Positions 1 through 64,000 of a stretch of DNA of 64,000 nucleotides are shown piece by piece. Both the position numbers and the translations under genes were made by a program. Source of the DNA: Pyropia yezoensis (lineage: Eukaryota > Rhodophyta > Bangiophyceae > Bangiales > Bangiaceae); assembly GCA_009829735.1 (NCBI GenBank), contig CM020618.1, forward strand, positions 11,685,119-11,749,118, given 5' to 3'. How positions within the stretch are numbered: the stretch's first letter is position 1; every line of letters begins with the position of its first letter. Below the pieces are notes generated by a model, which saw only the letters and a list, made by a program, of their open reading frames with translations, had not been told where the DNA came from and did no database searches.

Positions 1-221
1 GAGGCGGTCACGTTGACCGCTCCTCTCCTCAAGCTTGCCCACTCGGCAGCTTGCTCTCTTCAGTTCACACTTCACCATCACCACCACCTCCCCTTCACCT
101 TCCACTGGGCCGCCCCACGCTGGGGAGGTCACCCGTATACCCACGATCCGAGTCCCCCTCAACTCGAGGCGGGTCTCGTGCCGCGATAGCCAGAGCGTCT
201 CTCCCCAACTTGAGGAGAGCC

Positions 222-2165
222 ATGGCGACTCCGGGAGTTGAGACGGACTCTCTTGACGAGCGCATGGAGGACACCTACTACGGTGCAGCACCCGCCGGGA
301 CTTCCGGCGGGGGCTCCGCGATCGCTCCGGGGGATGGGACTCCCGCGTCACCCGGCTTTGGGTTGACGGCGGGATCTCCCCCGGAGGCGGGACAAGTTGT
401 CCCGCGTGAGGCCTTGGGGCGGTGGTTTTACCCCGCTTGGCCTCTCTATGAGGAGGGGTTGACTGTTCTTCGCTGTGGCCGACTTGGCGCAGCGATGGGC
501 CGGGTATGGGACCGCCTACGGGAGAAGTATCCCCGTAGGGTCGGGTTCTCTGCCGGCTTCAGGACGGACCGGTTTGCCTTCCTGGACGATGAGGAGGTTG
601 AGGACGTTCAGCGGACCAAGGCCATGGTGGACCGCGGGGGAACTATCCCGGGTCCCGGCGACTTGCCGACCTTTACTTGGGACGCGGTGGCAACTCGCCC
701 CCCTTACCTTCACGAGGCCGATCCGCACACTCATCACTTTGGTGTGCGGATGGAGAAAGACTTCCGGCGAGGTCCCTACTTGGTGACCTCGGCTCAACTT
801 GAGTTTCCTCAACAGTCTGCTGCCAGTAAGGAGCAGTACTATCCGAAGAAGCCCGAGTGGTGGCCTCAAGTTGAGGTCCCCTACGGGTTCCCGGCGTTGC
901 TGCCACGGTTGCTTGACCACTTCGGCTCCGTCATGTTGACGGCTGGCCCTGATCACCTGGTGTGGGCCATGTTGGCCACCCAGTGGCTCCTCGAGGTCAT
1001 GTCGACCTGGGAGTTCTGTGTTCAGCGGTGGGGGATGCTCTGGCATCCCCCCCTCCGGCTCATCCACGGTTTGGAACAGCTCACCCCGCAGCTAGTTGCT
1101 GAGGGGTGCTCATCAGGACAACTCACTCTACTTGAGGAGATCCTCCGGCTCCATAAGTTTATCGAGTGGGAGAGCATTGAGCACAAGTTGCGCCGCCCCA
1201 CTCGTGGGCCCAAGGACGATGGCGCACTTCGCCAGTTCGTGTGGGTCGCTCGTGAACTTCACGACGGCCGTGTGGTCCTACGAGAGGGGTTGGGCATCGG
1301 GGACTACCCGTATGCCCCGGGGGTGGATCGCCACACTGCGCCACCAACGGACAAGCCCATAGTTATGGCTGTGCCCTCATATGATGACCATATGACTCAA
1401 CCTACTGCGGGGGCCCCAAGTCGGGGTGGCAGTTACACCCGGGTACCGCCACCTAAGCGTGCCCCTCCGCTTCCTCCTGTTCCTTTCCAGCCTCACGGGA
1501 ACATCCCGATCAGCGTGGCCGTGGAGTCATCCACCCCGGTGTCCCCCAACTTGGGGGCCACCCTCCTGACGGTATACCCCAAGTTGGTGTTACCGCCCAC
1601 GCCTCTAACCTCAGAGATGATGATCACCACGTTGGTGCGCACCATTTCCTGGTTGGCCGCGTCGACCGCAACCCTTCAAACTTCCGAGACTCCTCAACTT
1701 GAGGAGCGCGTTCGTACTGCAGTGGCGACCGCGAGGTGCGAGTCGGTGGCGGAGTTTATGACAGCCGAGTTGGCTCGCATTGGGGCTATTATGCCCCAGC
1801 CAGCCCCACTTGGGCGTGGCAAACGTCGCGCGAGCCGGGCATACTCGCCTCCTCGCCGTCGTCGCCGACACTCGCGGCGCTCTCCTTCAGTATCGGAAGA
1901 CGAGTTGTCTTACTCCGTTTCGGATTCCTCTACCCCGTCGGAGACGGAGTCTGTCCAGCGTCTGCGTCGCAAACTTGCGCGCAAGACCAGGCAGAAGAGT
2001 AGCCACGGTCGGCGCCACTTGCGCGACCGTGAAGGGCGCGACGGTTCCGACTTGGAGCTGCCGGCCCCGCCGACTGGTGGAGACCGTTATCGGCGTGGGT
2101 CTCGCCGCTCGCCTCCACGTGAGGGCGAGGGCCGTGGGGTTGGAGAGTCTAGCATGCGTGCCTAG
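222..2165 (+). CDS. Additional ORF of gypsy element A, antisense to gag-pol
   Basis: The open frame begins near base 51, but the first ATG is at 222 in GCCATGG context, giving 647 residues. No known function is recognised. The N-terminus (about residues 1-60) is Gly/Ser/Pro-rich. A central globular part includes YYPKKPEWW and EVPYGF (about 205-225) and LATQWLLEV (about 250). A Pro-rich linker follows, then a short helical block. The C-terminus is strongly Arg/Ser-rich (RRRRRHSRRS, RRKLARK, RRGSRRSP), resembling an RS domain with nuclear localisation signals. It stops 111 bp before the end of pol, which runs the other way, so transcripts from the two strands would converge. Elements E, C and D carry related ORFs in the same place and orientation, and B carries the C-terminal part. 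A nuclear, nucleic-acid-binding role is inference from the Arg/Ser tail only. It is uninterrupted here. Confidence 0.75.
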   Translation: MATPGVETDSLDERMEDTYYGAAPAGTSGGGSAIAPGDGTPASPGFGLTAGSPPEAGQVVPREALGRWFYPAWPLYEEGLTVLRCGRLGAAMGRVWDRLREKYPRRVGFSAGFRTDRFAFLDDEEVEDVQRTKAMVDRGGTIPGPGDLPTFTWDAVATRPPYLHEADPHTHHFGVRMEKDFRRGPYLVTSAQLEFPQQSAASKEQYYPKKPEWWPQVEVPYGFPALLPRLLDHFGSVMLTAGPDHLVWAMLATQWLLEVMSTWEFCVQRWGMLWHPPLRLIHGLEQLTPQLVAEGCSSGQLTLLEEILRLHKFIEWESIEHKLRRPTRGPKDDGALRQFVWVARELHDGRVVLREGLGIGDYPYAPGVDRHTAPPTDKPIVMAVPSYDDHMTQPTAGAPSRGGSYTRVPPPKRAPPLPPVPFQPHGNIPISVAVESSTPVSPNLGATLLTVYPKLVLPPTPLTSEMMITTLVRTISWLAASTATLQTSETPQLEERVRTAVATARCESVAEFMTAELARIGAIMPQPAPLGRGKRRASRAYSPPRRRRRHSRRSPSVSEDELSYSVSDSSTPSETESVQRLRRKLARKTRQKSSHGRRHLRDREGRDGSDLELPAPPTGGDRYRRGSRRSPPREGEGRGVGESSMRA

Positions 2166-2276
2166 TTGGCAGCTGCCTTTGTTGTGAGAGTGTGAGGGTT
2201 AGGGCTGTAGTTGAAAGCCACTCTGCGTACCACTTCGACTTGAAGCACTCTCTTGGCACTGTTGCTCGGCCTTCCC

Positions 2277-5200
2277 TCACGTTGAGGGAGGGCTGTTAGG
2301 GTCTATCTCATTCCGGGCACAGTACGCCCGGACCTTCTCAGCGGGAAGGTCCTCCACATACTCCCACGTATCGTCTTTGGCTTTGTAGCCAAACCAACGC
2401 ACCCTCAACATGAGGCGGTCAGTGTCTTCATCCCATCCGTGGTCGATGAAATTATCGAACACGTACTCCTGCGGGCCCTGTTTGGCCGCAGGCAGTGAGG
2501 GGAGGCGCCACGCTTCCAAAGCACGCGCCCAAGCTGGGTCGCCTGCAGGCGGTGGTGCAACTTTGACCACGTCCTGTCCGTTCACTGTGCGGACCCCATC
2601 GTCACTTTCGATGGTGAAGCGCCGCCCATCAGTACGAAGGACCTGGTACGGTCCCTTCGTCTGGAATACCAGCTTACCCCCAGTTGGGGTGTGCGAGTGT
2701 ACCAGCACCCAGTCACCCTGCTCGGGGACATGCTTAGCATTGCGCACCTTTTTGTCAAAGGTACGCTTGTAGCGCTTTTGTGCTTTGTCCATCTCAGCCC
2801 TGACTTTAGGGATGAGGTGCTCCAGCCTAGCAGCGAACTCCGCCTTACTCTCAGTAGGAGTAGGCGTACTGCCACTACCCTCCCCAGTTGGGAGCGACAG
2901 CCGCACAGCAATAGACCGCACACGACGGGGGGTCACAAAAGCGAGGGGTACTTCCCCTGTAGATGAGTGAACCTGCGAATTGTAGGCAGTAGTAAGGATA
3001 GAAATGTATTGGTCCCACGTCTTCACGTGCTCACTCACATAGTGGCGCAGCTGCCGAACAATAGTTTTGTTGAAGCGCTCCACCTGCCCATTAGTTTGTG
3101 GGTGGTAGGGGGTGGCATAGTTTGCCTTAACCCCCAACATATCCAGCACTCCCTGAAACAGTACAGACGCAAATTGCGGTCCATTGTCCGATAGTGTACT
3201 ATCCGGGATGCCATACGCGGCAACCCAGTGATCTAGAAAGGCTGACACGACCGACATGGCCGTGATCTTCGCCAGTGGGATCGCTCGCGTAAGTTTCGTG
3301 AAGCGGTCACAGGTGACCAGGAGGTACTGGTTGCCCTCCTCGGTCACCGGCAGTGGTCCAAGGATGTCCATCGCCAACGCGGCGAAGGGCTCCTTGGCCG
3401 GGAACAATAGCATAGCCGTAGTAGGGCGCCGTTCCATCAGACGGTTCTGTGCACAACTTGTGCAGGCAGCCACCCAACTGTAGATGTCCACCACCATGGA
3501 CGGCCAGTAGTACCTGGTCCTCAGGGTCTGGTAGAGTTTAATAGACCCCAGGTGTCCGCCCGTGGGAGCGTTGTGCTCCCTCTCAAGGATACTGTCCTTG
3601 AGGGATGCGGGGACGACAAGTTGGTTGGTCCCCTGGAATACCCCCATCCTCATGAGGAGGCCATCGTCTCCCAGAAAGAAGCGCGTCTCAACCACTGTAT
3701 CCAGTGTATCCCTCTGCGACTTGCAGAAGGGGTTCTCGGCCTGGGCCTGCACCACCTCGTCCAGGGACAGGGGCAAGTACTTCTTGTTCCCTGGCGCCTC
3801 GGGGTTCAACGCCTGACCCGAGCGCGTGACTACCCCCACGATGGGGATGTCCTCATCGACTGAATGATTGTCCAGCCCCTCGGTAGGTACCCGAGAGAGG
3901 CCGTCGGCAAGGGCATGTTGCCTGCCAGGTCGGTACTCAATGTCAAAGCTGAAGGGTGCCAGTCGCACCCTCCACCGGTTGAGACGAGTGTTCGTACAGT
4001 CCGTCTTGAAGATGAACTGCAACGCGCGGTGGTCACAGCGGATGAGGAACTTCTCACCCTCTAGGTAGTGACGAAGTGACGTCACCGCCCACACCACTGC
4101 GAGTCCTTCCAACTCGGTGACTCCGTAGTTCTTCTCGGCCGAGTTCAGCCCCTTACTGAAGTATCCCACCGGCAAGTACTCCTTGTCCGGCTGCTGCTGA
4201 AGCAACACACAACCAAGTTGGTCGTAGCTAGCGTCCACATCCAGGATGTAGTGGCCTCCCAACCTGGGAATAGCCAAGATGGGGGGCTTCAGCAGAAGGT
4301 CCCGAAGAGTCTCAAAGGATTCCTGCTCCACCCGACTTGGGGGAGGCAGGTTCTTCGGTAGCGTTGAGCTCACTAACTCATTCAACGGCTTCGCCACCTT
4401 GGCGAAGCCCTTCGTGAAACGTCGGTACACGTTACACATCCCGAGGAAGCTCCTCATCTGGGTCTGGGTCCGGGGGTACTGAGCCTTACGAATGGCCCTC
4501 AAGTTCTTCTCGTTAACACTGAGACGCCCCGGACGGACAACATGTCCCAAGTATTACACCTCTTGAGTGAAGAGGTGGCACTTACTCGCCTTCAGTGACA
4601 CACCGGCGTCAGCAAGTAGCTTGAACACCTGGCCAAGATGGCCAATGTGTTCCTCCGGACTTCGGGAGAACACAATAATATCGTCTAGGTACACAAGACA
4701 GATCTGCCACCGTACTCCGGCCAGAATCATGTCCATAGCGCGTTGGAAAGTTGCCGGCGCGTTACACAGACCAAACGGTAGACGCTTGCACTGGTAGGTA
4801 CCACAGTGACAGGTAAAGGTAGTTTTATGCCTGTCCTCCGGGGCAATGGGAATTTGCCAGTACCCCGCGTTACAGTCCAGGGTGGAGAACACGTTTGCCT
4901 CTCCCAGAGAGTCCAGACAGTCGTCCATCCTAGGTAGGGGATAACTGTCCTTCACCGTGCTCTCGTTGAGCTCACGGTAGTCGATACAAAACTGGGGGGG
5001 CCCATCAATTTTGGGGACGATAACCACCGGACTCGCCCACTCGGCGTTGCTGGCCTCGATCACATCGAGGGCCTCCATGCGAGCAACTTGCTCCTTAACG
5101 AGGGCCCTTGAACGAGGTCCTCCCCTATACGGTTGTTGGCGTATAGGGGGTGCACCGGGCTTCAACTCGATCCGGTGTTGGGTGGCTCTCATGAGTCCCA

Positions 5201-6260
5201 ATTGACCATCCCACAACTTGTGATATTGGTCCAAGAGGCGTTCAACTTGAACCCTCAACCTGGGGGGGACACCCTCCATGTTCACATGGGGCCGAGAAGA
5301 GGCGGCCGTCTTGGCTTGATGCTTCTCCTTTCCGGACTTCGGGTCGCTACTTGCGCCCGCGTTGAGGGTGACCGCTACTACCGGTCCCTCGTGTTGGTCG
5401 ATATAGCCGAACTTGGCTCCCGACTTGAGGTACTTGGGCGTCGGGCTCAGGTTCATCACCTGGACCCTCCACGGGACTCCGGCTTTGGAGTCCATCGTTC
5501 CAAGGGCAACATGCACTTGGTGCTTGCGAGCAAGACGGGGGTTAGGGTGCACCAACCCGTTCCCCGCATAATCAGTTACAACGTCCACGTGCGCCACCGA
5601 GTTGGGGGGCAACGTGACTTTGCGGGCTAAACGCAGGGTAGCAGTAAACCCTTCCCTCACAGAACAAACAGGCTTCGACTGTGAGACTGTCACAGGAGCC
5701 ACAGACTTTCCCTTACCAAGGATGGGGATAGTCTCCCCATTCATCAACTTGACCCAGTACTCGGGGCCACAAATCAAAGGCACTTGTGTTACGACATAAG
5801 AGGTACCCAGAAGCAGTGGTACCGATATATTCTCAACTACACCATAGGTCACGTCGACCTCATGGGTCCCCAACCTAGTTGGTAGGGTCACGGCACCAAC
5901 GATGGGAAGTACCCCACCATTGATGTCCATCATATGGTCAGCTTTGGACCTCCAGCGTTGGAGCTTCACCTCCTTTGGTAATAGCGACTTGCGTATCAAG
6001 GAGGCTCCTGACCCGGTATCAAGTACGATACGGGCACAACAGGCGCGGCCGGGGGCAAGTTGCACCCGTCCAGCCACCTGGAAGTTCTCACCCGTCAGCA
6101 CCGCGATGACCCGACGTGGGTTTACGTTCTTGGGGAGTCCTACCCGAGGTGGGCGGACTCCCTTAGGTCGCCGCAGTATCCGGCACGGTTGGTTCGTCCT
6201 CCTGGCCCACTTGGCCGAGGCTGCCGTTGTGAGCTTCGGACGGCCAGCTCCAACGGTCAT
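2277..6260 (-). pseudogene. pol: Ty3/gypsy element A pol (PR-RT-RNaseH-INT-chromodomain)
   Basis: This is a polyprotein of about 1,327 codons whose ATG overlaps the gag stop (ATGA). In order it shows aspartic protease LDTGSGASLI, reverse transcriptase FCIDYRELNE and YLDDIIVFS, RNase H residues in LDVDAS, LEGLAVVWA and CDHRAL, an integrase zinc-binding HHCC domain ending CTSCAQNR, and the DDE core (MDILGPL, LSDNGPQF, NGQVERFN). It ends with a GPY/F module (KGPYQVL) and a C-terminal chromodomain (RVRWFGYKAKDDTWEYVEDLP). The chromodomain and GPY/F order indicates a chromovirus-like Metaviridae element. A TAA at 4554-4556 splits RT just after FTQEV. Copy B has GAA there, so this is a G-to-T nonsense change. 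Otherwise the frame is open and the copy is young. Confidence 0.93.
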
Positions 6261-8202
6261 TCGTTTCCCGCCGACTTGGCGTCCGAATCTGAGGGCGGGG
6301 AGGAAGACGACGAGTCCGAGGACGACGTGTCCGCCTCCTCCGCCGAGGGTGTAGCGACCGCGACGACCGGTCGAGACCCACCCTCGCGGCGTGAACGTAC
6401 TTCGTTCGTAGCCGACCTCTTACTCGCATTCCTAACAAGTTGTTGGATGCGTTTACTCAACTTGGGGCAATCATATGCCCAGTGTCCATCGGAGTTGCAG
6501 TTCCAACACCGATGGTCTGTTCCGGGAGGGGTCTTCCCAACTGGGGAAGACAAAGAGATGCCCTGGGAAGTTCCCACGGCAGCTACCACCCTCTCCTTGC
6601 GGATTCGGCGTGCCTCTCTCAACTCTCTGGCCTGGCGCGCGTCCGCACGTTCCTTGGCCAACTCGGCCTGGCGCTCCTGGCGTTGTTCCTCTCGCAACTT
6701 GCGGTAGGCCTCACCTCTGCGATAGGCGAACCTGGCCAACTCGGCCAGGGTCGCCCGGGCAGTGTTATGCTCCCGGGTCTCCATCCGGACTGACCAATGG
6801 AGTCCCTCCACAAACCGACTCTTCACCACAGCTTGTGGATGAAGAAACCCACAAAGATTGTTGAGCTTACGGACTCGCTCCGCAAAGGACAACTCGTCCT
6901 CCGCCTCTTCCTGATGGGCTTGCGTAATCTCCTCGACTTGAGAAGCCAACGCTGCCTCATCAACCATGGCTCTCAACAACCAGTTGACGAGCTCCAAATA
7001 GGACGTCACCTCCCCAGCGCCTCCACTTGAGGAGCTGGGCATGACGGACATAAGTTCTGTCCGTAGGTCGCCCTTCGTAAACTCCTGTAGCATGTAAAAA
7101 GCCATGCCTTCACTTATGGCATTGTCGTCACAGGCTTTAGTGAAACGACGTAGGAACTCAAAGACACGGAGGGGGGGAGTTCCATCCCACTCCGCTTTGT
7201 GCCCAAAAGAATGAAGTGCATTCTTCTTGGCACGGCCCATGGCTCGGGCCTGGTCAGGACCATACGCCACCGACTTGTTGTGGAGGGCGCAGGTCTCACA
7301 GTCAAAGATCCGCTGGTAGACCGGGTTGGCTACCTGGATCTTGGGCGGCACCTCACGTTGAGGGAACAGCCGCTGTGGCACTGGGGTAAGTTCACCCTCA
7401 GTGCCTGTAGTCCGGCGCGGCGCGCTTGGTGTAGCCGCCGGCGTTTCCGGGGGGAACTCCCCCATGAAGGGCGTACGCCCCACCGAGTATGGTGTGGCTC
7501 CCTCGTTGGGAGTCACAGGTGTCGCCCCCAGTTCGGGGCGACCCGAGATAGGCGTGAGGAGGGATTCCCTCTGTGCCTGCGGGCTCGAAAGCCCCAATCC
7601 GGTCTGGACATTAAGGCCATCTGGCAAACTCGCCACAATCTGATTTAGAATAGTATTCGTCATCGTGACCACCAGGTCCGGCAAAGTCTGCCGCAACACA
7701 TTGGTCGCCTCCCGACGGACAGTTTCCGCGAGGAGTGGATTGACGACTCCAGTTGAGTCTCGGTCCGCCTCCGGGAGTCCACCTGAGGGGTAGCCACGTT
7801 CCTCAGGGGTCTCAACCGGGGGCATGGGCGCGAGCCCATCGCCGACCAACGGAGGTCCGCCGTCCTCCGAAAGCCTAGTTGGCGACGGCTCCAAGCCAAA
7901 GTTGGCTCCAACCCGAGTGGAACCCGCAGGGACAGTCCTCACCCCTTGGGACGTTCCCGTTGAGTATACCACACGGTGGCCAGACTTCGGCCCACCCACA
8001 TCAGAAGTGTCACCCGAGTGAACTCCCGACTGAGTCGGGGTGGCCTGTTGCCCGCCCGCACTTCCAGTCCTGCAGGCTTGAGGGACCTCTAGTCCCTCTG
8101 CGACCCCAGGTAAACCCACCTGTGTCTCACCAGTATTCAAAGGCACTGAAGTACGTGCGTCACCCGTGTACACCCGGACGACGGGGGGTCCGAGCTAGCC
8201 AT
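6257..8202 (-). pseudogene. gag: Ty3/gypsy element A gag with early frameshift
   Basis: This is a capsid/nucleocapsid precursor of about 648 codons. It has a Pro/Thr/Gly-rich N-terminal half, then a helical capsid part containing FEFLRRFTKAC, SEGMAFYML and VEGLHWSVRM. A charged coiled-coil-like stretch rich in Arg, Glu and Gln follows, then a CCHC zinc knuckle (CWNCNSDGHWAYDC) and an acidic Ser-rich tail. The start is taken as ATG at 8200-8202, matching copy B. Near 8165-8172 this copy lacks one base present in B, shifting the first roughly ten codons out of frame. Translation would need another start downstream. The stop overlaps the pol ATG by four bases, suggesting reinitiation or frameshifting for Pol expression. 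Confidence 0.9.
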
Positions 8203-8301
8203 GTTGGCTGACGATCCGTGTGACACGGTCCAAGTCCACCGTTCCTCTGAGACAGAGGGCCCCCTACACCCGGGTGCACCCGGAGGTAAAGTTTACCTCT
8301 G

Positions 8302-8319
8302 TCCCCTGCTGCTCCACCA
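8302..8319 (-). other. Primer-binding site of element A
   Basis: On the minus strand, two bases after the LTR end, lies TGGTGGAGCAGCAGGGGA, starting with the TGG expected opposite a tRNA 3' CCA. Copy B has the same site with one base changed (CAGCT for CAGCA). The priming tRNA is not identified. Confidence 0.6.
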
Positions 8320-8321
8320 AA

Positions 8322-8790
8322 TGTGGCAAAAACCACATGCACACACGGCACCCAAGTTGGGGCGGTGTGCAAGGGCTGCCTCCCGTGTCGGGGGAACCGG
8401 AAGAAGTGCAAGTCGCACACACTCTGTCCCTGTTGTGGGGCAAACCCCCCACGGACAAACAAGAGGATGGTGTGTGGTCCAACAGTTTCTTGGTCGGGAC
8501 GGGGACGCAGGGCCAAGCCCCGCTGTCCCTCCCCTTATCCCCCCAGGGTCCACTCAGAATCTCGCCACTCAGAATCTCCCACCCCAGCACCTGCCCACCG
8601 GGCCACACGAAAATTCAAGACGATAAATGCAGAAAACCTTCAAATCCAAGTTGGATTTACTACTAAGCTAACTATCCCAAACTTAGGGAATATGGACCCA
8701 AAAGCAGGGGGAGGAACGGATCAGGCTAGTGGCCTGCCGCCCCTTGCATGGCACGTGTTGCCCCCCTACCTGGGGGTCAATACTGCCACA
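8322..8790 (-). repeat. 5' LTR of gypsy element A
   Basis: This 469-bp LTR starts TGTGGCA and ends TGCCACA on the minus strand, a perfect 7-bp terminal inverted repeat. It is nearly identical to the 470-bp LTR of element B at 57130-57599. The flank at 8791 starts AGGCG and lies inside the Fanzor-like reading frame. The partner 3' LTR is beyond base 1, so the target duplication cannot be checked. Read on the plus strand, the outer end contains an ATG (8748) followed by an open frame that crosses the LTR edge. Confidence 0.85.
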
Positions 8791-11700
8791 AGGCGCTCTC
8801 CTACGCCCTGACGCAGGTGATGGCCGTCACGGCAGCTGCGTGCGACCGGTATCTTCCGGCGAGCAACAACACGGCACGATGGGAGCCCGTAGCCACCATC
8901 GTGGCCACTCACGCCGGGCGCTGTGTGGACGCGGCGTGTCGCAAGCTGGCGCCAAGGCGGCCAAGGACGCGCTGGCCACCTCCCCCGCTGCCACGGCTGC
9001 TCCAGCGGGCGGCTCTGCCTGGGAAACGGAGCGGCGGCTGACGCAGTGGGCGGCCGCGCGCTTCCGGACGGTTACCGCGGACAAGACAACGCCGGGCCGG
9101 CGGGGCCTCGACGGCGTCCCCCAGCACCTGGTCCAGACGCTGGCCCAACGGGTGGCCGTCATGCGGGCGGCCATGCCACCCTCTGTGGCGGGCCTCTTTG
9201 CAGCAACGCCTGTGAAGAAGCGCCGCTGGTGGGCGTACGTGCCGTATCTCCTCCACGTCCTGAATGTGGGTGTGGAGAGCCCGGACGCCCTCATCCCTGG
9301 CGCCCGAGCGGTGCTCCACGGTCACGGCACGCTGGTGCCGGACAAGATGCTCGCCCTGTTGCGGGCAGTTTCGGTCGCTACTGGCGTGGGGGTGCGTGGC
9401 CACCCCAGTCTTCGGGCATGGCCAGAGCTGCGAATGGGCGGTGCAGCGGTGCTGGCCGCCATGGCTGGTGTCGGTGGCCGCGCAAACCGGGCCGCCTCCC
9501 AGCTGTCTACCGACGGCGTGGCGGTGACGTTTTTTCTGTCTCGACCCGACACGGCCGCAGAGGCCGAGGCGCGGGCGGTGGCCTGGGCCAAGAAGCTGAA
9601 CGGCGGTGGACGTGCACGGGACCGCAGCGGCAAAGGCTTTGCGTCCCGAGTGGGGGTACTGACGCAGCTCGAGCGGGCTGGCCTGCCGTTGGCGCGCGTC
9701 CGGTGGCTCCAGATGGTCGGCGGAGACCCGGGACGGTCTGCCGAACTGTCGGCAGCACCGAATGAGCGCGTGGCGACGGCAGACCTCCCCGCCCGCCCCG
9801 CTGAAGACGCGATGCGCGCCTCGTGGTCCCGCCACATGGACTTGGACGCACTCAACCGGGCGGCCGTGGCGCTCCTGCGTAGGGGGGGCGTCCAAGACGG
9901 AGGGGCGGCAGCCGCAACCGTGCCCGAGGGCCACCCACCCAGGGGGTCTCGGAAGCGGGCGGCGGCGGGCGCCCCGGCTGCAGGGGCGGGGACAGGGGGG
10001 GGCCGCTCCAAGCGACAAGCGCGGCGGTTGTCACCCGAGGGGAGCGTCGATGATGCGGCGGCGGTGGCTCCGGCGGCGGCGGGTGCGACGACACCCCCCG
10101 AGGCAAAGACCTACCAGACGGCGAGCCCCGGCGGTGGCCACGGGCGCGTGCGGCGTGGGCCGCAGGCGTCCATCCGACGGGCCCGCCGCACCCAGCTCGC
10201 CACTTCAGTGCGGCGTGTGCTGCGTCGCACGCGCCTGTCCCGGTGGACTGTGCCCCGTCACGAGGCGGAAAAGGTGGCACCGTGGCTGGTGGACCCCACT
10301 GCCGCGGCGGGCAACAGTGACAGCAGCACCATCCCAGACGCGCTGCTGCAGGACCGGTTGGACGCGCTGCCCCGGCGCAAGGGGTGTCGTCGACTGGCAC
10401 CCGCCCCCGGCCTTCGCTACAGCCTGAGTGCCGCCCACTTTCGCGAGGCCAGCGGCGGTAACTTTTTGGCCCGTGCGTGAAAGCAGTGGCGGGCATGCAG
10501 CGATACTGAAGCTGGACAGGTGGCGGCGGCGGTGGCGGGACTGGTAGCGGCGGCGGGTGACGTAGGCGGCGTCGCTGGCCACCTACCGCCCGTCGACTTG
10601 GCAGCAGCACACGACACAATGCGTACCGGCGACGACGGGAAACACCTGCAAGCAACGCTCGAGTTGGCCGCCCGTCGCGACACGGCCGCGTACGGCGAGC
10701 GATTTAGCGCGCAAGCCACGCGACACCTGCGGGCGGCGCTTGTGCGCATGGCCATCCAACTCGGCCACTTTGCTGCCTCGGTTGCGCGGGACCTGACCAG
10801 CGGCCTCCTTCGCCAGGTCCGCGGCGGCGGCGCGGTCGTCGTGGCCATGGGCACCGCGCGCGTGCGCGGGGGGGATGCCTGGCTCCGCCGCCACCTCCGA
10901 CGGCTGTGCTGGTTTGTCGACCTGGACGAGTTCAACACGAGCCAGGCGTGCTCTGAGTGTCACGACAAGATGGTGCTCATCTACTCGACGGCCAACTCCC
11001 CCCCCAAGATTCCAAGAGAGCTGTATGGGCCGCCGGCCGGCCCTCTGCCGTCGACACGGCGTGTGCGGATGGTGGCCGGTTCGCGTCGGGGGCGGCCAAA
11101 GCGGGCCCTCCCCTCTGCGACCCACGTGACGGGCCGAGGACCGGACCCCGACGCCTACCGGGCGGCCGTCCGAGCCACTGCCCGTGCTGAAGCTGTGGCG
11201 CGGCGCGCGGCCGCGCTGGCCCCCTGTGCCGTCGAGGACCGCGCCGTCCATGCCGACCCGAGGAGGCTGAGCGAGTGGGCGGCCAAGGGCTGCTACAAGT
11301 GCTCTCTCGCGGCCCCACAAGGCCCCGGTCACCCAGCGCCACACCCGCCCGCGATTCGCAATCGCGACGACGTTGCGGCCCGCAACATGGCGTGGGTGGC
11401 CGCTCGTCGTCTAACGGGTACCATCGTGTGGCCTTTCAAGCGCCCGTTTGGTATGAGGTGGGCCTGGACGACCAAGCGTCCTCCAAGTGGTGTTCCCGTC
11501 CCGCCTGTACGTCGCACCCGTGCGACTACGCGGGTCGATGTGTGGCCCGTACTGGCTGCAGTGGACACTGTCGTCGACGGTGGTGGCGGTGGCGGTGGCG
11601 GCGGTGGCGGCGGCGGCGGTGGCGGTGGCGGTGGCTGCGGCGGTGGCGGCGGCGGTGGCGGTAGGGGGGTTGTCGACGGCGACGCGACGGCGGCGTCCTG

Positions 11701-11977
11701 TACGACGCGACGCGGTGCTCCGGGTGGGGAACGGGTGGTGGCGGCCGGCAGTGCCATGGACGGGGTACGTCGGGCGGAGACGGGGGCGACAGACGCGCCC
11801 CGTGGTCTGGTGGACACTGCAAAACGCAAAGACAGCGCACATCTTGCCCGTGACCCTCACCTACCACGGGGTGCGTCACCCGCCCCCTTTTTCGCCGACG
11901 AGCCAATTATGGGTAATTGTCGGCCGTTCACTAGCAGGTTAGACGCCGGCTTTTCCCGGGGACCTTTCCCAGGATGA
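8791..11977 (+). pseudogene. Fanzor-like (eukaryotic TnpB homologue) RNA-guided nuclease, disrupted
   Basis: This encodes a homologue of Fanzor, the eukaryotic relatives of IS200/605 TnpB and Cas12 that cut DNA guided by an omega-RNA. Visible blocks are a helical N-terminal piece (ALTQVMAVTAA, RCVDAACRKL), STDGVAVTF (Asp codon 9512), a probable RuvC-I Asp in LVDP (10292), YSLSAAHFREASG (about 10420-10458), VVVAMGTA (about 10840) and VDLDEFNTSQACSECH (Glu codon 10928). A second CX2C pair, CYKC, is at 11291, followed by NRDDVAARNM with the RuvC-III Asp at 11366. The DEFNTS glutamate and the Cys4 finger are hallmarks of Fanzor and related TnpBs. The gene-like part probably ends near 11460, after VWPFKRPFG; the frame then runs into GGT/GGC repeats. 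Defects are element A inserted in the 5' part, a one-base frame change near 8950, and TGA at 10478-10480 in an otherwise continuous frame. An Ala/Gly/Arg-rich insert of about 200 residues separates the TDG and RuvC-I blocks. It may be an inactive copy or, less likely, contain introns. Confidence 0.85.
11575..11664 (+). repeat. GGT/GGC trinucleotide tract
   Basis: An imperfect array of GGT and GGC triplets gives a poly-glycine run in the reading frame that continues from the Fanzor-like gene. It lies beyond the last conserved Fanzor motif and probably belongs to the 3' flank. Confidence 0.85.
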
Positions 11978-12894
11978 GTCGGATGTTTCCCGGAGGGGTC
12001 GATAGTTGAGCGTAGTGTCACGATGTCATTTTTTTGGACAAGACCAACTCTGAAACCATCTTCATGGAACGCACTGTATCGGATACGGTCGCATCCAACT
12101 CGTTGGGCACCCTGGCCTGACACGGGCTTCGTTGTCCAATGGCGCCTGCTCCCCCCCGCACGGCGCGCTGGAGGCTCAGGTGCCATGCTCATACGAGAAT
12201 CCACGCTCAGCCGGCAAACAGCATCTGACCTGTCAACGTGGGGACCTGGAGACGTGCAGTCGACCGATCTTAAAAAAAAAAACTTTATGTAGGGCGTCCC
12301 CACCAACGTGACTATCCGACGATGGATGGAACGTCAGTTATACACGATGACGCCGCTCTCTCCACCGCCTCCTACATGGCGTGCAGCAAACACTCAATTG
12401 TTTTAATAATCTAAGATAGCACGGGAAGCTCTAATCAACATTCAAAAGCGTCCCTAATCAAAGCGGAAATCTCGTATGTGCACGGCACCCGAGACATGGT
12501 GGACGCCGACGCCTAAACCGCCGTGTCAAGAGGTTGACGCAGTCATGTGGTTTCTCACAGCTGTGTGGCTGCCCAGCAGGGCAGCCAAGGGAGTGTTCGG
12601 CGGGGCGACTGACCCGCGGCGGCGAGAAAACAAAGCAAACTCATGACGCTGCCGCCACCCAATGTCAATGCGGACCACCACCCCGCACACCCCACCTGCA
12701 CCAGGGCGCTGTGGCGAGCGGCTGCGAGTGGGCCCATGGGCAGCCGCCGCCGGGCGACCACCGTCGCGGCCTCTGGAATCGGCAGCGCTGGACGGCCGGG
12801 AGGAGGGAAGGCCTGCAGGCCGCGCAGGCGCCGCGGGGTCCCCCGCACCGTCTTGCCGTCCCCCCCAGCCCCTATTCCTTTCTTTTCCGTCACC
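11978..12894. other. Region downstream of the Fanzor-like gene, no clear gene
   Basis: I see no convincing coding signal. The stretch contains an A10 run at 12271-12280. The 3' flank of Fanzor genes is where the omega-RNA normally lies, so 11460-12300 is the place to look for it. I could not recognise a defined structure by eye. Confidence 0.4.
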
Positions 12895-15082
12895 TCACCC
12901 CGTCTCGTACATGTTGACGACTGTGTCCCACGCCCCGCCCCCGCCCGCGCCACGCCGGGCGTGCGCAACGGCCAGCAACCGCGTCGCCGCGTCGGTCGCC
13001 GCCACCACCGCCGCCACGCCGCGCACGGTTAGGGTGCCACAGAGGCCGTCGACGGCGACGGAGGCGCCGCCAACGTCGCCTCTGCCAGTGCCGCCGCCGC
13101 CGCCACCGCCGCCACCTCCGCCGCCGCCGCCGGCATCGCCACCACCGCCACCCGCGCTGGTGGGGTCAAACAACGCCACCTCCTCTCGGGCACCAATGTA
13201 GACGGCGGCAAGGCCTGCCCCCCCCCCCGATGCGACGCACCGAAGGCGGGGGGGGGGGGGGAGCGCCGTGCCGTGGGGGGTGGTGGTCGTCGTGGAATGC
13301 GTCGACGAGCCGTGTACAGCGGCGGCGGCGGCGGCGGCGGCGGAGGGGGTGCCCCAAAGGGCGTTTCCTCTCTCCGTGCTACCCACGGCGGGCGTCCGCC
13401 GCCCAGCCCCCCCCCCCCACACCACAGGGGCAATGGCCTCCCAGCCGGCACGGCCGGCGAGAACGACCGCCTCCCCCGCCCCCCTTCCCCCGTCTCCCCG
13501 CCCCACCCCCCCAGCGGGCACCACCGCCAGCAGCGCCGCTGCCCCACGGCGCACCCGCTCCACCCCCGCCGGGCACACGACGCAGAGGCCCGCGGCGGCA
13601 GCCGGCGGCGAGCCGGGCCGGCGGGCGGCGGCCACCCACTCAAGCCCCCCCGGGTGGAGCGCCCGCACCGCGGCGGCCGTCTCCACCCACAGTAGCACGT
13701 CGGGAGGGGAGGAGGGGGGGGGAAGCGGAGGGGCACCACCCCCACGCGGTGGCGGCGGCGGCGGCGTCGGGGGGGGGGGGGGGGCCCCCCCCCCCCCCAC
13801 CCGCCACTACTGAGGCGCCGCCGCCGTGACGGCAACGGCGGTGGCGGCGCATCCGCCCCCCCCCCTCGAGGTGTGACCACTGTGGGGAAAGGACCGGCGG
13901 CCCCCCCCACCCCACCTCCAGCGACCGCATGGATGTGCACGGCGTCGCCGCCGCCGCCGCCGCCGCTGCCGCCGTCGTGGTCGCCGCCCCCCCCCCGAGG
14001 CGGTGGGGGCCGCCCCCCCCCCCCAGGGGCAGCTCTACTCGCCGCCGCACCCGCCGGTAGCCCGCCTCGCATAGGATGGCGGTGAGGGTAGGCGCGCCGC
14101 CCGCCGTGGCAGGGCCGGTGACAAAGAGGATGTCCGCCGCGGGAGGGGGCGGCGTCTCGGCCGCGGCCGCCGCGGCCGCCGCGGCCTCGGCGCCGCCGCC
14201 GCCGCCGCCGCGGCCGTTGCCGCCGACAGCGGCAGGGGCGGGCGTCGGTGGTGGGGGCGCCGGTGGCGGTGGTGGAGGTGGGGGGGGGGGCAGCCGCCAC
14301 CGCCGGCCGGGTGGCCCCGCCCCGCGGGGGACGAGCGCCAGGCGGCGGCCGCCGCCCGGCACGGCCGCCGCTACAGCCGCGTCGGCCGCCGCCGCGGCCG
14401 AGGCGGCAGCGTCGTCGACCGCGGACGCGGCGGCGCCTCCCCCGTCCGCAACCCGCGGCCGCGGCCGCCCCGCGGTGGTGGCGCGCAGGGCCGGCGGCGG
14501 CGGTAACGGCGGCGGCGGCGGCGAGCCGCCGCCTTCGGGAGCCTCCCCCACCCGCAGGCGGAGGAGCAGCCGTAGCGACGCAACGTCGTACAGCAGCACT
14601 GCCACCGCCCGCCGGTCGTCCCCCCCAGCCCCCGCCGCTGTCGCCGGCGCCACCGCCGCCGGCGCAGCTGCGGGCGGGGCGTCAGCCTCGGCCGCACCGC
14701 TCCACTCAACCCGCACGGCCAGCACCCCCCCACCCGCCGACAGGTCCACGTCAGTCACCGTCACCCCACGGGGGGCGGCGAGGGTGGCAACCGCCCGCGG
14801 GCGGAGGACGCCCACCCCGCCTCCTCCTGCCACACGGGCGCCATCGCCGCCACCGCCGCCGCCGCCACCGCCACCGCCACCTCCGCCGCCGCCGCCGCCG
14901 CCGCCGCCGGCCGCGGCGCCCAGCCGGTGGAGCCGCCACACCATCACCCCCCCGGCGGTGGCGACGGCCAGCACCCCCCGCGCCGCGGCAGCCGAGACGG
15001 GAAACCCCGCCGCGGGGGCCACCAAAGTCGCCGCCACACCCCCCCCCCCCCGCGCCGCCGCCTGCCGCCGCCGCCAGTGCCG

Positions 15083-15165
<83 letters not shown>

Positions 15166-15395
15166 AGGGAGAGGGGAGCCGCCGTCGCCACCGCCGCCGC
15201 CGCCATTGGCCGAGCTGGTGTGGGCGGCCAGCTGCGCCGCCGCGGCGGCCAGGCGGAGGCGCGCCTCGCGCTGCCGCCGGCGCAGGGAGTCCGCGTCGGC
15301 GCGGGGGGCCGCCACGGCGGAGGGGGTGGGGGTGGCGCCTGTCGGGGGGGGGGGAGGGGGTGGGGAGGGTCGCCCGCCGCTGACCGTCGGGGCAT
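12895..15395 (-). CDS. Gly/Ala/Pro-rich hypothetical protein, frame broken at homopolymers
   Basis: Two long minus-strand frames abut: one covers about 13640-15418, the other ends at 12895 with VVNMYETG. They are in different phases, and the switch falls in the G/C homopolymer runs around 13745-13800, so a sequencing error, intron or true frameshift could explain it. Between low-complexity inserts are short beta-strand-like blocks (GVLAVATAGGVMVWRL, AVAVLLYDVASLRLLL, LAAVYIGAREEVALFD). Their spacing and Trp/Asp endings are reminiscent of a WD40-type propeller, but this is weak. A likely ATG is at 15393-15395 in ACCATGC context. A CCAAT box on this strand lies near 15578. The family is not recognised, and GC richness makes frame choice uncertain. 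Confidence 0.45.
15084..15163 (+). repeat. (GCC)n microsatellite, about 26 units
   Basis: A near-perfect GCC tract of about 80 bp. Depending on strand and frame it encodes poly-Ala, poly-Gly, poly-Pro or poly-Arg. It lies within the N-terminal part of the hypothetical minus-strand gene. Confidence 0.95.
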
Positions 15396-15690
15396 GGTGC
15401 CGCGACCGGCAGCCGCACGACTCTGTCCGGCGGCGGGGGGGGGGGTGTAGCGCGACCGTGGGCTGCGGGGGTGACCGGGAGCTAAGACTGCGAACGCACT
15501 CCCCGACATCAAAGGCTGCAGAGGAGGGGTTCTTTTCAGGCGAAAAAAGAAAAAGAGTCGCGTCTCAAAAGACTTTCATTGGGAGGCGGCCTACGTGCAA
15601 CGTCGTCCCTCTTGGACGTCGTGAGCAGTCTTCTCACCCCCGCGGGCCCACCAAGCCTCCCCGGTTCCCCTTTTCCCCCACCCCGTCCCA

Positions 15691-16113
15691 CTATCCCTCC
15701 CCCCCCGCCCCCGCTGGCATTGCTGTCACCGCTGCTACTACCACCGCTGGCCGGCTGGACAGCAGCAGTTGCGACAATGCGCAACGTCCCACACCCCCTC
15801 CTCCCCGCACCGCACCTCCTCTGCCCCTCTCGCTGCCCGCAGCTCTTCTCGCTGCGCCCGCGACGGCGGTTGAGGCGGTGACCCCCGGCGCCGGTGCTGC
15901 CCGCTGAATCGCCCTGCCTTCCGCGCGTGTTCTCCCGCGGCGGGCGTCCAAGACGGCGGCCGAGGCAGCAACGCGCTTGTCGGGGAGCACGCAGCGCAGC
16001 TGTGGGGCGCCCAACGACGGCGCCAGCGTTGTGGCGGCCGTCGTGCAGACGCACGAAAGTCCCATTAGTGGGGGGCGGCTGCCAGCGGTGGCAGCAACAG
16101 TGACGGCGGCCAT
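15691..16113 (-). CDS. Hypothetical Ala/Arg-rich protein
   Basis: A minus-strand frame of 140 codons starts at ATG 16111-16113 with MAAVTVAATAGSRPPLMG. It contains LPDKRVAASAAVLDARRGR and ends in a Gly-rich tail. The first half has mixed composition, unlike random GC-rich frames, with an N-terminus that could be a targeting peptide. It lies about 300 bp upstream of the larger minus-strand gene and could be a separate gene or a first exon. No family is recognised. Confidence 0.3.
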   Translation of the reverse strand: MAAVTVAATAGSRPPLMGLSCVCTTAATTLAPSLGAPQLRCVLPDKRVAASAAVLDARRGRTRAEGRAIQRAAPAPGVTASTAVAGAARRAAGSERGRGGAVRGGGGVGRCALSQLLLSSRPAVVVAAVTAMPAGAGGEG

Positions 16114-16586
16114 CTGCAGTTTGTTCGTGTTCCTGTCCGGATCGGCCAGAATTGGGCACTCAGCAATATATGGGTGTTCTACTCTCGCGACAGATGAACG
16201 CGTAAAGAGCTCTACTTGTGACCATTCAGGAGGACTACCGTTCCAAACACCGTTCCAAGACTACTTCGTGGGGGGCGCCACGGTCTCGCCCATGGCGCGA
16301 TGAGGGGTCTCAGGAGCGCTGAGAGGTCGCGTTTTAGAGCCCGCGACCCGCGCCTTGGTGAAACTGGGGCGCAATGACAGCCCTAACGCAGACACAGACA
16401 TTGCCGAATTTTTCTCGCCCTGCTGTTGGCTGCACAATTCACGATTAAAATCTCGAAGATGGATGCTTGCAAAGGGACCACTTCTCAGCGGGGCGCGAAG
16501 CGGGACGATTAATTCGATATCACCGTTGGAGAGACTCAAGGACGCGCTTCCAATCGCGTACATGTATGACGGCTGACGATAGAGTC

Positions 16587-16880
16587 CTCATTTCTTTTGA
16601 GCACGGTCGAACAGAGAGAGCGGGCTTTGAAGATGTATGCAATTTCTAAAGTCATCCCAGAATGGGTCTGTACGTGCCCTGAGAGGGCGATTTCTAAAGG
16701 CACCGCAAGGTTTGTACATTTTCCTTAACGCCATAAGTCTGTTGCACCAAGTCGAATGGGGTCGTCATCGGAGAGATCTCTTTCTGCTCGTCACGGTGGT
16801 GTGCCGAACTGAAGAAGTTTCAGAGCCACCCGAAATGAGGTTTCTATCGTAAGCCGCCACATGAGATATCAGAGAGCACG
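16587..16880 (+). repeat. Diverged direct repeat, copy 1
   Basis: The block starting CCTCATTTCTTTTGAGCACGG matches 17171-17470 after an offset of about 582 bp. Shared landmarks are GAGCACGGTCGAAC, GCCCTGAGAGGGCGATTTCT, GAGATCTC and GCTCGTCACG. Identity by eye is partial with small indels, so the duplication is old. No protein similarity is seen. Confidence 0.7.
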
Positions 16881-17170
16881 AGGTTTACAAAGCAGTTCTC
16901 AGTCCGTTCTTGCACGTCATTGGATGGCAAGCTGACAATCACCTACTGTTACGCAGCTGTACCTATGTAAATACACAAACACAGCTGTCAAACTTCTTCG
17001 GACGACTACAATGTGTAATCCATGTGACTGAAAGTCGTTCTTAATGTCCTGCGACGCTTCTCGAGATCGTACCACGTCAGTGGCCTTAGCCAGGCCAATC
17101 GGCATATTTTCTTGCAGGGCAAGAAGATCTATTTAGAAAAAAGCAGATGTGGCGCATGACAACAGAAACC

Positions 17171-17470
17171 TCATTATTCTTGAGCACGGTCGAACGGAGA
17201 TAGCGCGCTTTGAAGATTGTGCAAGTTCTGAAGTCACCCCCAAATCGGCCTGCACGGGCCCTGAGAGGGCGATTTCTAAAGTCATCGCAATGTTGAACAT
17301 GTTTTTTCTGCTCTATACGTTCGCGGCATCCGGTCAGATGGGATCGATTTCTACGGCATCGAAGAGATCTCGCTCTGCTCGTCACGACGGTGTGTTTGAC
17401 TCAAAAGTGTTCAGAGGCATGAAAATTGAGGGTTCTATAGTCATGCGCCACAGATGTAAAAATAAATTGC
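17171..17470 (+). repeat. Diverged direct repeat, copy 2
   Basis: This is the second copy of the block at 16587-16880 in the same orientation, carrying the same landmark strings in the same order. It could be a tandem duplication or two members of a short interspersed family. Confidence 0.7.
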
Positions 17471-17751
17471 ATCCACGAGACTCCTTGCACGTGTGATTAA
17501 TCGCACTTTCTGTACAGCTGATGCGAGTAGTATTGCCGTAGATTGCCGCTTGCAGAAGTTTGTCCTGGTGGCCCGAGACCGAGACATAGAGTCAGTTACG
17601 AACTGTACGGGCACCGCGTTGGCTGGACGGCGCTATCAGCTGCTGGAAAACCCCATCATGTAGTCGTATGCCGGACCAGAAAGGGCCGCAACTGTCTCTC
17701 ACTGTTTTTTCTCAGAAGCTTGAGGTTTTCTACAGTCAGAAGCACTTTGCC

Positions 17752-17935
17752 GGGAAATCTTGGCAGAACCACTTGTTTCCCCGGAGAAGTGAAGAAAAGA
17801 AGGGGCACTTTCAGTCCGTGGGGGCACACTGGCGTGGGAGTCGGTCCCAGCGGCGTATCGAATTTGCTGTAAGCCTGTCTCTGAGAGTTCGTTTCAGTCG
17901 GCCAGGGCAGAATTCAAAAATCAGCAATAACTACA
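17752..17935 (+). repeat. Diverged inverted repeat, left arm
   Basis: The segment containing ATCTTGGCAGAACCACTTGTT, GGGAGTCGGTCCCAGCGG and CTCTGAGAGTTCGTTTCAGTC matches the reverse complement of about 19600-19795. There the corresponding strings are ATCTTGGCAGAACGGCTTGTT, AGGAGTCGGTACCAGCGG and CTGAGAGAGTCAGTCTCGG. The arms are about 1.7 kb apart. They may be two opposite copies of a dispersed element rather than ends of one transposon. Confidence 0.75.
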
Positions 17936-19599
17936 AGAGAATTGTCACAGCCTAACATGGTAGCATATCAAGGAGTCATGAGAAAAACTTCTACGTTCGT
18001 TTTTTAATGTGTAGATTAATTTTTTTTTTGGTGCATACATATAAAAAATAATCTATTTGTCAATCTATCCGGTCTCTGCGTTTTTAGGTTAATCAAACAC
18101 AAGTCCCTTTTTCAGATCATGCACATTCGTGATTTGTTTTGCAAAAGCGGAAAGATTGTATAGACTGAGATGAGGTGTTCTTTTGCTACGGCGGGGACTG
18201 GCAACGCAGAGATCTCAGGCATCCTCCGACGCGTTCAAACAGCGCCCACCTTTTCCAACACTCTCCGATGCACCACAGTTTTCTCCCTCCCCGGCAGCAA
18301 CCGTGAGAATAGAATCCAGGTTTTCCTTGCTGATGTTGGCCCGACTCAGGAGCTGGCGGCTTATGTGCACCATCATCAGCGTGGCAACCATCTCGTGAGT
18401 CAGTATGTTGCAGATGAGAAAGTGAAAGGAATTCTGCGTCGATAAGGAGCTCTCAAACGCAAACTAATTGGGCACCATTCCCACCTGCGCCGTCCCGACC
18501 TGCGCGCGGTCGGCGTACAGCCCCCAAAGAGCGATCAAAAGTGCCACAGGTCCATTGACAAGGCCAAATTGCCCCGTACGTCTACGACAAAGCCACAAAC
18601 GGGGTTGGGTTGTGTTGGTCCGTGCATTGACAAATGTAAAAGTTAAACGTTCTCTATGAAGCGCAATAAAACGAGAAAACTAATAATCGTATTATTTGAT
18701 CCATAGATGAAGTAGTTCGGAGACGCTAACCGTTACGTTTTTGCCAAACAAGCAGGGAAGAGCTTCATATTCACCACAAAACTAGCTTCCGTGCATTGTT
18801 CATAGCCGTGTCCGCAGAAGCATTTCTGAAATAAAAAAACAGCGGTGAGTCCGTTATATCATTGTGAATCAAGAACTGGCGATGCTAGAGCGTCTGAGCA
18901 AATGCTACTGGAGGAGACGCTGCCGGGAGAAGTCCATGCAGGTCAACGATTAGTAAATATTTTCGTCGCATCAAAACCTTTTATTCCTTCTTGGATGTTT
19001 TTGAAGACAACGCCTATGTCAGAGCTGATTCTTGATCATCTTATCACGTACATCTCGTGATTGCAGCGTGTTTCATACTCAACAGGCTTTTGGTGCCGCT
19101 TTGAGCCTTATGGAGTGTCACCGACTTGGTTGGCATGTGATTTTCTATTTTCAGCATCTGTGCTGGGCTTGACGTGAAACCGTAGTCCCACAGCATGCTT
19201 GCAGTAAAAGTACTTTGGATACTCGCTGTCCTGGAAGCAACAACCAACTCGGCTTCGAGGTGCTTACCGGTGACGTGGTCAGTTCTTATGATTGAGTCAG
19301 CTTTGTCAATTCAGTGCTTTCGGAGAGCTCTTCTTGACACATAACCCACTGTTCCATGAGATAATTTGTTTTCGGACGGGCTCTGCTAATCTCAACTTAA
19401 ATGAAGCACTATGGAACGAACGAGGATGACTGTTTCGGATACATAGCACGAAGAGCACATCGCGATCCATGAAACACACACGTCCGACGAGTTGTTGATA
19501 TGTCCCATTTCCGTCGATCTTTCCTCGGCCAGAACGTTATTTTTGTGACCGAACCAAGTTGGCTTGAGAACTCGAGCTGAGCGCTGAAAAATGCTTCTA

Positions 19600-19795
19600 A
19601 TCCTGATCTCTGACTTGTTTCCAGGGGGGCCGAGACTGACTCTCTCAGACGGATTGTCAGCCAATCAGATACCCCGCTGGTACCGACTCCTGGGCCGGAT
19701 TGCCTCCACAGGCTGGAATCGTCTCTACTTTTCTGCACATCTGTGGGGTAACAAGCCGTTCTGCCAAGATCTCCCGACTATGCGCTCCTGACAGT
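19600..19795 (-). repeat. Diverged inverted repeat, right arm
   Basis: Reverse-complement partner of 17752-17935, with similar order and spacing of conserved strings. No terminal signature or target duplication is evident at its edges. Confidence 0.75.
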
Positions 19796-22136
19796 AAGGA
19801 GCATCAGGATTCTGAGAAGAAATAATGAGAAACAGATGAGGCCCCTTCTAGCCCGGCATACGATCCCATGATTTGGCTGTCAAGCAGCTGTTCAGCCCAT
19901 GCCGTGCCCGTATTTCTCATAAATGACTTTACATCTCAGTCTCAGGCCACCAGAACAGAATTCAGCCGGCCGCAATAGATGAGCTTCACATAATATGAAA
20001 TATCGGAATGGCCTTGTGTTACGTTTTTCCATTTTTAGCAGTTACCTCGAGCTCGAATAATTCGGTTTTATCAACAGAGCAGTGTACGAGTACAGTCTTT
20101 CTCCATTGCTGTGACATCCTTTCTTGAGCACGGTGTCTAGTTACCAATGCAGGTCGACCGACCTCTACGGTGCGATCAACGCGTGTGTCAGCATTCGATC
20201 GTTCTCACCGATCAATCAGAGAGCGGAATCAAGTTACAACCCTTGGGCTTACGGTCGCCACAAAAGAGGTTGCCCAACACTGGAGAAAGACTGTATCGAC
20301 ACGATCGAGCATTATTCCGCAATTGATTTAAGCTCGTTAGTGCCGATATTCGTCACAGTGTGGCTGCAGGGCATAGCGAGCGGAAGGTGGGCCCCCCGCC
20401 CCGACCCCTGGTGGGCGACCCCCACCGCCCCGCCTATGCCCCCCCCGCTGACGAAAGCACCGCTGCAGGGGCGGGCGACACAGCGACAGGCGCAGTGGGT
20501 CTAACACCGTGCTCCTTACAAATCTGCATTCGGCTTCGCGCATCTGTTTTTCCGCGCTATCGGTTGCATTCAGCCGTTCCAGTGTGCAGAAATCGCGTTT
20601 GACGTGTTCATCTGGGCAATGTTTACACTCAACTACCTTGCGTGAATGCACACTGGCTTGCATGGTACAATCAAGAATGATGCGCTCTGCGACCACGCGT
20701 CGTGGGCTGCTGCCGCGTGGGCCTCTCATCTGGCTGGCGCGGTCCGCAGTTATCGCGGCTGACTACATGTAGATTCCATGTAGCTGAAGCTCAAGAGAGA
20801 GGCGTAAACACGCCGCAAGCGAACGGCTCGAGCTCAAACTTGTTCACATAGGGCGTTGTTGTCTCCCGATGCTGTGCTGCCGAAGCGAGCGTTGCACGAG
20901 AGCATGAAGCGTCCGTTTTGCTCTCGTCTTGAGTCTTCTTGCTTTTCTTGTTCCTCCGATCTGTGTCTTTCCAGATTTCATTGTTCAATGTGAACTTGCC
21001 AAAGGGGGCTACTCTATCGGCAAAGGTCGCTACAACGGTGCTTCTTCCCCTTGCCTGCTGAAGCGCAGAGCAGGTATGTAAGAAGACTGCCTGCTGCCAA
21101 ATTCATCTAATCATGCTTGCCTTGACACGTTCTGCAAAAGCGCCACTTGCCAGAGCACTGTCACGGGCCGGCAAGAGCTCATCAAGCGAAAAAACAGGCG
21201 TCGATTTCGTGGGCCCATCCGCACAGAAGTTTCCCCCATGCATGACTTATAGCATTCAGGTGAGAGAGACACCCAAAAGCGGAGAGCTTGTGAGCTGTAG
21301 TTCCCGTGCAAAAAGAAGAAGGCAAAACAGCCGCTTGTCAGCGGAGTTACGGTCGATAAAAAGAGGATCGCGCCAACCGGCCCTAGCTATATGGAATCCG
21401 CTTAGATGTCCGGCGGCGTGTTGAACGTGAGTTGGGAGGTCAGGATAGTGGGCGCGAGTGGGTAAGGGGGCTCTACGTAAAGCGTCATAGATGCCGGAGC
21501 TCGAAAGTGAGTCGACGAGCTCGATACGAACGGCAGACGAAGGCGGTGGTGTCGGCCAGCCACGTGGAGTCCACGCGCCCCAGCGGGCCGCCGGCGCCCG
21601 ACGCCGGCACCGCCTTGGGGTCCAGCTCTACCGGCCGCCTGGGGGCGCTGGTCGCGTGGCAGCTGCCACTGCCTGGTCTAAATCTATTTGAGAGAAGCGC
21701 CGCCTGACGTCAAGAGTCAAGACGCGGCCTTCAACCGAGAGGCTGCGACACGCGATCGCTCTGCCTGCGCCCTCCTGCCTGCAGCGATCGGGCGATCCAA
21801 TAGAATTCGTTGTACACTGTACTGTACATACGTGCGTAACGGGGTCGGGCGCCGGGTCATCCCAACTGTGTTTTGCCCACGCCTGTCGCGCCGCTCCTGT
21901 TTTCGTTGAACGAGACAGTCCGCCCGTTTCGTACCCGGCGCTCGGCGCTTCCGTTTGGCACCTTGGCTCTGCTATTCGGGCTTGATTGAGAGCTGTGCTG
22001 ATCGCCCCGCTCTTCTCTCTTCCTACTGCTCGTGAGACCTGTCGTTCGTCATACTCACTGGTCAAGCCGTCGCTCCCCTCCCTGCGTCGGTTTCTTTCTG
22101 CTGCAGCACCCCCCTCTTTGGATTCTCTTCGCCACC

Positions 22137-23012
22137 ATGGCGGCCGCCCTCCGTGAAGTTCTCCGGGTGACAATGGCCGCCCCCCCTACCGAGTAGGCGA
22201 ACGATTGCGCTGCGGCCGCCATCACGCCCGAAGAGTGGCACGTTGCGTGGACGGGGGGCGCGGTCGATGACACGCTTGGCGAACTGCGGCGCCTGCTTGC
22301 TGCGGCTGTGGCGGTGTCCGAGAGCGAGGGCAGAGGGGAAGTGATGTCCGTGCTCCGCCAGCTGGTGCGGGTGACCTCCCTCATTGACTCGGGCACCACG
22401 TGCTGCGCCTGTCGCGACGCTGAGGTGGTCAACGGCCTGTTGGGGGCCCTCCCGATTGTTTACACGGCCGGCACGTTGACGGGGGACATTGATGGGCGGA
22501 TGCTGGCGGCGCGGCGGTTGGCGGCGGCTCTCCGGGGGCTGCTGGTCCGCACCCAGCGCCGCTTTTCCTACCGCCCGCCCCGGTCGTCGGTGCCCCGTCC
22601 ACCCTCCGAGGCGTGCACGCGGACGCCTGTGGACGAGCAGCGTGGGGCAATCTCCAGCCCACTGCTCATCGAATGTATGGCAGACGAATGGGAGGTCGGC
22701 CTCCGCCGCCTGGTCAGCGGCTCTGAGGTGGACGGGGTGGTGCCAGACCACGAACTTGGCCTCCATGCCCTGGTCGTTGCCACCGTGCGGACGGTGTTGA
22801 CCACCCGGCCCCTCTTGGTCACCGCTATTGGGCGCTGGCTCACCACCCTGACCACCCGCGTCGACCCAAGGACCGGTTACGCGGGTAAGCGCAGGGCCGT
22901 CTGCGTGCCGGCCGCGGCACCGCCGCTCATCCCCCTCCCCCCCGTCTCCCCGCCCCGGTCTTGGCCCAGCCTCTTGCGGCATGGCTCCTCGCACCGCCCA
23001 CGTCGTTGCTGA
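22137..23012 (+). pseudogene. Hypothetical gene with one premature TAG
   Basis: ATG at 22137 sits in GCCACCATGG, a textbook eukaryotic initiation context. The frame runs 19 codons to TAG at 22194-22196 and then stays open to 23012, about 290 codons in all. The protein is helical and of mixed composition (TPEEWHVAWTGGAVDD, VMSVLRQLVRVTSLIDSG, LLIECMADEWEVGLRRL, HALVVATVRTVLTTRPLL) and ends Pro/Arg-rich. The TAG follows GAG and precedes GCG and is explained by one CAG-to-TAG change, so this looks like a recently broken or polymorphic gene. A short intron over the stop is an alternative. No family is recognised. Confidence 0.5.
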
Positions 23013-24229
23013 TACCGCCACCGGCAACACCGCCGCCCCAGCTCCACCCACAGCAGCCATCCGCAGGGGCTCCCCCGTATTCCCCCCCGCCCATGCAAGC
23101 AGGCATTCCCATCTGCGCCCCGCCCCCCCGCCTCGTGGGGGGGCTGGTAGGGCGACCTACAGAAGCCACACCGTGGTGGCGCCAGCGTCCCAGGCGGGCG
23201 GTGCCCCACAGGCCTCCCCTCCCGTGTGGGGAGCCCGCCGAGGCGGCGGGCGCAGCGGGCGCAGCGGCAGCAGAGGGAGACGATGCTGGGGCAGCAGCGG
23301 TTGCAGCTCCAGTCTGGGCGGAGGGGAGTGAGCAACGGGCGAAGGCGTGTTGAAGTGGTGATCTTCAGCTCCCCAGGCCAGTCACACCGGTTATGTGGCA
23401 TAGTTGGTTTTTAGCCTCTCAACAAGGCGGGCCCGCTCAGGGGGGGCGCCGGGAAGCGCTGGGGAAGGAGCGCCGCCGTCACCGCCGCCCAGAATTCTCG
23501 GGGGCGCTCGCCCAGCGCACGGTCTCGCACCTGCTGCCGCCGCCGCGAACGCCGTCGCCGCCGCTTCCGCTGCAGTCTTTGCTGTCAGAAGTGGAACCCG
23601 CGCCCCAGTCCGCTCCCCCCCAGCCAAGTTCCGCGCCGCACGAGGCACCTTCCCGACGCGCCACGAGGTCGGCCACGGTAGCCACTGCCGGCCACACTGC
23701 TCCCGCGCCACCCCTCCGCGGCGGGCGTCCACCCAGCCGCTCGTCTGCCTGAACCCCCCCCCCAGGCCGCCTTGTCACGGCTCCAGCTGCAGCGACCGGG
23801 GGCCGTACAACCGCAGCAAGGGCGGCTGCTGGTGTACCACTACCCGCAGCACCCGCCCGCCATGCTTGGCCGCCGTCGCCGACAGCATCTCCGCCCAAAA
23901 AAAAGGCGCGGAGCGCAACACACAGCGTCGGTCATCGGCGGCGTTTTGGCCATGGTTGCGGCGACTGGTGGCAGACCAAACAGGCAAGATGCGACGAAAG
24001 CTCGTGCAAAAATGCACACACCACCATGTTTTGGCCATGGTTACGGCGTCGCGGGTCCCTCTGATTTCACTGTGTCGAAAACGGAACACACTCGAGCGTC
24101 CCTACATACCCCAGGGTTGAGAGGTCATAATTATCATGTCAAAAATATTGAGTAAATTATCGCGAAAAGAAACGATCACGAGGCTGCGTGTTCATAAATA
24201 TCAAACGGTCGACTAAGTGTCCCTGGATC
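23013..24229. other. GC-rich stretch without a supportable gene
   Basis: Overlapping frames on both strands are Pro/Ala/Arg-rich and mutually exclusive, and none has convincing domain structure. At 23943-24060 the string GTTTTGGCCATGGTT recurs twice about 95 bp apart. A related string, CACACACCACCA(T/A)GTTTTGGCCAT, occurs at about 24017 and again at about 25093, pointing to a dispersed repeat. Confidence 0.4.
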
Positions 24230-24635
24230 CGTGTGAGCCTCCTCCGCTGAGCCATCGCGCTCGACGGGAAAGACGCGATAGCCATGAACGCGACCACCGT
24301 GGCGGCGACAGTCACCTGTGACAGGCATCCTGTCCCCCACTCGAAGGCACTCGCAGCGAAGGCGAGGAGGTGCCTCTCAGCTGCATGGCCGCCACCGATG
24401 TTGGCGTCCTTTCCACCGCCGACGTTGTCCCGCGCATCGACGGCCACATCGGCGAACAGGCTGCACTCGGAGCGAGAGCGGCGAGGCCCGACGCCGTGCG
24501 CGTGGCAACCTCCCTGAAGGCGATGCGCCCGTCATCGGCTGGGAAAACGGGCGGTACGTTGGTGCGAAAGTCGGGAGGGCGGTCGCAGTCACCATCAGGC
24601 GGCTCATCCTCGTCACTACGGACAAGGTCAGCCAT
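24230..24635 (-). CDS. Possible small single-pass membrane protein, frame change near 24440
   Basis: A minus-strand ATG at 24633-24635 begins MADLVRSDEDEPPDGDCDRP, an acidic N-terminus. Downstream, in another phase, is HLLAFAASAFEWG followed by the hydrophobic span QVTVAATVVAFMAIASF and a basic RRRLTRI end. Joining the two parts needs a frame change or short intron around 24440. The hydrophobic span suggests one transmembrane helix. No family is recognised. It lies just beside the MITE at 24717. Confidence 0.3.
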
Positions 24636-24716
24636 CTCCAGTCGGCCTGTACTTCAACTTTGTAACACGTGTCAAAACACGTGGCGATAGTTATCATTTA
24701 ATAATTTCTATCATTA

Positions 24717-24945
24717 CAGTGCGACCCCTCACTTGCCCTGGGGTAGACCAAGGAGGTGGCCCCCCTTCCAGTGTCCGACAGTTGTCCTGAGATGTTCATA
24801 TTTCAGCGATCTGGACGGTATGAGCCAATCAGCACCCGTCAATCGCCCGAATATGAGCCGCCCGGCCGGGCCACTTCACGCGTACCCCCCCCTCAGTTGT
24901 GCCGATCGGCACAACTGCGGGGCGGCCAAGTGAGGGGTCGCACTG
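24717..24945. mobile_element. 229-bp Tc1/mariner-like MITE with TA duplication
   Basis: Perfect terminal inverted repeats of at least 19 bp (CAGTGCGACCCCTCACTTG and its reverse complement) are flanked on both sides by TA (24715-24716 and 24946-24947). A CAGT start, TA target duplication and small size define a mariner/Tc1-type non-autonomous element. There is no coding capacity. An internal palindrome, GTGCCGATCGGCAC, lies near 24898. Confidence 0.88.
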
Positions 24946-24989
24946 TATCGCATAATGTTCCTAACGATCGATGGTTTCTTGAAATATAA

Positions 24990-26800
24990 CAACCCTGACA
25001 TACCCGAGAGTGGCCCCACGATGCCCCGTGGCTGTTCGAAGAACTTGAACAAAGCAGGGCAGACTAAAGTTTAGTTCGAGAGCATGAAAGAGCACACACC
25101 ACCAAGTTTTGGCCATCCTGTCAAGTAACGCCGAGTACCTCGGCTGGACACCGCGTCGGGCCGGTGCGCGTACTCGAGCACCGAGAGCACCTCCACGAGC
25201 GGCCCAGTGCCCGGCTCGACGACCAACACAAAGTCCGTCAGCGACAGGCCCGTTTTTTCTGTACCCAATTACATTCATTCGCTCTTCAACGCTTACAGAG
25301 CCAGGGGATCAAGTCGGAGAAACGAGGTGATTTTCTGCGAGACCCGTCGAGCGGGAGGCTCGGGTGCCACGCACATGCGAGACGTCTGTTTCGATTAAGG
25401 ACGCTATTGAACACGACCTTGCGGCGCTGCGGGCCGCTCGTAAACAAGCGCGGCTAACGGTCGAGAGCTCGTCACCAGGTCCCCACGTTAACGGAGAGGT
25501 CAGATTCTATTGGCCGGGTGAATCTGGAATATCGCATGTATGGCACCCGAGCCCGTGTATACACGCCCCCGGCATGTTGCACGACCCTCTACCCTCCACA
25601 CTCTCCTGCAAGCCGCAGCAGCTGCTGCCCACTCCAGCCGCCCTCCGCAGCCCGGCCAGCGCTCTGCGTGGCATGCATGGCCCTGAAACCCTCGACTTGC
25701 TGCCTTCACAAGGGCTCCTTCCTTCCGTGTCCAGCCTTCGCCTGTACCCTGCCGGACTCTGCCGACCTCGGATGCTGCCGAAGCCGCCCCTCCTTCCCCA
25801 CTCGCACTCCCCTTCCCCCCCCATCCGCCGCTATGAGGACTCAGAGAGGGCGCATGTGCCGCCATGGCGCCGGCCACCTCCGCCGCGGCGCCTGGGTGAC
25901 GCCGCCCCCCGTTGCCTGGGCGCCTGCTGCTAGCGGCCGCCTCGGTTGCTCGCCCCTCCCCCCCGCCTTGTCTCTCAGCCGACGCGGGGTGTGGGAGCGC
26001 CGGCACCCCCCGCCCCTCCCCCCTCTTCCCTGGTGGGATGGCGGTGGCCGTGGGGGCCGCCTGCGAGCCGGCCGCGACGCTGCCGACCGACGCCTCCGCC
26101 CCCCGACGCAGGTCCCGTCGCCCGCTGTCGTCGCCATGGGGGCGTTGCCGCCGGCGCCGGCGGGTGGGATACCCACCGCGCTAGCGGCAGCAGCTGCGGT
26201 GATGGCAGCGGCGCCGCCAGGGAGGGGTTTAGACGCTGTCGCCGTCGTCGTCGGCGCCGTCGGCGGCAGCGACGGCGGCGGAGTTGCCGTGGGCGGGGCG
26301 CTCGCCGCGGCGCTCACCGCCGTTGCTCTGGCGGCCATGATGGGCGCCGCGGTCCACGCCACATCGGAGATGGCCGTGGCGCTCCGCCGGCGGTCCATTG
26401 CGCAGCGGCGGCGGTGCTCGCCTGGGCGTGACGGATGGGGGGTGGCGAGTGGGGTGTGGGGTACGGGCTACGGGGACGGCCAGGGCGTGGGGGGTGGGGG
26501 CCCCAGCCGTGCGGCCGCTCCTCCTGGCAGGGAGGGGGGCCCGCCAGCGGGGTGCGGCGGGCGAGGCGGTGGGGATGGGGACCATACGGGGGCCGGTGAC
26601 TGTGGACGAGAGCTGGTGAGCTGGCGCGAGGGGGGCGGGGCGCCGGCCGTGCTCGACAGCGCCGCCCTGGCGCCGGCGCCGCAGGGGTGTGGGGGGGACG
26701 CCCCCGCCGGGGTGGGCGACGCCGTTGGTGCCGTTGACGTGGGGCCCGGGTGGGCGGGCGACGGTGGGGCTGGGGGCGGCGATGGGGGCGGGTGGGAGGG
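24990..26800. other. GC-rich stretch, no confident gene
   Basis: A plus-strand frame over 25518-26885 and minus-strand frames over the same DNA are both Pro/Arg/Gly-rich. The part at 26130-26420 on plus contains a hydrophobic run (LAAALTAVALAAMMGAAVHA) that could be a membrane helix, but I cannot choose a strand. 25080-25130 repeats a string also seen at about 24017. Confidence 0.3.
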
Positions 26801-26956
26801 CGACGGAGGTGGGTGGGGGGGTGACTGGGGGGGGTGGGGGGGTGACTGGGGGGGGTGGGGGGTGACTGGGGGGGTGGGGGGGTGACTGGAGCGGGTGGGG
26901 GGGTGGGGATGGGGGGGGGGGGGGGACGGGGGGGGGGGGGGGAACGGAGGGGGGGG
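26800..26956 (+). repeat. G-rich tandem array, quadruplex-prone
   Basis: Units resembling GGGGGTGACTGGGGGG recur about five times and grade into near-pure G runs. G4-type runs separated by one to five bases are present throughout, so G-quadruplex formation on the plus strand is expected. No coding role is claimed. Confidence 0.85.
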
Positions 26957-27254
26957 TTAGCTGGGGAGGGCACGGCAGAGACGGGCGGATGGGACCACTG
27001 CAGTGCCCAGCTGGGTGGGTGACCCCGCGGCCAAGGTCAAGGCCAGGTCCACGACCGCGCATGGGGGCGGCGGCCGAGGCGGCGGGCGAGCGAAAAGTTT
27101 CGCTACACGAGGCGGTTGGGACGAATGGGGAGCTCAGTGGACTGTACTACGTACAGTCGGTAAGCAGAAATCATTGCCCGATTTGATCCGAACCTCCAGT
27201 CGATTTATTGTGCACCAAGAAAAACGTTGCCCCATTGGATCCCCCGCTCACGGG

Positions 27255-28332
27255 CGGTCTAAGACATGGTACACGATGTGGCGCCGAGTTTGTGGCACGC
27301 CGTGGCATGCCCTCATTGGCTGCAGAGGCCACGTGTTTGTGCTTGCAGTGCCACAAACTCGGACGGTACCGCCACATGGCTCGAGCCAAAGCCATGTGGC
27401 GTTCCACCTCGCACACAGCGCCACATCACTTATGGATATCAGACTCTTGACTTTGTATGGGAATTGCGTTGGCCTCCGGGACTGCCTTGGTTTGAACCTT
27501 CTCGTCCGACCGCCGACCGCGAGCGCGCGCGCGCTGCTGCGTCGCACCTCGACGCTTCGGTCTTCGGCCGCTTCTCACCCCTCGCTCGGGCAGCTTCGGC
27601 GTGCTGCCTGCCGATCGCTCCCGCCACCTCCGACGCGCAGATTTGTACGTGTTGCAGCACGTGTTCCCGCCAACCTATGGGGGAAGAGGGCGCGAGAGGG
27701 TGGAGCTGGGCGGCGATGAGTGTGGGGGGGGAGTGGTGGGGGCGACTGGTGGGAGGGAGGAGGGGTGTGATCGCTGTCTGACACCCCACCGGATGGGTTG
27801 CGCTTTTCTCTTTTTCCCTGCTCTGCGTCTGTGTTTGTTTATCCCTGCCATCAGGAACGCGACGACAAGCCAGGCGTAGGGAGGTGAATTGTGTGGGGGT
27901 GGGGCCTACTGGCGGGAGGTCCGTTCGAGGGAGAGCGGGAGCTCACGCCTGATGGTTTGTTGAGGTATCAGTGGGGCGAACGGGCGTGGGGTAGGGCGAG
28001 GGCGAGGGGCGGGGCTGGGCGTGTTGGGGAGAGGCCAGGGTTGACTCGGCCCGGGTCGTGAGCGCGCGGCGGCGGGCGCCGCCGGGTGCCGCAAGTTGTT
28101 CCATCCGGATACATAAGCCGCTCTCTGTGGCGTCAACCCTCATTCGCTTCTCTTCCGCGTGCGTAGCTCTCTGTGCGTTCTGCTTTCAAAAGAATCTCAG
28201 TCTGTCAAATATGAAATTGTCATGAAGTCCAGTGCCACTTCGCCACATGTCTTAGACAGCTTTTTCGGATGTGGCAAAGATACCGCGGCGCCACACTCCC
28301 AGCGTCACACGGTTGTGGCATGTCTTAGACCG
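27255..28332. mobile_element. Non-autonomous TIR element nested in the Tc1 copy
   Basis: The ends CGGTCTAAGACATG are inverted at 27255 and 28332. Inside each end the string GCCACA or its complement recurs many times (for example ATGTGGCGCC, GTTTGTGGCACG, GCCACATGG, GATGTGGCAAAG), a subterminal repeat pattern typical of transposase binding in CACTA, hAT or Mutator elements. A possible 3-bp GGG duplication flanks it. The centre (27440-28150) is unrelated GC-rich DNA without a convincing gene and may be captured host sequence. Confidence 0.7.
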
Positions 28333-28336
28333 GGGG

Positions 28337-29444
28337 TCAGTATTTGGTCCCCATCCCCTCGGCGGCAATCACGCACCGCACGCGGCGCTTCATCGAATAC
28401 ACCAGACGGGCAAAGAAGGCGACAGGGATGGCCTCCCACTCCTCACACAGGGCCTTATAGAGGTACTCCTTGTTCGCGCTGCTCCTCCCGGGCCGCCAGA
28501 CGGCGCTTGAGCTCGTCCAATGCATTCTCAATCGGGTTGAGGCCTGGGCTCTGGCCTACCCAGGGAAGGCAATTGAACCCGAGCTGGGCCTGGACGTCGC
28601 GGCCGTACTTGGATGCGTGGCATGGGGCAAGGTCCTTCTGCAGCCAGGTGGCGTCAGGCGCCCCAAAATAGACCATAATGTGGTGGAAGATGGAGTCGCC
28701 CAAGACCCCCTCATACAGGGTCGAATTCATGGAGCCCTTGACGAGCACCAGGGGGGTGCGACCACGCGCCGAGAAGCCCCCCCACGCCATGATGGACTGC
28801 CGGCCGCTTTTGAAGGTAGGTTGGTGACAGGTGGGGGTAAAGCGCTCCCCGGCGCGCCGCCAGACACGAGCGCGCTTGTTGACGGTGCGCACTTCGAAAC
28901 TGCTCTCGTCGGTGCAGAGAACCGCCTCCCACTCGGCCCCCCAGTGCTTGTGGGTGCGGGCCCACGCCCGACGCTTGGCTTGATTCTTGTCTGATACGAA
29001 GGGCTTGCGCGCGGGGATGGCGGACATGAAGCCCTGCCCGCGCAGGGCGCGCCGCACCGTCCACCGTGAGACGGGCACGGGGCGCCCACTGTTGAACACC
29101 CGAGTCAGCGCGGCGGCCGACAAAAAACGGTTAGCGTTGGCCAGCTGCACAAGAGCGCGCACATCACGGGGGCCCAGACGAGCCGGGCGTCCCCGCGTCT
29201 CTGGCTGCTTGGCCATATCGTCCTGACGCGCCTTGGCAGCAAACCAGGAGACACGGGTGACAGGGATGCCGAGGGCGACCGCGATGGCTCCGTTGGAATA
29301 ACGCTTTGTGGCGAGCTGGAAATCGGGGGCCTTCTGGCTGAGGGTGACCTTTGTGCGTTGGGCGACCATCGTGCCTGTCGGGAGGTAGACCAGTGGAACA
29401 GGGCCCCTGGAATAGGACTTTATAGCGGCCGGAAGGGCATACAT
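28337..29444 (-). pseudogene. Tc1/mariner DDE transposase, frameshifted
   Basis: A cut-and-paste transposase of about 369 codons. The N-terminal helix-turn-helix region includes YSNGAIAVALGIPVTRVSWF and a GRP linker (RGRPARLG). Catalytic blocks are CTDESSFEV (first Asp), QKDLAPCHASK (second Asp) and SPGLNPIENALDELKRRL (Glu), with the spacing of a DD34E Tc1-type enzyme. The frame holding these ends at 28455, but the conserved C-terminus (YLYKALCEEWEAIP, SMKRRVRCVI, GTKY) lies in another frame ending at 28337. A one-base indel between about 28455 and 28530 therefore disrupts the gene. It sits between the right TIR and the nested element, which begins five bases past its stop. Confidence 0.92.
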
Positions 29445-29584
29445 GGCGCTTCACTGGTCAAAAATCACCCCCCTCCTGATACAGGACTTGCCGCTCTGAG
29501 CGTGTGCCGCGGCGAAGTCGGGCCGCCAACAGGCTCGTTTCCGGATCGGGCAATGACTTTTCGCTTACCGACTGTACAGTACAG

Positions 29585-30934
29585 TGGGTAAACCAAACAA
29601 GCAGGAGGCGGCCCGTATGGCAGCTGCAGCTCAAAGAGGGAATGGGCGCGCCGCTTATCCCTTCAAGAAATACACCCGCGATACCGCGAAAAACGCGCGA
29701 AAAACGCGGGTTCTCGCAGCCCGCCACACGACACCCCTGGCGGAGGGCCCTGCGAGGGCATGTCGTGTCAGGGGGTCTCCGGTCGCCGTCGACCGTTCCG
29801 GGGGGACGTCGGGCGGATTAGAGACGACCAGACCGGGCAGGCCTGAAGATCAAACCCTGCCAGTGATCATTCGAGCGGGGCTCGCATCGCTGAAATGAAA
29901 CGCAACAGTGGGACGTCCATTTAATGGCCCTTTCATCTTTCCGCTGATCCACAAGCCTTCTCGACGTCCATACAGTCACTGCCCCTGCTGTCTCATCGCC
30001 GTCCGCTGCGCGCGCACACATCTCTCCGCCACGCCGCTGTGCCTTGGGTACGTCTTCGCCACGCCCTGCCTGCCGCTAACCCCCTTCTCCCACTGACCCT
30101 CCTCCCATCAACCACCTTCGTCCCAGCGACCGATGCCCGCTTGCCGACGCCTCCCTCCGACTGCCCCCCCCTCATCCTACGACCCCGCTCCCGCCGCCAC
30201 CCCCCGTGCCAACTGTAGCGTTATGACCACCGCGTGCCCACAGGGAACCCAATCCACCCCAGAGGGACAACGGGTAACCACTAGAAGGAACGGGCCAGGG
30301 AACCCCACGCGCGCTTGCCCACCTCAAGGTCCGAGGTGAAGGTAAAAGGCATTTGCTCAAGGGGAAGGAGAAACCCAAAGCAACGTTGTTTTACAAGAGG
30401 GACCTCGTTGGGACCCCGGGCCAAGCCCCTAAGAACCCTCCAAAGGGCTCCCCAGGTGACCTCCCAGGCGCCTTCCCCAGCGGGCCAAGTGCCAGCGTGC
30501 ACCCAGCCTACACCGGAGCGCACCGGGGCACCCGTGCCAACAATCCCTCGAAAGAAAAGCAAGCGAAAAACCCCCCACACACAGATGCAATCCGCCCGAA
30601 AAACCCAATGGGAGAAAAAGGGCGAAGAGCACGAAAATACGCTAGGAAAATCGAGAAGAGACAAATGCATAGAAAACAGTCAAATCCAAGGGCACCAAGT
30701 CCAGGGGGGTACAACCGCCTCCCTTGGTCAGTCCACAACGGACGGCCAGCAAGGCCCGCCATCCCGCGGCGGCCGACCAATGATTCGCTGACGCCCCAAC
30801 GTAGGCCAGCACTTCGCGGTCCCCGGATAGGGAACGAGGGCCACAAAAGCCACACCAATGCCCGACCCCCCCCCCCCCCCCCCCCCCCCCCGAACTCGCC
30901 TGCTCGATCCATCGCTCCTCCACCCCTGCTTCTT
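29585..30934. other. Spacer between Tc1 and CACTA-type transposase
   Basis: No supportable gene. It holds a strong potential hairpin (29722-29775: arms ACACGACA and TGTCGTGT with extra CCCTG/CAGGG pairing) and a 26-base C run at 30866-30891. An open plus-strand frame over 30353-30930 is Pro/Lys-rich and lies upstream of the first good ATG of the transposase. Confidence 0.5.
30866..30891 (+). repeat. Poly-C tract (26 C)
   Basis: A pure cytosine run just upstream of the CACTA-type transposase frame. Its exact length is prone to sequencing error. Confidence 0.9.
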
Positions 30935-33046
30935 ATGAGGTCCGCTTCCAGCTCCTGCACACACGAGATGTCCTCAGATGAGACATGCTTGTGCGACTGT
31001 GACACTTGCACCGCGGATGGAGAAGAGCCTCCCATTCCGTATCTAAGCCTACTTGGCTCCGTCATTAACGTCATACGCGTCAGCGACTTTCAGAGGCGCG
31101 TGCCTCCAGCGGAGGCCCGGCCGGCACCGATGGGAGGAGCACGGAAGGGGATAATGAATAGTCGTTGTCCAGTCCTGTTCGAGGCTCCGAGGGGAGTGGG
31201 GGGGGGTGAGGGGGAGGGGACGGATCTTTCGCCAGGACTTGGTCGCACGGGGGCCCCTGCTCGCAGCGAAAATAGCCTTAGCCGAGCTGACCGGGTTCCT
31301 GGCGAGACCAGGGGTGGGGGGGGGGAGGCGGACGTTTCCCCTGGACCTGGTCGCACGGGCGCCGCTGCACGCGGCGAGGATAGACTTCCCCGTGCTGACC
31401 GGGATCCTGTCGAGATCGACGACGAGAGCAGCGCAGTGAACACGGACGTGGAGACCCTCGAATCGACTGACTTCCCGCCTGCCGACTTCGTTGTGGAGGA
31501 GGCGGATGATTCTGTGGATGACGCAGACGATCCTGCCGATTGCATTGGGCCGCCCGAACTTGTCATTCAGGATACTGTAAGCTGTTACGAAGTCCAGCTT
31601 CCCGTCGCCCAATTTTCGGACTGTGCCAATGATCTAGCGCTGTTTACTTGCGCTGTCAACCACGGAATGACCGAGGCGGCGCTGGCGGACTTCCTGAAGC
31701 GAAGATCACGCAAAGCTGAGTATCAAACCCCTTATCTCATGCGGAAATTCATTGAGGCATGCGTGAATGTAGAGACTCGCGAGGTGGACTGCTGCTCCAA
31801 CGGCTGCGACTGCCTTACGCATAAGCGGGCGCAAGCCACGGCTTGCGGTGTCTGCGGATCTGAGCACTACACGCCCTCAGGCAAGCCAGCCTGTCAGATG
31901 AAGTACTGGCTCCTGACCGCGTGGCTTGTCAATGTGCTCTGCGACCCCGTCTTGGGGCCTGGAATGATGGCTGGCATGTAGGATGCGCGCCTCTCCGTCT
32001 TGCGAAGCCTCGACGGAAACCAGAGTGAAGGCCTTCACGACTGGTTTGACGGCCGCACCTGCCTGGCGGTGGTTCGTAGTGGACTGTTCGACCAGGACAC
32101 CGACGTCGCCCTCAGCGTGTCCACCGATGGACTTTAGGCGTGCCGTCAGCGGGGCTTCCAAGGCTGGCCAATTATCGTGACTGTCCTTAATCTGTCACCA
32201 AATGTCCGTCTGCAAAACATTTGCCAAATTACTGCGGCATTTTCTCCTGGACCGATACAGCCTGTGGACATGGAGTCGTTCATGCACCCTCTGGCGGAGG
32301 AGCTGAACACGCTCGCCCAAGGAATTCCGGTCGTTCATGTCGCAGGGTTGCCTCATCCGTGTATTCTCCGCTCCCACGCCATCCAATTCACGGCGGATAT
32401 GGCGGCGATTGACATTTTGATGAACAGTACGGGAAGCAATGGGTATGTGCCCAACCGGGCCCGTGAATTTCACGGGGTTTACCACGCGGCAAGCATCCAC
32501 GACTGCTTCCCGCCGGAGGACCCTGTAACTGGCGAGGTCCTGTTTTCTGTCGCGGGCTGCGCTGTGCCACGGCGCTCTGCCGCGAGTCTTCATAGGGACG
32601 CCGACGAGGTGGAGGACGCCAGATCAACTAGTCAGACAATGGCAAGTCAAAAAGCCTTGTCCAAGCGGTCGGGAGTCAAGGGCAATTCGTTGTTCTTTGC
32701 CTCGTCCAGTGCCATGCGGTTGGCTTACCCGCACTTGAATCACCTGTGGAGTATCGGACCTGCCGCCGCTCCCTTCGATGATACGCACCTGTGCATGCAA
32801 AACGTCGCCCCGATGCTGTGAAAGCTGTTTTCCGGGAACTTGTCAATAATTAGTTTGGTAGACGAGGACTACATTTTGTCCGCCGGAAACGTCGCCCCCA
32901 TTGGCAAGGAGATGGTCGCCGCACTACGGACAACTCTCATGGTACTGGCCCGGTCGCTGCGAAACATTGACAATCAATTCCGGTCAGTTAAAGCCGTGGA
33001 TTGGTTGATAGGTTGGTGGGTTAGCAGGTCCGGTTCAGCTGAGTGA
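30935..33046 (+). pseudogene. CACTA-type (Transposase_21/TNP2-like) transposase pseudogene
   Basis: One phase is kept for about 700 codons. It starts at an ATG with CLCDCDTC soon after, then an acidic Asp/Glu-rich linker, then the zinc-binding block (CCSNGCDC, ACGVCG, YTPSGKPACQMKYW). The catalytic region has STDGL, GWPIIVTVLNLSPNVR, FMHPLAEELNTLAQGI and FTADMAA. Cys/His spacing followed by TDG(F/L)Q and NL-P-R is typical of the CACTA/En-Spm and related Plavaka-type transposases. Three in-frame stops, TAG 31979, TAG 32135 (in the otherwise conserved TDGLQ) and TGA 32819, break it with no frameshift. All three are one C-to-T change from Gln or Arg codons. No CACTA termini were located. Confidence 0.8.
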
Positions 33047-34196
33047 GCGAATTCCAGAATTGAACTTCCGAATGTTCATGAACCCGAGCAAGACGTGCCG
33101 AATTTTGTTCCGACCTGGCGGCCTGTCGGCCCCTGATTTGAGCACGGTGCACGCTCACGCTCGGTGTGGCTGGCGTGAACGCGCACGCTGATGGGCCACG
33201 GGGCAGTTGCATGCGCAGGGCTGGACGTTTTGCACGCCCAAGTGTGCTGCTGTCATTACTTATTGCATTTCACTCTGAGTATACCCGTTCTGTGGCAACG
33301 TCTGATTGGTGAAACCAGCTATCCGGCTATTATCACGAAACAATAATTATTACAGGAGTACAGATGGTCAGAACAAGTACAACACACCCATCGCTCCTGG
33401 GGCCATTCCAGCTTTTTTTTTTTTTTTTTGTCGAGCAACGCGTCACGCCTCATGGCTCGCCACGTGTGTGACGTCACTCACAGTCCCAAACATTGGCCTG
33501 GCGCGCCACAACACGCAAGTGAGCGAGCCGTGGGGACGTTCAGCGAACCCCCTTCACAGCGCACGACGATCGTTGTGAAAGGTGGTCCTACTTGCACCCG
33601 TGCAGAACACTCTCCGCCTACAGGCTGTGCCCCCATCACAACCACGCGCACTTGGTGCCAGCCATTCCTGTTACGGACCCTCGCTATGGTACCCGCCCCC
33701 TCACCCACCCTATGTCTTCCTGACGACGCTGTCGTGATCATCCCGTCCGCACTATCCTCAAAACCTGCTGCTGTCGCAGCCTTCAAGGGCGCCCCCGCCG
33801 CAACCCCTGGCGTCGCCGCCGTCGCAGGCCTGGCGGCGCTGCTCCTCGCTTTCCACCTGACACGCCTCGCCTGTTCCTCCTCGTGAGCTGCTGGGCCCTG
33901 CTCGTCGTCGAGCAGCGCCTCTTTTCGTCCGTTCCCTTACCCTCTCCTCTGAGGTCCCCTCCCCGTTTTCAACCACGCCTCACCGATTTTGCGCCTCTGC
34001 TTCAGCCTGCTCCGGTCTGCTCCATGCCATGGCTCTGCATGCTATATTTCATCTTGGAGTTGCTGCAAACACTCTTTTCTTCGCGCGGATTTCGCACCTC
34101 TCCCTCTGTGCTGCACATGTGAGCATGGAGTTGTCGAATTGCAACGCCATGTGGTCGTAGTGCCCGGTGTCTTTTACATTTTTCTGCGGCCGTGCT
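33047..34196. other. Mixed-GC spacer
   Basis: No clear gene. A T17 run at 33413-33429 could be the poly(A) end of something retroposed on the minus strand, but no SINE promoter boxes or LINE similarity are visible. A short plus-strand frame at 33686-33886 is listed separately. Confidence 0.45.
33686..33886 (+). CDS. Possible 66-residue tail-anchored peptide
   Basis: ATG at 33686 opens MVPAPSPTLCLPDDAVV and ends in the hydrophobic run GVAAVAGLAALLLAFHL with a short Cys/Ser tail. A C-terminal hydrophobic helix would fit a tail anchor. There is no family match, and the length is close to what chance gives in this composition. Confidence 0.2.
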   Translation: MVPAPSPTLCLPDDAVVIIPSALSSKPAAVAAFKGAPAATPGVAAVAGLAALLLAFHLTRLACSSS

Positions 34197-34733
34197 TCAC
34201 TCCTCGTTGCGAAAAGTCTCTCTGCAGTACCGGACAGTACACCGGGAGTCCACGTACAGTGTCCGAACAACGTTGTCAATGGCGAGAACATTGACGTACC
34301 TACTTACTTCTCCCAAACTGGAGAAGCACTCCGTATCTCGTCGTTTCTTTGCCAAGCCGAACGCACCGCGAAGGTCGACTGTCGACATCACGCACTCAAT
34401 GTAGGCAAACGCCATGGGCTTCCGCGCTACGTATACAACGATGTAGTGATGGACGGCGCCATAAACATAAACAGGACCTACCTCTTCCGCGCCACAAACT
34501 CGTTTCCGCGACGTCGAGCGGAAACGAACCACGTAGTCGCGCCGTCGGGCGGCTTCGTTTGAGGCGGTGCGCATAAATTCTGCTACTTGCCCGTTCGGTA
34601 GACGAATTCGACTGAATTTCTTGCCTAGAATTCCCGCCGGATTTTCCAATATCTTTTCCAATGCCAAAACTCCTTGCATGTGCGCGGGCTCGGAGCCGTA
34701 AAGTGCAGCCGCGTGAGAAGTCGGGGGGAGCAA
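34197..34733 (-). CDS. Unassigned ORF, possibly transposase C-terminal fragment
   Basis: The 178-codon minus-strand frame has mixed composition: VLALEKILENPAGILG, IRLPNGQVAEFMR, GPVYVYGAVHHYIVVYV, KPMAFAYIECVMS, IDNVVRTLYVD. A beta-rich block of the type (Y)G-hh-hhhhV-P-AFAYIE followed by IDNVVRTLYV resembles the tail of CACTA-like transposases in algal genomes. That is a recollection of pattern, not a demonstrated match. It runs opposite to the transposase pseudogene 1.2 kb away, so it would come from another copy. The start codon is not certain. Confidence 0.4.
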   Translation of the reverse strand: MLPPTSHAAALYGSEPAHMQGVLALEKILENPAGILGKKFSRIRLPNGQVAEFMRTASNEAARRRDYVVRFRSTSRKRVCGAEEVGPVYVYGAVHHYIVVYVARKPMAFAYIECVMSTVDLRGAFGLAKKRRDTECFSSLGEVSRYVNVLAIDNVVRTLYVDSRCTVRYCRETFRNEE

Positions 34734-34858
34734 ACGCTCCTCGGGAGCTCCGAGCTTGGAAAGTCCAAGACGCCGCGTTGAATTTCTGGTTCACGGCTGC
34801 AGGGCCTTCCGGTCGCCTGGGCCCATTCTGTTGGCAGATACGTTTCGGCAAAGGTAGT

Positions 34859-35264
34859 TGTGGAATAAGTGCTGACCAATAAAAGGATATAGGACCGACC
34901 GACGCCCTGAAGTCAAAGAGACAGCTATTACCGTAAAGGCAAAGAAGACAATCCTTTAGCTCTCAGACGCTCCATGGGGAGCAAGCCGGCCGAACGGCGG
35001 CGGCGAGCCCCCACGTCGCAGATAAGGCCGAAAGAACATGCTGGTCGAGTGACCGGGCGGAGGTCGGACGGCCGGTCGCTACGAGCATGGCAATCAACAT
35101 AAAAGAGCCCTCCAAGACAAGGACGGATAAGCAATGCAAAACAAACGTAGTCTCCCAAAGGGCCAGCCACAAGTGGGCCCATACCGACAAGGTTGGGGCC
35201 GCGAGTCAGGGGGGCTACTAGCCAGACAATACCGGAATTCGGTACAAAGGGCGGATATGCTACA
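34859..35264 (-). repeat. 3' LTR of gypsy element C (inner edge clear, outer edge uncertain)
   Basis: On the minus strand a purine-rich tract is followed directly by TGTAGCATATCC at 35264, the start of the 3' LTR. Elements D and E have the same TGTAGCA start at the same place. The outer edge is put near TGTGG at 34859 only by length analogy with D and E. Confidence 0.45.
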
Positions 35265-35272
35265 TACCCCCG
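35265..35272 (-). other. Polypurine tract of element C
   Basis: Minus-strand GGGGGTA stands immediately upstream of the TGTAGCA LTR start, where plus-strand DNA synthesis of a gypsy element would be primed. Elements D and E have longer G-rich tracts at the equivalent site. Confidence 0.5.
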
Positions 35273-35684
35273 TTGCAAGCTTCGAGCCGTCCCGGCGAGA
35301 TCCGACCCAGTGCAAACCTGCAGCCGGTTGTGGCGGCTAGTTGCGAGGTCGCCTGCCACCGTGCGGTGGCGAGGGGTCGCGCCAGCGCATTCGGCGCTTC
35401 GAGAAGCACCGGGCCATCTGGCTGGGGAGCGCCCGCTTGGTGTGTGCTTGGCCGGCGAGCCCGTTGGTGGTGCCACATAAGTGTCCGGCACGTTGGCGCC
35501 GTGGTGCGTCTCGCCGTTGGTCGGTGGATCGCACGTCTGTCGACGGGTGGTCGTCCGCCGGGTTGGCGCCTCGATTGTTAGCCCTTGTTGGTCGCGGTGG
35601 GTTGACGGCCAGTTGGCCACGGTGCCACGATTCGCCGGTTTGCATTACGCAGCCGCAGGCTACGGTGCCGGCCGCCAAGTTGGC

Positions 35685-35865
35685 AAGGGTGGCCAGGGGT
35701 GTAGGCGGCCAAGGCGGCAAGGGTGGCCAAGGCGGGAAGGGCGGCCAAGCAAGGGGAGGCCAAGCGGTGCAAGGGAGGCCAAGCGGTGCAAGGGCGGTCA
35801 TGCGGCAAGAGCCAAGGCGGGCGGCCAAGCGGTGCAAGGGAGGCCAAGCGGCTTGGGCGGACGGG
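35685..35865 (+). repeat. Minisatellite, 19-bp-type unit GGCCAAGCGGTGCAAGGGA
   Basis: Variants of GGCCAAG(G/C)GG(T/C)(G)CAAGGG recur at least eight times between 35685 and 35865, some perfect (35757-35800). The array lies in the leader between the 3' LTR of element C and the ATG of its antisense ORF. Confidence 0.8.
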
Positions 35866-35978
35866 GCGAGGTCGGCTACGTTGCTACGCTCCGCCGGTTG
35901 GCGTTGGCCAGTGGCGAAGGCGGCGCGGCGACCAAGTGGTGAGACCGGCGAGGGCCCTTGCCCGAAGCTGTCGCCGGT

Positions 35979-37890
35979 ATGGCGGACGCGATCGCTCCGG
36001 TGGTGGCCAGTGGTAAAGCTGGGGCTCCGGACGATGAGTGCGCGGGTGCCGCTAGGCCGGTGGTGGGGTGGTACCGTAGCCCACGGGCGACCCACATGGT
36101 CGATGGTGTCGGGTTTGTGGCGGACCCGCCGTTGATGGAAGCCGCGCGTACCAATCGGGTGTTGGCCTTGCAGCGTATCCGCGACGCGCGGTGGGCGCCG
36201 TTGCCCAACTTCCGGGATGCGTCAATCGACGGGCGGTTCTACGAAGGGGAGTCCGTATCGGACGTGCACGGTCATGCCGACTTTGGCCGTCAAGGGCCGG
36301 AGCGGCAATCGTACGAGGTCTTGTCGTTGTGGAACGAGTTGTTGCGATACGGGGCGGGTGGTGGTCTTCACCCTTACCATCGGTGCTTGTACGCTTGGGC
36401 GTTTGCCTTCCGTGTTGGTAAATTCGAGACCTTTGTGATCGCGGCCAACAACTTCGGCCGTCTCCGCCGGCTGTGGCCTTCGGCCGTGTTCTTGTCCCGC
36501 GACTTGGCAGACCAGCTTGATGTGCCTATCGCGTAGGACCACGGGTTGGAGGAGTACCTGTCGATGTTGACCGACAAGGTGGCCCATGGAGCTGGTCCAG
36601 CGGACGTAGATTTTGGTCCTTCGACCTGGTCGCTTCCCAACCCGTTCCGGGACTCGACGACCTCCATTTGTCTTCGTAGGTCGTGTGACCTGGCGTCCAT
36701 TGAGCGCCGTGGCCTACTGGCTCCAGCTTGGGCATCCAGCTTGGGCATCCATCTTGGTTCGTGCGCGCCCGTTCTTCGACTTGAAGCGTTGGCTTCCGTC
36801 GCGCCCGTCGTGGTGGGCCGAGTACGGCCCGTACACGGAGACGCCGTCGGCTTTATCGTGCATAGCCAGTGGGCTTAAGGACGCGGACAACGCGGCTTGG
36901 GGCTTCGAGCACGACGAGTACTTCTGCTTCTTGCTGGCGGCCTGAGTCCATTGGCTTGTCCATCACGGACTATTCTGTTGGTTGCCGGACCAGGTAACCG
37001 AGTGGTTTGACGGGTTGGACGTGGGGCGCTTGGCCGATGGGCCCGGGGGTGAAGAGCGTCTGTCGACGTACCACCGCATGCGCGACGCTCACTCCGTCTT
37101 CCCATGGACAACTGTCGTTGCCGACGTGCGTCCACGTGATCATCGCGCCAAGGCGGCACGCCAGGTCTACGTCAAGATGGACGCGGCAGCCAAGTACGGC
37201 TTTGTTCTCCGTCAGCCGGGCGGCGCGTTCGACTGGAGGTACGATGCCTCATGGGTGGGAGGTGACGAGTCGTCCGGACCGGGGCGTGGTCCCGGTCGTG
37301 GTCGCGAGACCATTCGTCGCGTGCGGGACGCGTCTCGTTCGCCGTCGCCGTTGGCTGATGTTGGGTCAAGTGACCGTGCCAAGCCCGGTGTTGTCGCCTC
37401 TGTGTCCAGTGGGACGGGTGGCACTGAGCCGATATGGCCGTCGGAGTGGGCCCGTGTTGGTGCTGTTGCCCTCCTGGGTACTGACCGGGTGAGTCCCTTG
37501 GCTGACCACGTGGTCCCTCGCGGTGCAACGGCCGGGGCATTGGCTATTGCTTGGTCTCGTCAGACCGTCGACCTTGATGAAGTTCTTCGTCGGGTCAGTG
37601 GGATGACTGAAACCGAGGCCGTTGAAGCTTTGGTGCTTACGGCCTCCCGGTTTGCGGATCCGTCTCGCATTCGCGATAGCTTTCTCAGCGAGCTGCGGCG
37701 TGCGCCCACGGTGGAGGCTAGGGAGGCGAGTCCTCGTCGTGTGGATGTTAGTGCCATTCTTGGCGTTCGTCGTCGTCCAGTGTCGGATGAAGAGAAGGAA
37801 GATGTGCCTCGTGCGCCGGTCCGGCGCATGTGGTCGCGCAGTGCGTCTTCTGACGAGGGCACGCGGCGTCGTCGTGTTGGAGGTGATTGA
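35979..37890 (+). pseudogene. Additional antisense ORF of gypsy element C, degraded
   Basis: ATG at 35979 (GTATGG) to the stop at 37890 spans about 637 codons, close to the 647-649 of elements A and E. It is broken by TAG at 36534, one frame change between about 36600 and 36800, and TGA at 36943. Conserved with E are the FLLAA-HWLVHH block (about 36929-36962) followed by WLPD and an acidic loop ending near HRMRDAHSVFP. With A it shares the WW-EYG-Y block. The last third is Arg/Ser-rich and includes RRMWSRSASSDEGTRRRR. It is the same type of convergent gene as in A, here decayed. Function unknown. Confidence 0.6.
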
Positions 37891-38356
37891 GGGAGAGGTG
37901 GGGTGGGGAGAGTGTTTCCGTACGGCTTGTGTTAGTCTTGTTTGTACTTGCGGTGGCTATTTGGCTGGTAGAGTTGGCTTGTTGGTTTGTGTTTGAGCAT
38001 GAAGGCAGTTCTGGCCCATTCCGTTGTCGTTCTGTCAGACGCTGGGACTGGCCGGAGTATCTTAGGCTCTTGACAGAGCCGTTTGGCTCTTGCGAACCAT
38101 GCGGCGTGTTCCCAGCGTGGGGTGACCAGGGGCGTGTCCTTTGGACTGGATTGTAACTCTGTGACCACCTGGTCGAGAGTGTGGATGGGGGGTATTCTCA
38201 GGCAGATGCCTTGTGTGTTGGGTTGTTCATGGGGAGTGACGTGCTTCTAGGGTTGGTAACTCAAACGGCCATAGTGCCTTGTCAGTTCCGGGAGTTCTTT
38301 GAGTGGTCCCCATGTGGGGAAGGTGAAGTTCCGACATGCAGTAGGCAATGTTGATT

Positions 38357-41300
38357 TCATGTAGTACACAGGAATGTTCTCATGGACAGAGCGGTCTGCG
38401 TTGTCCCATTGGACATTAGCATGTACCACCCCGCATGGGTCGACGTAGACCGCGAGGATGTTGGGTTGCCAAATAGTGGCGCAGCGCAAGTGAGCGCGGC
38501 AAGTCCAGTTGCCAAGGCGACCTTGGTGGTCGGCTTGCGTGGTTTTGGCCACGTGTATCCAGGTATTTCTACCTCTTTGGACCTCAAATGTCGAATGACT
38601 AAGTTACGTGGCAGCTTTTCAATCGGTTCCCACGTGTCATCCATGGAGGTATAGTCATACCATCGCACCTTGAATTCGTAAGAATCACCGGTCTTACGAT
38701 GAGACACGAGCTTGTCGATGGCGTACTCGTCGTGGACAGTCGGCTCGGGTCGTGGTTTGTCAAACCCATCGAGCAGTGGGTGCGGTGCGGACTCTTCCGC
38801 GTCGTCCGGGCGTGGTGCCGCAGTGGCGTGCTCGCTGTTGATGGGCTTCTCGACTCCATCGACGTCGACAAACGTTGACTCGTCGGCGTCGACGACGATG
38901 AACGGCCCAATGGCCTTGCTCTGCAGCTTATTAACTCGTTGATGGTTTGTCGTGTAGACATAGTCACCGATCTGGATCTTACGGTTGCGATCGCCAATGT
39001 GGTCATCGAAGCTACGCTTGATACGTTGTTGCGTCTTTGTGAGCGCTTTGACGACGGCAAGTATCTGCAGTAACAGTCGGGCCATGAACTCTCGCTTTTT
39101 TGCGAGTGGGGAGCCGTCACTTAGCGTCCCGTGCGGGGTGAGAGGTGTGCCAGGTGGCAAGTTGCGGACTGACAAGTTCGGCACACGACGCGTTGTGACC
39201 AGTTCGAATGGTGCCAGTCCTGTGGACCGATGGGGTTGGCTGTTGTAAGCCATGGTGAGGACGGGCAAAAGTTCGTCCCAGCGCTTGGGGTCCTCCGTGA
39301 CCCAGTGTCGAAGTTGGGTAGCAATCGTCCGATTGTATCTTTTCACTTGACCATTGGTCTGCGGGTGGTAGGCGGTGGTGCGCACCGTCTGAACACCGAG
39401 TACCTTCATCACAGCGATGAAGAAGCTCGAAATGAACTGTGGGCCTTGATCGGACAAGATCTTGTCCGGGGGTCCGTAGCACGCTATCCAGTGTTCGAAA
39501 CCGGCGGATGAAGCCGAGATGGCAGTGATGGTCTTCAGTGCTATGCACTTGGTGAGCTCGGCGAACCGGTCGGAAATGACCAAGATGAAGCGGTTCCCAC
39601 TCTTGCTCGCAGGCAACGGCCCAAGGATGTCGATTGACAACTCGTTCAATGGTTCCGAAGCTGGGAACAGGGTCAGCGGTGTCGTATGTTTGCGCAGCGC
39701 CAACCAGTTTTGTGCACAAGTGGTGCAGTTGGTGATAGTGCTGTGGATATCATACATCATGGACGGCCATTAGATCTTTGTTCTCATGGTGAAGTACATC
39801 TTGTTCATGCCCGGGTGGGCGGCGGTGGTCGCCATGTGTTGGAGCTTCAAGATGTTTTCTTGTTGCGACTTGGGGATGATCAGTTGGTCTCCATAGGGTG
39901 TCTTGCGACGCAGCGCGTTGTCATCGTCAATGAAGAACGGCTTGTGGCCTCCCCTTGGCGATGCTGCCCATGATTGACTTGCAGAAGTCATCCGATTGCT
40001 GCCTGTCTATTACATCGTAGTAGTCGACGGGTGTCGGGTCGGACTTACCCGTGTACCGATGTGTTTGAACGCCGTGTGCCGTCTGGGCAACCGCCAGGCA
40101 TGGAATGTCATCGTTGATGGGTTCAGTAACCGCGTTGTTGTCCGCTCTGGACAGAAAGTCGGGCAAGTGGTGGCTGGCACCAGGCTTGTACGTGAGTTCG
40201 AAGTCAAACTCTGCTAATCGCATACGCCATCGCATCAGTCGCCCGCTTGAATCGGCAGTGCTGTATATCCAGCAAAGGCTCTTGTGGTCCGAGCGGATCA
40301 CAAAGCGTTGACCTTCGAGGAAACGCCTCAATTTTAGGACAGCCCACACGATGCCTAGGCATTCTCTCTCCGTTGTGGAGTAGTTGAGCTCTGCTGTGTT
40401 GAGTGCTCGGCTCAAATAACCAACAGGCTGTAGGTTGCCGTCATCGTCCGATTGGAGTAGCGTGCACCCAAATTGATACGCACTTGCATCGACATCCAGT
40501 GTCAGTTTACGTCCGGCCTTTGGTATGGCTTAGATGGGAGGGTGCACCAAGGCGTCACGGAGGTCTTCGAAGGCGGTCTGCTCCTCAGCTGAGGGTGGTG
40601 CCAAGTCCGGTGGGACTTCCTTCTTTGTCAATGCGTTGAGCGGTCGTGCTCTCTTAGTGAATTCGACGACAAATCGTGGGTAGACGTTGCACATGCCGAG
40701 GAAACTCTTGAGTTGGGTCTTGGTCTTGGGGAATGTCGCGTGACGCAGAGCTTCTGTGTTCTTGTTTAGAACGTGGAGTTGGCCAGGTGTTGTGCTGTGG
40801 CCGAGGTACTCCACCTCGTTGGAGAACCACTTGCACTTCTCCAGATTGAGAGTAACGCCTGCTTCCCTGATTCGGGTGAGGACGGTGTCTACATCATGGA
40901 TGTGTTGCTTGGCGGTTGCCGAAAATATGATAACGTCGTCTAAGTAGACTAGGCACACTTGCCACTTGAGTCCGGACAGGTTAACATCCAAGGCACGTTG
41001 GAAAGTTGCCGGCGCGTTGGTGAAGCCGAATGGCATTGTTGTCCAGTCGAAGATGCCGTAGTGCGTCGTGAAGGCCGTCTTTTCTTGGTCCTCCTTTCGC
41101 AGGGATACTTGCCAATACCCGGCAGTGCAGTCGAGAGACGTGAAGACTTTGGCGTTTCCGAGGGAGTCGAGGCAGTCTTCCATGCGAGGAAGTGGGTACA
41201 CATCCTTCTTGGTGACGCTGTTCAATCGTCGATAGTCAACGCAGAATCGGGCCTTCCCGTTCTTCATCAGGACAATGACGACGGGACTGGCCTAGTCAAT

Positions 41301-42368
41301 GTGGCTTGGTTTGAAAACCTTGAGCTTCAACATCTTGTTGATCTGGTCGCCGATGATCGCCCGTTTGAACGTGCCGGTTCGGTACGGTTGAGCTGGTATG
41401 GGGGCGACCCCTGGTGGGGTGACGATGGCATGCTCAGTAGTGTGTATGACTCCAAGAGTCGCGTCCCACATCTTGCCGTGTTTGGCTAGCATCGTTTTGA
41501 TTTGCGCATGCAAATAATCGGGCGCATCTTGAAGGTCGGTGTCGTCGAGTGAAGGTTTTGTTTGCTCGTCCTTCGGGGCCGCCGGGTCGCCATTCTCCGT
41601 TTGAGCCGTAAGTACTTGACCGAGGTGTTGTTCGGCGAACGCCACGATGCTGCTCTTGCGGATGAAAGTCATGTCTGGCCCAAAGTTGCACACCTTCACC
41701 AGGAATGGGTCGTTCGGGTTGACTGTTGCAACTCCTTGGGCAATTGCCATTGACTTGTGTCTGCAAAGACGTTCGTTTGGCTGTAGCGTAACCAGGCCGG
41801 GGACTTCACATCTGACCATGATCCATTGTTCGGTCTTGCCGTTGATTCGAGTTTGCTTACACGCGCGGACCTTGGATGATCCTTCGGACCATTGTGGTGC
41901 GATAACATTGTTGTACTGGATGCCCAAGATGGAGGAGTGAGCCATTGAACGGTCGTTTGAGGCCTGCCAAACGATACGTTTGAGTCGGGGCCAGATTGCC
42001 TCCACGTGCTTGTCCACAAACTCGGTGCCGAGGATGCATTTGACCGAAAGGTTCGGGGTAACGTAGAAACGTTCAAAGGCTTGAACCCCCCCGGTATCAA
42101 TGAACAGGTGGATGCCTTGTGGCGCGTTGATCGTTGGCCCATGGGCATCAACCATGTGCGGGGCGTTGTGCAGAGTTGTCGCATGGTCACGCGAATTTGG
42201 CGGCAAGACATCCGGTCGGATGAGGTTGACACCTGCTCCGGTGTCAAGTATGGGCCTTAAGCTTCGGGTATTCTCTAGCTCAGAGCCGATACAGGCTGCG
42301 ATCTCATAGTGCCGATGGGCTTTGCTTAGGATCTTGGTGATCTTTCGTCGAGCGGGTCGTTTGGGCAA
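38357..42368 (-). pseudogene. pol: Ty3/gypsy element C pol, degenerate
   Basis: Domains in order are protease ILDTGAGVNLI, RT FCVDYRRLNS and YLDDVIIFS, RNase H RSDHKSL, integrase IDILGPL and LSDQGPQF, and chromodomain KVRWYDYTSMDDTWEPIEKLP. Breaks are TAG at 41292 (Trp in related copies), TAA at 40530, TAA at 39770 and a frame change near 39960. The third catalytic residue of integrase is lost: the block reads TNGQVKRYN where the family has Glu before Arg. Gag and pol overlap at 42326-42368 in different phases, consistent with programmed frameshifting in the intact ancestor. An uncommon extra tail of about 55 residues follows the chromodomain. Confidence 0.9.
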
Positions 42369-42921
42369 GGGTGCGTCTGGGACACTGCCCGCCGGTCCTC
42401 GACGTACTCGTTTTTTGAGTCAGCCTTGCCGTCACCAACGTCATTGCACTCGGGTTCGTCCGAGTCTTGCAGGACTTCGTTTTCGACGATAGCGTTGATT
42501 TGCTCGCGGACCGAGTCGTCGATGAGTGCCATCACTTTTGCTTGGCGTCGTTCGCGACCGGGCTTTGGGCACCGAGAGGCAAAGTCCCCAGGCTCGTTAC
42601 AGTTGTAACACATGTCGGTAGCCCGCGGTTTCGGGGTGACCGTTCGGGCGGCCTTAGTAGGCTCATAAGGTCGGTCGACCGTTCGAGTGGGGGGGGGGGG
42701 CAGGGCTCGAGTCAATTTGACTAACCTTGATGAGGGGCGGGCGACTGGCCTTGATTACCTGACGCAGTCGGCTCGCGCCCTCCCAAAACCCTGGGGCAAA
42801 TCGCAACAGTGTCTGCCATGGGGCGGTCTGGGAGCTGGCTGTCCAGCACACGGACGTTCGGCTTGATTAGGTCGGAGAGACCGTTGATGAAAACATCTTT
42901 CACATCTTGAGCGGAGAAGAG
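42326..42921 (-). pseudogene. gag: Ty3/gypsy element C gag, 5' part removed by element D
   Basis: The capsid end begins LFSAQDVKDVFINGLSDL, aligning with the corresponding gag block of E, and continues to a zinc knuckle written CYNCNEPGDFASRC, in which Asp replaces the usual His. The frame changes once near 42715. Upstream of 42921 the sequence becomes the LTR of element D, so D is inserted into C. The N-terminal part of C gag was not found on the far side of D. Confidence 0.7.
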
Positions 42922-43283
42922 TGTAGCGCAATAGGTATCCGCTGCACGTCCACTCTCAGGGAACACTCACCAAGGGGGATCGGCACCAACGTCACCGGGA
43001 GGCCAAGGTTGCTGTCCTTGGAGCGCAAGCCACGGGACCAAGATGGGAGCCCAAATGGGAGGGGATTGTTGTTCTACCTTGGCCGGCGGTGGATTCGCCG
43101 CCGGCCCCCTCGTTATAAACCCTCGGAGACACTACTAACTACCCTCCACCCCAAGATGCAAGTCCCTCTGGTCATACGTAACTTATAGATACCGTGACCA
43201 GTACGGACTCCCAAATTGAAAGTTAAGGGTTCGAAGTAGCCCCCCTCATATAGGGTCACAATACGGTCAACCATATTGCTACA
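42922..43283 (-). repeat. 3' LTR of gypsy element D
   Basis: On the minus strand the LTR starts TGTAGCAATATGG at 43283, just after a G-rich polypurine tract, and ends GCGCTACA at 42922. The termini form a TGTAGC/GCTACA inverted pair, 362 bp apart. A TATA-like GTTATAAA lies near 43112 on the plus strand. The outer edge falls exactly where C gag similarity resumes. Confidence 0.65.
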
Positions 43284-43294
43284 TATCCCCCCCT
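43284..43294 (-). other. Polypurine tract of element D
   Basis: Minus-strand AAGGGGGGGATA directly precedes the LTR start, the expected site for plus-strand priming. Confidence 0.6.
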
Positions 43295-43873
43295 TAGATT
43301 CGGCCCGTCCTCGGGTCGAGTTGCATTCGGGTTTCCGAATGTAAGTGGGTCGCGCGACCGTTTACCAGTCGGGTGGGGCTTTGCGCCCTGTCGCGACAGA
43401 CACCCCTTTTCGAGGTTGTCTGAGGGGGGCGCCCCCCTTTGTGTGGTACACACATGATCCGTTTTCCGGACCGTTGAAGTCCCGATGCGGGTCGTTGTTC
43501 ACGACCCCCCTTTCCGAGGGGTGGTGCAAGCGGATCCGCCACCAGGCGTCTGGTGGTAGGGGGGGGGGCCCTCTCGCGGGACGATTGAGTGGGGGGCGGG
43601 GGCGGCCCGCGTTGCGTGAGGGCGGTTGGGGGTGACTCCCCTTGATTACCCCCTGTGGGGGGGCGTGGCCCCGATCCAGGTGCCTGGGTGGAGCGTCCTC
43701 GTACCTCGGCTGGCGCGGGTCGTCCCGCGCTGCCGTATCGCTCGTGCTGAGCTGTGTGGTTATAAGCGCCGGTGCCCGCGCCTCCCTGGCTCGTCCGCGC
43801 GAGCGTTCGTTGTACCGGGTCGAGCCGGCTGCGGCTTTTTGGCACGGAGCGCCCCTGCTACCCCGGTTCCACC

Positions 43874-46230
43874 ATGTCGGACCCCCAGGTGCCCGGGGGC
43901 GAGGACGACCTCCTGCTTGAGGAGAAGGAGGTGATGCAGGACGACGTTCCCGTCTCCGCCACCGCTGCCGAGTGCTTCCTGGCGAGCTCGTCGGACGAAG
44001 ACGACCGGATAACCGTCCGTGTGGCCCCGGAAGGCGCGCCGGGCGGATTGTCGTCCGTGTGCAGCGGCACGACGGCTCCGTCGGGTGGCGGTCAACCGCA
44101 TGTAGCGGCTGCCCCTACTCCTACTCCTCCGGCGACCCGGATGGCTCCTGCCGCCGGTGCCGGCGCGGCTCTACCTCAAGACGGTGCAGCCGGTGTGTCC
44201 GACGGTCGTGGCGGCACCCCGGCCGGGACGGCGGGTCAAGACGGCGCGGGTGCCCGCCCGGTTGGTGGTGTGTCCGTGGGGGCGGGTAACGGGTCTGCCC
44301 CCTCCGTCCCCGTGGTGCCCACGTCGGGCCCGGGTGGAGGCGATGCTCTGCCCGCGGTGCCTTTGGCGATTGGTTGTCAAGACGTGTCTTCCCCGATGGC
44401 GGTGGACTCCGGGAGCTACTCCGGGCGGGCGCCCGCCCTTCTTCTTCCTCCTCGGCCCCGTGCGCCTACGGCACCGGCCCATCTGCCGGCGGGGTTTCCC
44501 CCGGCGCCCCCGATCCCGCCCGAGTTGCCCCGTTGGGTGGCGTCGTCGCCTTGGCGGCGGGTCAACCCGCCATATCGATGTCTGACTTGGTGGCTCGGGT
44601 TCGAGGCCTAACTGTGCAGGAGTGCATGGACCCCGCTGGGCGGATGCGGGTGGACTTCCACCAGCCGCGTCACCGTGGAGGGTCCCCCCGGCGGGTCAAG
44701 TTGGACCCGAGTTGGGAGCGGGAGTTGGTGCGGCTGGTCAACCAGCTGAATGCGGTCCGGGTGGAACATCATTGGGTCCTGAGTCAGCCGGACGACCGGC
44801 CTGCGCAGCTCTGGCGCACCCAGGTGGGGCGGGGTGAAGTCTTCCTCGACCCCGCCTTCGGGGTATGCGACTTAGTTGCCCCCGCGTTGCCGCGGGAGGT
44901 TGACTACCCGGCTAGTTCTCGGTGAGTTGCGTCGGCGGCGGAGCAGGTGGCGTTTGGGGAGACGGTGGGCGATACCGGCCGGTATCCCGGGTTTGAGTAC
45001 TTCCCGGGGGTATTCCCGTATCTGACGTTGACGGCTCCGTACCCGCCTATGGCGAGGTTGAAGTCGGCGTCTAGCTGGCGACGCAACCATGGTGTCATGG
45101 CGGACGCGTTCCGCACCGATATGACGTGTGCGTTGCAGACCGGTAACGGTCGCGCGCCGGTGTACACTCCCGTGCGCCCGCCTCTGTGGCAGGAGGGGTG
45201 GGAACCCGCCCCTGCTTTCCGGTTTGACACCGGCTCCTGTCTCCCATACTTCGAGAGTGTGTTGGCATCTCGGCCGGTCCACCCGTTGCAGGGGACCTTC
45301 ACCCTTGAGGTTACCCTCGGGCATGCTTCCTCCTTCTTCCTGTCCGACCGCTGGCAGGGGCGCCTGTTTCATCTTCCGACGGGTGTCCGTCGGCATATCG
45401 GGCAGCTGGGCGTAGACATGACAGCTGCCAAGACCAGGTTGGCCCGGGAGTTCGAGGCCCTGCTGGCCGTTCCCGATGCCGTGAACTGGGCTGGGGTGTT
45501 GGCCCTTCCCCCGTACCGGGACCCGCAGGCTGGGGCTGCCCCCTTGCCTCGTCACTCGTTGCGTATCCGGCGTACTCAGCCGGGTGAGCCCAATTGCCGT
45601 GGGTAGGCGTCCACCGAGGCTGTTGCTGACCTGGGTATTCCCATGGTTATCCATGACCCTCTTCAGATCCTCGCCCCGTGGTTTGGTAACCCGATACAGG
45701 TGGCGGTTGGCCGTCGTCCCCGAGAGTGGGACTCTGCGGGTGGGGAGCGTGAGGTGTCCCGCCGTCGGGCGGAGCCCCGCCGGGTTTACGGTGGAGCCCC
45801 TTCAGTAGGGTCCTACCGGGCCTCGTATCAGGCGCCACCGGCTCCGGTGGTAGCCGTGTCGGCTCCTGTGGCTCCTCAGGCTGCGCCAGTGTCACCTTCC
45901 GCCCCTGTCATGCGTGACGGGGGTCCCCGTCTATGGTATGAGGGCGTTGACGCCCTCATAGCCTACGAGATGCGGGAAGGTCTCTTTGTTAGCTGGGGGG
46001 ATATTTTCCCAGGTGCTGCGATGGTCAGTTCCGCGCGTTTCTTTGGTGGCGTGTTGGACCGCCTCCAGACAGCTCTGAAGGACGTGGAGGCTGGCCGCAG
46101 CACCCTCGTCCAGCTATGCACCGAGGTAACTCGGGCGATTGACCGTCGCGAGATTGCCGACCGGTGGAGCATGGAGGTGTACGCGTTTACGCGTGAGTGG
46201 CTTCCCTCGGGCAGCGGGTCTACCCACTGA
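43874..46230 (+). pseudogene. Additional antisense ORF of gypsy element D, fragmented
   Basis: ATG at 43874 is in CACCATGTCGG context. The coding trace runs through several frames: an acidic Pro/Gly-rich N-terminus to 44611, a middle part to TGA at 44925, a part from about 44947 to TAG 45606 (FPYLTLTAPYPPMARL, HASSFFLSDRWQGRLFHLP), and a last part to 46230 (RFFGGVLDRLQTALKDVEAG). It occupies the same position, antisense to pol, as in A, C and E. Sequence similarity to them is weak by eye and rests mainly on order, length and the C-terminal helical block. It ends about 450 bp from the end of D pol. Confidence 0.5.
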
Positions 46231-46681
46231 GGAGTGCTATTGTTTGTGAGGGAGAGCGACCCGGTGACCCTTATGGTGGCCGGGTAGTAGTGAATATGAA
46301 CTCATCCCCCGCTGTGGCGTTTGCATGATACCAATGCCTGCCTTTGGGGAGTACCCCGTCTTACTTAGCCGTGGCCTGCCTCGGTTCTTTCTCGCGCCCC
46401 CCAACCCATCCTGGTTGGTTAATACTCATGAAGGTCAAGCTTTCTTGGTCCGTCACTTGCCCCATGGATGAAGGTTTACATTGGTGTAAGCCTCAGGTTA
46501 CTTTGAAATTATCGGAGTTAGTCATCTCCTTCAAGTAAACTTGTAAAAGTCAGTAGCTTACTTAGTTTGTCTAAGTCCGCTCCCACTCAGTGAACCCAAG
46601 TCTTGCCGAATCCATGTGACACCCTACTTCGTAGGTATAAGCCTCACCCCCCAACAGCCGAAGTCGGTGTCGGTTGAGTTG

Positions 46682-47240
46682 TTACTGTAGGCGTCGTCGC
46701 CTCATGTAAGACATGAAAAGTTGGCGGGGTATATTCGCCGCCTGCTCCCAGGTGGGTGAGTCGTATCCGACCCACATCACCTTGACGTACCAGGGTCCTG
46801 GTAGGTCCGGGTCGGTGTGTCCGACCACGCTCTCTACTTGGTATGGAATCCCATCCGGTCCCACCGGGTCATCTGACCGGTGGGTTGTAAGAGCTTCATA
46901 TAGCAACCCAGTTGGTACCGGCTGAGGCTGTTCCGGCTTCGGAGCAGGTGTCACATCACTGAGATTGATGCGTTGTATCTCCGTATCGGAGTGCAGGATG
47001 ACAGAGTGATCGTCTCTGTGTAAGATCTGGTACGGTCCCTTGACCGGTTGCATGAGCTTGTTCCCTCGGAACTTCTGGTGTCTGATGTAGACCCAGTCAC
47101 CTGTTACAAGGGTTGCGTTGCGTACCCGTAGCCGGGCGTCAAAGTTCTTCTTGTATCGAAGTTGTGTCAGAAGAGCCGGCTGAACTCGGCGCGCGACGGC
47201 AATACGGATGATAGCAGGGTAGGAACGTTGCCAGAGGGTA
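46682..47240 (-). pseudogene. pol: Ty3/gypsy element D pol, 3' fragment (integrase tail and chromodomain)
   Basis: Only the integrase C-terminal region remains: NFDARLRVRNATLV, GDWVYIRHQKF, GPY/F module VKGPYQIL, then chromodomain KVMWVGYDSPTWEQAANIP and the end RRRRLQ. Similarity disappears near 47240, so the 5' end of D is deleted or truncated. No 5' LTR, gag or RT of D is present in the window. Confidence 0.75.
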
Positions 47241-48660
47241 GCATCTTCCCCATGCGAGGGGCATATGCGATTCTCGTTGGCTTTCCCAGCCACCTTACAG
47301 CCCACCCCGACGGCGCCCCACACCGTCTCCCAGGGCCCCCACTAACCAGGACACGCGAGCTTCTCAATGTGTCCACGTCGCCAAGTGCGTTCGAGGCAGG
47401 GGCCCATCGCCGCGAACACCCGTCGTAGCCGCATGCACGCCGTTGCGCGCGCGCCATTCTTCACCATCATCCTCGTCGCCCTCTGCCTATCCTACCGCCA
47501 GCCATCCTTCTGGCATCCCTTCAGCATCATGGCCGCGTCCTGTTCGCGTTTTGGCTCGCCGGATACCGCCGACTGTGCGTCCGGCTAATAGCGGCCGTCC
47601 GGTCCGCCTGCAATCGGGAGGTGAGAGCTGGGTGCCAGTGGCGCCCGGCCAGCGGCCGCCGACGACCACCTTGCCTGCCTGCGGTTGGGCCACCCCCAAC
47701 TCTGCATCCAGCTCATAGCGACCGTCCGGTCCGCCTGCAATCGCAAGGTGAGAGCTGGGTGCTAGTGGCGCCCGGCCGGCGGCCGCTGACGACCACGTTG
47801 CCGTCTACCGAGGACAGAGGCCAGGTGCCCGTCGCGGCCGGGTGCTGGTGGCGGCCGGCAGCCAGCCAGGTGCTGGTGGCGGCCGGGTGCTGGTGGGGGG
47901 CGGCGGGCTGCCGCCGGTGTCCGCCTTGCCGTTTGCCCGAGATAGCGTCCGGATGCTGGTGGCGGCCTGCTGGCGGCCAAGTGCTGGTGACCGCCGGGGG
48001 CTGGAGGGAGCCTGCAGGCCGCGGCCGGCGACGACCTTTCAGTCCGAAGGGGACAGCGGCCGGGCTCTGGGTGCGGGCGGCTGGCGGCCAGGTGCTAGTG
48101 GCGGCCGGGTGCTGGTGGTGGCCGGCCCTCCCGCCGGCGGCAACCTTTCCATCCCCGGTGACGGCGGCCGAGTTGTGAAGGACCGCCAGCGAGCGCGAGG
48201 TTGGAGCCCGGGGCTGGTAGTGGCCAGCTCTCCCGCCGGTGGCAACCTTGCCGTCCCCCGGGGACGGCGACTGGGTGGTGGTGGCGGCCAGGCGACGCGT
48301 CACCATGCGGCGCGGATACGCGGTGGACGCGGCCTTGTGCGCGTGCCTCGCAGGCGCGCGGCGTCTTAATGCCGCTTTATCACCTGCGCAATGGACGTGC
48401 TTGTGGTATAAAACTCGATCCTCTCAGACACGTGTCAATATCCCTCGGGGGAAAGGGACAGGTAACACAGAAAGGGGAACTACGAGAATGGTATGCCTGT
48501 TGCCTCACGTGCCTGCTCGCAGAGCAAACAGATACGCACGGTAGTGCACACGGGGAAGAGGAAAGCAAACGCGCAGTTGTCTTTTTCCTGAGGGCGCGGG
48601 CCAAGGGCGCCTCGCTGTCGCTCTTAACGTGCATCTGGGGGAGCCTCGGCACGTTGGCCA
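47241..48660. repeat. Degenerate GC-rich tandem repeats and flank
   Basis: From 47590 a block of about 130 bp (CCGTCCGGTCCGCCTGCAATCG, GTGAGAGCTGGGTGC, AGTGGCGCCCGGCC) occurs twice (47596, 47722). After 47830, short units such as GGTGCTGGTGGCGGCCGG recur irregularly to about 48300. No gene is supportable. 48360-48660 is unique, with a TATA-like GGTATAAAA near 48406. Confidence 0.6.
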
Positions 48661-48974
48661 GGTAGCACCCCCCCATAACCCCGAGTGGCCCCGACCCGAG
48701 TCTAACCTCGTCAGGTCGGGGGCCACTATCATCACTAATTCTATTCCCACTCACTAATCTCACACTCAACTTCTCTCAAATCAAGTCCCTCACAAGTATG
48801 CAAAAACCCATCAGATATCCCTCTCTCACGTGTGGATAGCGTAGTCCACCGCATCCCAGTGCCGGGCACGGGCCACAGCCGCCAACCATCACCACACGGC
48901 GGGCGTGTTCTGGCACCTGGTGCCCTCTGGTTGTAGTCCCGGGTCGGCGCCAAGTCGGGGCCAGGGATGCTACA
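48661..48974 (-). repeat. 3' LTR of gypsy element E
   Basis: On the minus strand the LTR starts TGTAGCATCCCTGG at 48974 directly after a purine tract. The other end, read on plus, is GGTAGCACCC at 48661, one base off a perfect TGTAGCA/TGCTACA inverted pair. Length would be 314 bp. The 5' LTR of E lies beyond element B, outside the window. Confidence 0.6.
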
Positions 48975-48988
48975 TAGCTCCCTCCCTA
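48975..48988 (-). other. Polypurine tract of element E
   Basis: Minus-strand AGGGAGGGAGCTA abuts the TGTAGCA start of the LTR. Confidence 0.6.
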
Positions 48989-49160
48989 GTCCGGCACGTC
49001 CTTGGGCCGAACCAGGTGCCACCGTGCACAGCCTCGAGCACGTCCACACCGGTGCCGAGGTCGAGCGTCTTCACCTCGGTCACGATCACCTGCTCCGATT
49101 CTGTCCCCCCCCCCTTTCTCTTTCACTTTGGCCCTCTCGTTCCCCCGGAGTCTGGACGTC

Positions 49161-51110
49161 ATGTCCAGTTCCGAGATCCAAGCTGGGCCCGTGGTTCCGG
49201 CGGCCAGTGTTGCGGAGGAGAACTCGGGTAGTCGCGCCCCTCTCCTGCCTCCGGTTCCTCGGGTGTCGGTGTCGGCGCCGGTTGCCACGGCGGGGACGGA
49301 TCGGGTTCCCCCGGCTTCTGCGTTGCACCCGGTCGAGACCCCCCCGGTGGGTCTCCCGGAGATGCTTCTTGGGAAGGATCCTCTGGCGGGCCGGCGCTAC
49401 TCCACGGTGGTCGGCAACGCCAGCGCGGCCCAGTGCCAACAGGACTGCTTGGACATCTGGCGCAAGGAAATCCAGCGCGGGGTCTTGACCGAGATGGACA
49501 AGACTCGTCTTCATACGGCGGACCAGATGCGCCTGGCACAAGACCGCTCCCAGAGCCTTTTGGGTTCCTCTTGGGTTGCTCACCTGGAGGATCTCCCCTT
49601 CGCGCTGGTGCTGGATCTACCCTTGACCGAGCGTCGCGTGTCCGCGTCCGTTCTCCGGTGGCCAGAGGAGGAAGGGTACGTCCACCGGGCGTTCAAGGTC
49701 TGGGACGAGGCGCTCAAGGGGTCGGGGAGCCTGAACTGCGATCCCCGTCCGAGCATGGTCGCTCTGGAGCCGCCTTTCCTGACCCGGAAATACTCCAAGT
49801 TGTCGCCGGCACGGGAGCAAGGTGAGCGACGCGGGCGTCAGCGTGACTTCCTCGTGAGCTGCAACCATCAGGAGTTCTGGAAGCTGGACAAGGCTAACCG
49901 GGCGGCGTACTACCCCAAGGTCATCCCGCAGCAGCAGGAAATCGAGATCCCGGTCGGGTTTGCTCCATCCAGCATCCCCTTCACCTGGTACTTCTTGGAC
50001 GCCTTGACCCAGGCGTCGATCAAGGGCTTCTTCCACTCGATCCCGTACAAGATGTACACCTCCGAGATGACGGTCTTGGCGGCCAACCACTGGCTCCACG
50101 AGGTCTTGGTGTCCAACCGGCTTTGGTTTCTCCCCGACCTCCTGATGGTCTGGATTGTCAACCAGTTGACCGTCGACTTCCTGTGCAGCCAGGAAGAGGA
50201 GTACAAGGAGCTCTTCCAGGCGATGATTGACTTCCGGCGTCGGCTGCCGGTGCATGACCGGAGCTTCTTGAACGCGATCGCCGACCAGAACAGCCCGCGT
50301 CGGGATGGCTCCGGTTGGGTGCAGGTGGTCTACCAGTCTTCTCCAGCCAAGGTGCAGCTAGCGACACCGCTTCCGGCGTGGCCGCAGCTAGGCAGCTTTC
50401 CTGCTCCGGTCGCCCTCGATCTTCTGCCAACTGGGCCGCCGGTGGAAGAGTCGGGATGGGCCGCGGCGGTCGGTCGGGCGTCTGCGGCGGCTCCGCTTGC
50501 TCCTGTTGCACCTGTCGTCCCGGTGGCTTCGCTTGGACCGTCGCCGGCGCGTTTGCGTTCTGCTCCGTCTGTGCCGGTGCTTCAAGCTTCTCCGGCACCG
50601 CGCTTGTCTGCAGCGAGTCTGGGGGTGGCCGTGCGGTCGCCGACTACTCCGGCCGTTCTGCCTCGGGCGCCTTCTTCAAACGTCGGCGGCCCTGTGCCTC
50701 CGCTGGAGTTGGGGACTCCGGTTTCTGGGGCTGTTGTGGACCGTCCGGTAGTGGCATCCTCGGGGCGGTTCGAGATCCCGGCGCCGACTCTGCGCCTTAC
50801 CCGCTTCCGGGTGCCTGACTGGTACCTGAACCAAGGTGGCCCGACGTGCGACCAGTACGACGTCGGTATGATTGAAGACCAGCTGGGTCGTCTTCCGGTG
50901 CAGGTTGAAGACGTCGGGTCTTCCCTGGTGCTGGGTACTTACGCCAGCGTCTTGAACAACGTGGTTGACATGGTGTTTGCTTGCGCGGACAGCGGCCAGA
51001 TGTCGGACAGCCCGGTGGTTGGCGAACTTCTGGCGACTTTGACGCGGCATGGCTTGGCCCAGCAGTGGTCGGAGACCTTCACTGGCTTCCAGGGGCGCCG
51101 ACAGGCATAA
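49161..51110 (+). CDS. Additional antisense ORF of gypsy element E
   Basis: The first ATG at 49161 (GACGTCATGTCC) gives 649 residues, against 647 in element A. The N-terminal 60 residues are Pro/Ala-rich. A folded central part has FLVSC, then AAYYPK, EIEIPVGFAP, VLAANHWLHEV, LPDLLMVWIVNQL and FLNAIADQN. A long Pro/Ala/Val linker follows, then a C-terminal block with RVPDWYLNQGGP and VVDMVFACADSG. YYPK, E(V/I)P-GF and LA--WL-EV align with element A in the same order and spacing, and the LAA-HWL to LPD part aligns with C. Unlike A there is no Arg/Ser tail. The frame is fully open while the pol of the same element is broken, which argues for recent function or selection. Function unknown. Confidence 0.75.
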   Translation: MSSSEIQAGPVVPAASVAEENSGSRAPLLPPVPRVSVSAPVATAGTDRVPPASALHPVETPPVGLPEMLLGKDPLAGRRYSTVVGNASAAQCQQDCLDIWRKEIQRGVLTEMDKTRLHTADQMRLAQDRSQSLLGSSWVAHLEDLPFALVLDLPLTERRVSASVLRWPEEEGYVHRAFKVWDEALKGSGSLNCDPRPSMVALEPPFLTRKYSKLSPAREQGERRGRQRDFLVSCNHQEFWKLDKANRAAYYPKVIPQQQEIEIPVGFAPSSIPFTWYFLDALTQASIKGFFHSIPYKMYTSEMTVLAANHWLHEVLVSNRLWFLPDLLMVWIVNQLTVDFLCSQEEEYKELFQAMIDFRRRLPVHDRSFLNAIADQNSPRRDGSGWVQVVYQSSPAKVQLATPLPAWPQLGSFPAPVALDLLPTGPPVEESGWAAAVGRASAAAPLAPVAPVVPVASLGPSPARLRSAPSVPVLQASPAPRLSAASLGVAVRSPTTPAVLPRAPSSNVGGPVPPLELGTPVSGAVVDRPVVASSGRFEIPAPTLRLTRFRVPDWYLNQGGPTCDQYDVGMIEDQLGRLPVQVEDVGSSLVLGTYASVLNNVVDMVFACADSGQMSDSPVVGELLATLTRHGLAQQWSETFTGFQGRRQA

Positions 51111-51453
51111 CTGGATGAGCGGGAGCGCCCGGCAACTACCGGTACTACTCCGATGGCGTCATACCTGGATGCGCCGCGCCCACCGCACTACGTCATCCCG
51201 CCTTCCTCCGGTTCCCGTCGTGCCGCGGAGGCAGCGCTGGAGGACGCTCCCGCGGCACAGCGTCCGCGCCGGGAGTAGTACCTGGAGGCAAGGAGGGTGA
51301 GAGTCTTGGGAGAAGGGAGGAGGGAAGAGGCGGAGAGAAGGGTTGCTCGAGCGGGTGCTTGTTTTCCTTGATTGTTCCATGCTTGCATTGCGTGTTTTCC
51401 TTGATATACCCGTTCCCTTCGTCTCAATCCTCTTGTTCCGCATCCGTTGCGGG

Positions 51454-54400
51454 TCAGCTCGGCTCGTCCTGAGGGTCTTGATTGGCCCCGTCCTCCTGGT
51501 CCTCCTCCGAGTCCGACTCCAGGATCTTGCCGGCTCTGGCCACCGGAGTGCCTTCAATCCCGTTCCGTCGCGTGTAGGCGCAGACGTCCGCGATGGGTAA
51601 CCGGTTTGAGGGTTCCCAGGTATCATCTGCCGGGTTAAAACCGAACCAGCGTACTCGCAGGTACAAGCGCCCGTCTCTCCAGGCATGGTCGACAAACTTG
51701 ACGTAGACATATTCCCGGCCTTCTTCTTGGGATAGCCAGGGTACTGCGGCCCGCTTGCGCCGGGTCAAGTCCCGTTTGCTTGGCGGTGGAGCTCGGGTGA
51801 CATGGTCGCTACTCACCCGGTACGGGGAGCCATCCACGTCTAGAAGGAAGGTCCAGCCATCCGTATTCAGGATCTCATAAGGTCCATCCGTCTTAGAGTC
51901 CAGCTTCCCCCGGGTCTTGCTATGGTTGTCCACAAAAACCCAGTCGCCACCACCCAGTTCCTTGATCTTTTCCTGGACTCCCTTGTCATAGTCCCGCTTG
52001 TATCGCTCCTGGGTCTTTGAGATTGACTCCTTGACTCTGGGGAGCAGGAGCTTCAGTTGTTTCAGGAACTCATCCTTGGCCTTGAGACCTGACTTCAATG
52101 CAGGCTGGAGACCGTCTGGTATTCTTTCTAGGGAGGAGTTCGTCAGCCGCCTTGGGGTGACAAAGTCGAGTGGAGCGACCCCCGTTGTCCGGTGAACTCG
52201 GGAGTTGTAGGCTAGAGTGAGGACAGCCAGGAGCTCATCCCAGTCTTCTTGGTGCTCCTCCACGTAGTGCCGTAGCATATCCACTAGAGTCCGGTTGAAT
52301 CGTTCCACCTGGCCGTTCGTTTGCGGGTGGTACGTCGTGGTGAACAAGTTCTTGATGCCCATCAGGTCACAGACTCCTTGGAAGAACAGGGATGCAAACT
52401 GGGGGCCATTGTCTGTTAAGACGGAGTCGGGAGGGCCGTAGGCAGCTATCCAGTACTCGCAGAAGGCTGACGTGACATCCAGAGCCGTAATGGTCCTCAG
52501 CGCGATTGCTCGAGTGAACTTGGAGAACCGGTCACAAATGATGAGCAGGTATATGTTGCCGCTGGATGCTTCAGGTAGGGGCCCCAGGATGTCCATGCTT
52601 AAGCTTGAAAAGGGCTCCGCCGCCGGGAATAGGCGTAGCTTAGAAGTTTTCTTCCTCTGGGACAACCGGTTCCCTGCACAAGAAACACAAGCCTCCAGGT
52701 GCTTATGGACGCCGCTGGCCATGGTTTCCCAGTAGTAATGTCGTCGCATTGAAGCATACATCCGGTTGATGCCATGATGTCCGGCCTGGGGAGACGAGTG
52801 CTCCAGGCATAGGATGTCAGCTCGCAGACTACGGGGTACGTAGACTTGAGTTGCCCCATCGAAGGGTGACACCCGTACCAGGAGTCCATCTGTAGACTCG
52901 GAGAAACGACCGTTCCGGTTCAGGTCCATTTGGTGGCGAAGCTCCAAGCATTGAGGATCCGTCAGTTGTGCCTCCAGCATCCGGTAAATGGTCACCGGTT
53001 GATGAGCTTCAGGTGTCTCATACAGGGGAGCATGCCAGCCACGTCCAACATTCGGGAGGATGAAGCAAGGTATTTCCTCCGGAATAGGACCGGTGTCGGC
53101 TGCAGGAGTCTCCAGCCGGGACATGGTGTCGGCGCAGTGGTGCTCCCTCCCTGCTCTGGTGCACACCTTGTACTTGAACTCCAAAAGGCGTAAGCGCCAC
53201 CGGGCGACCCTTCCTTGGCTGCTGTCCATACATAGCAGCCACTTTAGGCTGGCGTGGTCCGTCCGGATGAGGAACTCTTGTCCTTCAAGATATGGACGTA
53301 ACAGGAAGCAAGCCCACACGAGCGCCAAGCACTCGGGCTCCGTCGTGGAATAATTCTTCTCGGCTGGAGTCAGGACGCGACTGTAGTAGCCTATCGGGAG
53401 GAAGTGCTATCAGGTTGCTGCCGGAGTAGTCAGCACCCCACCTGGACGCCACAGGCATCAGTCCCCAGAACAAACTGGCCCTCCCGCTTCGGTAACGCCA
53501 GTACTGGAGTGGTGGTCAGGCGCTTCTTGAGCTCTTCGAAGGCCGCGGTCTGCTTCTCGTCGAACACTGGGAACTGTGCGGGAAGCTTCTCGCTGGTGAG
53601 CTTGGTCAATGGCCGGGCAATCAGAGCATAGTCCCGTACGAACCGGCGGTAGACGTTGCACACACCCAGGAAGCTCTTGAGTTCCGTCTGGGTTTTAGGT
53701 TGCCGTGCACACCGGAGGGCCTTGATGTTCTTCTCATTGACTCGGAGCTCCCCCGGACTCAGCACGTGCCCCAGGTACTCCACCTCAGTCTCAAACAGGT
53801 GGCACTTCTCGGCCTTGAGGGTAACTCCAGCCATGGACAGGAGGGCCAGGACCTCTCGAAGGTGCTCCAGGTGTTCCGCTGGGGTCTTGGAGAAAACGAT
53901 AATGTCGTCCAGGTAGACCAAACATGTTCTCCACCTTAGCCCCGACAGGATGATGTCGATGGCTCTTTGGAAGGTGGCCGGAGCATTGGTGAGACCAATA
54001 GGAAGACGCTTGCACCGGAATAGCCCCAGGTGGCACGTGAAGGTGGTCTTGTCCTTGTCCTCGTCAGCCACAGGGATCTGCCAGTAACCGGCATTACAAT
54101 CCAGCGTCGAGAAGAGGGTGGCATCACCAAGAAAGTCGATGCAATCATCCATCCGGGGTATCGGGTATACATCCTTGACGGTCATCTCGTTCAGGCGCCT
54201 GTAGTCAACGCAGAAACGGAAGTGACCGCCAGGTTTCGGGACGACTACCACCAGGAAAGCCCACTCGCCATCAGACGGCTCGATAACATCCATCTTGAGC
54301 ATCTTGTTAACCCGCTTCTCAATCTCATCCCGGCGATGAGGTCCAGCCCGGTATGGTTGCAGGTGTACTGGCTTAGCTTCCGGCTTGAGTTGAATCCGGT

Positions 54401-55382
54401 GTAGAGTGGCTTCCATCTTCCCCAGCTCTCCCGACCACAGGTGCCGATATTCCTGGAGAAGCTTCTCCAGTGCCTCCTTCAAGTCGGGAGGGACATTTTC
54501 TTGTTTGACCTTCGGCATCCCGGGTGGTGCTTGTTCGGGCTTCGGAGTAGCGCTGCCAGCCTGGTCTTGTTTCGGAGGTACGTCTAAGGCCGTCAAGTTG
54601 GATGCCAGCTCTTGTTGCAGGTTCAAGAGGTCCTCCTTGCTCATAGCACGGGCGGACCCCCGGTACGGCTCTGCTGTACCAACTCGGATGCCCTTGGCGA
54701 GGGTTTTTGGCTTCCGGCTCACGTTGACGATCAGCACCGAGAACGGGGTGTGCCTTTCTACCTTCTTGTGATGTCCGTGGGCCAAGTATAACCGGTGTTT
54801 CGCCAGAAATTCCTTACGTCCGTAGATCAGGCATTGACCTGCATTCCGGGTCGTTACTTGAACCTTGGTCTCCGAGCGAGGAGGTAGGAGCACCGGTTTG
54901 AAGAGAGTCAAGGTAGAGGGTGGGATGTGTTCCCTCTTGTTCTTGGCTACACGAACCTTGGCGTCCAGATGCTCCAATACCGGTCACACAAACCCATGGT
55001 TGAACTGCACCTTCCCTTCTCCGGGTAGGATGCTCTTGACATGCTGCTTCTGGAAGTCCCAGCCTAGGATAAGGGGGACTGATAGGGTCTTGACTACTAT
55101 AAAGGGAAAAAGCATTGGTTCATTGTTGACATAGATGGCGTCGGGAAGGCGGCCCAGCGTTCGTAGGGTTTGACCTGATGCGTCGACAATGTGGGTTTTG
55201 GTAGGCGCTCTCCAGGCATGTCGACGCCAGCCCGGAGGTAACAGGTTCTCAGTGATGACGCTTGGTCCGGCTCCCGTGTCAACCACCGGCGTTACAGCTT
55301 GGGGGAGGCTATCCCCCACACGCATACGAGCATTAATCTTGAGGTTTTCCTTACGCAGGACGAGCAAGGTCCCCTTGAACAA
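51454..55382 (-). pseudogene. pol: Ty3/gypsy element E pol
   Basis: Protease VVDTGAGPSVI, RT FCVDYRRLNE and YLDDIIVFS, RNase H RTDHASL, integrase zinc-binding end CVSCAGNRL, core MDILGPLP, LTDNGPQF and NGQVERFN, GPY module DGPYEIL and chromodomain RVRWFGFNPADDTWEPSNRLP appear in order. TGA at 54984 separates protease from RT in the same phase (a CGA-to-TGA change would explain it). Around 53340-53432 the RNase H start has stops plus a one-base frame change just after VQVGC. Integrase to chromodomain is open for 624 codons. Pol is in a different phase from gag, and protease coding may begin upstream of the first obvious start. Confidence 0.92.
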
Positions 55383-55510
55383 ACAGGGTGTCCAGGCGGC
55401 TACCAGTTGAGCAGGTAACTGCCGTCCTTTCTCCCGGCACGCAAGGGGAGAACGGGTAGAAGTACCCTGACGTTGGAGGTTCGGGAAGACACTTGGGGAG
55501 AGCGCCTGCC

Positions 55511-57129
55511 CTACTCGTTTCCCGGGTCCGAGGAGTCCTTAGAGGTTTCGGTCTCCGGTTCAAAGTCCGTAGGAGCTTCCCTCGCCAGAGCCTCCGTGAT
55601 GCTCTGTAAGGTTGCCACTCGGATTGCGTGTACCTGTGCCTTGTCCATCTTGAAGGGTGCTCGCCGGTCAGCCCATTTGACCGCCTTTGCAAACACCAGT
55701 CCTTGACGCTTGAGTTTCTCCTGGAGATCCTTGGGAATGGTCGGGCACTGGTAGGACATGTGGTCCTCCTTCTGGCACAGCCAGCAAGACCGGAACCGCT
55801 GGTTCTTGACCTGCTTGGGGGCGACCAGGGAAGGTTGTTCCTTAGAAACGAAGCCGCCCCACTTGTCCCCTGACCCCACGGGTGAGGCCTCGACAACTGC
55901 GAGTACCGGTACAGGGCTATCACCTCCCTTATACTTGTCGGGTCCGGGACGAACTCGCGACAACGGCTTGGGAGTTGATACCACGGGAGCTTGGAGGGCC
56001 TTGGCTTTCCGGTACTTGCCCTGGGTGTAGGCCATCAACTTCTGGACGGTAGGTTCTTGATGTTCCTGGTTGTAGTTCTCCGCATCCACTTGAAGATATT
56101 CAGGAAGCCCTTCCGAGAAGATCATCTTGAGCCTGTCCTCAGGGTAAACGTTGCCACAAGCCTCGCTCATCTCCCGGACACGACGGTCGAAGGCCTCTGG
56201 AGTCTCTTGTCTCTCCATGGTTGCCCGGTTCAGCCTGCCGACTGCTTTACGCAGGGAGTCCGCGTCAGCGTAGTTGGACAGGAGCCAGTTGACTGCCTCC
56301 GGATAACTCCCAACGGTACGCCCGACAACGTGTCCGGCAGAGTCTGGTAGAACCTGTGCAAACCGCTGTTCCGCTTCTCCCGTCATAAATTTAACCAGGA
56401 GGTAGAGAGCCTTGCCCTCGGACACATCGTTGTCATTGCATGCCTTGACAAACCGGCGCAGGAAGGCAAAGATAAGCGCCGGTCTCTTCCCGGAAAACTT
56501 AGGATGTCCCCCGAAGCTCGGCTGCATTCGCCGGTTCAGGGATGCGATCTTCTTGGCCATCTTCCGGGTGTAACCTTGGTCTTGGTTCTCCAGCCGGTAG
56601 TTGCCCCAAGACGTGACCTTGTTCAGGGTGGCATCTCCCACTTGGTGGGCAGGAAAGTCAAACTCGACTAGCCTGCGCCGGGTGGGACCGGGAGATGCAT
56701 CCCAGTCATATCCCTCCTCAGAGCTGGAGGAACTGGTCTCGCTGGTGCTAGAGCGACGCCGACGACGCCGACGCCTCCGGCTGCTCCGGTTACCGGTCTT
56801 AGAGCTCCCCGCCCCATAGGATGCAAGGGGAGGAAAAGCTTGGCCGGTCCCAGGAGTCGAGGTCTCTGGGAGACCCGTAGAACCAGTCACAGCGGTGCCT
56901 CTGGCACGGCTAGTGCCCACAGGAAGAGGTGTATACACCCAGCTGCCATGTGTGGGTCCAGGAGTAAACACACCAGGGGCTATCCCTGGAGGTTGAGGAG
57001 TAGAACCGACAGGAGGGGGACGTCTGCTGCGAGCGGACTCAAACGCCGTTGACCCCGGGGTGGCTCCCACAGGAGGAACAGCCGGAGGAACGGGAGCAGG
57101 AGGTGCTTGGCCGCCTGTAGACTCCAGTC
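55511..57129 (-). CDS. gag: Ty3/gypsy element E gag, N-terminus cut by element B
   Basis: About 540 residues remain. They comprise a Pro/Gly/Thr-rich region, an Arg run followed by an acidic Ser-rich patch (SSSSSEEGYDWD), capsid (IFAFLRRFVKAC, SEGKALYLL, PEAVNWLLSNYAD, FSEGLPEYLQV), a CCHC zinc knuckle CWLCQKEDHMSYQC, and an acidic end. Capsid blocks align with element A gag. At 57130 the sequence becomes the LTR of element B. Read across the junction, an ATG inside the B LTR (57172) is in frame with the rest of this gag. Confidence 0.88.
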
Positions 57130-57599
57130 TGTGGCAGTATTGACCCCCAGGTAGGGGGGCAACACGTGCCATGCAAGGGGCGGCAGGCCACTAGCCCGAT
57201 CCGTTCCTCCCCCTGCATTTGGGTCCATATTCCCTAAGTTTGGGATAGTTAGCTTAGTGGTAAATCCGACTTGGATTTGAGGGTTTTCTGCATTTATCGT
57301 CTTGAATTTTCGTGTGGCCCGGTGGGCAGGTGCTGGGGTGGGAGATTCTGAGTGGCGAGATTCTGAGTGGACCCTGGGGGGATAAGGGGAGGGACAGCGG
57401 GGCTTGGCCCTGCTTCCCCGTCCCGACCAAGAAACTGTTGGACCACACACCATCCTCTTGTTTGTCAGTGGGGGGTTTGCCCCACAACAGGGACAGAGTG
57501 TGTGCGACTTGCACTTCTTCCGGTTCCCCTGACACGGGAGGTAGCCCTTGTACACCGCCCCAACTTGGGTGTCGTGTGTGCAAGTGGTTTTTTGCCACA
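57130..57599 (+). repeat. 5' LTR of gypsy element B
   Basis: A 470-bp LTR with perfect TGTGGCA...TGCCACA ends, nearly identical to the LTR of element A in opposite orientation. It interrupts element E gag. The left flank is CAGTC; the matching duplication would lie beyond 64000. Confidence 0.87.
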
Positions 57600-57601
57600 T
57601 T

Positions 57602-57619
57602 TGGTGGAGCAGCTGGGGA
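57602..57619 (+). other. Primer-binding site of element B
   Basis: TGGTGGAGCAGCTGGGGA starts two bases after the LTR and opens with TGG, complementary to a tRNA CCA end. The tRNA was not identified. Confidence 0.6.
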
Positions 57620-57718
57620 CAGAGGTAAACTTTACCTCCGGGTGCACCCGGGTGTAGGGGGCCCTCTGTCTCAGAGGAACGGTGGACTTGGACCGTGTCA
57701 TACGGATCGTTAGCCAAC

Positions 57719-59665
57719 ATGGCTAGCTCGGACCCCCCGTCGTCCGGGGAGTACACGGGTGACGCACGTACTTCAGTGCCTTTGAATACTGGTGAGACAC
57801 AGGTGGGTTTACCTGGGGTCGCAGAGGGACTAGAGGTCACTCAAGCCAGCAGGACTGGAAGTGCGGGCGGGCAACAGGCCACCCCGACTCAGTCGGGAGT
57901 TCACTCGGGTGACACTTCTGATGTGGGTGGGCCGAAGTCTGGCCACCGTGTGGTATACTCAACGGGAACGTCCCAAGGGGTGAGGACTGTCCCCGCGGGT
58001 TCGACTCGGGTTGGAGCCAACTTTGGCATGGAGCCGTCGCCAACTAGGCTTTCGGAGGACGGCGGACCTCCGTTGGTCGGCGATGGGCTCGCGCCCATGC
58101 CCCCGGTTGAGACCCCTGAGGAACGTGGTTACCCCTCAGGTGGACTCCCGGAGGCGGACTGAGACTCAACTGGAGTCTTCAATTCACTCCTCGCGGAAAC
58201 TGTCCGTCGGGAGGCGACCAATGTGTTGCGGCAGACTTTGCCGGACCTGGTGGTCACGATGACGAATACTATTCTGAATCAGATTGTGGCGAGTTTGCCA
58301 GATGGCCTTAATGTCCAGACCGGATCGGGGCTTTCGAGCCCGCAGGCGCCGGGGGAATCCCTCCTCACGCCTACCTCTGGTCGCCCCGAACAGGGGGCGA
58401 CACCTGTGACTCCCAACGAGGGAGCCACACCATACTCGGTGGGGCGTACGCCCTTCATGGGGGAGTTCCCCCCGGAAACGCCGGCGGCTACACCAAGCGC
58501 GCCGCGCCGGACTACAGGCACTGAGGGTGAACTTACCCCAGTGCCACAGCGGCTGTTCCCTCATCGTGAGGTGCCGCCCAAGATCCAGGTAGCCAACCCG
58601 GTCTACCAGAGGATCTTTGACTGTGAGACCTACGCCCTCCACAACAAGTCGGTGGCGTATGGTCCTGACCAGGCCCGAGCCATGGGCCGTGCCAAGAAGA
58701 ATGCACTTCATTCTTTTGGGCACAAAGCGGAGTGGGACGGAACTCCCCCCCTCCGTGTCTTTGAGTTCCTACGTCGTTTCACAAAAGCCTGTGACGACAA
58801 TGCCATAAGTGAAGGCATGGCTTTTTACATGCTACAGGAGTTTACGAAGGGCGACCTGCGGACAGAACTTATGTCCGTCATGCCCAGCTCCTCAAGTGGA
58901 GGCGCTGGGGAGGTGACGTCCTATTTGGAGCTCGTCAACTGGTTGTTGAGAGCCATGGTTGATGAAGCGGCGCTGGCTTCTCAAGTCGAGGAGTTTACGC
59001 AAGCCCATCAGGAAGAGGCGGAGGACGAGTTGTCCTTTGCGGAGCGAGTCCGTAAGCTCAACAATATTTGTGGGTTTCTTCATCCACAAGCTGTAGTGAA
59101 GAGTCGGTTTGTGGAGGGACTCCATTGGTCAGTCCGGATGGAGACCCGGGAGCATAACACTGCCCGGGCGACCCTGGCCGAGTTGGCCAGGTTCGCTTAC
59201 CGCAGAGGTGAGGCCTATCGCAAGTTGCGGGAGGAACAACGCCAGGAGCGTCGGGCCGAGTTGGCCAAGGAACGGGAGGAGGCGCGCCGAGCCAGAGAGT
59301 TAAGAGAGGCACGCCGAATCCGCAAGGAGAGGGTGGTAGCTGCCGTGGGAACTGCCCAGGGTACCTCTTCGTCTTCCCCAGTCGGGAAGACCCCTCCCGG
59401 AACAGACAATCGGTGTTGGAACTGCAATTCCGATGGACACTGGGCATATGATTGCCCCAAGTTGAGTAAACGCATCCAACAACTTGTTAGGAATGCGAGT
59501 AAGAAGTCGGCTACGAACGAAGTACGTTCACGCCGCGAGGGTGGGTCTCGACCGGTCGTCGCGGTCGCTACACCCTCGGCGGAGGAGGCGGACACGTCGT
59601 CCTCGGACTCGTCGTCTTCCTCCCCGCCCTCAGATTCGGACGCCAAGTCGGTGGGAAACGAATGA
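57719..59665 (+). pseudogene. gag: Ty3/gypsy element B gag with one premature stop
   Basis: ATG at 57719 opens MASSDPPSSGEYTGDA, and the frame runs 648 codons, colinear with element A gag, through the capsid blocks and the CCHC knuckle CWNCNSDGHWAYDC. TGA at 58160-58162 interrupts it after PEAD, where copy A has CGA, proving a C-to-T change. Unlike A it keeps the correct frame at the start. The gag stop overlaps the pol ATG by four bases. Confidence 0.92.
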
Positions 59666-62600
59666 CCGTTGGAGCTGGCCGTCGGAAGCTCACAACGGCA
59701 GCCTCGGCCAAGTGGGCCAAGAGGACGAACCAACCGTGCCGGATACTGCAGCGACCTAAGGGAGTCCGCCCACCTCGGGTAGGACTCCCCAAGAACGTAA
59801 ACCCACGTCGGGTCATCGCGGTGCTGACGGGTGAGAACTTCCAGGTGGCTGGACGGGTGCAACTTGCCCCCGGCCGCGCCTGCTGTGCCCGTATCGTACT
59901 TGATACCGGTTCAGGAGCCTCCTTGATACGCAAGTCGCTATTACCAAAGGAGGTGAAGCTCCAACGCTGGAGGTCCAAAGCTGACCATATGATTGACATC
60001 AATGGTGGGGTACTTCCCATCGTTGGTGCCGTGACCCTACCAACTAGGTTGGGGACCCATGAGGTCGACGTGACCTATGGTGTAGTTGAGAATATATCGG
60101 TACACCTGCTTCTGGGTACCCCTTATGTTGTTACACAAGTGCCTTTGATTTGTGGCCCTGAGTACTGGGTCAAGTTGATGAATGGGGAGACTATCCCCAT
60201 CCTTGGTAAGGGAAAGTCTGTGGCTCCTGTGACAGTCTCACAGTCGAAGCCTGTTTGCTCTGTGAGGGAAGGGTTTACTGCTACCCTGCGTTTAGCCCGT
60301 AAAGTCACGTTGCCCCCCAACTCGGTGGCGCACGTTGACGTTGTAACTGATTATACGGGGAACGGGTTGGTGCACCCTTACCCCCGTCTTGCTCGCAAGC
60401 ACCAAGTGCATGTTGCCCTTGGCACGATGGACTCCAAAGCCGGAGTCCCGTGGAGGATCCAGGTGATGAACCTGAGCTCGTCGCCCCAGTACTTCAAGTC
60501 GGGAGCCAAGTTCGGCTATATCGACCAACATGAGGGACCGGTAGTAGCGGTCACCCTCAACGCGGGCGCAAGTAGCGACCCGAAGTCCGGAAAGGAGAAG
60601 CATCAAGCCAAGTCGGCCGCCTCTCCTCGGCCCCATGTGAACATGGAGGGTGTTCCACCCAGGTTGAGGGTTCAAGTTGAACGCCTCTTGGACCAATATC
60701 ACAAGTTGTGGGATGGTCAATTGGGACTCATGAGAGCCACCCAACACCGGATCGAGTTGAAGCCCGGTGCACCCCCTATACGCCAACAACCGTATAGGGG
60801 AGGACCCCGTTCAAGGGCCCTCGTTAAGGAGCAAGTTGCTCGCATGGAGGCCCTCGATGTGATCGAGGCCAGCAACGCCGAGTGGGCGAGTCCGGTGGTT
60901 ATCGTCCCCAAAGTTGATGGGACCCCCCGGTTCTGTATCGACTACCGTAAGCTCAACGAGAGCAGGGTGAAGGACAGTTATCCCCTACCTAGGATGGACG
61001 ACTGTCTGGACTCTCTGGGGGAGGCGAACGTGTTCTCTACCCTGGACTGTAACGCGGGGTACTGACAAATTCCCATTGCCCCGGAGGACAGGCATAAAAC
61101 TACCTTTACCTGTTACTGTGGTACCTACCAGTGCAAGCGTCTACCGTTTGGTCTGTGTAACGCGCCGGCAACTTTCCAGCGCGCTATGGACATGACTCTG
61201 GCCGGAGTACGGTGGCAAATCTGTCTCGTGTACCTAGACGATATCATTGTGCTCTCCCGAAGTCCGGAGGAACACATTGGCCATCTTGGCCAGGTGTTCA
61301 AGCCACTTGCTGACGCCGGTGTGTCACTGAAGGCGAGTAAGTGCCACCTCTTCACTCAAGAGGTGGAATACTTGGGACATGTTGTCCGTCCGGGGCGTCT
61401 CAGTGTCAACGAGAAAAACTTGAGGGCCATCCGTAAGGCTCAGTACCCCCGGACCCAGACCCAGATGAGGAGCTTCCTCGGGATGTGTAACGTGTACCGA
61501 CATTTCACCCAGGGCTTCGCCAAGGTGGCGAAACCGTTGAATGAGTTAGTGAGCTCAACGCTACCGAAGAACCTGCCTCCCCCAAGTCGGGTGGAGCAGG
61601 AATCCTTTGAGACTCTTCGGGACCTTCTGCTGAAGCCCCCTCTCCTGGCTATTCCCAGGTTGGGAGGCCACTACATCCTGGATGTGGACGCTAGCTACGA
61701 CCAACTTGGTTGTGTGTTGCTTCGGCAGCAGCCGGACAAGGAGTACTTGCCGGTGGGATACTTCAGCAAGGGGCTGAACTCGGCCGAGAAGAACTACGGA
61801 GTCACCGAGTTGGAAGGACTCGCAGTGGTGTGGGCGGTGACGTCACTTCGTCACTATTTAGAGGGTGAGAAGTTCCTCATCCGCTGTGACCACCGCGCGT
61901 TGCAGTTCATCTTCAAGACGGACTGTACAAACACTCGTCTCAACCGGTGGAGGGTGCGACTGGCACCCTTCAACTTTGATATTGAGTACCGACCTGGCAG
62001 GCAACATGCCCTTGCCGACGGCCTCTCTCGGGTACCTACCGAGGGGCTAGACACTAACCCAGTCGATGAGGACATCCCCATCGTGGGGGTAGTCACGCGC
62101 TCGGGTCAGGCGTTGAACCCCGAGGCGCCAGGGAACAAGAAATACTTGCCCCTGTCCCTGGACGAGGTGGTGAAGGCCCAGGCCGAGGATCCCTTCTGCA
62201 AGTCGCAGAGGGATAGACTGGATACAGTGGCGGAGACGCGATTCTTTCTGGGAGACGATGGCCTCCTCATGAGGAGGGGGGTATTCCAGGGGACCGATCA
62301 ACTTGTCGTCCCCGCATCCCTCAAGGACAGTATCCTTGAGAGGGAGCACAACGCTCCCACGGGTGGACACCTGGGGTCTAGTAAACTGTACCAGACCCTG
62401 AGGACCAGGTACTACTGGCCGTCCATGGTGGTGGACATCTACAGTTGGGTGGCTGCCTGCACAAGTTGTGCACAGAACCGTCTGATGGAACGGCGGCCTA
62501 GTACGGCTATGCTATTGTTCCCGGCCAAGGAGCCCTTCGCCGCGTTGGCGATGGACATCCTTGGGCCCCTGCCAGTGACCGAGGAGGGCAACCAGTACCT

Positions 62601-63646
62601 CCTGGTCATCTGTGACCGCTTCACCAAAACTTACGCGAGCGATCCCACTGGCAGAGATCACGGCCATGTCGGTCGTGTCAGCCTTCCTAGATCACTGGGT
62701 TGCCGCGTATGCCATCCCGGATAGTACACTATCGGACAATGGACCGCAATTTGCATCTGTACTGTTTCAGGGAGTGCTGGATATGTTGGGGGTTAAGGCA
62801 AACTATGCCACCCCCTACCACCCACAAACTAACGGGCAGGTGGAGCGCTTCAACAAAACTATTGTTAGGCAGCTGCGCCACTATGTGAGTGAGCACGTGA
62901 AAACGTGGGACCAATACATTTCTATTCTTACCACTGCCTACAATTCGCAGGTTCACTCATCTACCGGGGAAGTACCGCTCGCTTTTGTGACCCCCCGTCG
63001 CGTGCGGTCTATTGCTGTGCGGCGGCTGCTCCCAACTAGGGAGGATGGTGGCAGGACGCCTACTCCTACTGAGAGTAAGGCGGAGTTCGCTGCTAGGCTT
63101 GAAAACCTCATCCCTAAAGTCAGGGCTGAGATGGACAAAGCACAAAAGCGCTACAAGCGTACCTTCGACAAAAAGGTGCGCAATGCTAAGCATGTCCCCG
63201 AGCAGGGTGACTGGGTGCTGGTACACTCGCACACCCCAACTGGGGGTAAGTTGGTATTCCAGACGAAGGGGCCGTACCAGGTCCTTCGTACTGATGGGCG
63301 GCGCTTCACCATCGAAAGTGACGATGGGGTCCGCACAGTGAACGGACAGGACGTGGTCAAAGTTGCACCACCGCCTGCAGGCGACCCAGCTTGGGCGCGT
63401 GCGTTGGAAGCGTGGCGCCTCCCCTCACTGCCTGCGGCCAAGCATGGCCCGCAGGAGTACGTGTTCGATAAGTTCATCGACCACGGCTGGGACGAGGACA
63501 CTGACCGCCTCATGTTGAGGGTGCGTTGGTTTGGCTACACAGCTAAGGATGATACGTGGGAATATGTGGAGGACCTTGCTGCTGAGAAGGTCCGGGCGTA
63601 CTGTGCCCGGAATGAGATAGACCCTAACAGCCCTCCCTCAACGTGA
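59662..63646 (+). pseudogene. pol: Ty3/gypsy element B pol, stop in RT and frameshift in integrase
   Basis: Protease LDTGSGASLI, RT YLDDIIVLS, RNase H CDHRAL, integrase CTSCAQNRL, LSDNGPQF and NGQVERFN, GPY/F KGPYQVL and chromodomain RVRWFGYTAKDDTWEYVEDL appear in order. TGA at 61063-61065 replaces the Trp codon TGG of copy A in NAGYWQIP, a G-to-A change. Near 62628 an extra A in a run of A (four against three in copy A) shifts the frame just after the first integrase Asp. Nucleotide identity to A is very high throughout. Confidence 0.93.
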
Positions 63647-63757
63647 GGGAAGGACGAGCAACAGTGCCAAGAGAGGGCTTCAAGTCGAAGTGGTACGCAG
63701 AGTGGCTTTTAACTACAGCCCTAACCCTCACACTCTCACAACAAAGGCAGCTGCCAA

Positions 63758-64000
63758 CTAGGAACGCATGCTAGACTCTCCAACCCCACGGCCCTCGCCC
63801 TCACGTGGAGGCGAGCGGCGAGACCCACGGCGATAACGCTCCCCACCAGTCGGCGGGGCCGGCGGCTCCAAGTCGGACCCGTCGCGCCCCTCACGGTCGC
63901 GCAAGTGGCGACGACCGCGGCTGCTCGTCTGCTTAGTCTTGCGCGCAAGTTGGCGACGCAGACGCCGGACCGACTCCGACTCTGACGGAGTCGAAGACTC
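63758..64000 (-). CDS. Additional antisense ORF of gypsy element B, C-terminal part
   Basis: Minus-strand frame ending at TAG 63758-63760, cut by the window edge at 64000. Its 80 residues match the Arg/Ser-rich C-terminus of the element A ORF (RRGSRRSPPREGEG, VGESSMR). Over 81 codons there are 22 codon differences and no indel, 12 of them synonymous by my count. The gap to the pol stop is about 110 bp, as in A. Confidence 0.75.
   Translation of the reverse strand, partial: ESSTPSESESVRRLRRQLARKTKQTSSRGRRHLRDREGRDGSDLEPPAPPTGGERYRRGSRRSPPREGEGRGVGESSMRS

What the first reader, a model, noticed from the sequence alone, without database searches (positions are those of the whole stretch)
8791..11977. 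Fanzor-like RNA-guided nuclease gene in a retrotransposon-rich algal-type locus
The frame has the ordered Fanzor/TnpB signature: STDGVAVTF, a VDP Asp, SAAHFREASG, DEFNTSQACSEC, CYKC and NRDDVAARN. All three candidate catalytic acids are retained although the gene is broken by element A, a one-base shift near 8950 and TGA at 10478. A continuous phase of more than 2.9 kb with one stop argues for very recent inactivation, so an intact relative probably exists elsewhere in the genome.
Basis: partly seen in the sequence, partly recalled or inferred. Interest (0 to 1): 0.9.

Follow-up and report, generated by a model that had tools for sequence, protein, structure and literature searches.

The report
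Broken giant Fanzor gene in nori
This is a damaged copy of a large mobile DNA element in an edible red seaweed that carries an unusually big Fanzor-type (probably RNA-guided) DNA-cutting gene ending in a conserved folded RNA-like tail; apparently intact copies lie elsewhere in the genome, which makes the system testable.

Summary
Window 8791-12007 (+) is the 3' part of one copy of a high-copy mobile element encoding a Fanzor/TnpB-type protein. It is broken by an LTR retroelement (right LTR 8322-8790), a one-base frame shift near 8950 and TGA at 10478. Assembly sizes match Pyropia yezoensis. The genome gives 116 matching rows; 59 span the query, 18 of them with uninterrupted frames of at least 1,300 aa. 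The seven read in full encode ~1,400 aa.

Pfam Cas12f1-like_TNB reaches E=2e-5 in the third family, below its cut-off; a trimmed profile's only PDB match is TnpB-like L79 (E=0.48).

New: in families 1 and 2 the element's last ~120 nt carry a conserved two-stem RNA-like structure with some compensatory changes, abutting variable flanks, as in a Fanzor guide-RNA scaffold. A UPF1-like helicase gene lies upstream of 43 of 59 copies.

Best reading: a giant Fanzor OMEGA system. New variant of a known kind.

The parts
8791..12007 (+). 3' part of a broken copy of the Fanzor-bearing element
   Evidence: blastn to four intact copies (L031, L032, L033, L036), 94.3-95.1%; 3' end shared with copies that have other flanks
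8790..8948 (+). frame piece matching residues 397-449 of the ~1,400-aa relative, before the frame shift
   Evidence: tblastn frame 3, 96%
8897..10477 (+). second frame piece, up to the in-frame TGA at 10478-10480
   Evidence: tblastn frame 2; the ORF listing
9506..9532 (+). STDGVAVTF motif (position of a Fanzor WED-type motif; label recalled)
   Evidence: aligned with LRSNGEGVVFTL in family 2
9719..9739 (+). GGDPGRS: RuvC-I catalytic Asp (9725-9727) in the DPG signature
   Evidence: DPG kept in families 1-3
10427..10456 (+). SAAHFREASG motif
   Evidence: aligned with SRGRYTEAAG in family 2
10481..11827 (+). C-terminal RuvC/zinc-ribbon part of the protein
   Evidence: tblastn; PF07282 E=0.011, under its cut-off
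10925..10960 (+). DEFNTSQACSEC: rearranged RuvC Glu, six residues before the first CxxC
   Evidence: position as in the Fanzor pattern of PMC10711439
11291..11302 (+). CYKC, second CxxC of the zinc ribbon
11360..11386 (+). NRDDVAARN, RuvC-III Asp
11889..12007 (+). right-end structured RNA candidate (guide-RNA scaffold); its terminal stem is damaged in this copy by a short deletion
   Evidence: covariance model of the first 48 nt 71.1 bits, E=2.7e-18 (the window sequence is in the model)
11894..11924 (+). conserved hairpin H1 of the right-end RNA candidate
   Evidence: 11 pairs, 98.1% of cells paired, one pair in three types GC/CG/UA
12008..12027 (+). 3' flank, where the guide would lie in the OMEGA model (inferred)
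   Evidence: flank shared with the duplicates L038/L039; 24 other copies have 24 different flanks
1935..8790 (-). LTR retroelement A that cuts the gene; same family in inverse orientation at 57130-63988
   Evidence: 96.8% self match; Gag-like CCHC frame 6257-8194 (-), label by eye
8322..8790 (.). right LTR (469 bp) of element A; the same insertion is a solo LTR in L039, with AGGCG on both sides

Best explanation
The window holds a decayed copy of a large mobile element of Pyropia yezoensis. The intact element encodes, at its 3' end, a ~1,400-aa Fanzor-type nuclease (RuvC with DPG Asp, rearranged Glu and NRD Asp, plus a C4 zinc ribbon). It ends in a two-stem RNA scaffold that runs to the element's last nucleotide. 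Most likely the right-end transcript carries the adjoining host flank as guide, and the protein cuts DNA matching that flank, such as the empty site on a sister or homologous chromosome, so that the element is retained or copied by repair. Shown here: the gene family, copy number, conserved acids, conserved right-end structure and upstream helicase gene. Inferred: transcription as a guide RNA, binding, cleavage, and the benefit to the element.
For: 116 matching rows, 59 spanning the query, 45 of 59 without a stop there, 18 of 59 with such frames of >=1,300 aa; 7 of those 18 read in full, all 7 with ORFs of 1,393-1,414 aa. dN/dS 0.33-0.93 over 21 pairs. Families chain by homology: F1-F2 about 40-44%, F2-F3 31-32%; F3 matches PF07282 at E=2e-5 and all 7 members of A4 match it at E<=1. 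Sole PDB match of A4 at E<=10: TnpB-like L79 (mimivirus, recalled), collinear at the NEY...C block and the RDENAAKN block, E=0.48. DPG-to-Glu distance 400-408 in 12 relatives from three families, 401 in the window. Right end: z -3.26 (F1 L012), -4.39 (F2 L040), -4.52 (subfamily 2p L054) with the same H1 and a terminal stem 2; controls: coding +0.54, flanks +1.28 and -1.61; L031 -3.80, coding -0.78. Compensatory changes. H1 pattern: 82 genome sites, 0 for the reversed pattern; 58 of 82 lie within 2 kb downstream of one of 106 Fanzor places on the same strand, 0.08 expected.
Against: No match passes Pfam's curated cut-off (best 25.1 against 26.3 bits). The window protein has no PDB match; F3 alone has only an unrelated one (1agq, E=0.39); hhalign to E. 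coli InsQ gives probability 1.3-1.4%. Published Fanzor spacings are not met. The window copy and F2b L058 do not fold into the same shape (z -1.99 and -0.04); a 100-nt part of L031 pairs otherwise (z -2.37); in 165-nt windows of seven family-2 copies the exact H1 forms in two (L040, L054) and the terminal branched stem in six (by eye). H1 was not found in F3, whose right end was hardly fetched. Only one H1 pair has changes on both sides, and related rows inflate such counts. No small-RNA data, no fold model, no transposase.
Confidence: 0.76

Rival explanations
1. The protein is a Fanzor relative, but the right-end structure is only a transposon end: a terminal hairpin read as single-stranded DNA or as TIR-like DNA by a transposase acting in trans, as in IS200/IS605 or Helitron2 elements. 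It is not a guide-RNA scaffold.
For: The stem reaches the element end, and 24 copies have 24 different flanks. More rows were listed for the 3' gene than upstream (116 Fanzor, 78 helicase, 40 five-prime-tag rows; the lists are capped, so this is weak), which recalls the 3' overabundance described for Helitron2-type Fanzor elements of Chlamydomonas (PMC3627910 section 8).
Against: The H1-linker-stem-2 layout resembles the two-stem, 6-nt-linker scaffold reported for SpuFz1 (PMC10432273 passages). H1 is internal, not at the terminus, and is kept in families 1 and 2 with both subfamilies. No HUH, Rep or other transposase was recognised among the frames scanned. [quoted passage not shown]
Confidence: 0.25
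2. The gene is a domesticated or decaying passenger: a Fanzor-derived DNA-binding protein that has lost cleavage, kept only because it rides in the element.
For: Large insertions between the catalytic motifs, stops in 14 of 59 copies, dN/dS up to 0.93, no family hit over its cut-off.
Against: The three candidate acids align in families 30-45% identical; 12 of 13 sequences have DPG, Glu-x6-CxxC and RD (L056 has NCD in place of NRD). Eighteen long open frames remain.
Confidence: 0.12
3. Not a Fanzor: a zinc-ribbon protein of an unrelated transposon family whose motifs resemble TnpB by chance.
For: Weak profile scores; no fold model; no significant PDB match.
Against: The ordered motif set is absent from 143 window frames and 10,000 shuffles; the only PDB match of A4 is a TnpB-like protein; PF07282 is the only family matched by more than one of the 7 members of A4.
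Confidence: 0.05

Closest known systems
Fanzor1 elements of eukaryotes (SPu-1/SpuFz1; PMC3627910 and PMC10432273, passages seen)
   Same: Multi-copy element, DPG/E/C4/RD order, right-end structured RNA with variable sequence beyond it; RNA-only sites like 'ghost' loci (24 of 82 H1 sites here without a Fanzor place within 2 kb upstream)
   Different: ~1,400 aa instead of 638 aa (SpuFz1) or up to ~800 aa; elements of about 12-17 kb or 24-29 kb between 5' tag and 3' end instead of ~2.1 kb; no 30-nt terminal inverted repeat seen in two copies with both ends; extra helicase gene
[quoted passage not shown]
   Same: Red alga, ~150 copies, unclassified transposon, no TIR
   Different: Around 3 kb, copies ~80% identical to the consensus; no helicase gene, right-end RNA or giant protein mentioned in that section
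Giant algal DNA transposons with accessory N4/N6 DNA methyltransferase genes (Ectocarpus; PMC12477816 passages)
   Same: More than 10 kb, nested insertions, accessory methyltransferase (one copy here)
   Different: Those are KDZ, EnSpm and Sola elements; the word Fanzor does not occur in the paper's main text; none of these transposases was recognised here
Bacterial TnpB of IS200/IS605 and IS607
   Same: RuvC plus zinc ribbon at a transposon right end; flank as guide (PMC10711439 passages)
   Different: TnpB is 350-550 aa in the set of PMC10711439; no TnpA recognised here; too distant for hhalign with InsQ

Membership tests
Fanzor | Ordered D ... [TS][TS]xx-C4 zinc finger ... RD | tested here: met
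   Order met in 12 of 13 sequences incl. the window; L056 misses because NRD reads NCD
Fanzor | Published spacing D-X(125,275)-[TS][TS] (PMC3627910) | tested here: not met
Fanzor | DPG at RuvC-I and Glu six residues before the first CxxC (PMC10711439) | tested here: met
   13 of 13
Fanzor | Strict published regex DPGx(120-160)Ex6CxxCx(12-18)CxxCx(4-8)D | tested here: not met
   0 of 13; DPG-E ~400 residues, first CxxC to second Cys pair 96-112 residues, and CX4C instead of CX2C in families 2 and 3
Fanzor | OrfB_Zn_ribbon / PF07282 match | tested here: inconclusive
   E=0.011 window; 2e-5 best relative, 25.1 bits under the 26.3 cut-off; own-genome search with the family: 0 at E<=0.001
Fanzor | RuvC/WED/REC fold | not testable with these tools
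   structure prediction switched off
Fanzor | Lies in the Fanzor clade in a tree | not tested
   no Fanzor1 sequences were at hand
Fanzor | Carried by a transposable element | tested here: met
   59 query-spanning copies; shared 3' end with different flanks
OMEGA (right-end guide RNA) | Conserved structured RNA at the transposon right end, followed by variable sequence | tested here: met
   from DNA only, in families 1 and 2; not in the window copy's own fold, L058 or (little sequence seen) family 3
OMEGA (right-end guide RNA) | RNA expressed, bound by the protein, guiding cleavage | not testable with these tools
   needs small-RNA-seq and biochemistry
IS200/IS605 or IS607 TnpB element | TnpA (Y1 or serine recombinase) alongside | tested here: inconclusive
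   none in the element frames given to Pfam; not every stretch of the element was scanned
Helitron2 | Rep/Hel protein and typical termini | tested here: inconclusive
   helicase best matches AAA_12/AAA_11; no Rep match in the 1,088 aa before it; both termini known in two copies only, no TSD seen by eye
Giant viral element | Relatives in virus contigs | tested here: not met
   A2 in viral contigs: 27 stretches matched a pattern, none confirmed (that collection only)

The most novel reading that the evidence does not exclude
A giant element whose only recognised DNA-handling genes are a 1,400-aa Fanzor, its right-end RNA and a UPF1-like SF1 helicase (with a methyltransferase and a Ulp1-type protease nearby in larger copies). 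RNA-guided cutting plus helicase unwinding, rather than a conventional transposase, may drive its spread by break repair.
Probability: 0.2. Interest if true: 0.88.

Novelty: new variant of a known kind. Interest (0 to 1): 0.62.

Why it matters
Fanzors are eukaryotic relatives of Cas12, and PMC10432273 states that their biological roles remain unknown (passage). Here are many nearly intact copies next to different flanks, in a farmed seaweed. Families 1 and 2 share a predicted right-end RNA. This makes it possible to test whether a native Fanzor uses its flank as guide, and why the protein has grown to more than twice the size of SpuFz1. It also widens the known range of RuvC and zinc-ribbon insertions and links a Fanzor with a helicase gene.

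Tried and rejected
Searches of the window protein and of alignments A2 and A3 against the PDB: nothing significant; A3 ranked an unrelated enzyme first (E=0.17) and L79 second (E=3.3); family-3 L066 alone gave only 1agq (E=0.39); only the trimmed C-terminal alignment A4 gave L79 alone. NCBIfam: no family for 9 members. Viral contigs: none confirmed. Rfam on 8700-12300: none at E<=1. hhalign of A2 and A3 with InsQ: not significant. PF07282 search of the own genome: 0 matches at E<=0.001.

The VDP Asp was rejected as catalytic because paralogues lack it. Taking the 5' tag (L048 ~1697, L049 ~237) as the true 5' end was not settled: it was not found in E1 nor listed near the copy at C2:19.58 Mb, and C48 genes lie upstream of it in others. 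No TSD was seen in the two copies with both ends. A Tc3-like HTH frame between helicase and Fanzor (E=0.0016, under cut-off) was looked at and left. The methyltransferase's copy number is unknown because the search did not complete. Two weak covariance-model hits inside the LTR elements (17.5 bits, E=0.014) were taken as chance.

Rows dropped: the gene-pairing counts use the 59 query-spanning of 116 Fanzor rows, 52 of 78 helicase rows, 27 of 40 tag rows and 16 of 34 C48 rows (the stronger ones). The H1 pairing uses 106 Fanzor places merged by hand from the rows. The conservation count uses 24 of the 30 loci: L001-L003 (the duplicate set) and L017, L022, L026 (end or motif not found) were left out. 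Of 35 extracted right ends, 14 or 15 rows went into alignments A5 and A6 (near-identical ones left out; the window row taken instead of L001); the extraction missed L017, L022, L026, L053 and L057. In one search the percentage paired, the cells with double changes and the covariation score beat all 500 shuffles, but the number of pairs with changes on both sides (1) and of further types (5) is reached by 499 and 356 of 500; the same two counts are reached by 224 and 129 of 500. The structures were derived from members of these alignments.
Full report
Where it lies. The window is G000:C1:11685119-11749118 of a 107.5-Mb genome. The three large contigs measure 43.59, 34.33 and 29.39 Mb. They match the three scaffolds reported for Pyropia yezoensis (43.6, 34.3, 29.4 Mb; PMC7423979, passages seen); the window's G+C of 56-72% fits that genome's 65%. 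The host name is an inference from these sizes, but a strong one.

The observation. All motifs are there at the coordinates in the parts list. A full-length relative matches window 8790-8948 in one frame and 8897-11827 in the next; TGA lies at 10478. Homology to other copies starts at 8791, the base after a 469-bp LTR (8322-8790), and ends at 12007 (blastn itself stops at 11999 because of a short deletion). The LTR belongs to a retroelement at about 1935-8790; a relative lies inverted at 57130-63988 (96.8%). In L039, 12.8 kb upstream, the same insertion is a solo LTR with AGGCG on both sides. L038, L039 and the window share the LTR site, the frame shift, the stop and the 3' flank, so they are segmental duplicates of one broken copy, perhaps by recombination between LTRs (inference).

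Intact relatives. Searching the own genome with window 10481-11460 gives 116 rows; 59 span the query. Of these, 45 of 59 have no stop in the stretch and 18 of 59 have, without a stop there, a frame of at least 1,300 aa. Seven of the 18 were read in full (L031-L037): all encode 1,393-1,414 aa and are 95-96% identical to the first. dN/dS over the 21 pairs is 0.33-0.93, which fits past purifying selection followed by neutral decay (inference).

Identity of the protein. Direct evidence is thin. The window piece matches Pfam PF07282 (Cas12f1-like TNB) at E=0.011. The paralogues say more: family 2 (L040, L051-L053, L055; subfamily 2p L054, L056; subfamily 2b L057, L058; about 40-44% to family 1) and family 3 (L065, L066; 31-32% to family 2). 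Family-3 L066 reads VGVDPGVND, TQDEYNSSQTCADCH and CVNPDCGRLYLNRDRNAARD. It matches PF07282 at 2.2e-4 whole and 2e-5 trimmed, 25.1 bits against a cut-off of 26.3; all 7 members of A4 match that family at E<=1, and no other family is matched by more than one. The A4 profile has one match at E<=10 among 177,635 PDB sequences, TnpB-like protein L79 (mimivirus, recalled), E=0.48, aligned at the Glu-zinc block and the RD block in order. That is not significant alone, but specific. Against it: the untrimmed A3 profile ranks an unrelated enzyme above L79, and L066 alone finds only an unrelated chain.

Catalytic residues. DPG is present in 13 of 13 sequences tested, with Glu six residues before the first CxxC in 13 of 13; the whole relaxed pattern is met in 12 of 13 (L056 has NCD for NRD). 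The DPG-Glu distance is 400-408 in the 12 relatives and 401 in the window. These are the two hallmarks used for Fanzors in PMC10711439 (passages and section 10). The strict published spacings are not met (0 of 13): here DPG-Glu is ~400 instead of 120-160 residues, and the two cysteine pairs are 96-112 residues apart instead of 12-18.

The element. Copies share sequence far upstream. A UPF1-like SF1 helicase gene (label recalled; PF13087 121.9 bits, PF13086 85.0 bits; frames of 1,752 and 1,779 aa in two of three copies read, split by a stop in the third) lies on the same strand. Of the 59 spanning Fanzor copies, 43 have it within 40 kb upstream and 31 at 6.5-8.5 kb. Pairing the 5' tag with the 3' end gives lengths of about 12-17 kb and about 24-29 kb; the longer ones were not read from end to end and may hold nested insertions. 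In the longest copy read (E1) an N6/N4 DNA methyltransferase gene (PF01555 34.8 bits) and a divergent Ulp1-type C48 peptidase gene (PF02902 58.1 bits) lie further upstream. C48 matches lie within 90 kb upstream in 12 of 59 copies, 10 of them on the opposite strand. Whether these two genes belong to the element or to a neighbour is open; the methyltransferase could not be counted. Ten more distant helicase relatives (42-44%) also exist in the genome. No transposase was recognised.

The right end. Copies end in CCGATAGTT or nearly so, with unrelated flanks: 24 of 24 loci examined differ; the first flank base is A in 18, C in 3, G in 3 and never T. The last 124 nt differ by 1.6% per pair, against 2.4% in the coding stretch and 2.9% in the tail between. 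Single sequences of family 1 (L012), family 2 (L040) and subfamily 2p (L054) fold to the same plan: a 5-nt leader, an 11-bp hairpin H1, a 5-nt linker, then a branched stem 2 that closes one nucleotide before the element end (z -3.26, -4.39, -4.52). Controls: a family-1 coding stretch +0.54, flanks +1.28 and -1.61. L031's last 150 nt give -3.80, a coding stretch -0.78.

Against this plan: subfamily-2b L058 gives -0.04 with another shape; the window, with a short deletion in stem 2, gives -1.99 with another shape (folded to 12008, one flank base too far) and -1.74 in a longer piece; 100 nt of L031 pair differently (-2.37). In 165-nt windows of seven family-2 copies, the exact H1 forms in two and the branched terminal stem in six (by eye). 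H1 was not seen in family 3, of which little right-end sequence was fetched.

Covariation. On 14 distinct rows H1 is paired in 98.1% of cells (0 of 500 shuffles reach it), and its outer pair is GC in family 1, CG in F2/F2b and UA in F2p: one pair with double changes, in 7 rows. In stem 2 of F2/F2p (6 rows), 3 of 32 pairs show double changes and 94.2% of cells pair (1 of 500 shuffles reaches it). The counts of such pairs alone are not beyond the shuffles, the rows are related, and the structures came from members of the alignments, so this is supportive, not proof. An H1 pattern made from these copies hits the genome 82 times, and 0 times read backwards. Of 82 sites, 58 lie within 2 kb downstream of a Fanzor place on the same strand (0.08 expected at random); 44 of 59 spanning copies have it; 24 sites stand without one.

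How it probably works. SpuFz1's guide RNA has a 75-nt scaffold of two stems and a 6-nt linker from the element's right end, followed by a 14-15-nt guide from beyond it, and RNA-only 'ghost' loci exist (PMC10432273, passages). The same plan here suggests that the right-end transcript is the scaffold, the host flank the guide, and the protein the nuclease. By analogy with TnpB it would cut the empty site and favour retention or copying of the element. All steps after the sequence features are inferred.

Known or new. Fanzor elements are known in red algae: CMe-1A of Cyanidioschyzon, about 150 copies and 3 kb (PMC3627910 section 12). A Fanzor element is the most abundant repeat of the green alga Auxenochlorella (PMC12633428, passage), and giant algal transposons carry methyltransferase genes (PMC12477816, passages). 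In searches I saw no paper on Fanzors in Pyropia or Porphyra, on a helicase-linked giant Fanzor, or on a red-algal Fanzor RNA. These are top listings of an open-licence library; most listed papers were not opened (among them PMC12451028 and PMC10820777, which hold both 'Fanzor' and 'red alga'), and subscription papers are mostly missing. I rate it a new variant of a known kind: Fanzor by order and hallmark residues, outside its published spacing limits.

Noticed in passing
window 1935-8790 and 57130-63988: Two copies of one LTR retroelement in opposite orientation, 96.8% identical over 6.9 kb; LTR 469 bp, TG...CA.
   Followed up: partly
L063:6506-7498 (-): Ulp1-type C48 peptidase gene divergent from the helicase gene; 13 near-full rows in the genome, 10 of them upstream of a Fanzor copy on the opposite strand, with variable spacing.
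   Followed up: partly
L063:2-5515 (+), continuing upstream in L064: Very large frame with an N6/N4 DNA methyltransferase domain, possibly of the accessory kind reported in algal giant transposons; copy number not obtained.
   Followed up: partly
L047:1675-4686, L048, L049: Block of tandem repeats (roughly 370 bp by blastn offsets) upstream of the helicase gene, apparently different in number between copies.
   Followed up: no
24 genome sites, e.g. C1:5096196, C1:13268261, C3:21469530: H1 hairpins without a listed Fanzor place within 2 kb: either remnants or RNA-only 'ghost' elements.
   Followed up: no
3' flanks of 24 copies: The base after the element end is A in 18 of 24 and never T: a possible target preference.
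   Followed up: no
L041:2199-2813 (+): Frame with a weak Tc3-type transposase HTH match (E=0.0016, below the cut-off) between helicase and Fanzor genes.
   Followed up: partly
window 13029-15481: Low-complexity, G+C-rich stretch with long overlapping frames on both strands; probably compositional.
   Followed up: no
C1:10759813, C1:8767374, C3:25435543 and others: Ten further helicase relatives at 42-44% identity, six of them in frames of 1,786-1,940 aa: perhaps a second element family.
   Followed up: no
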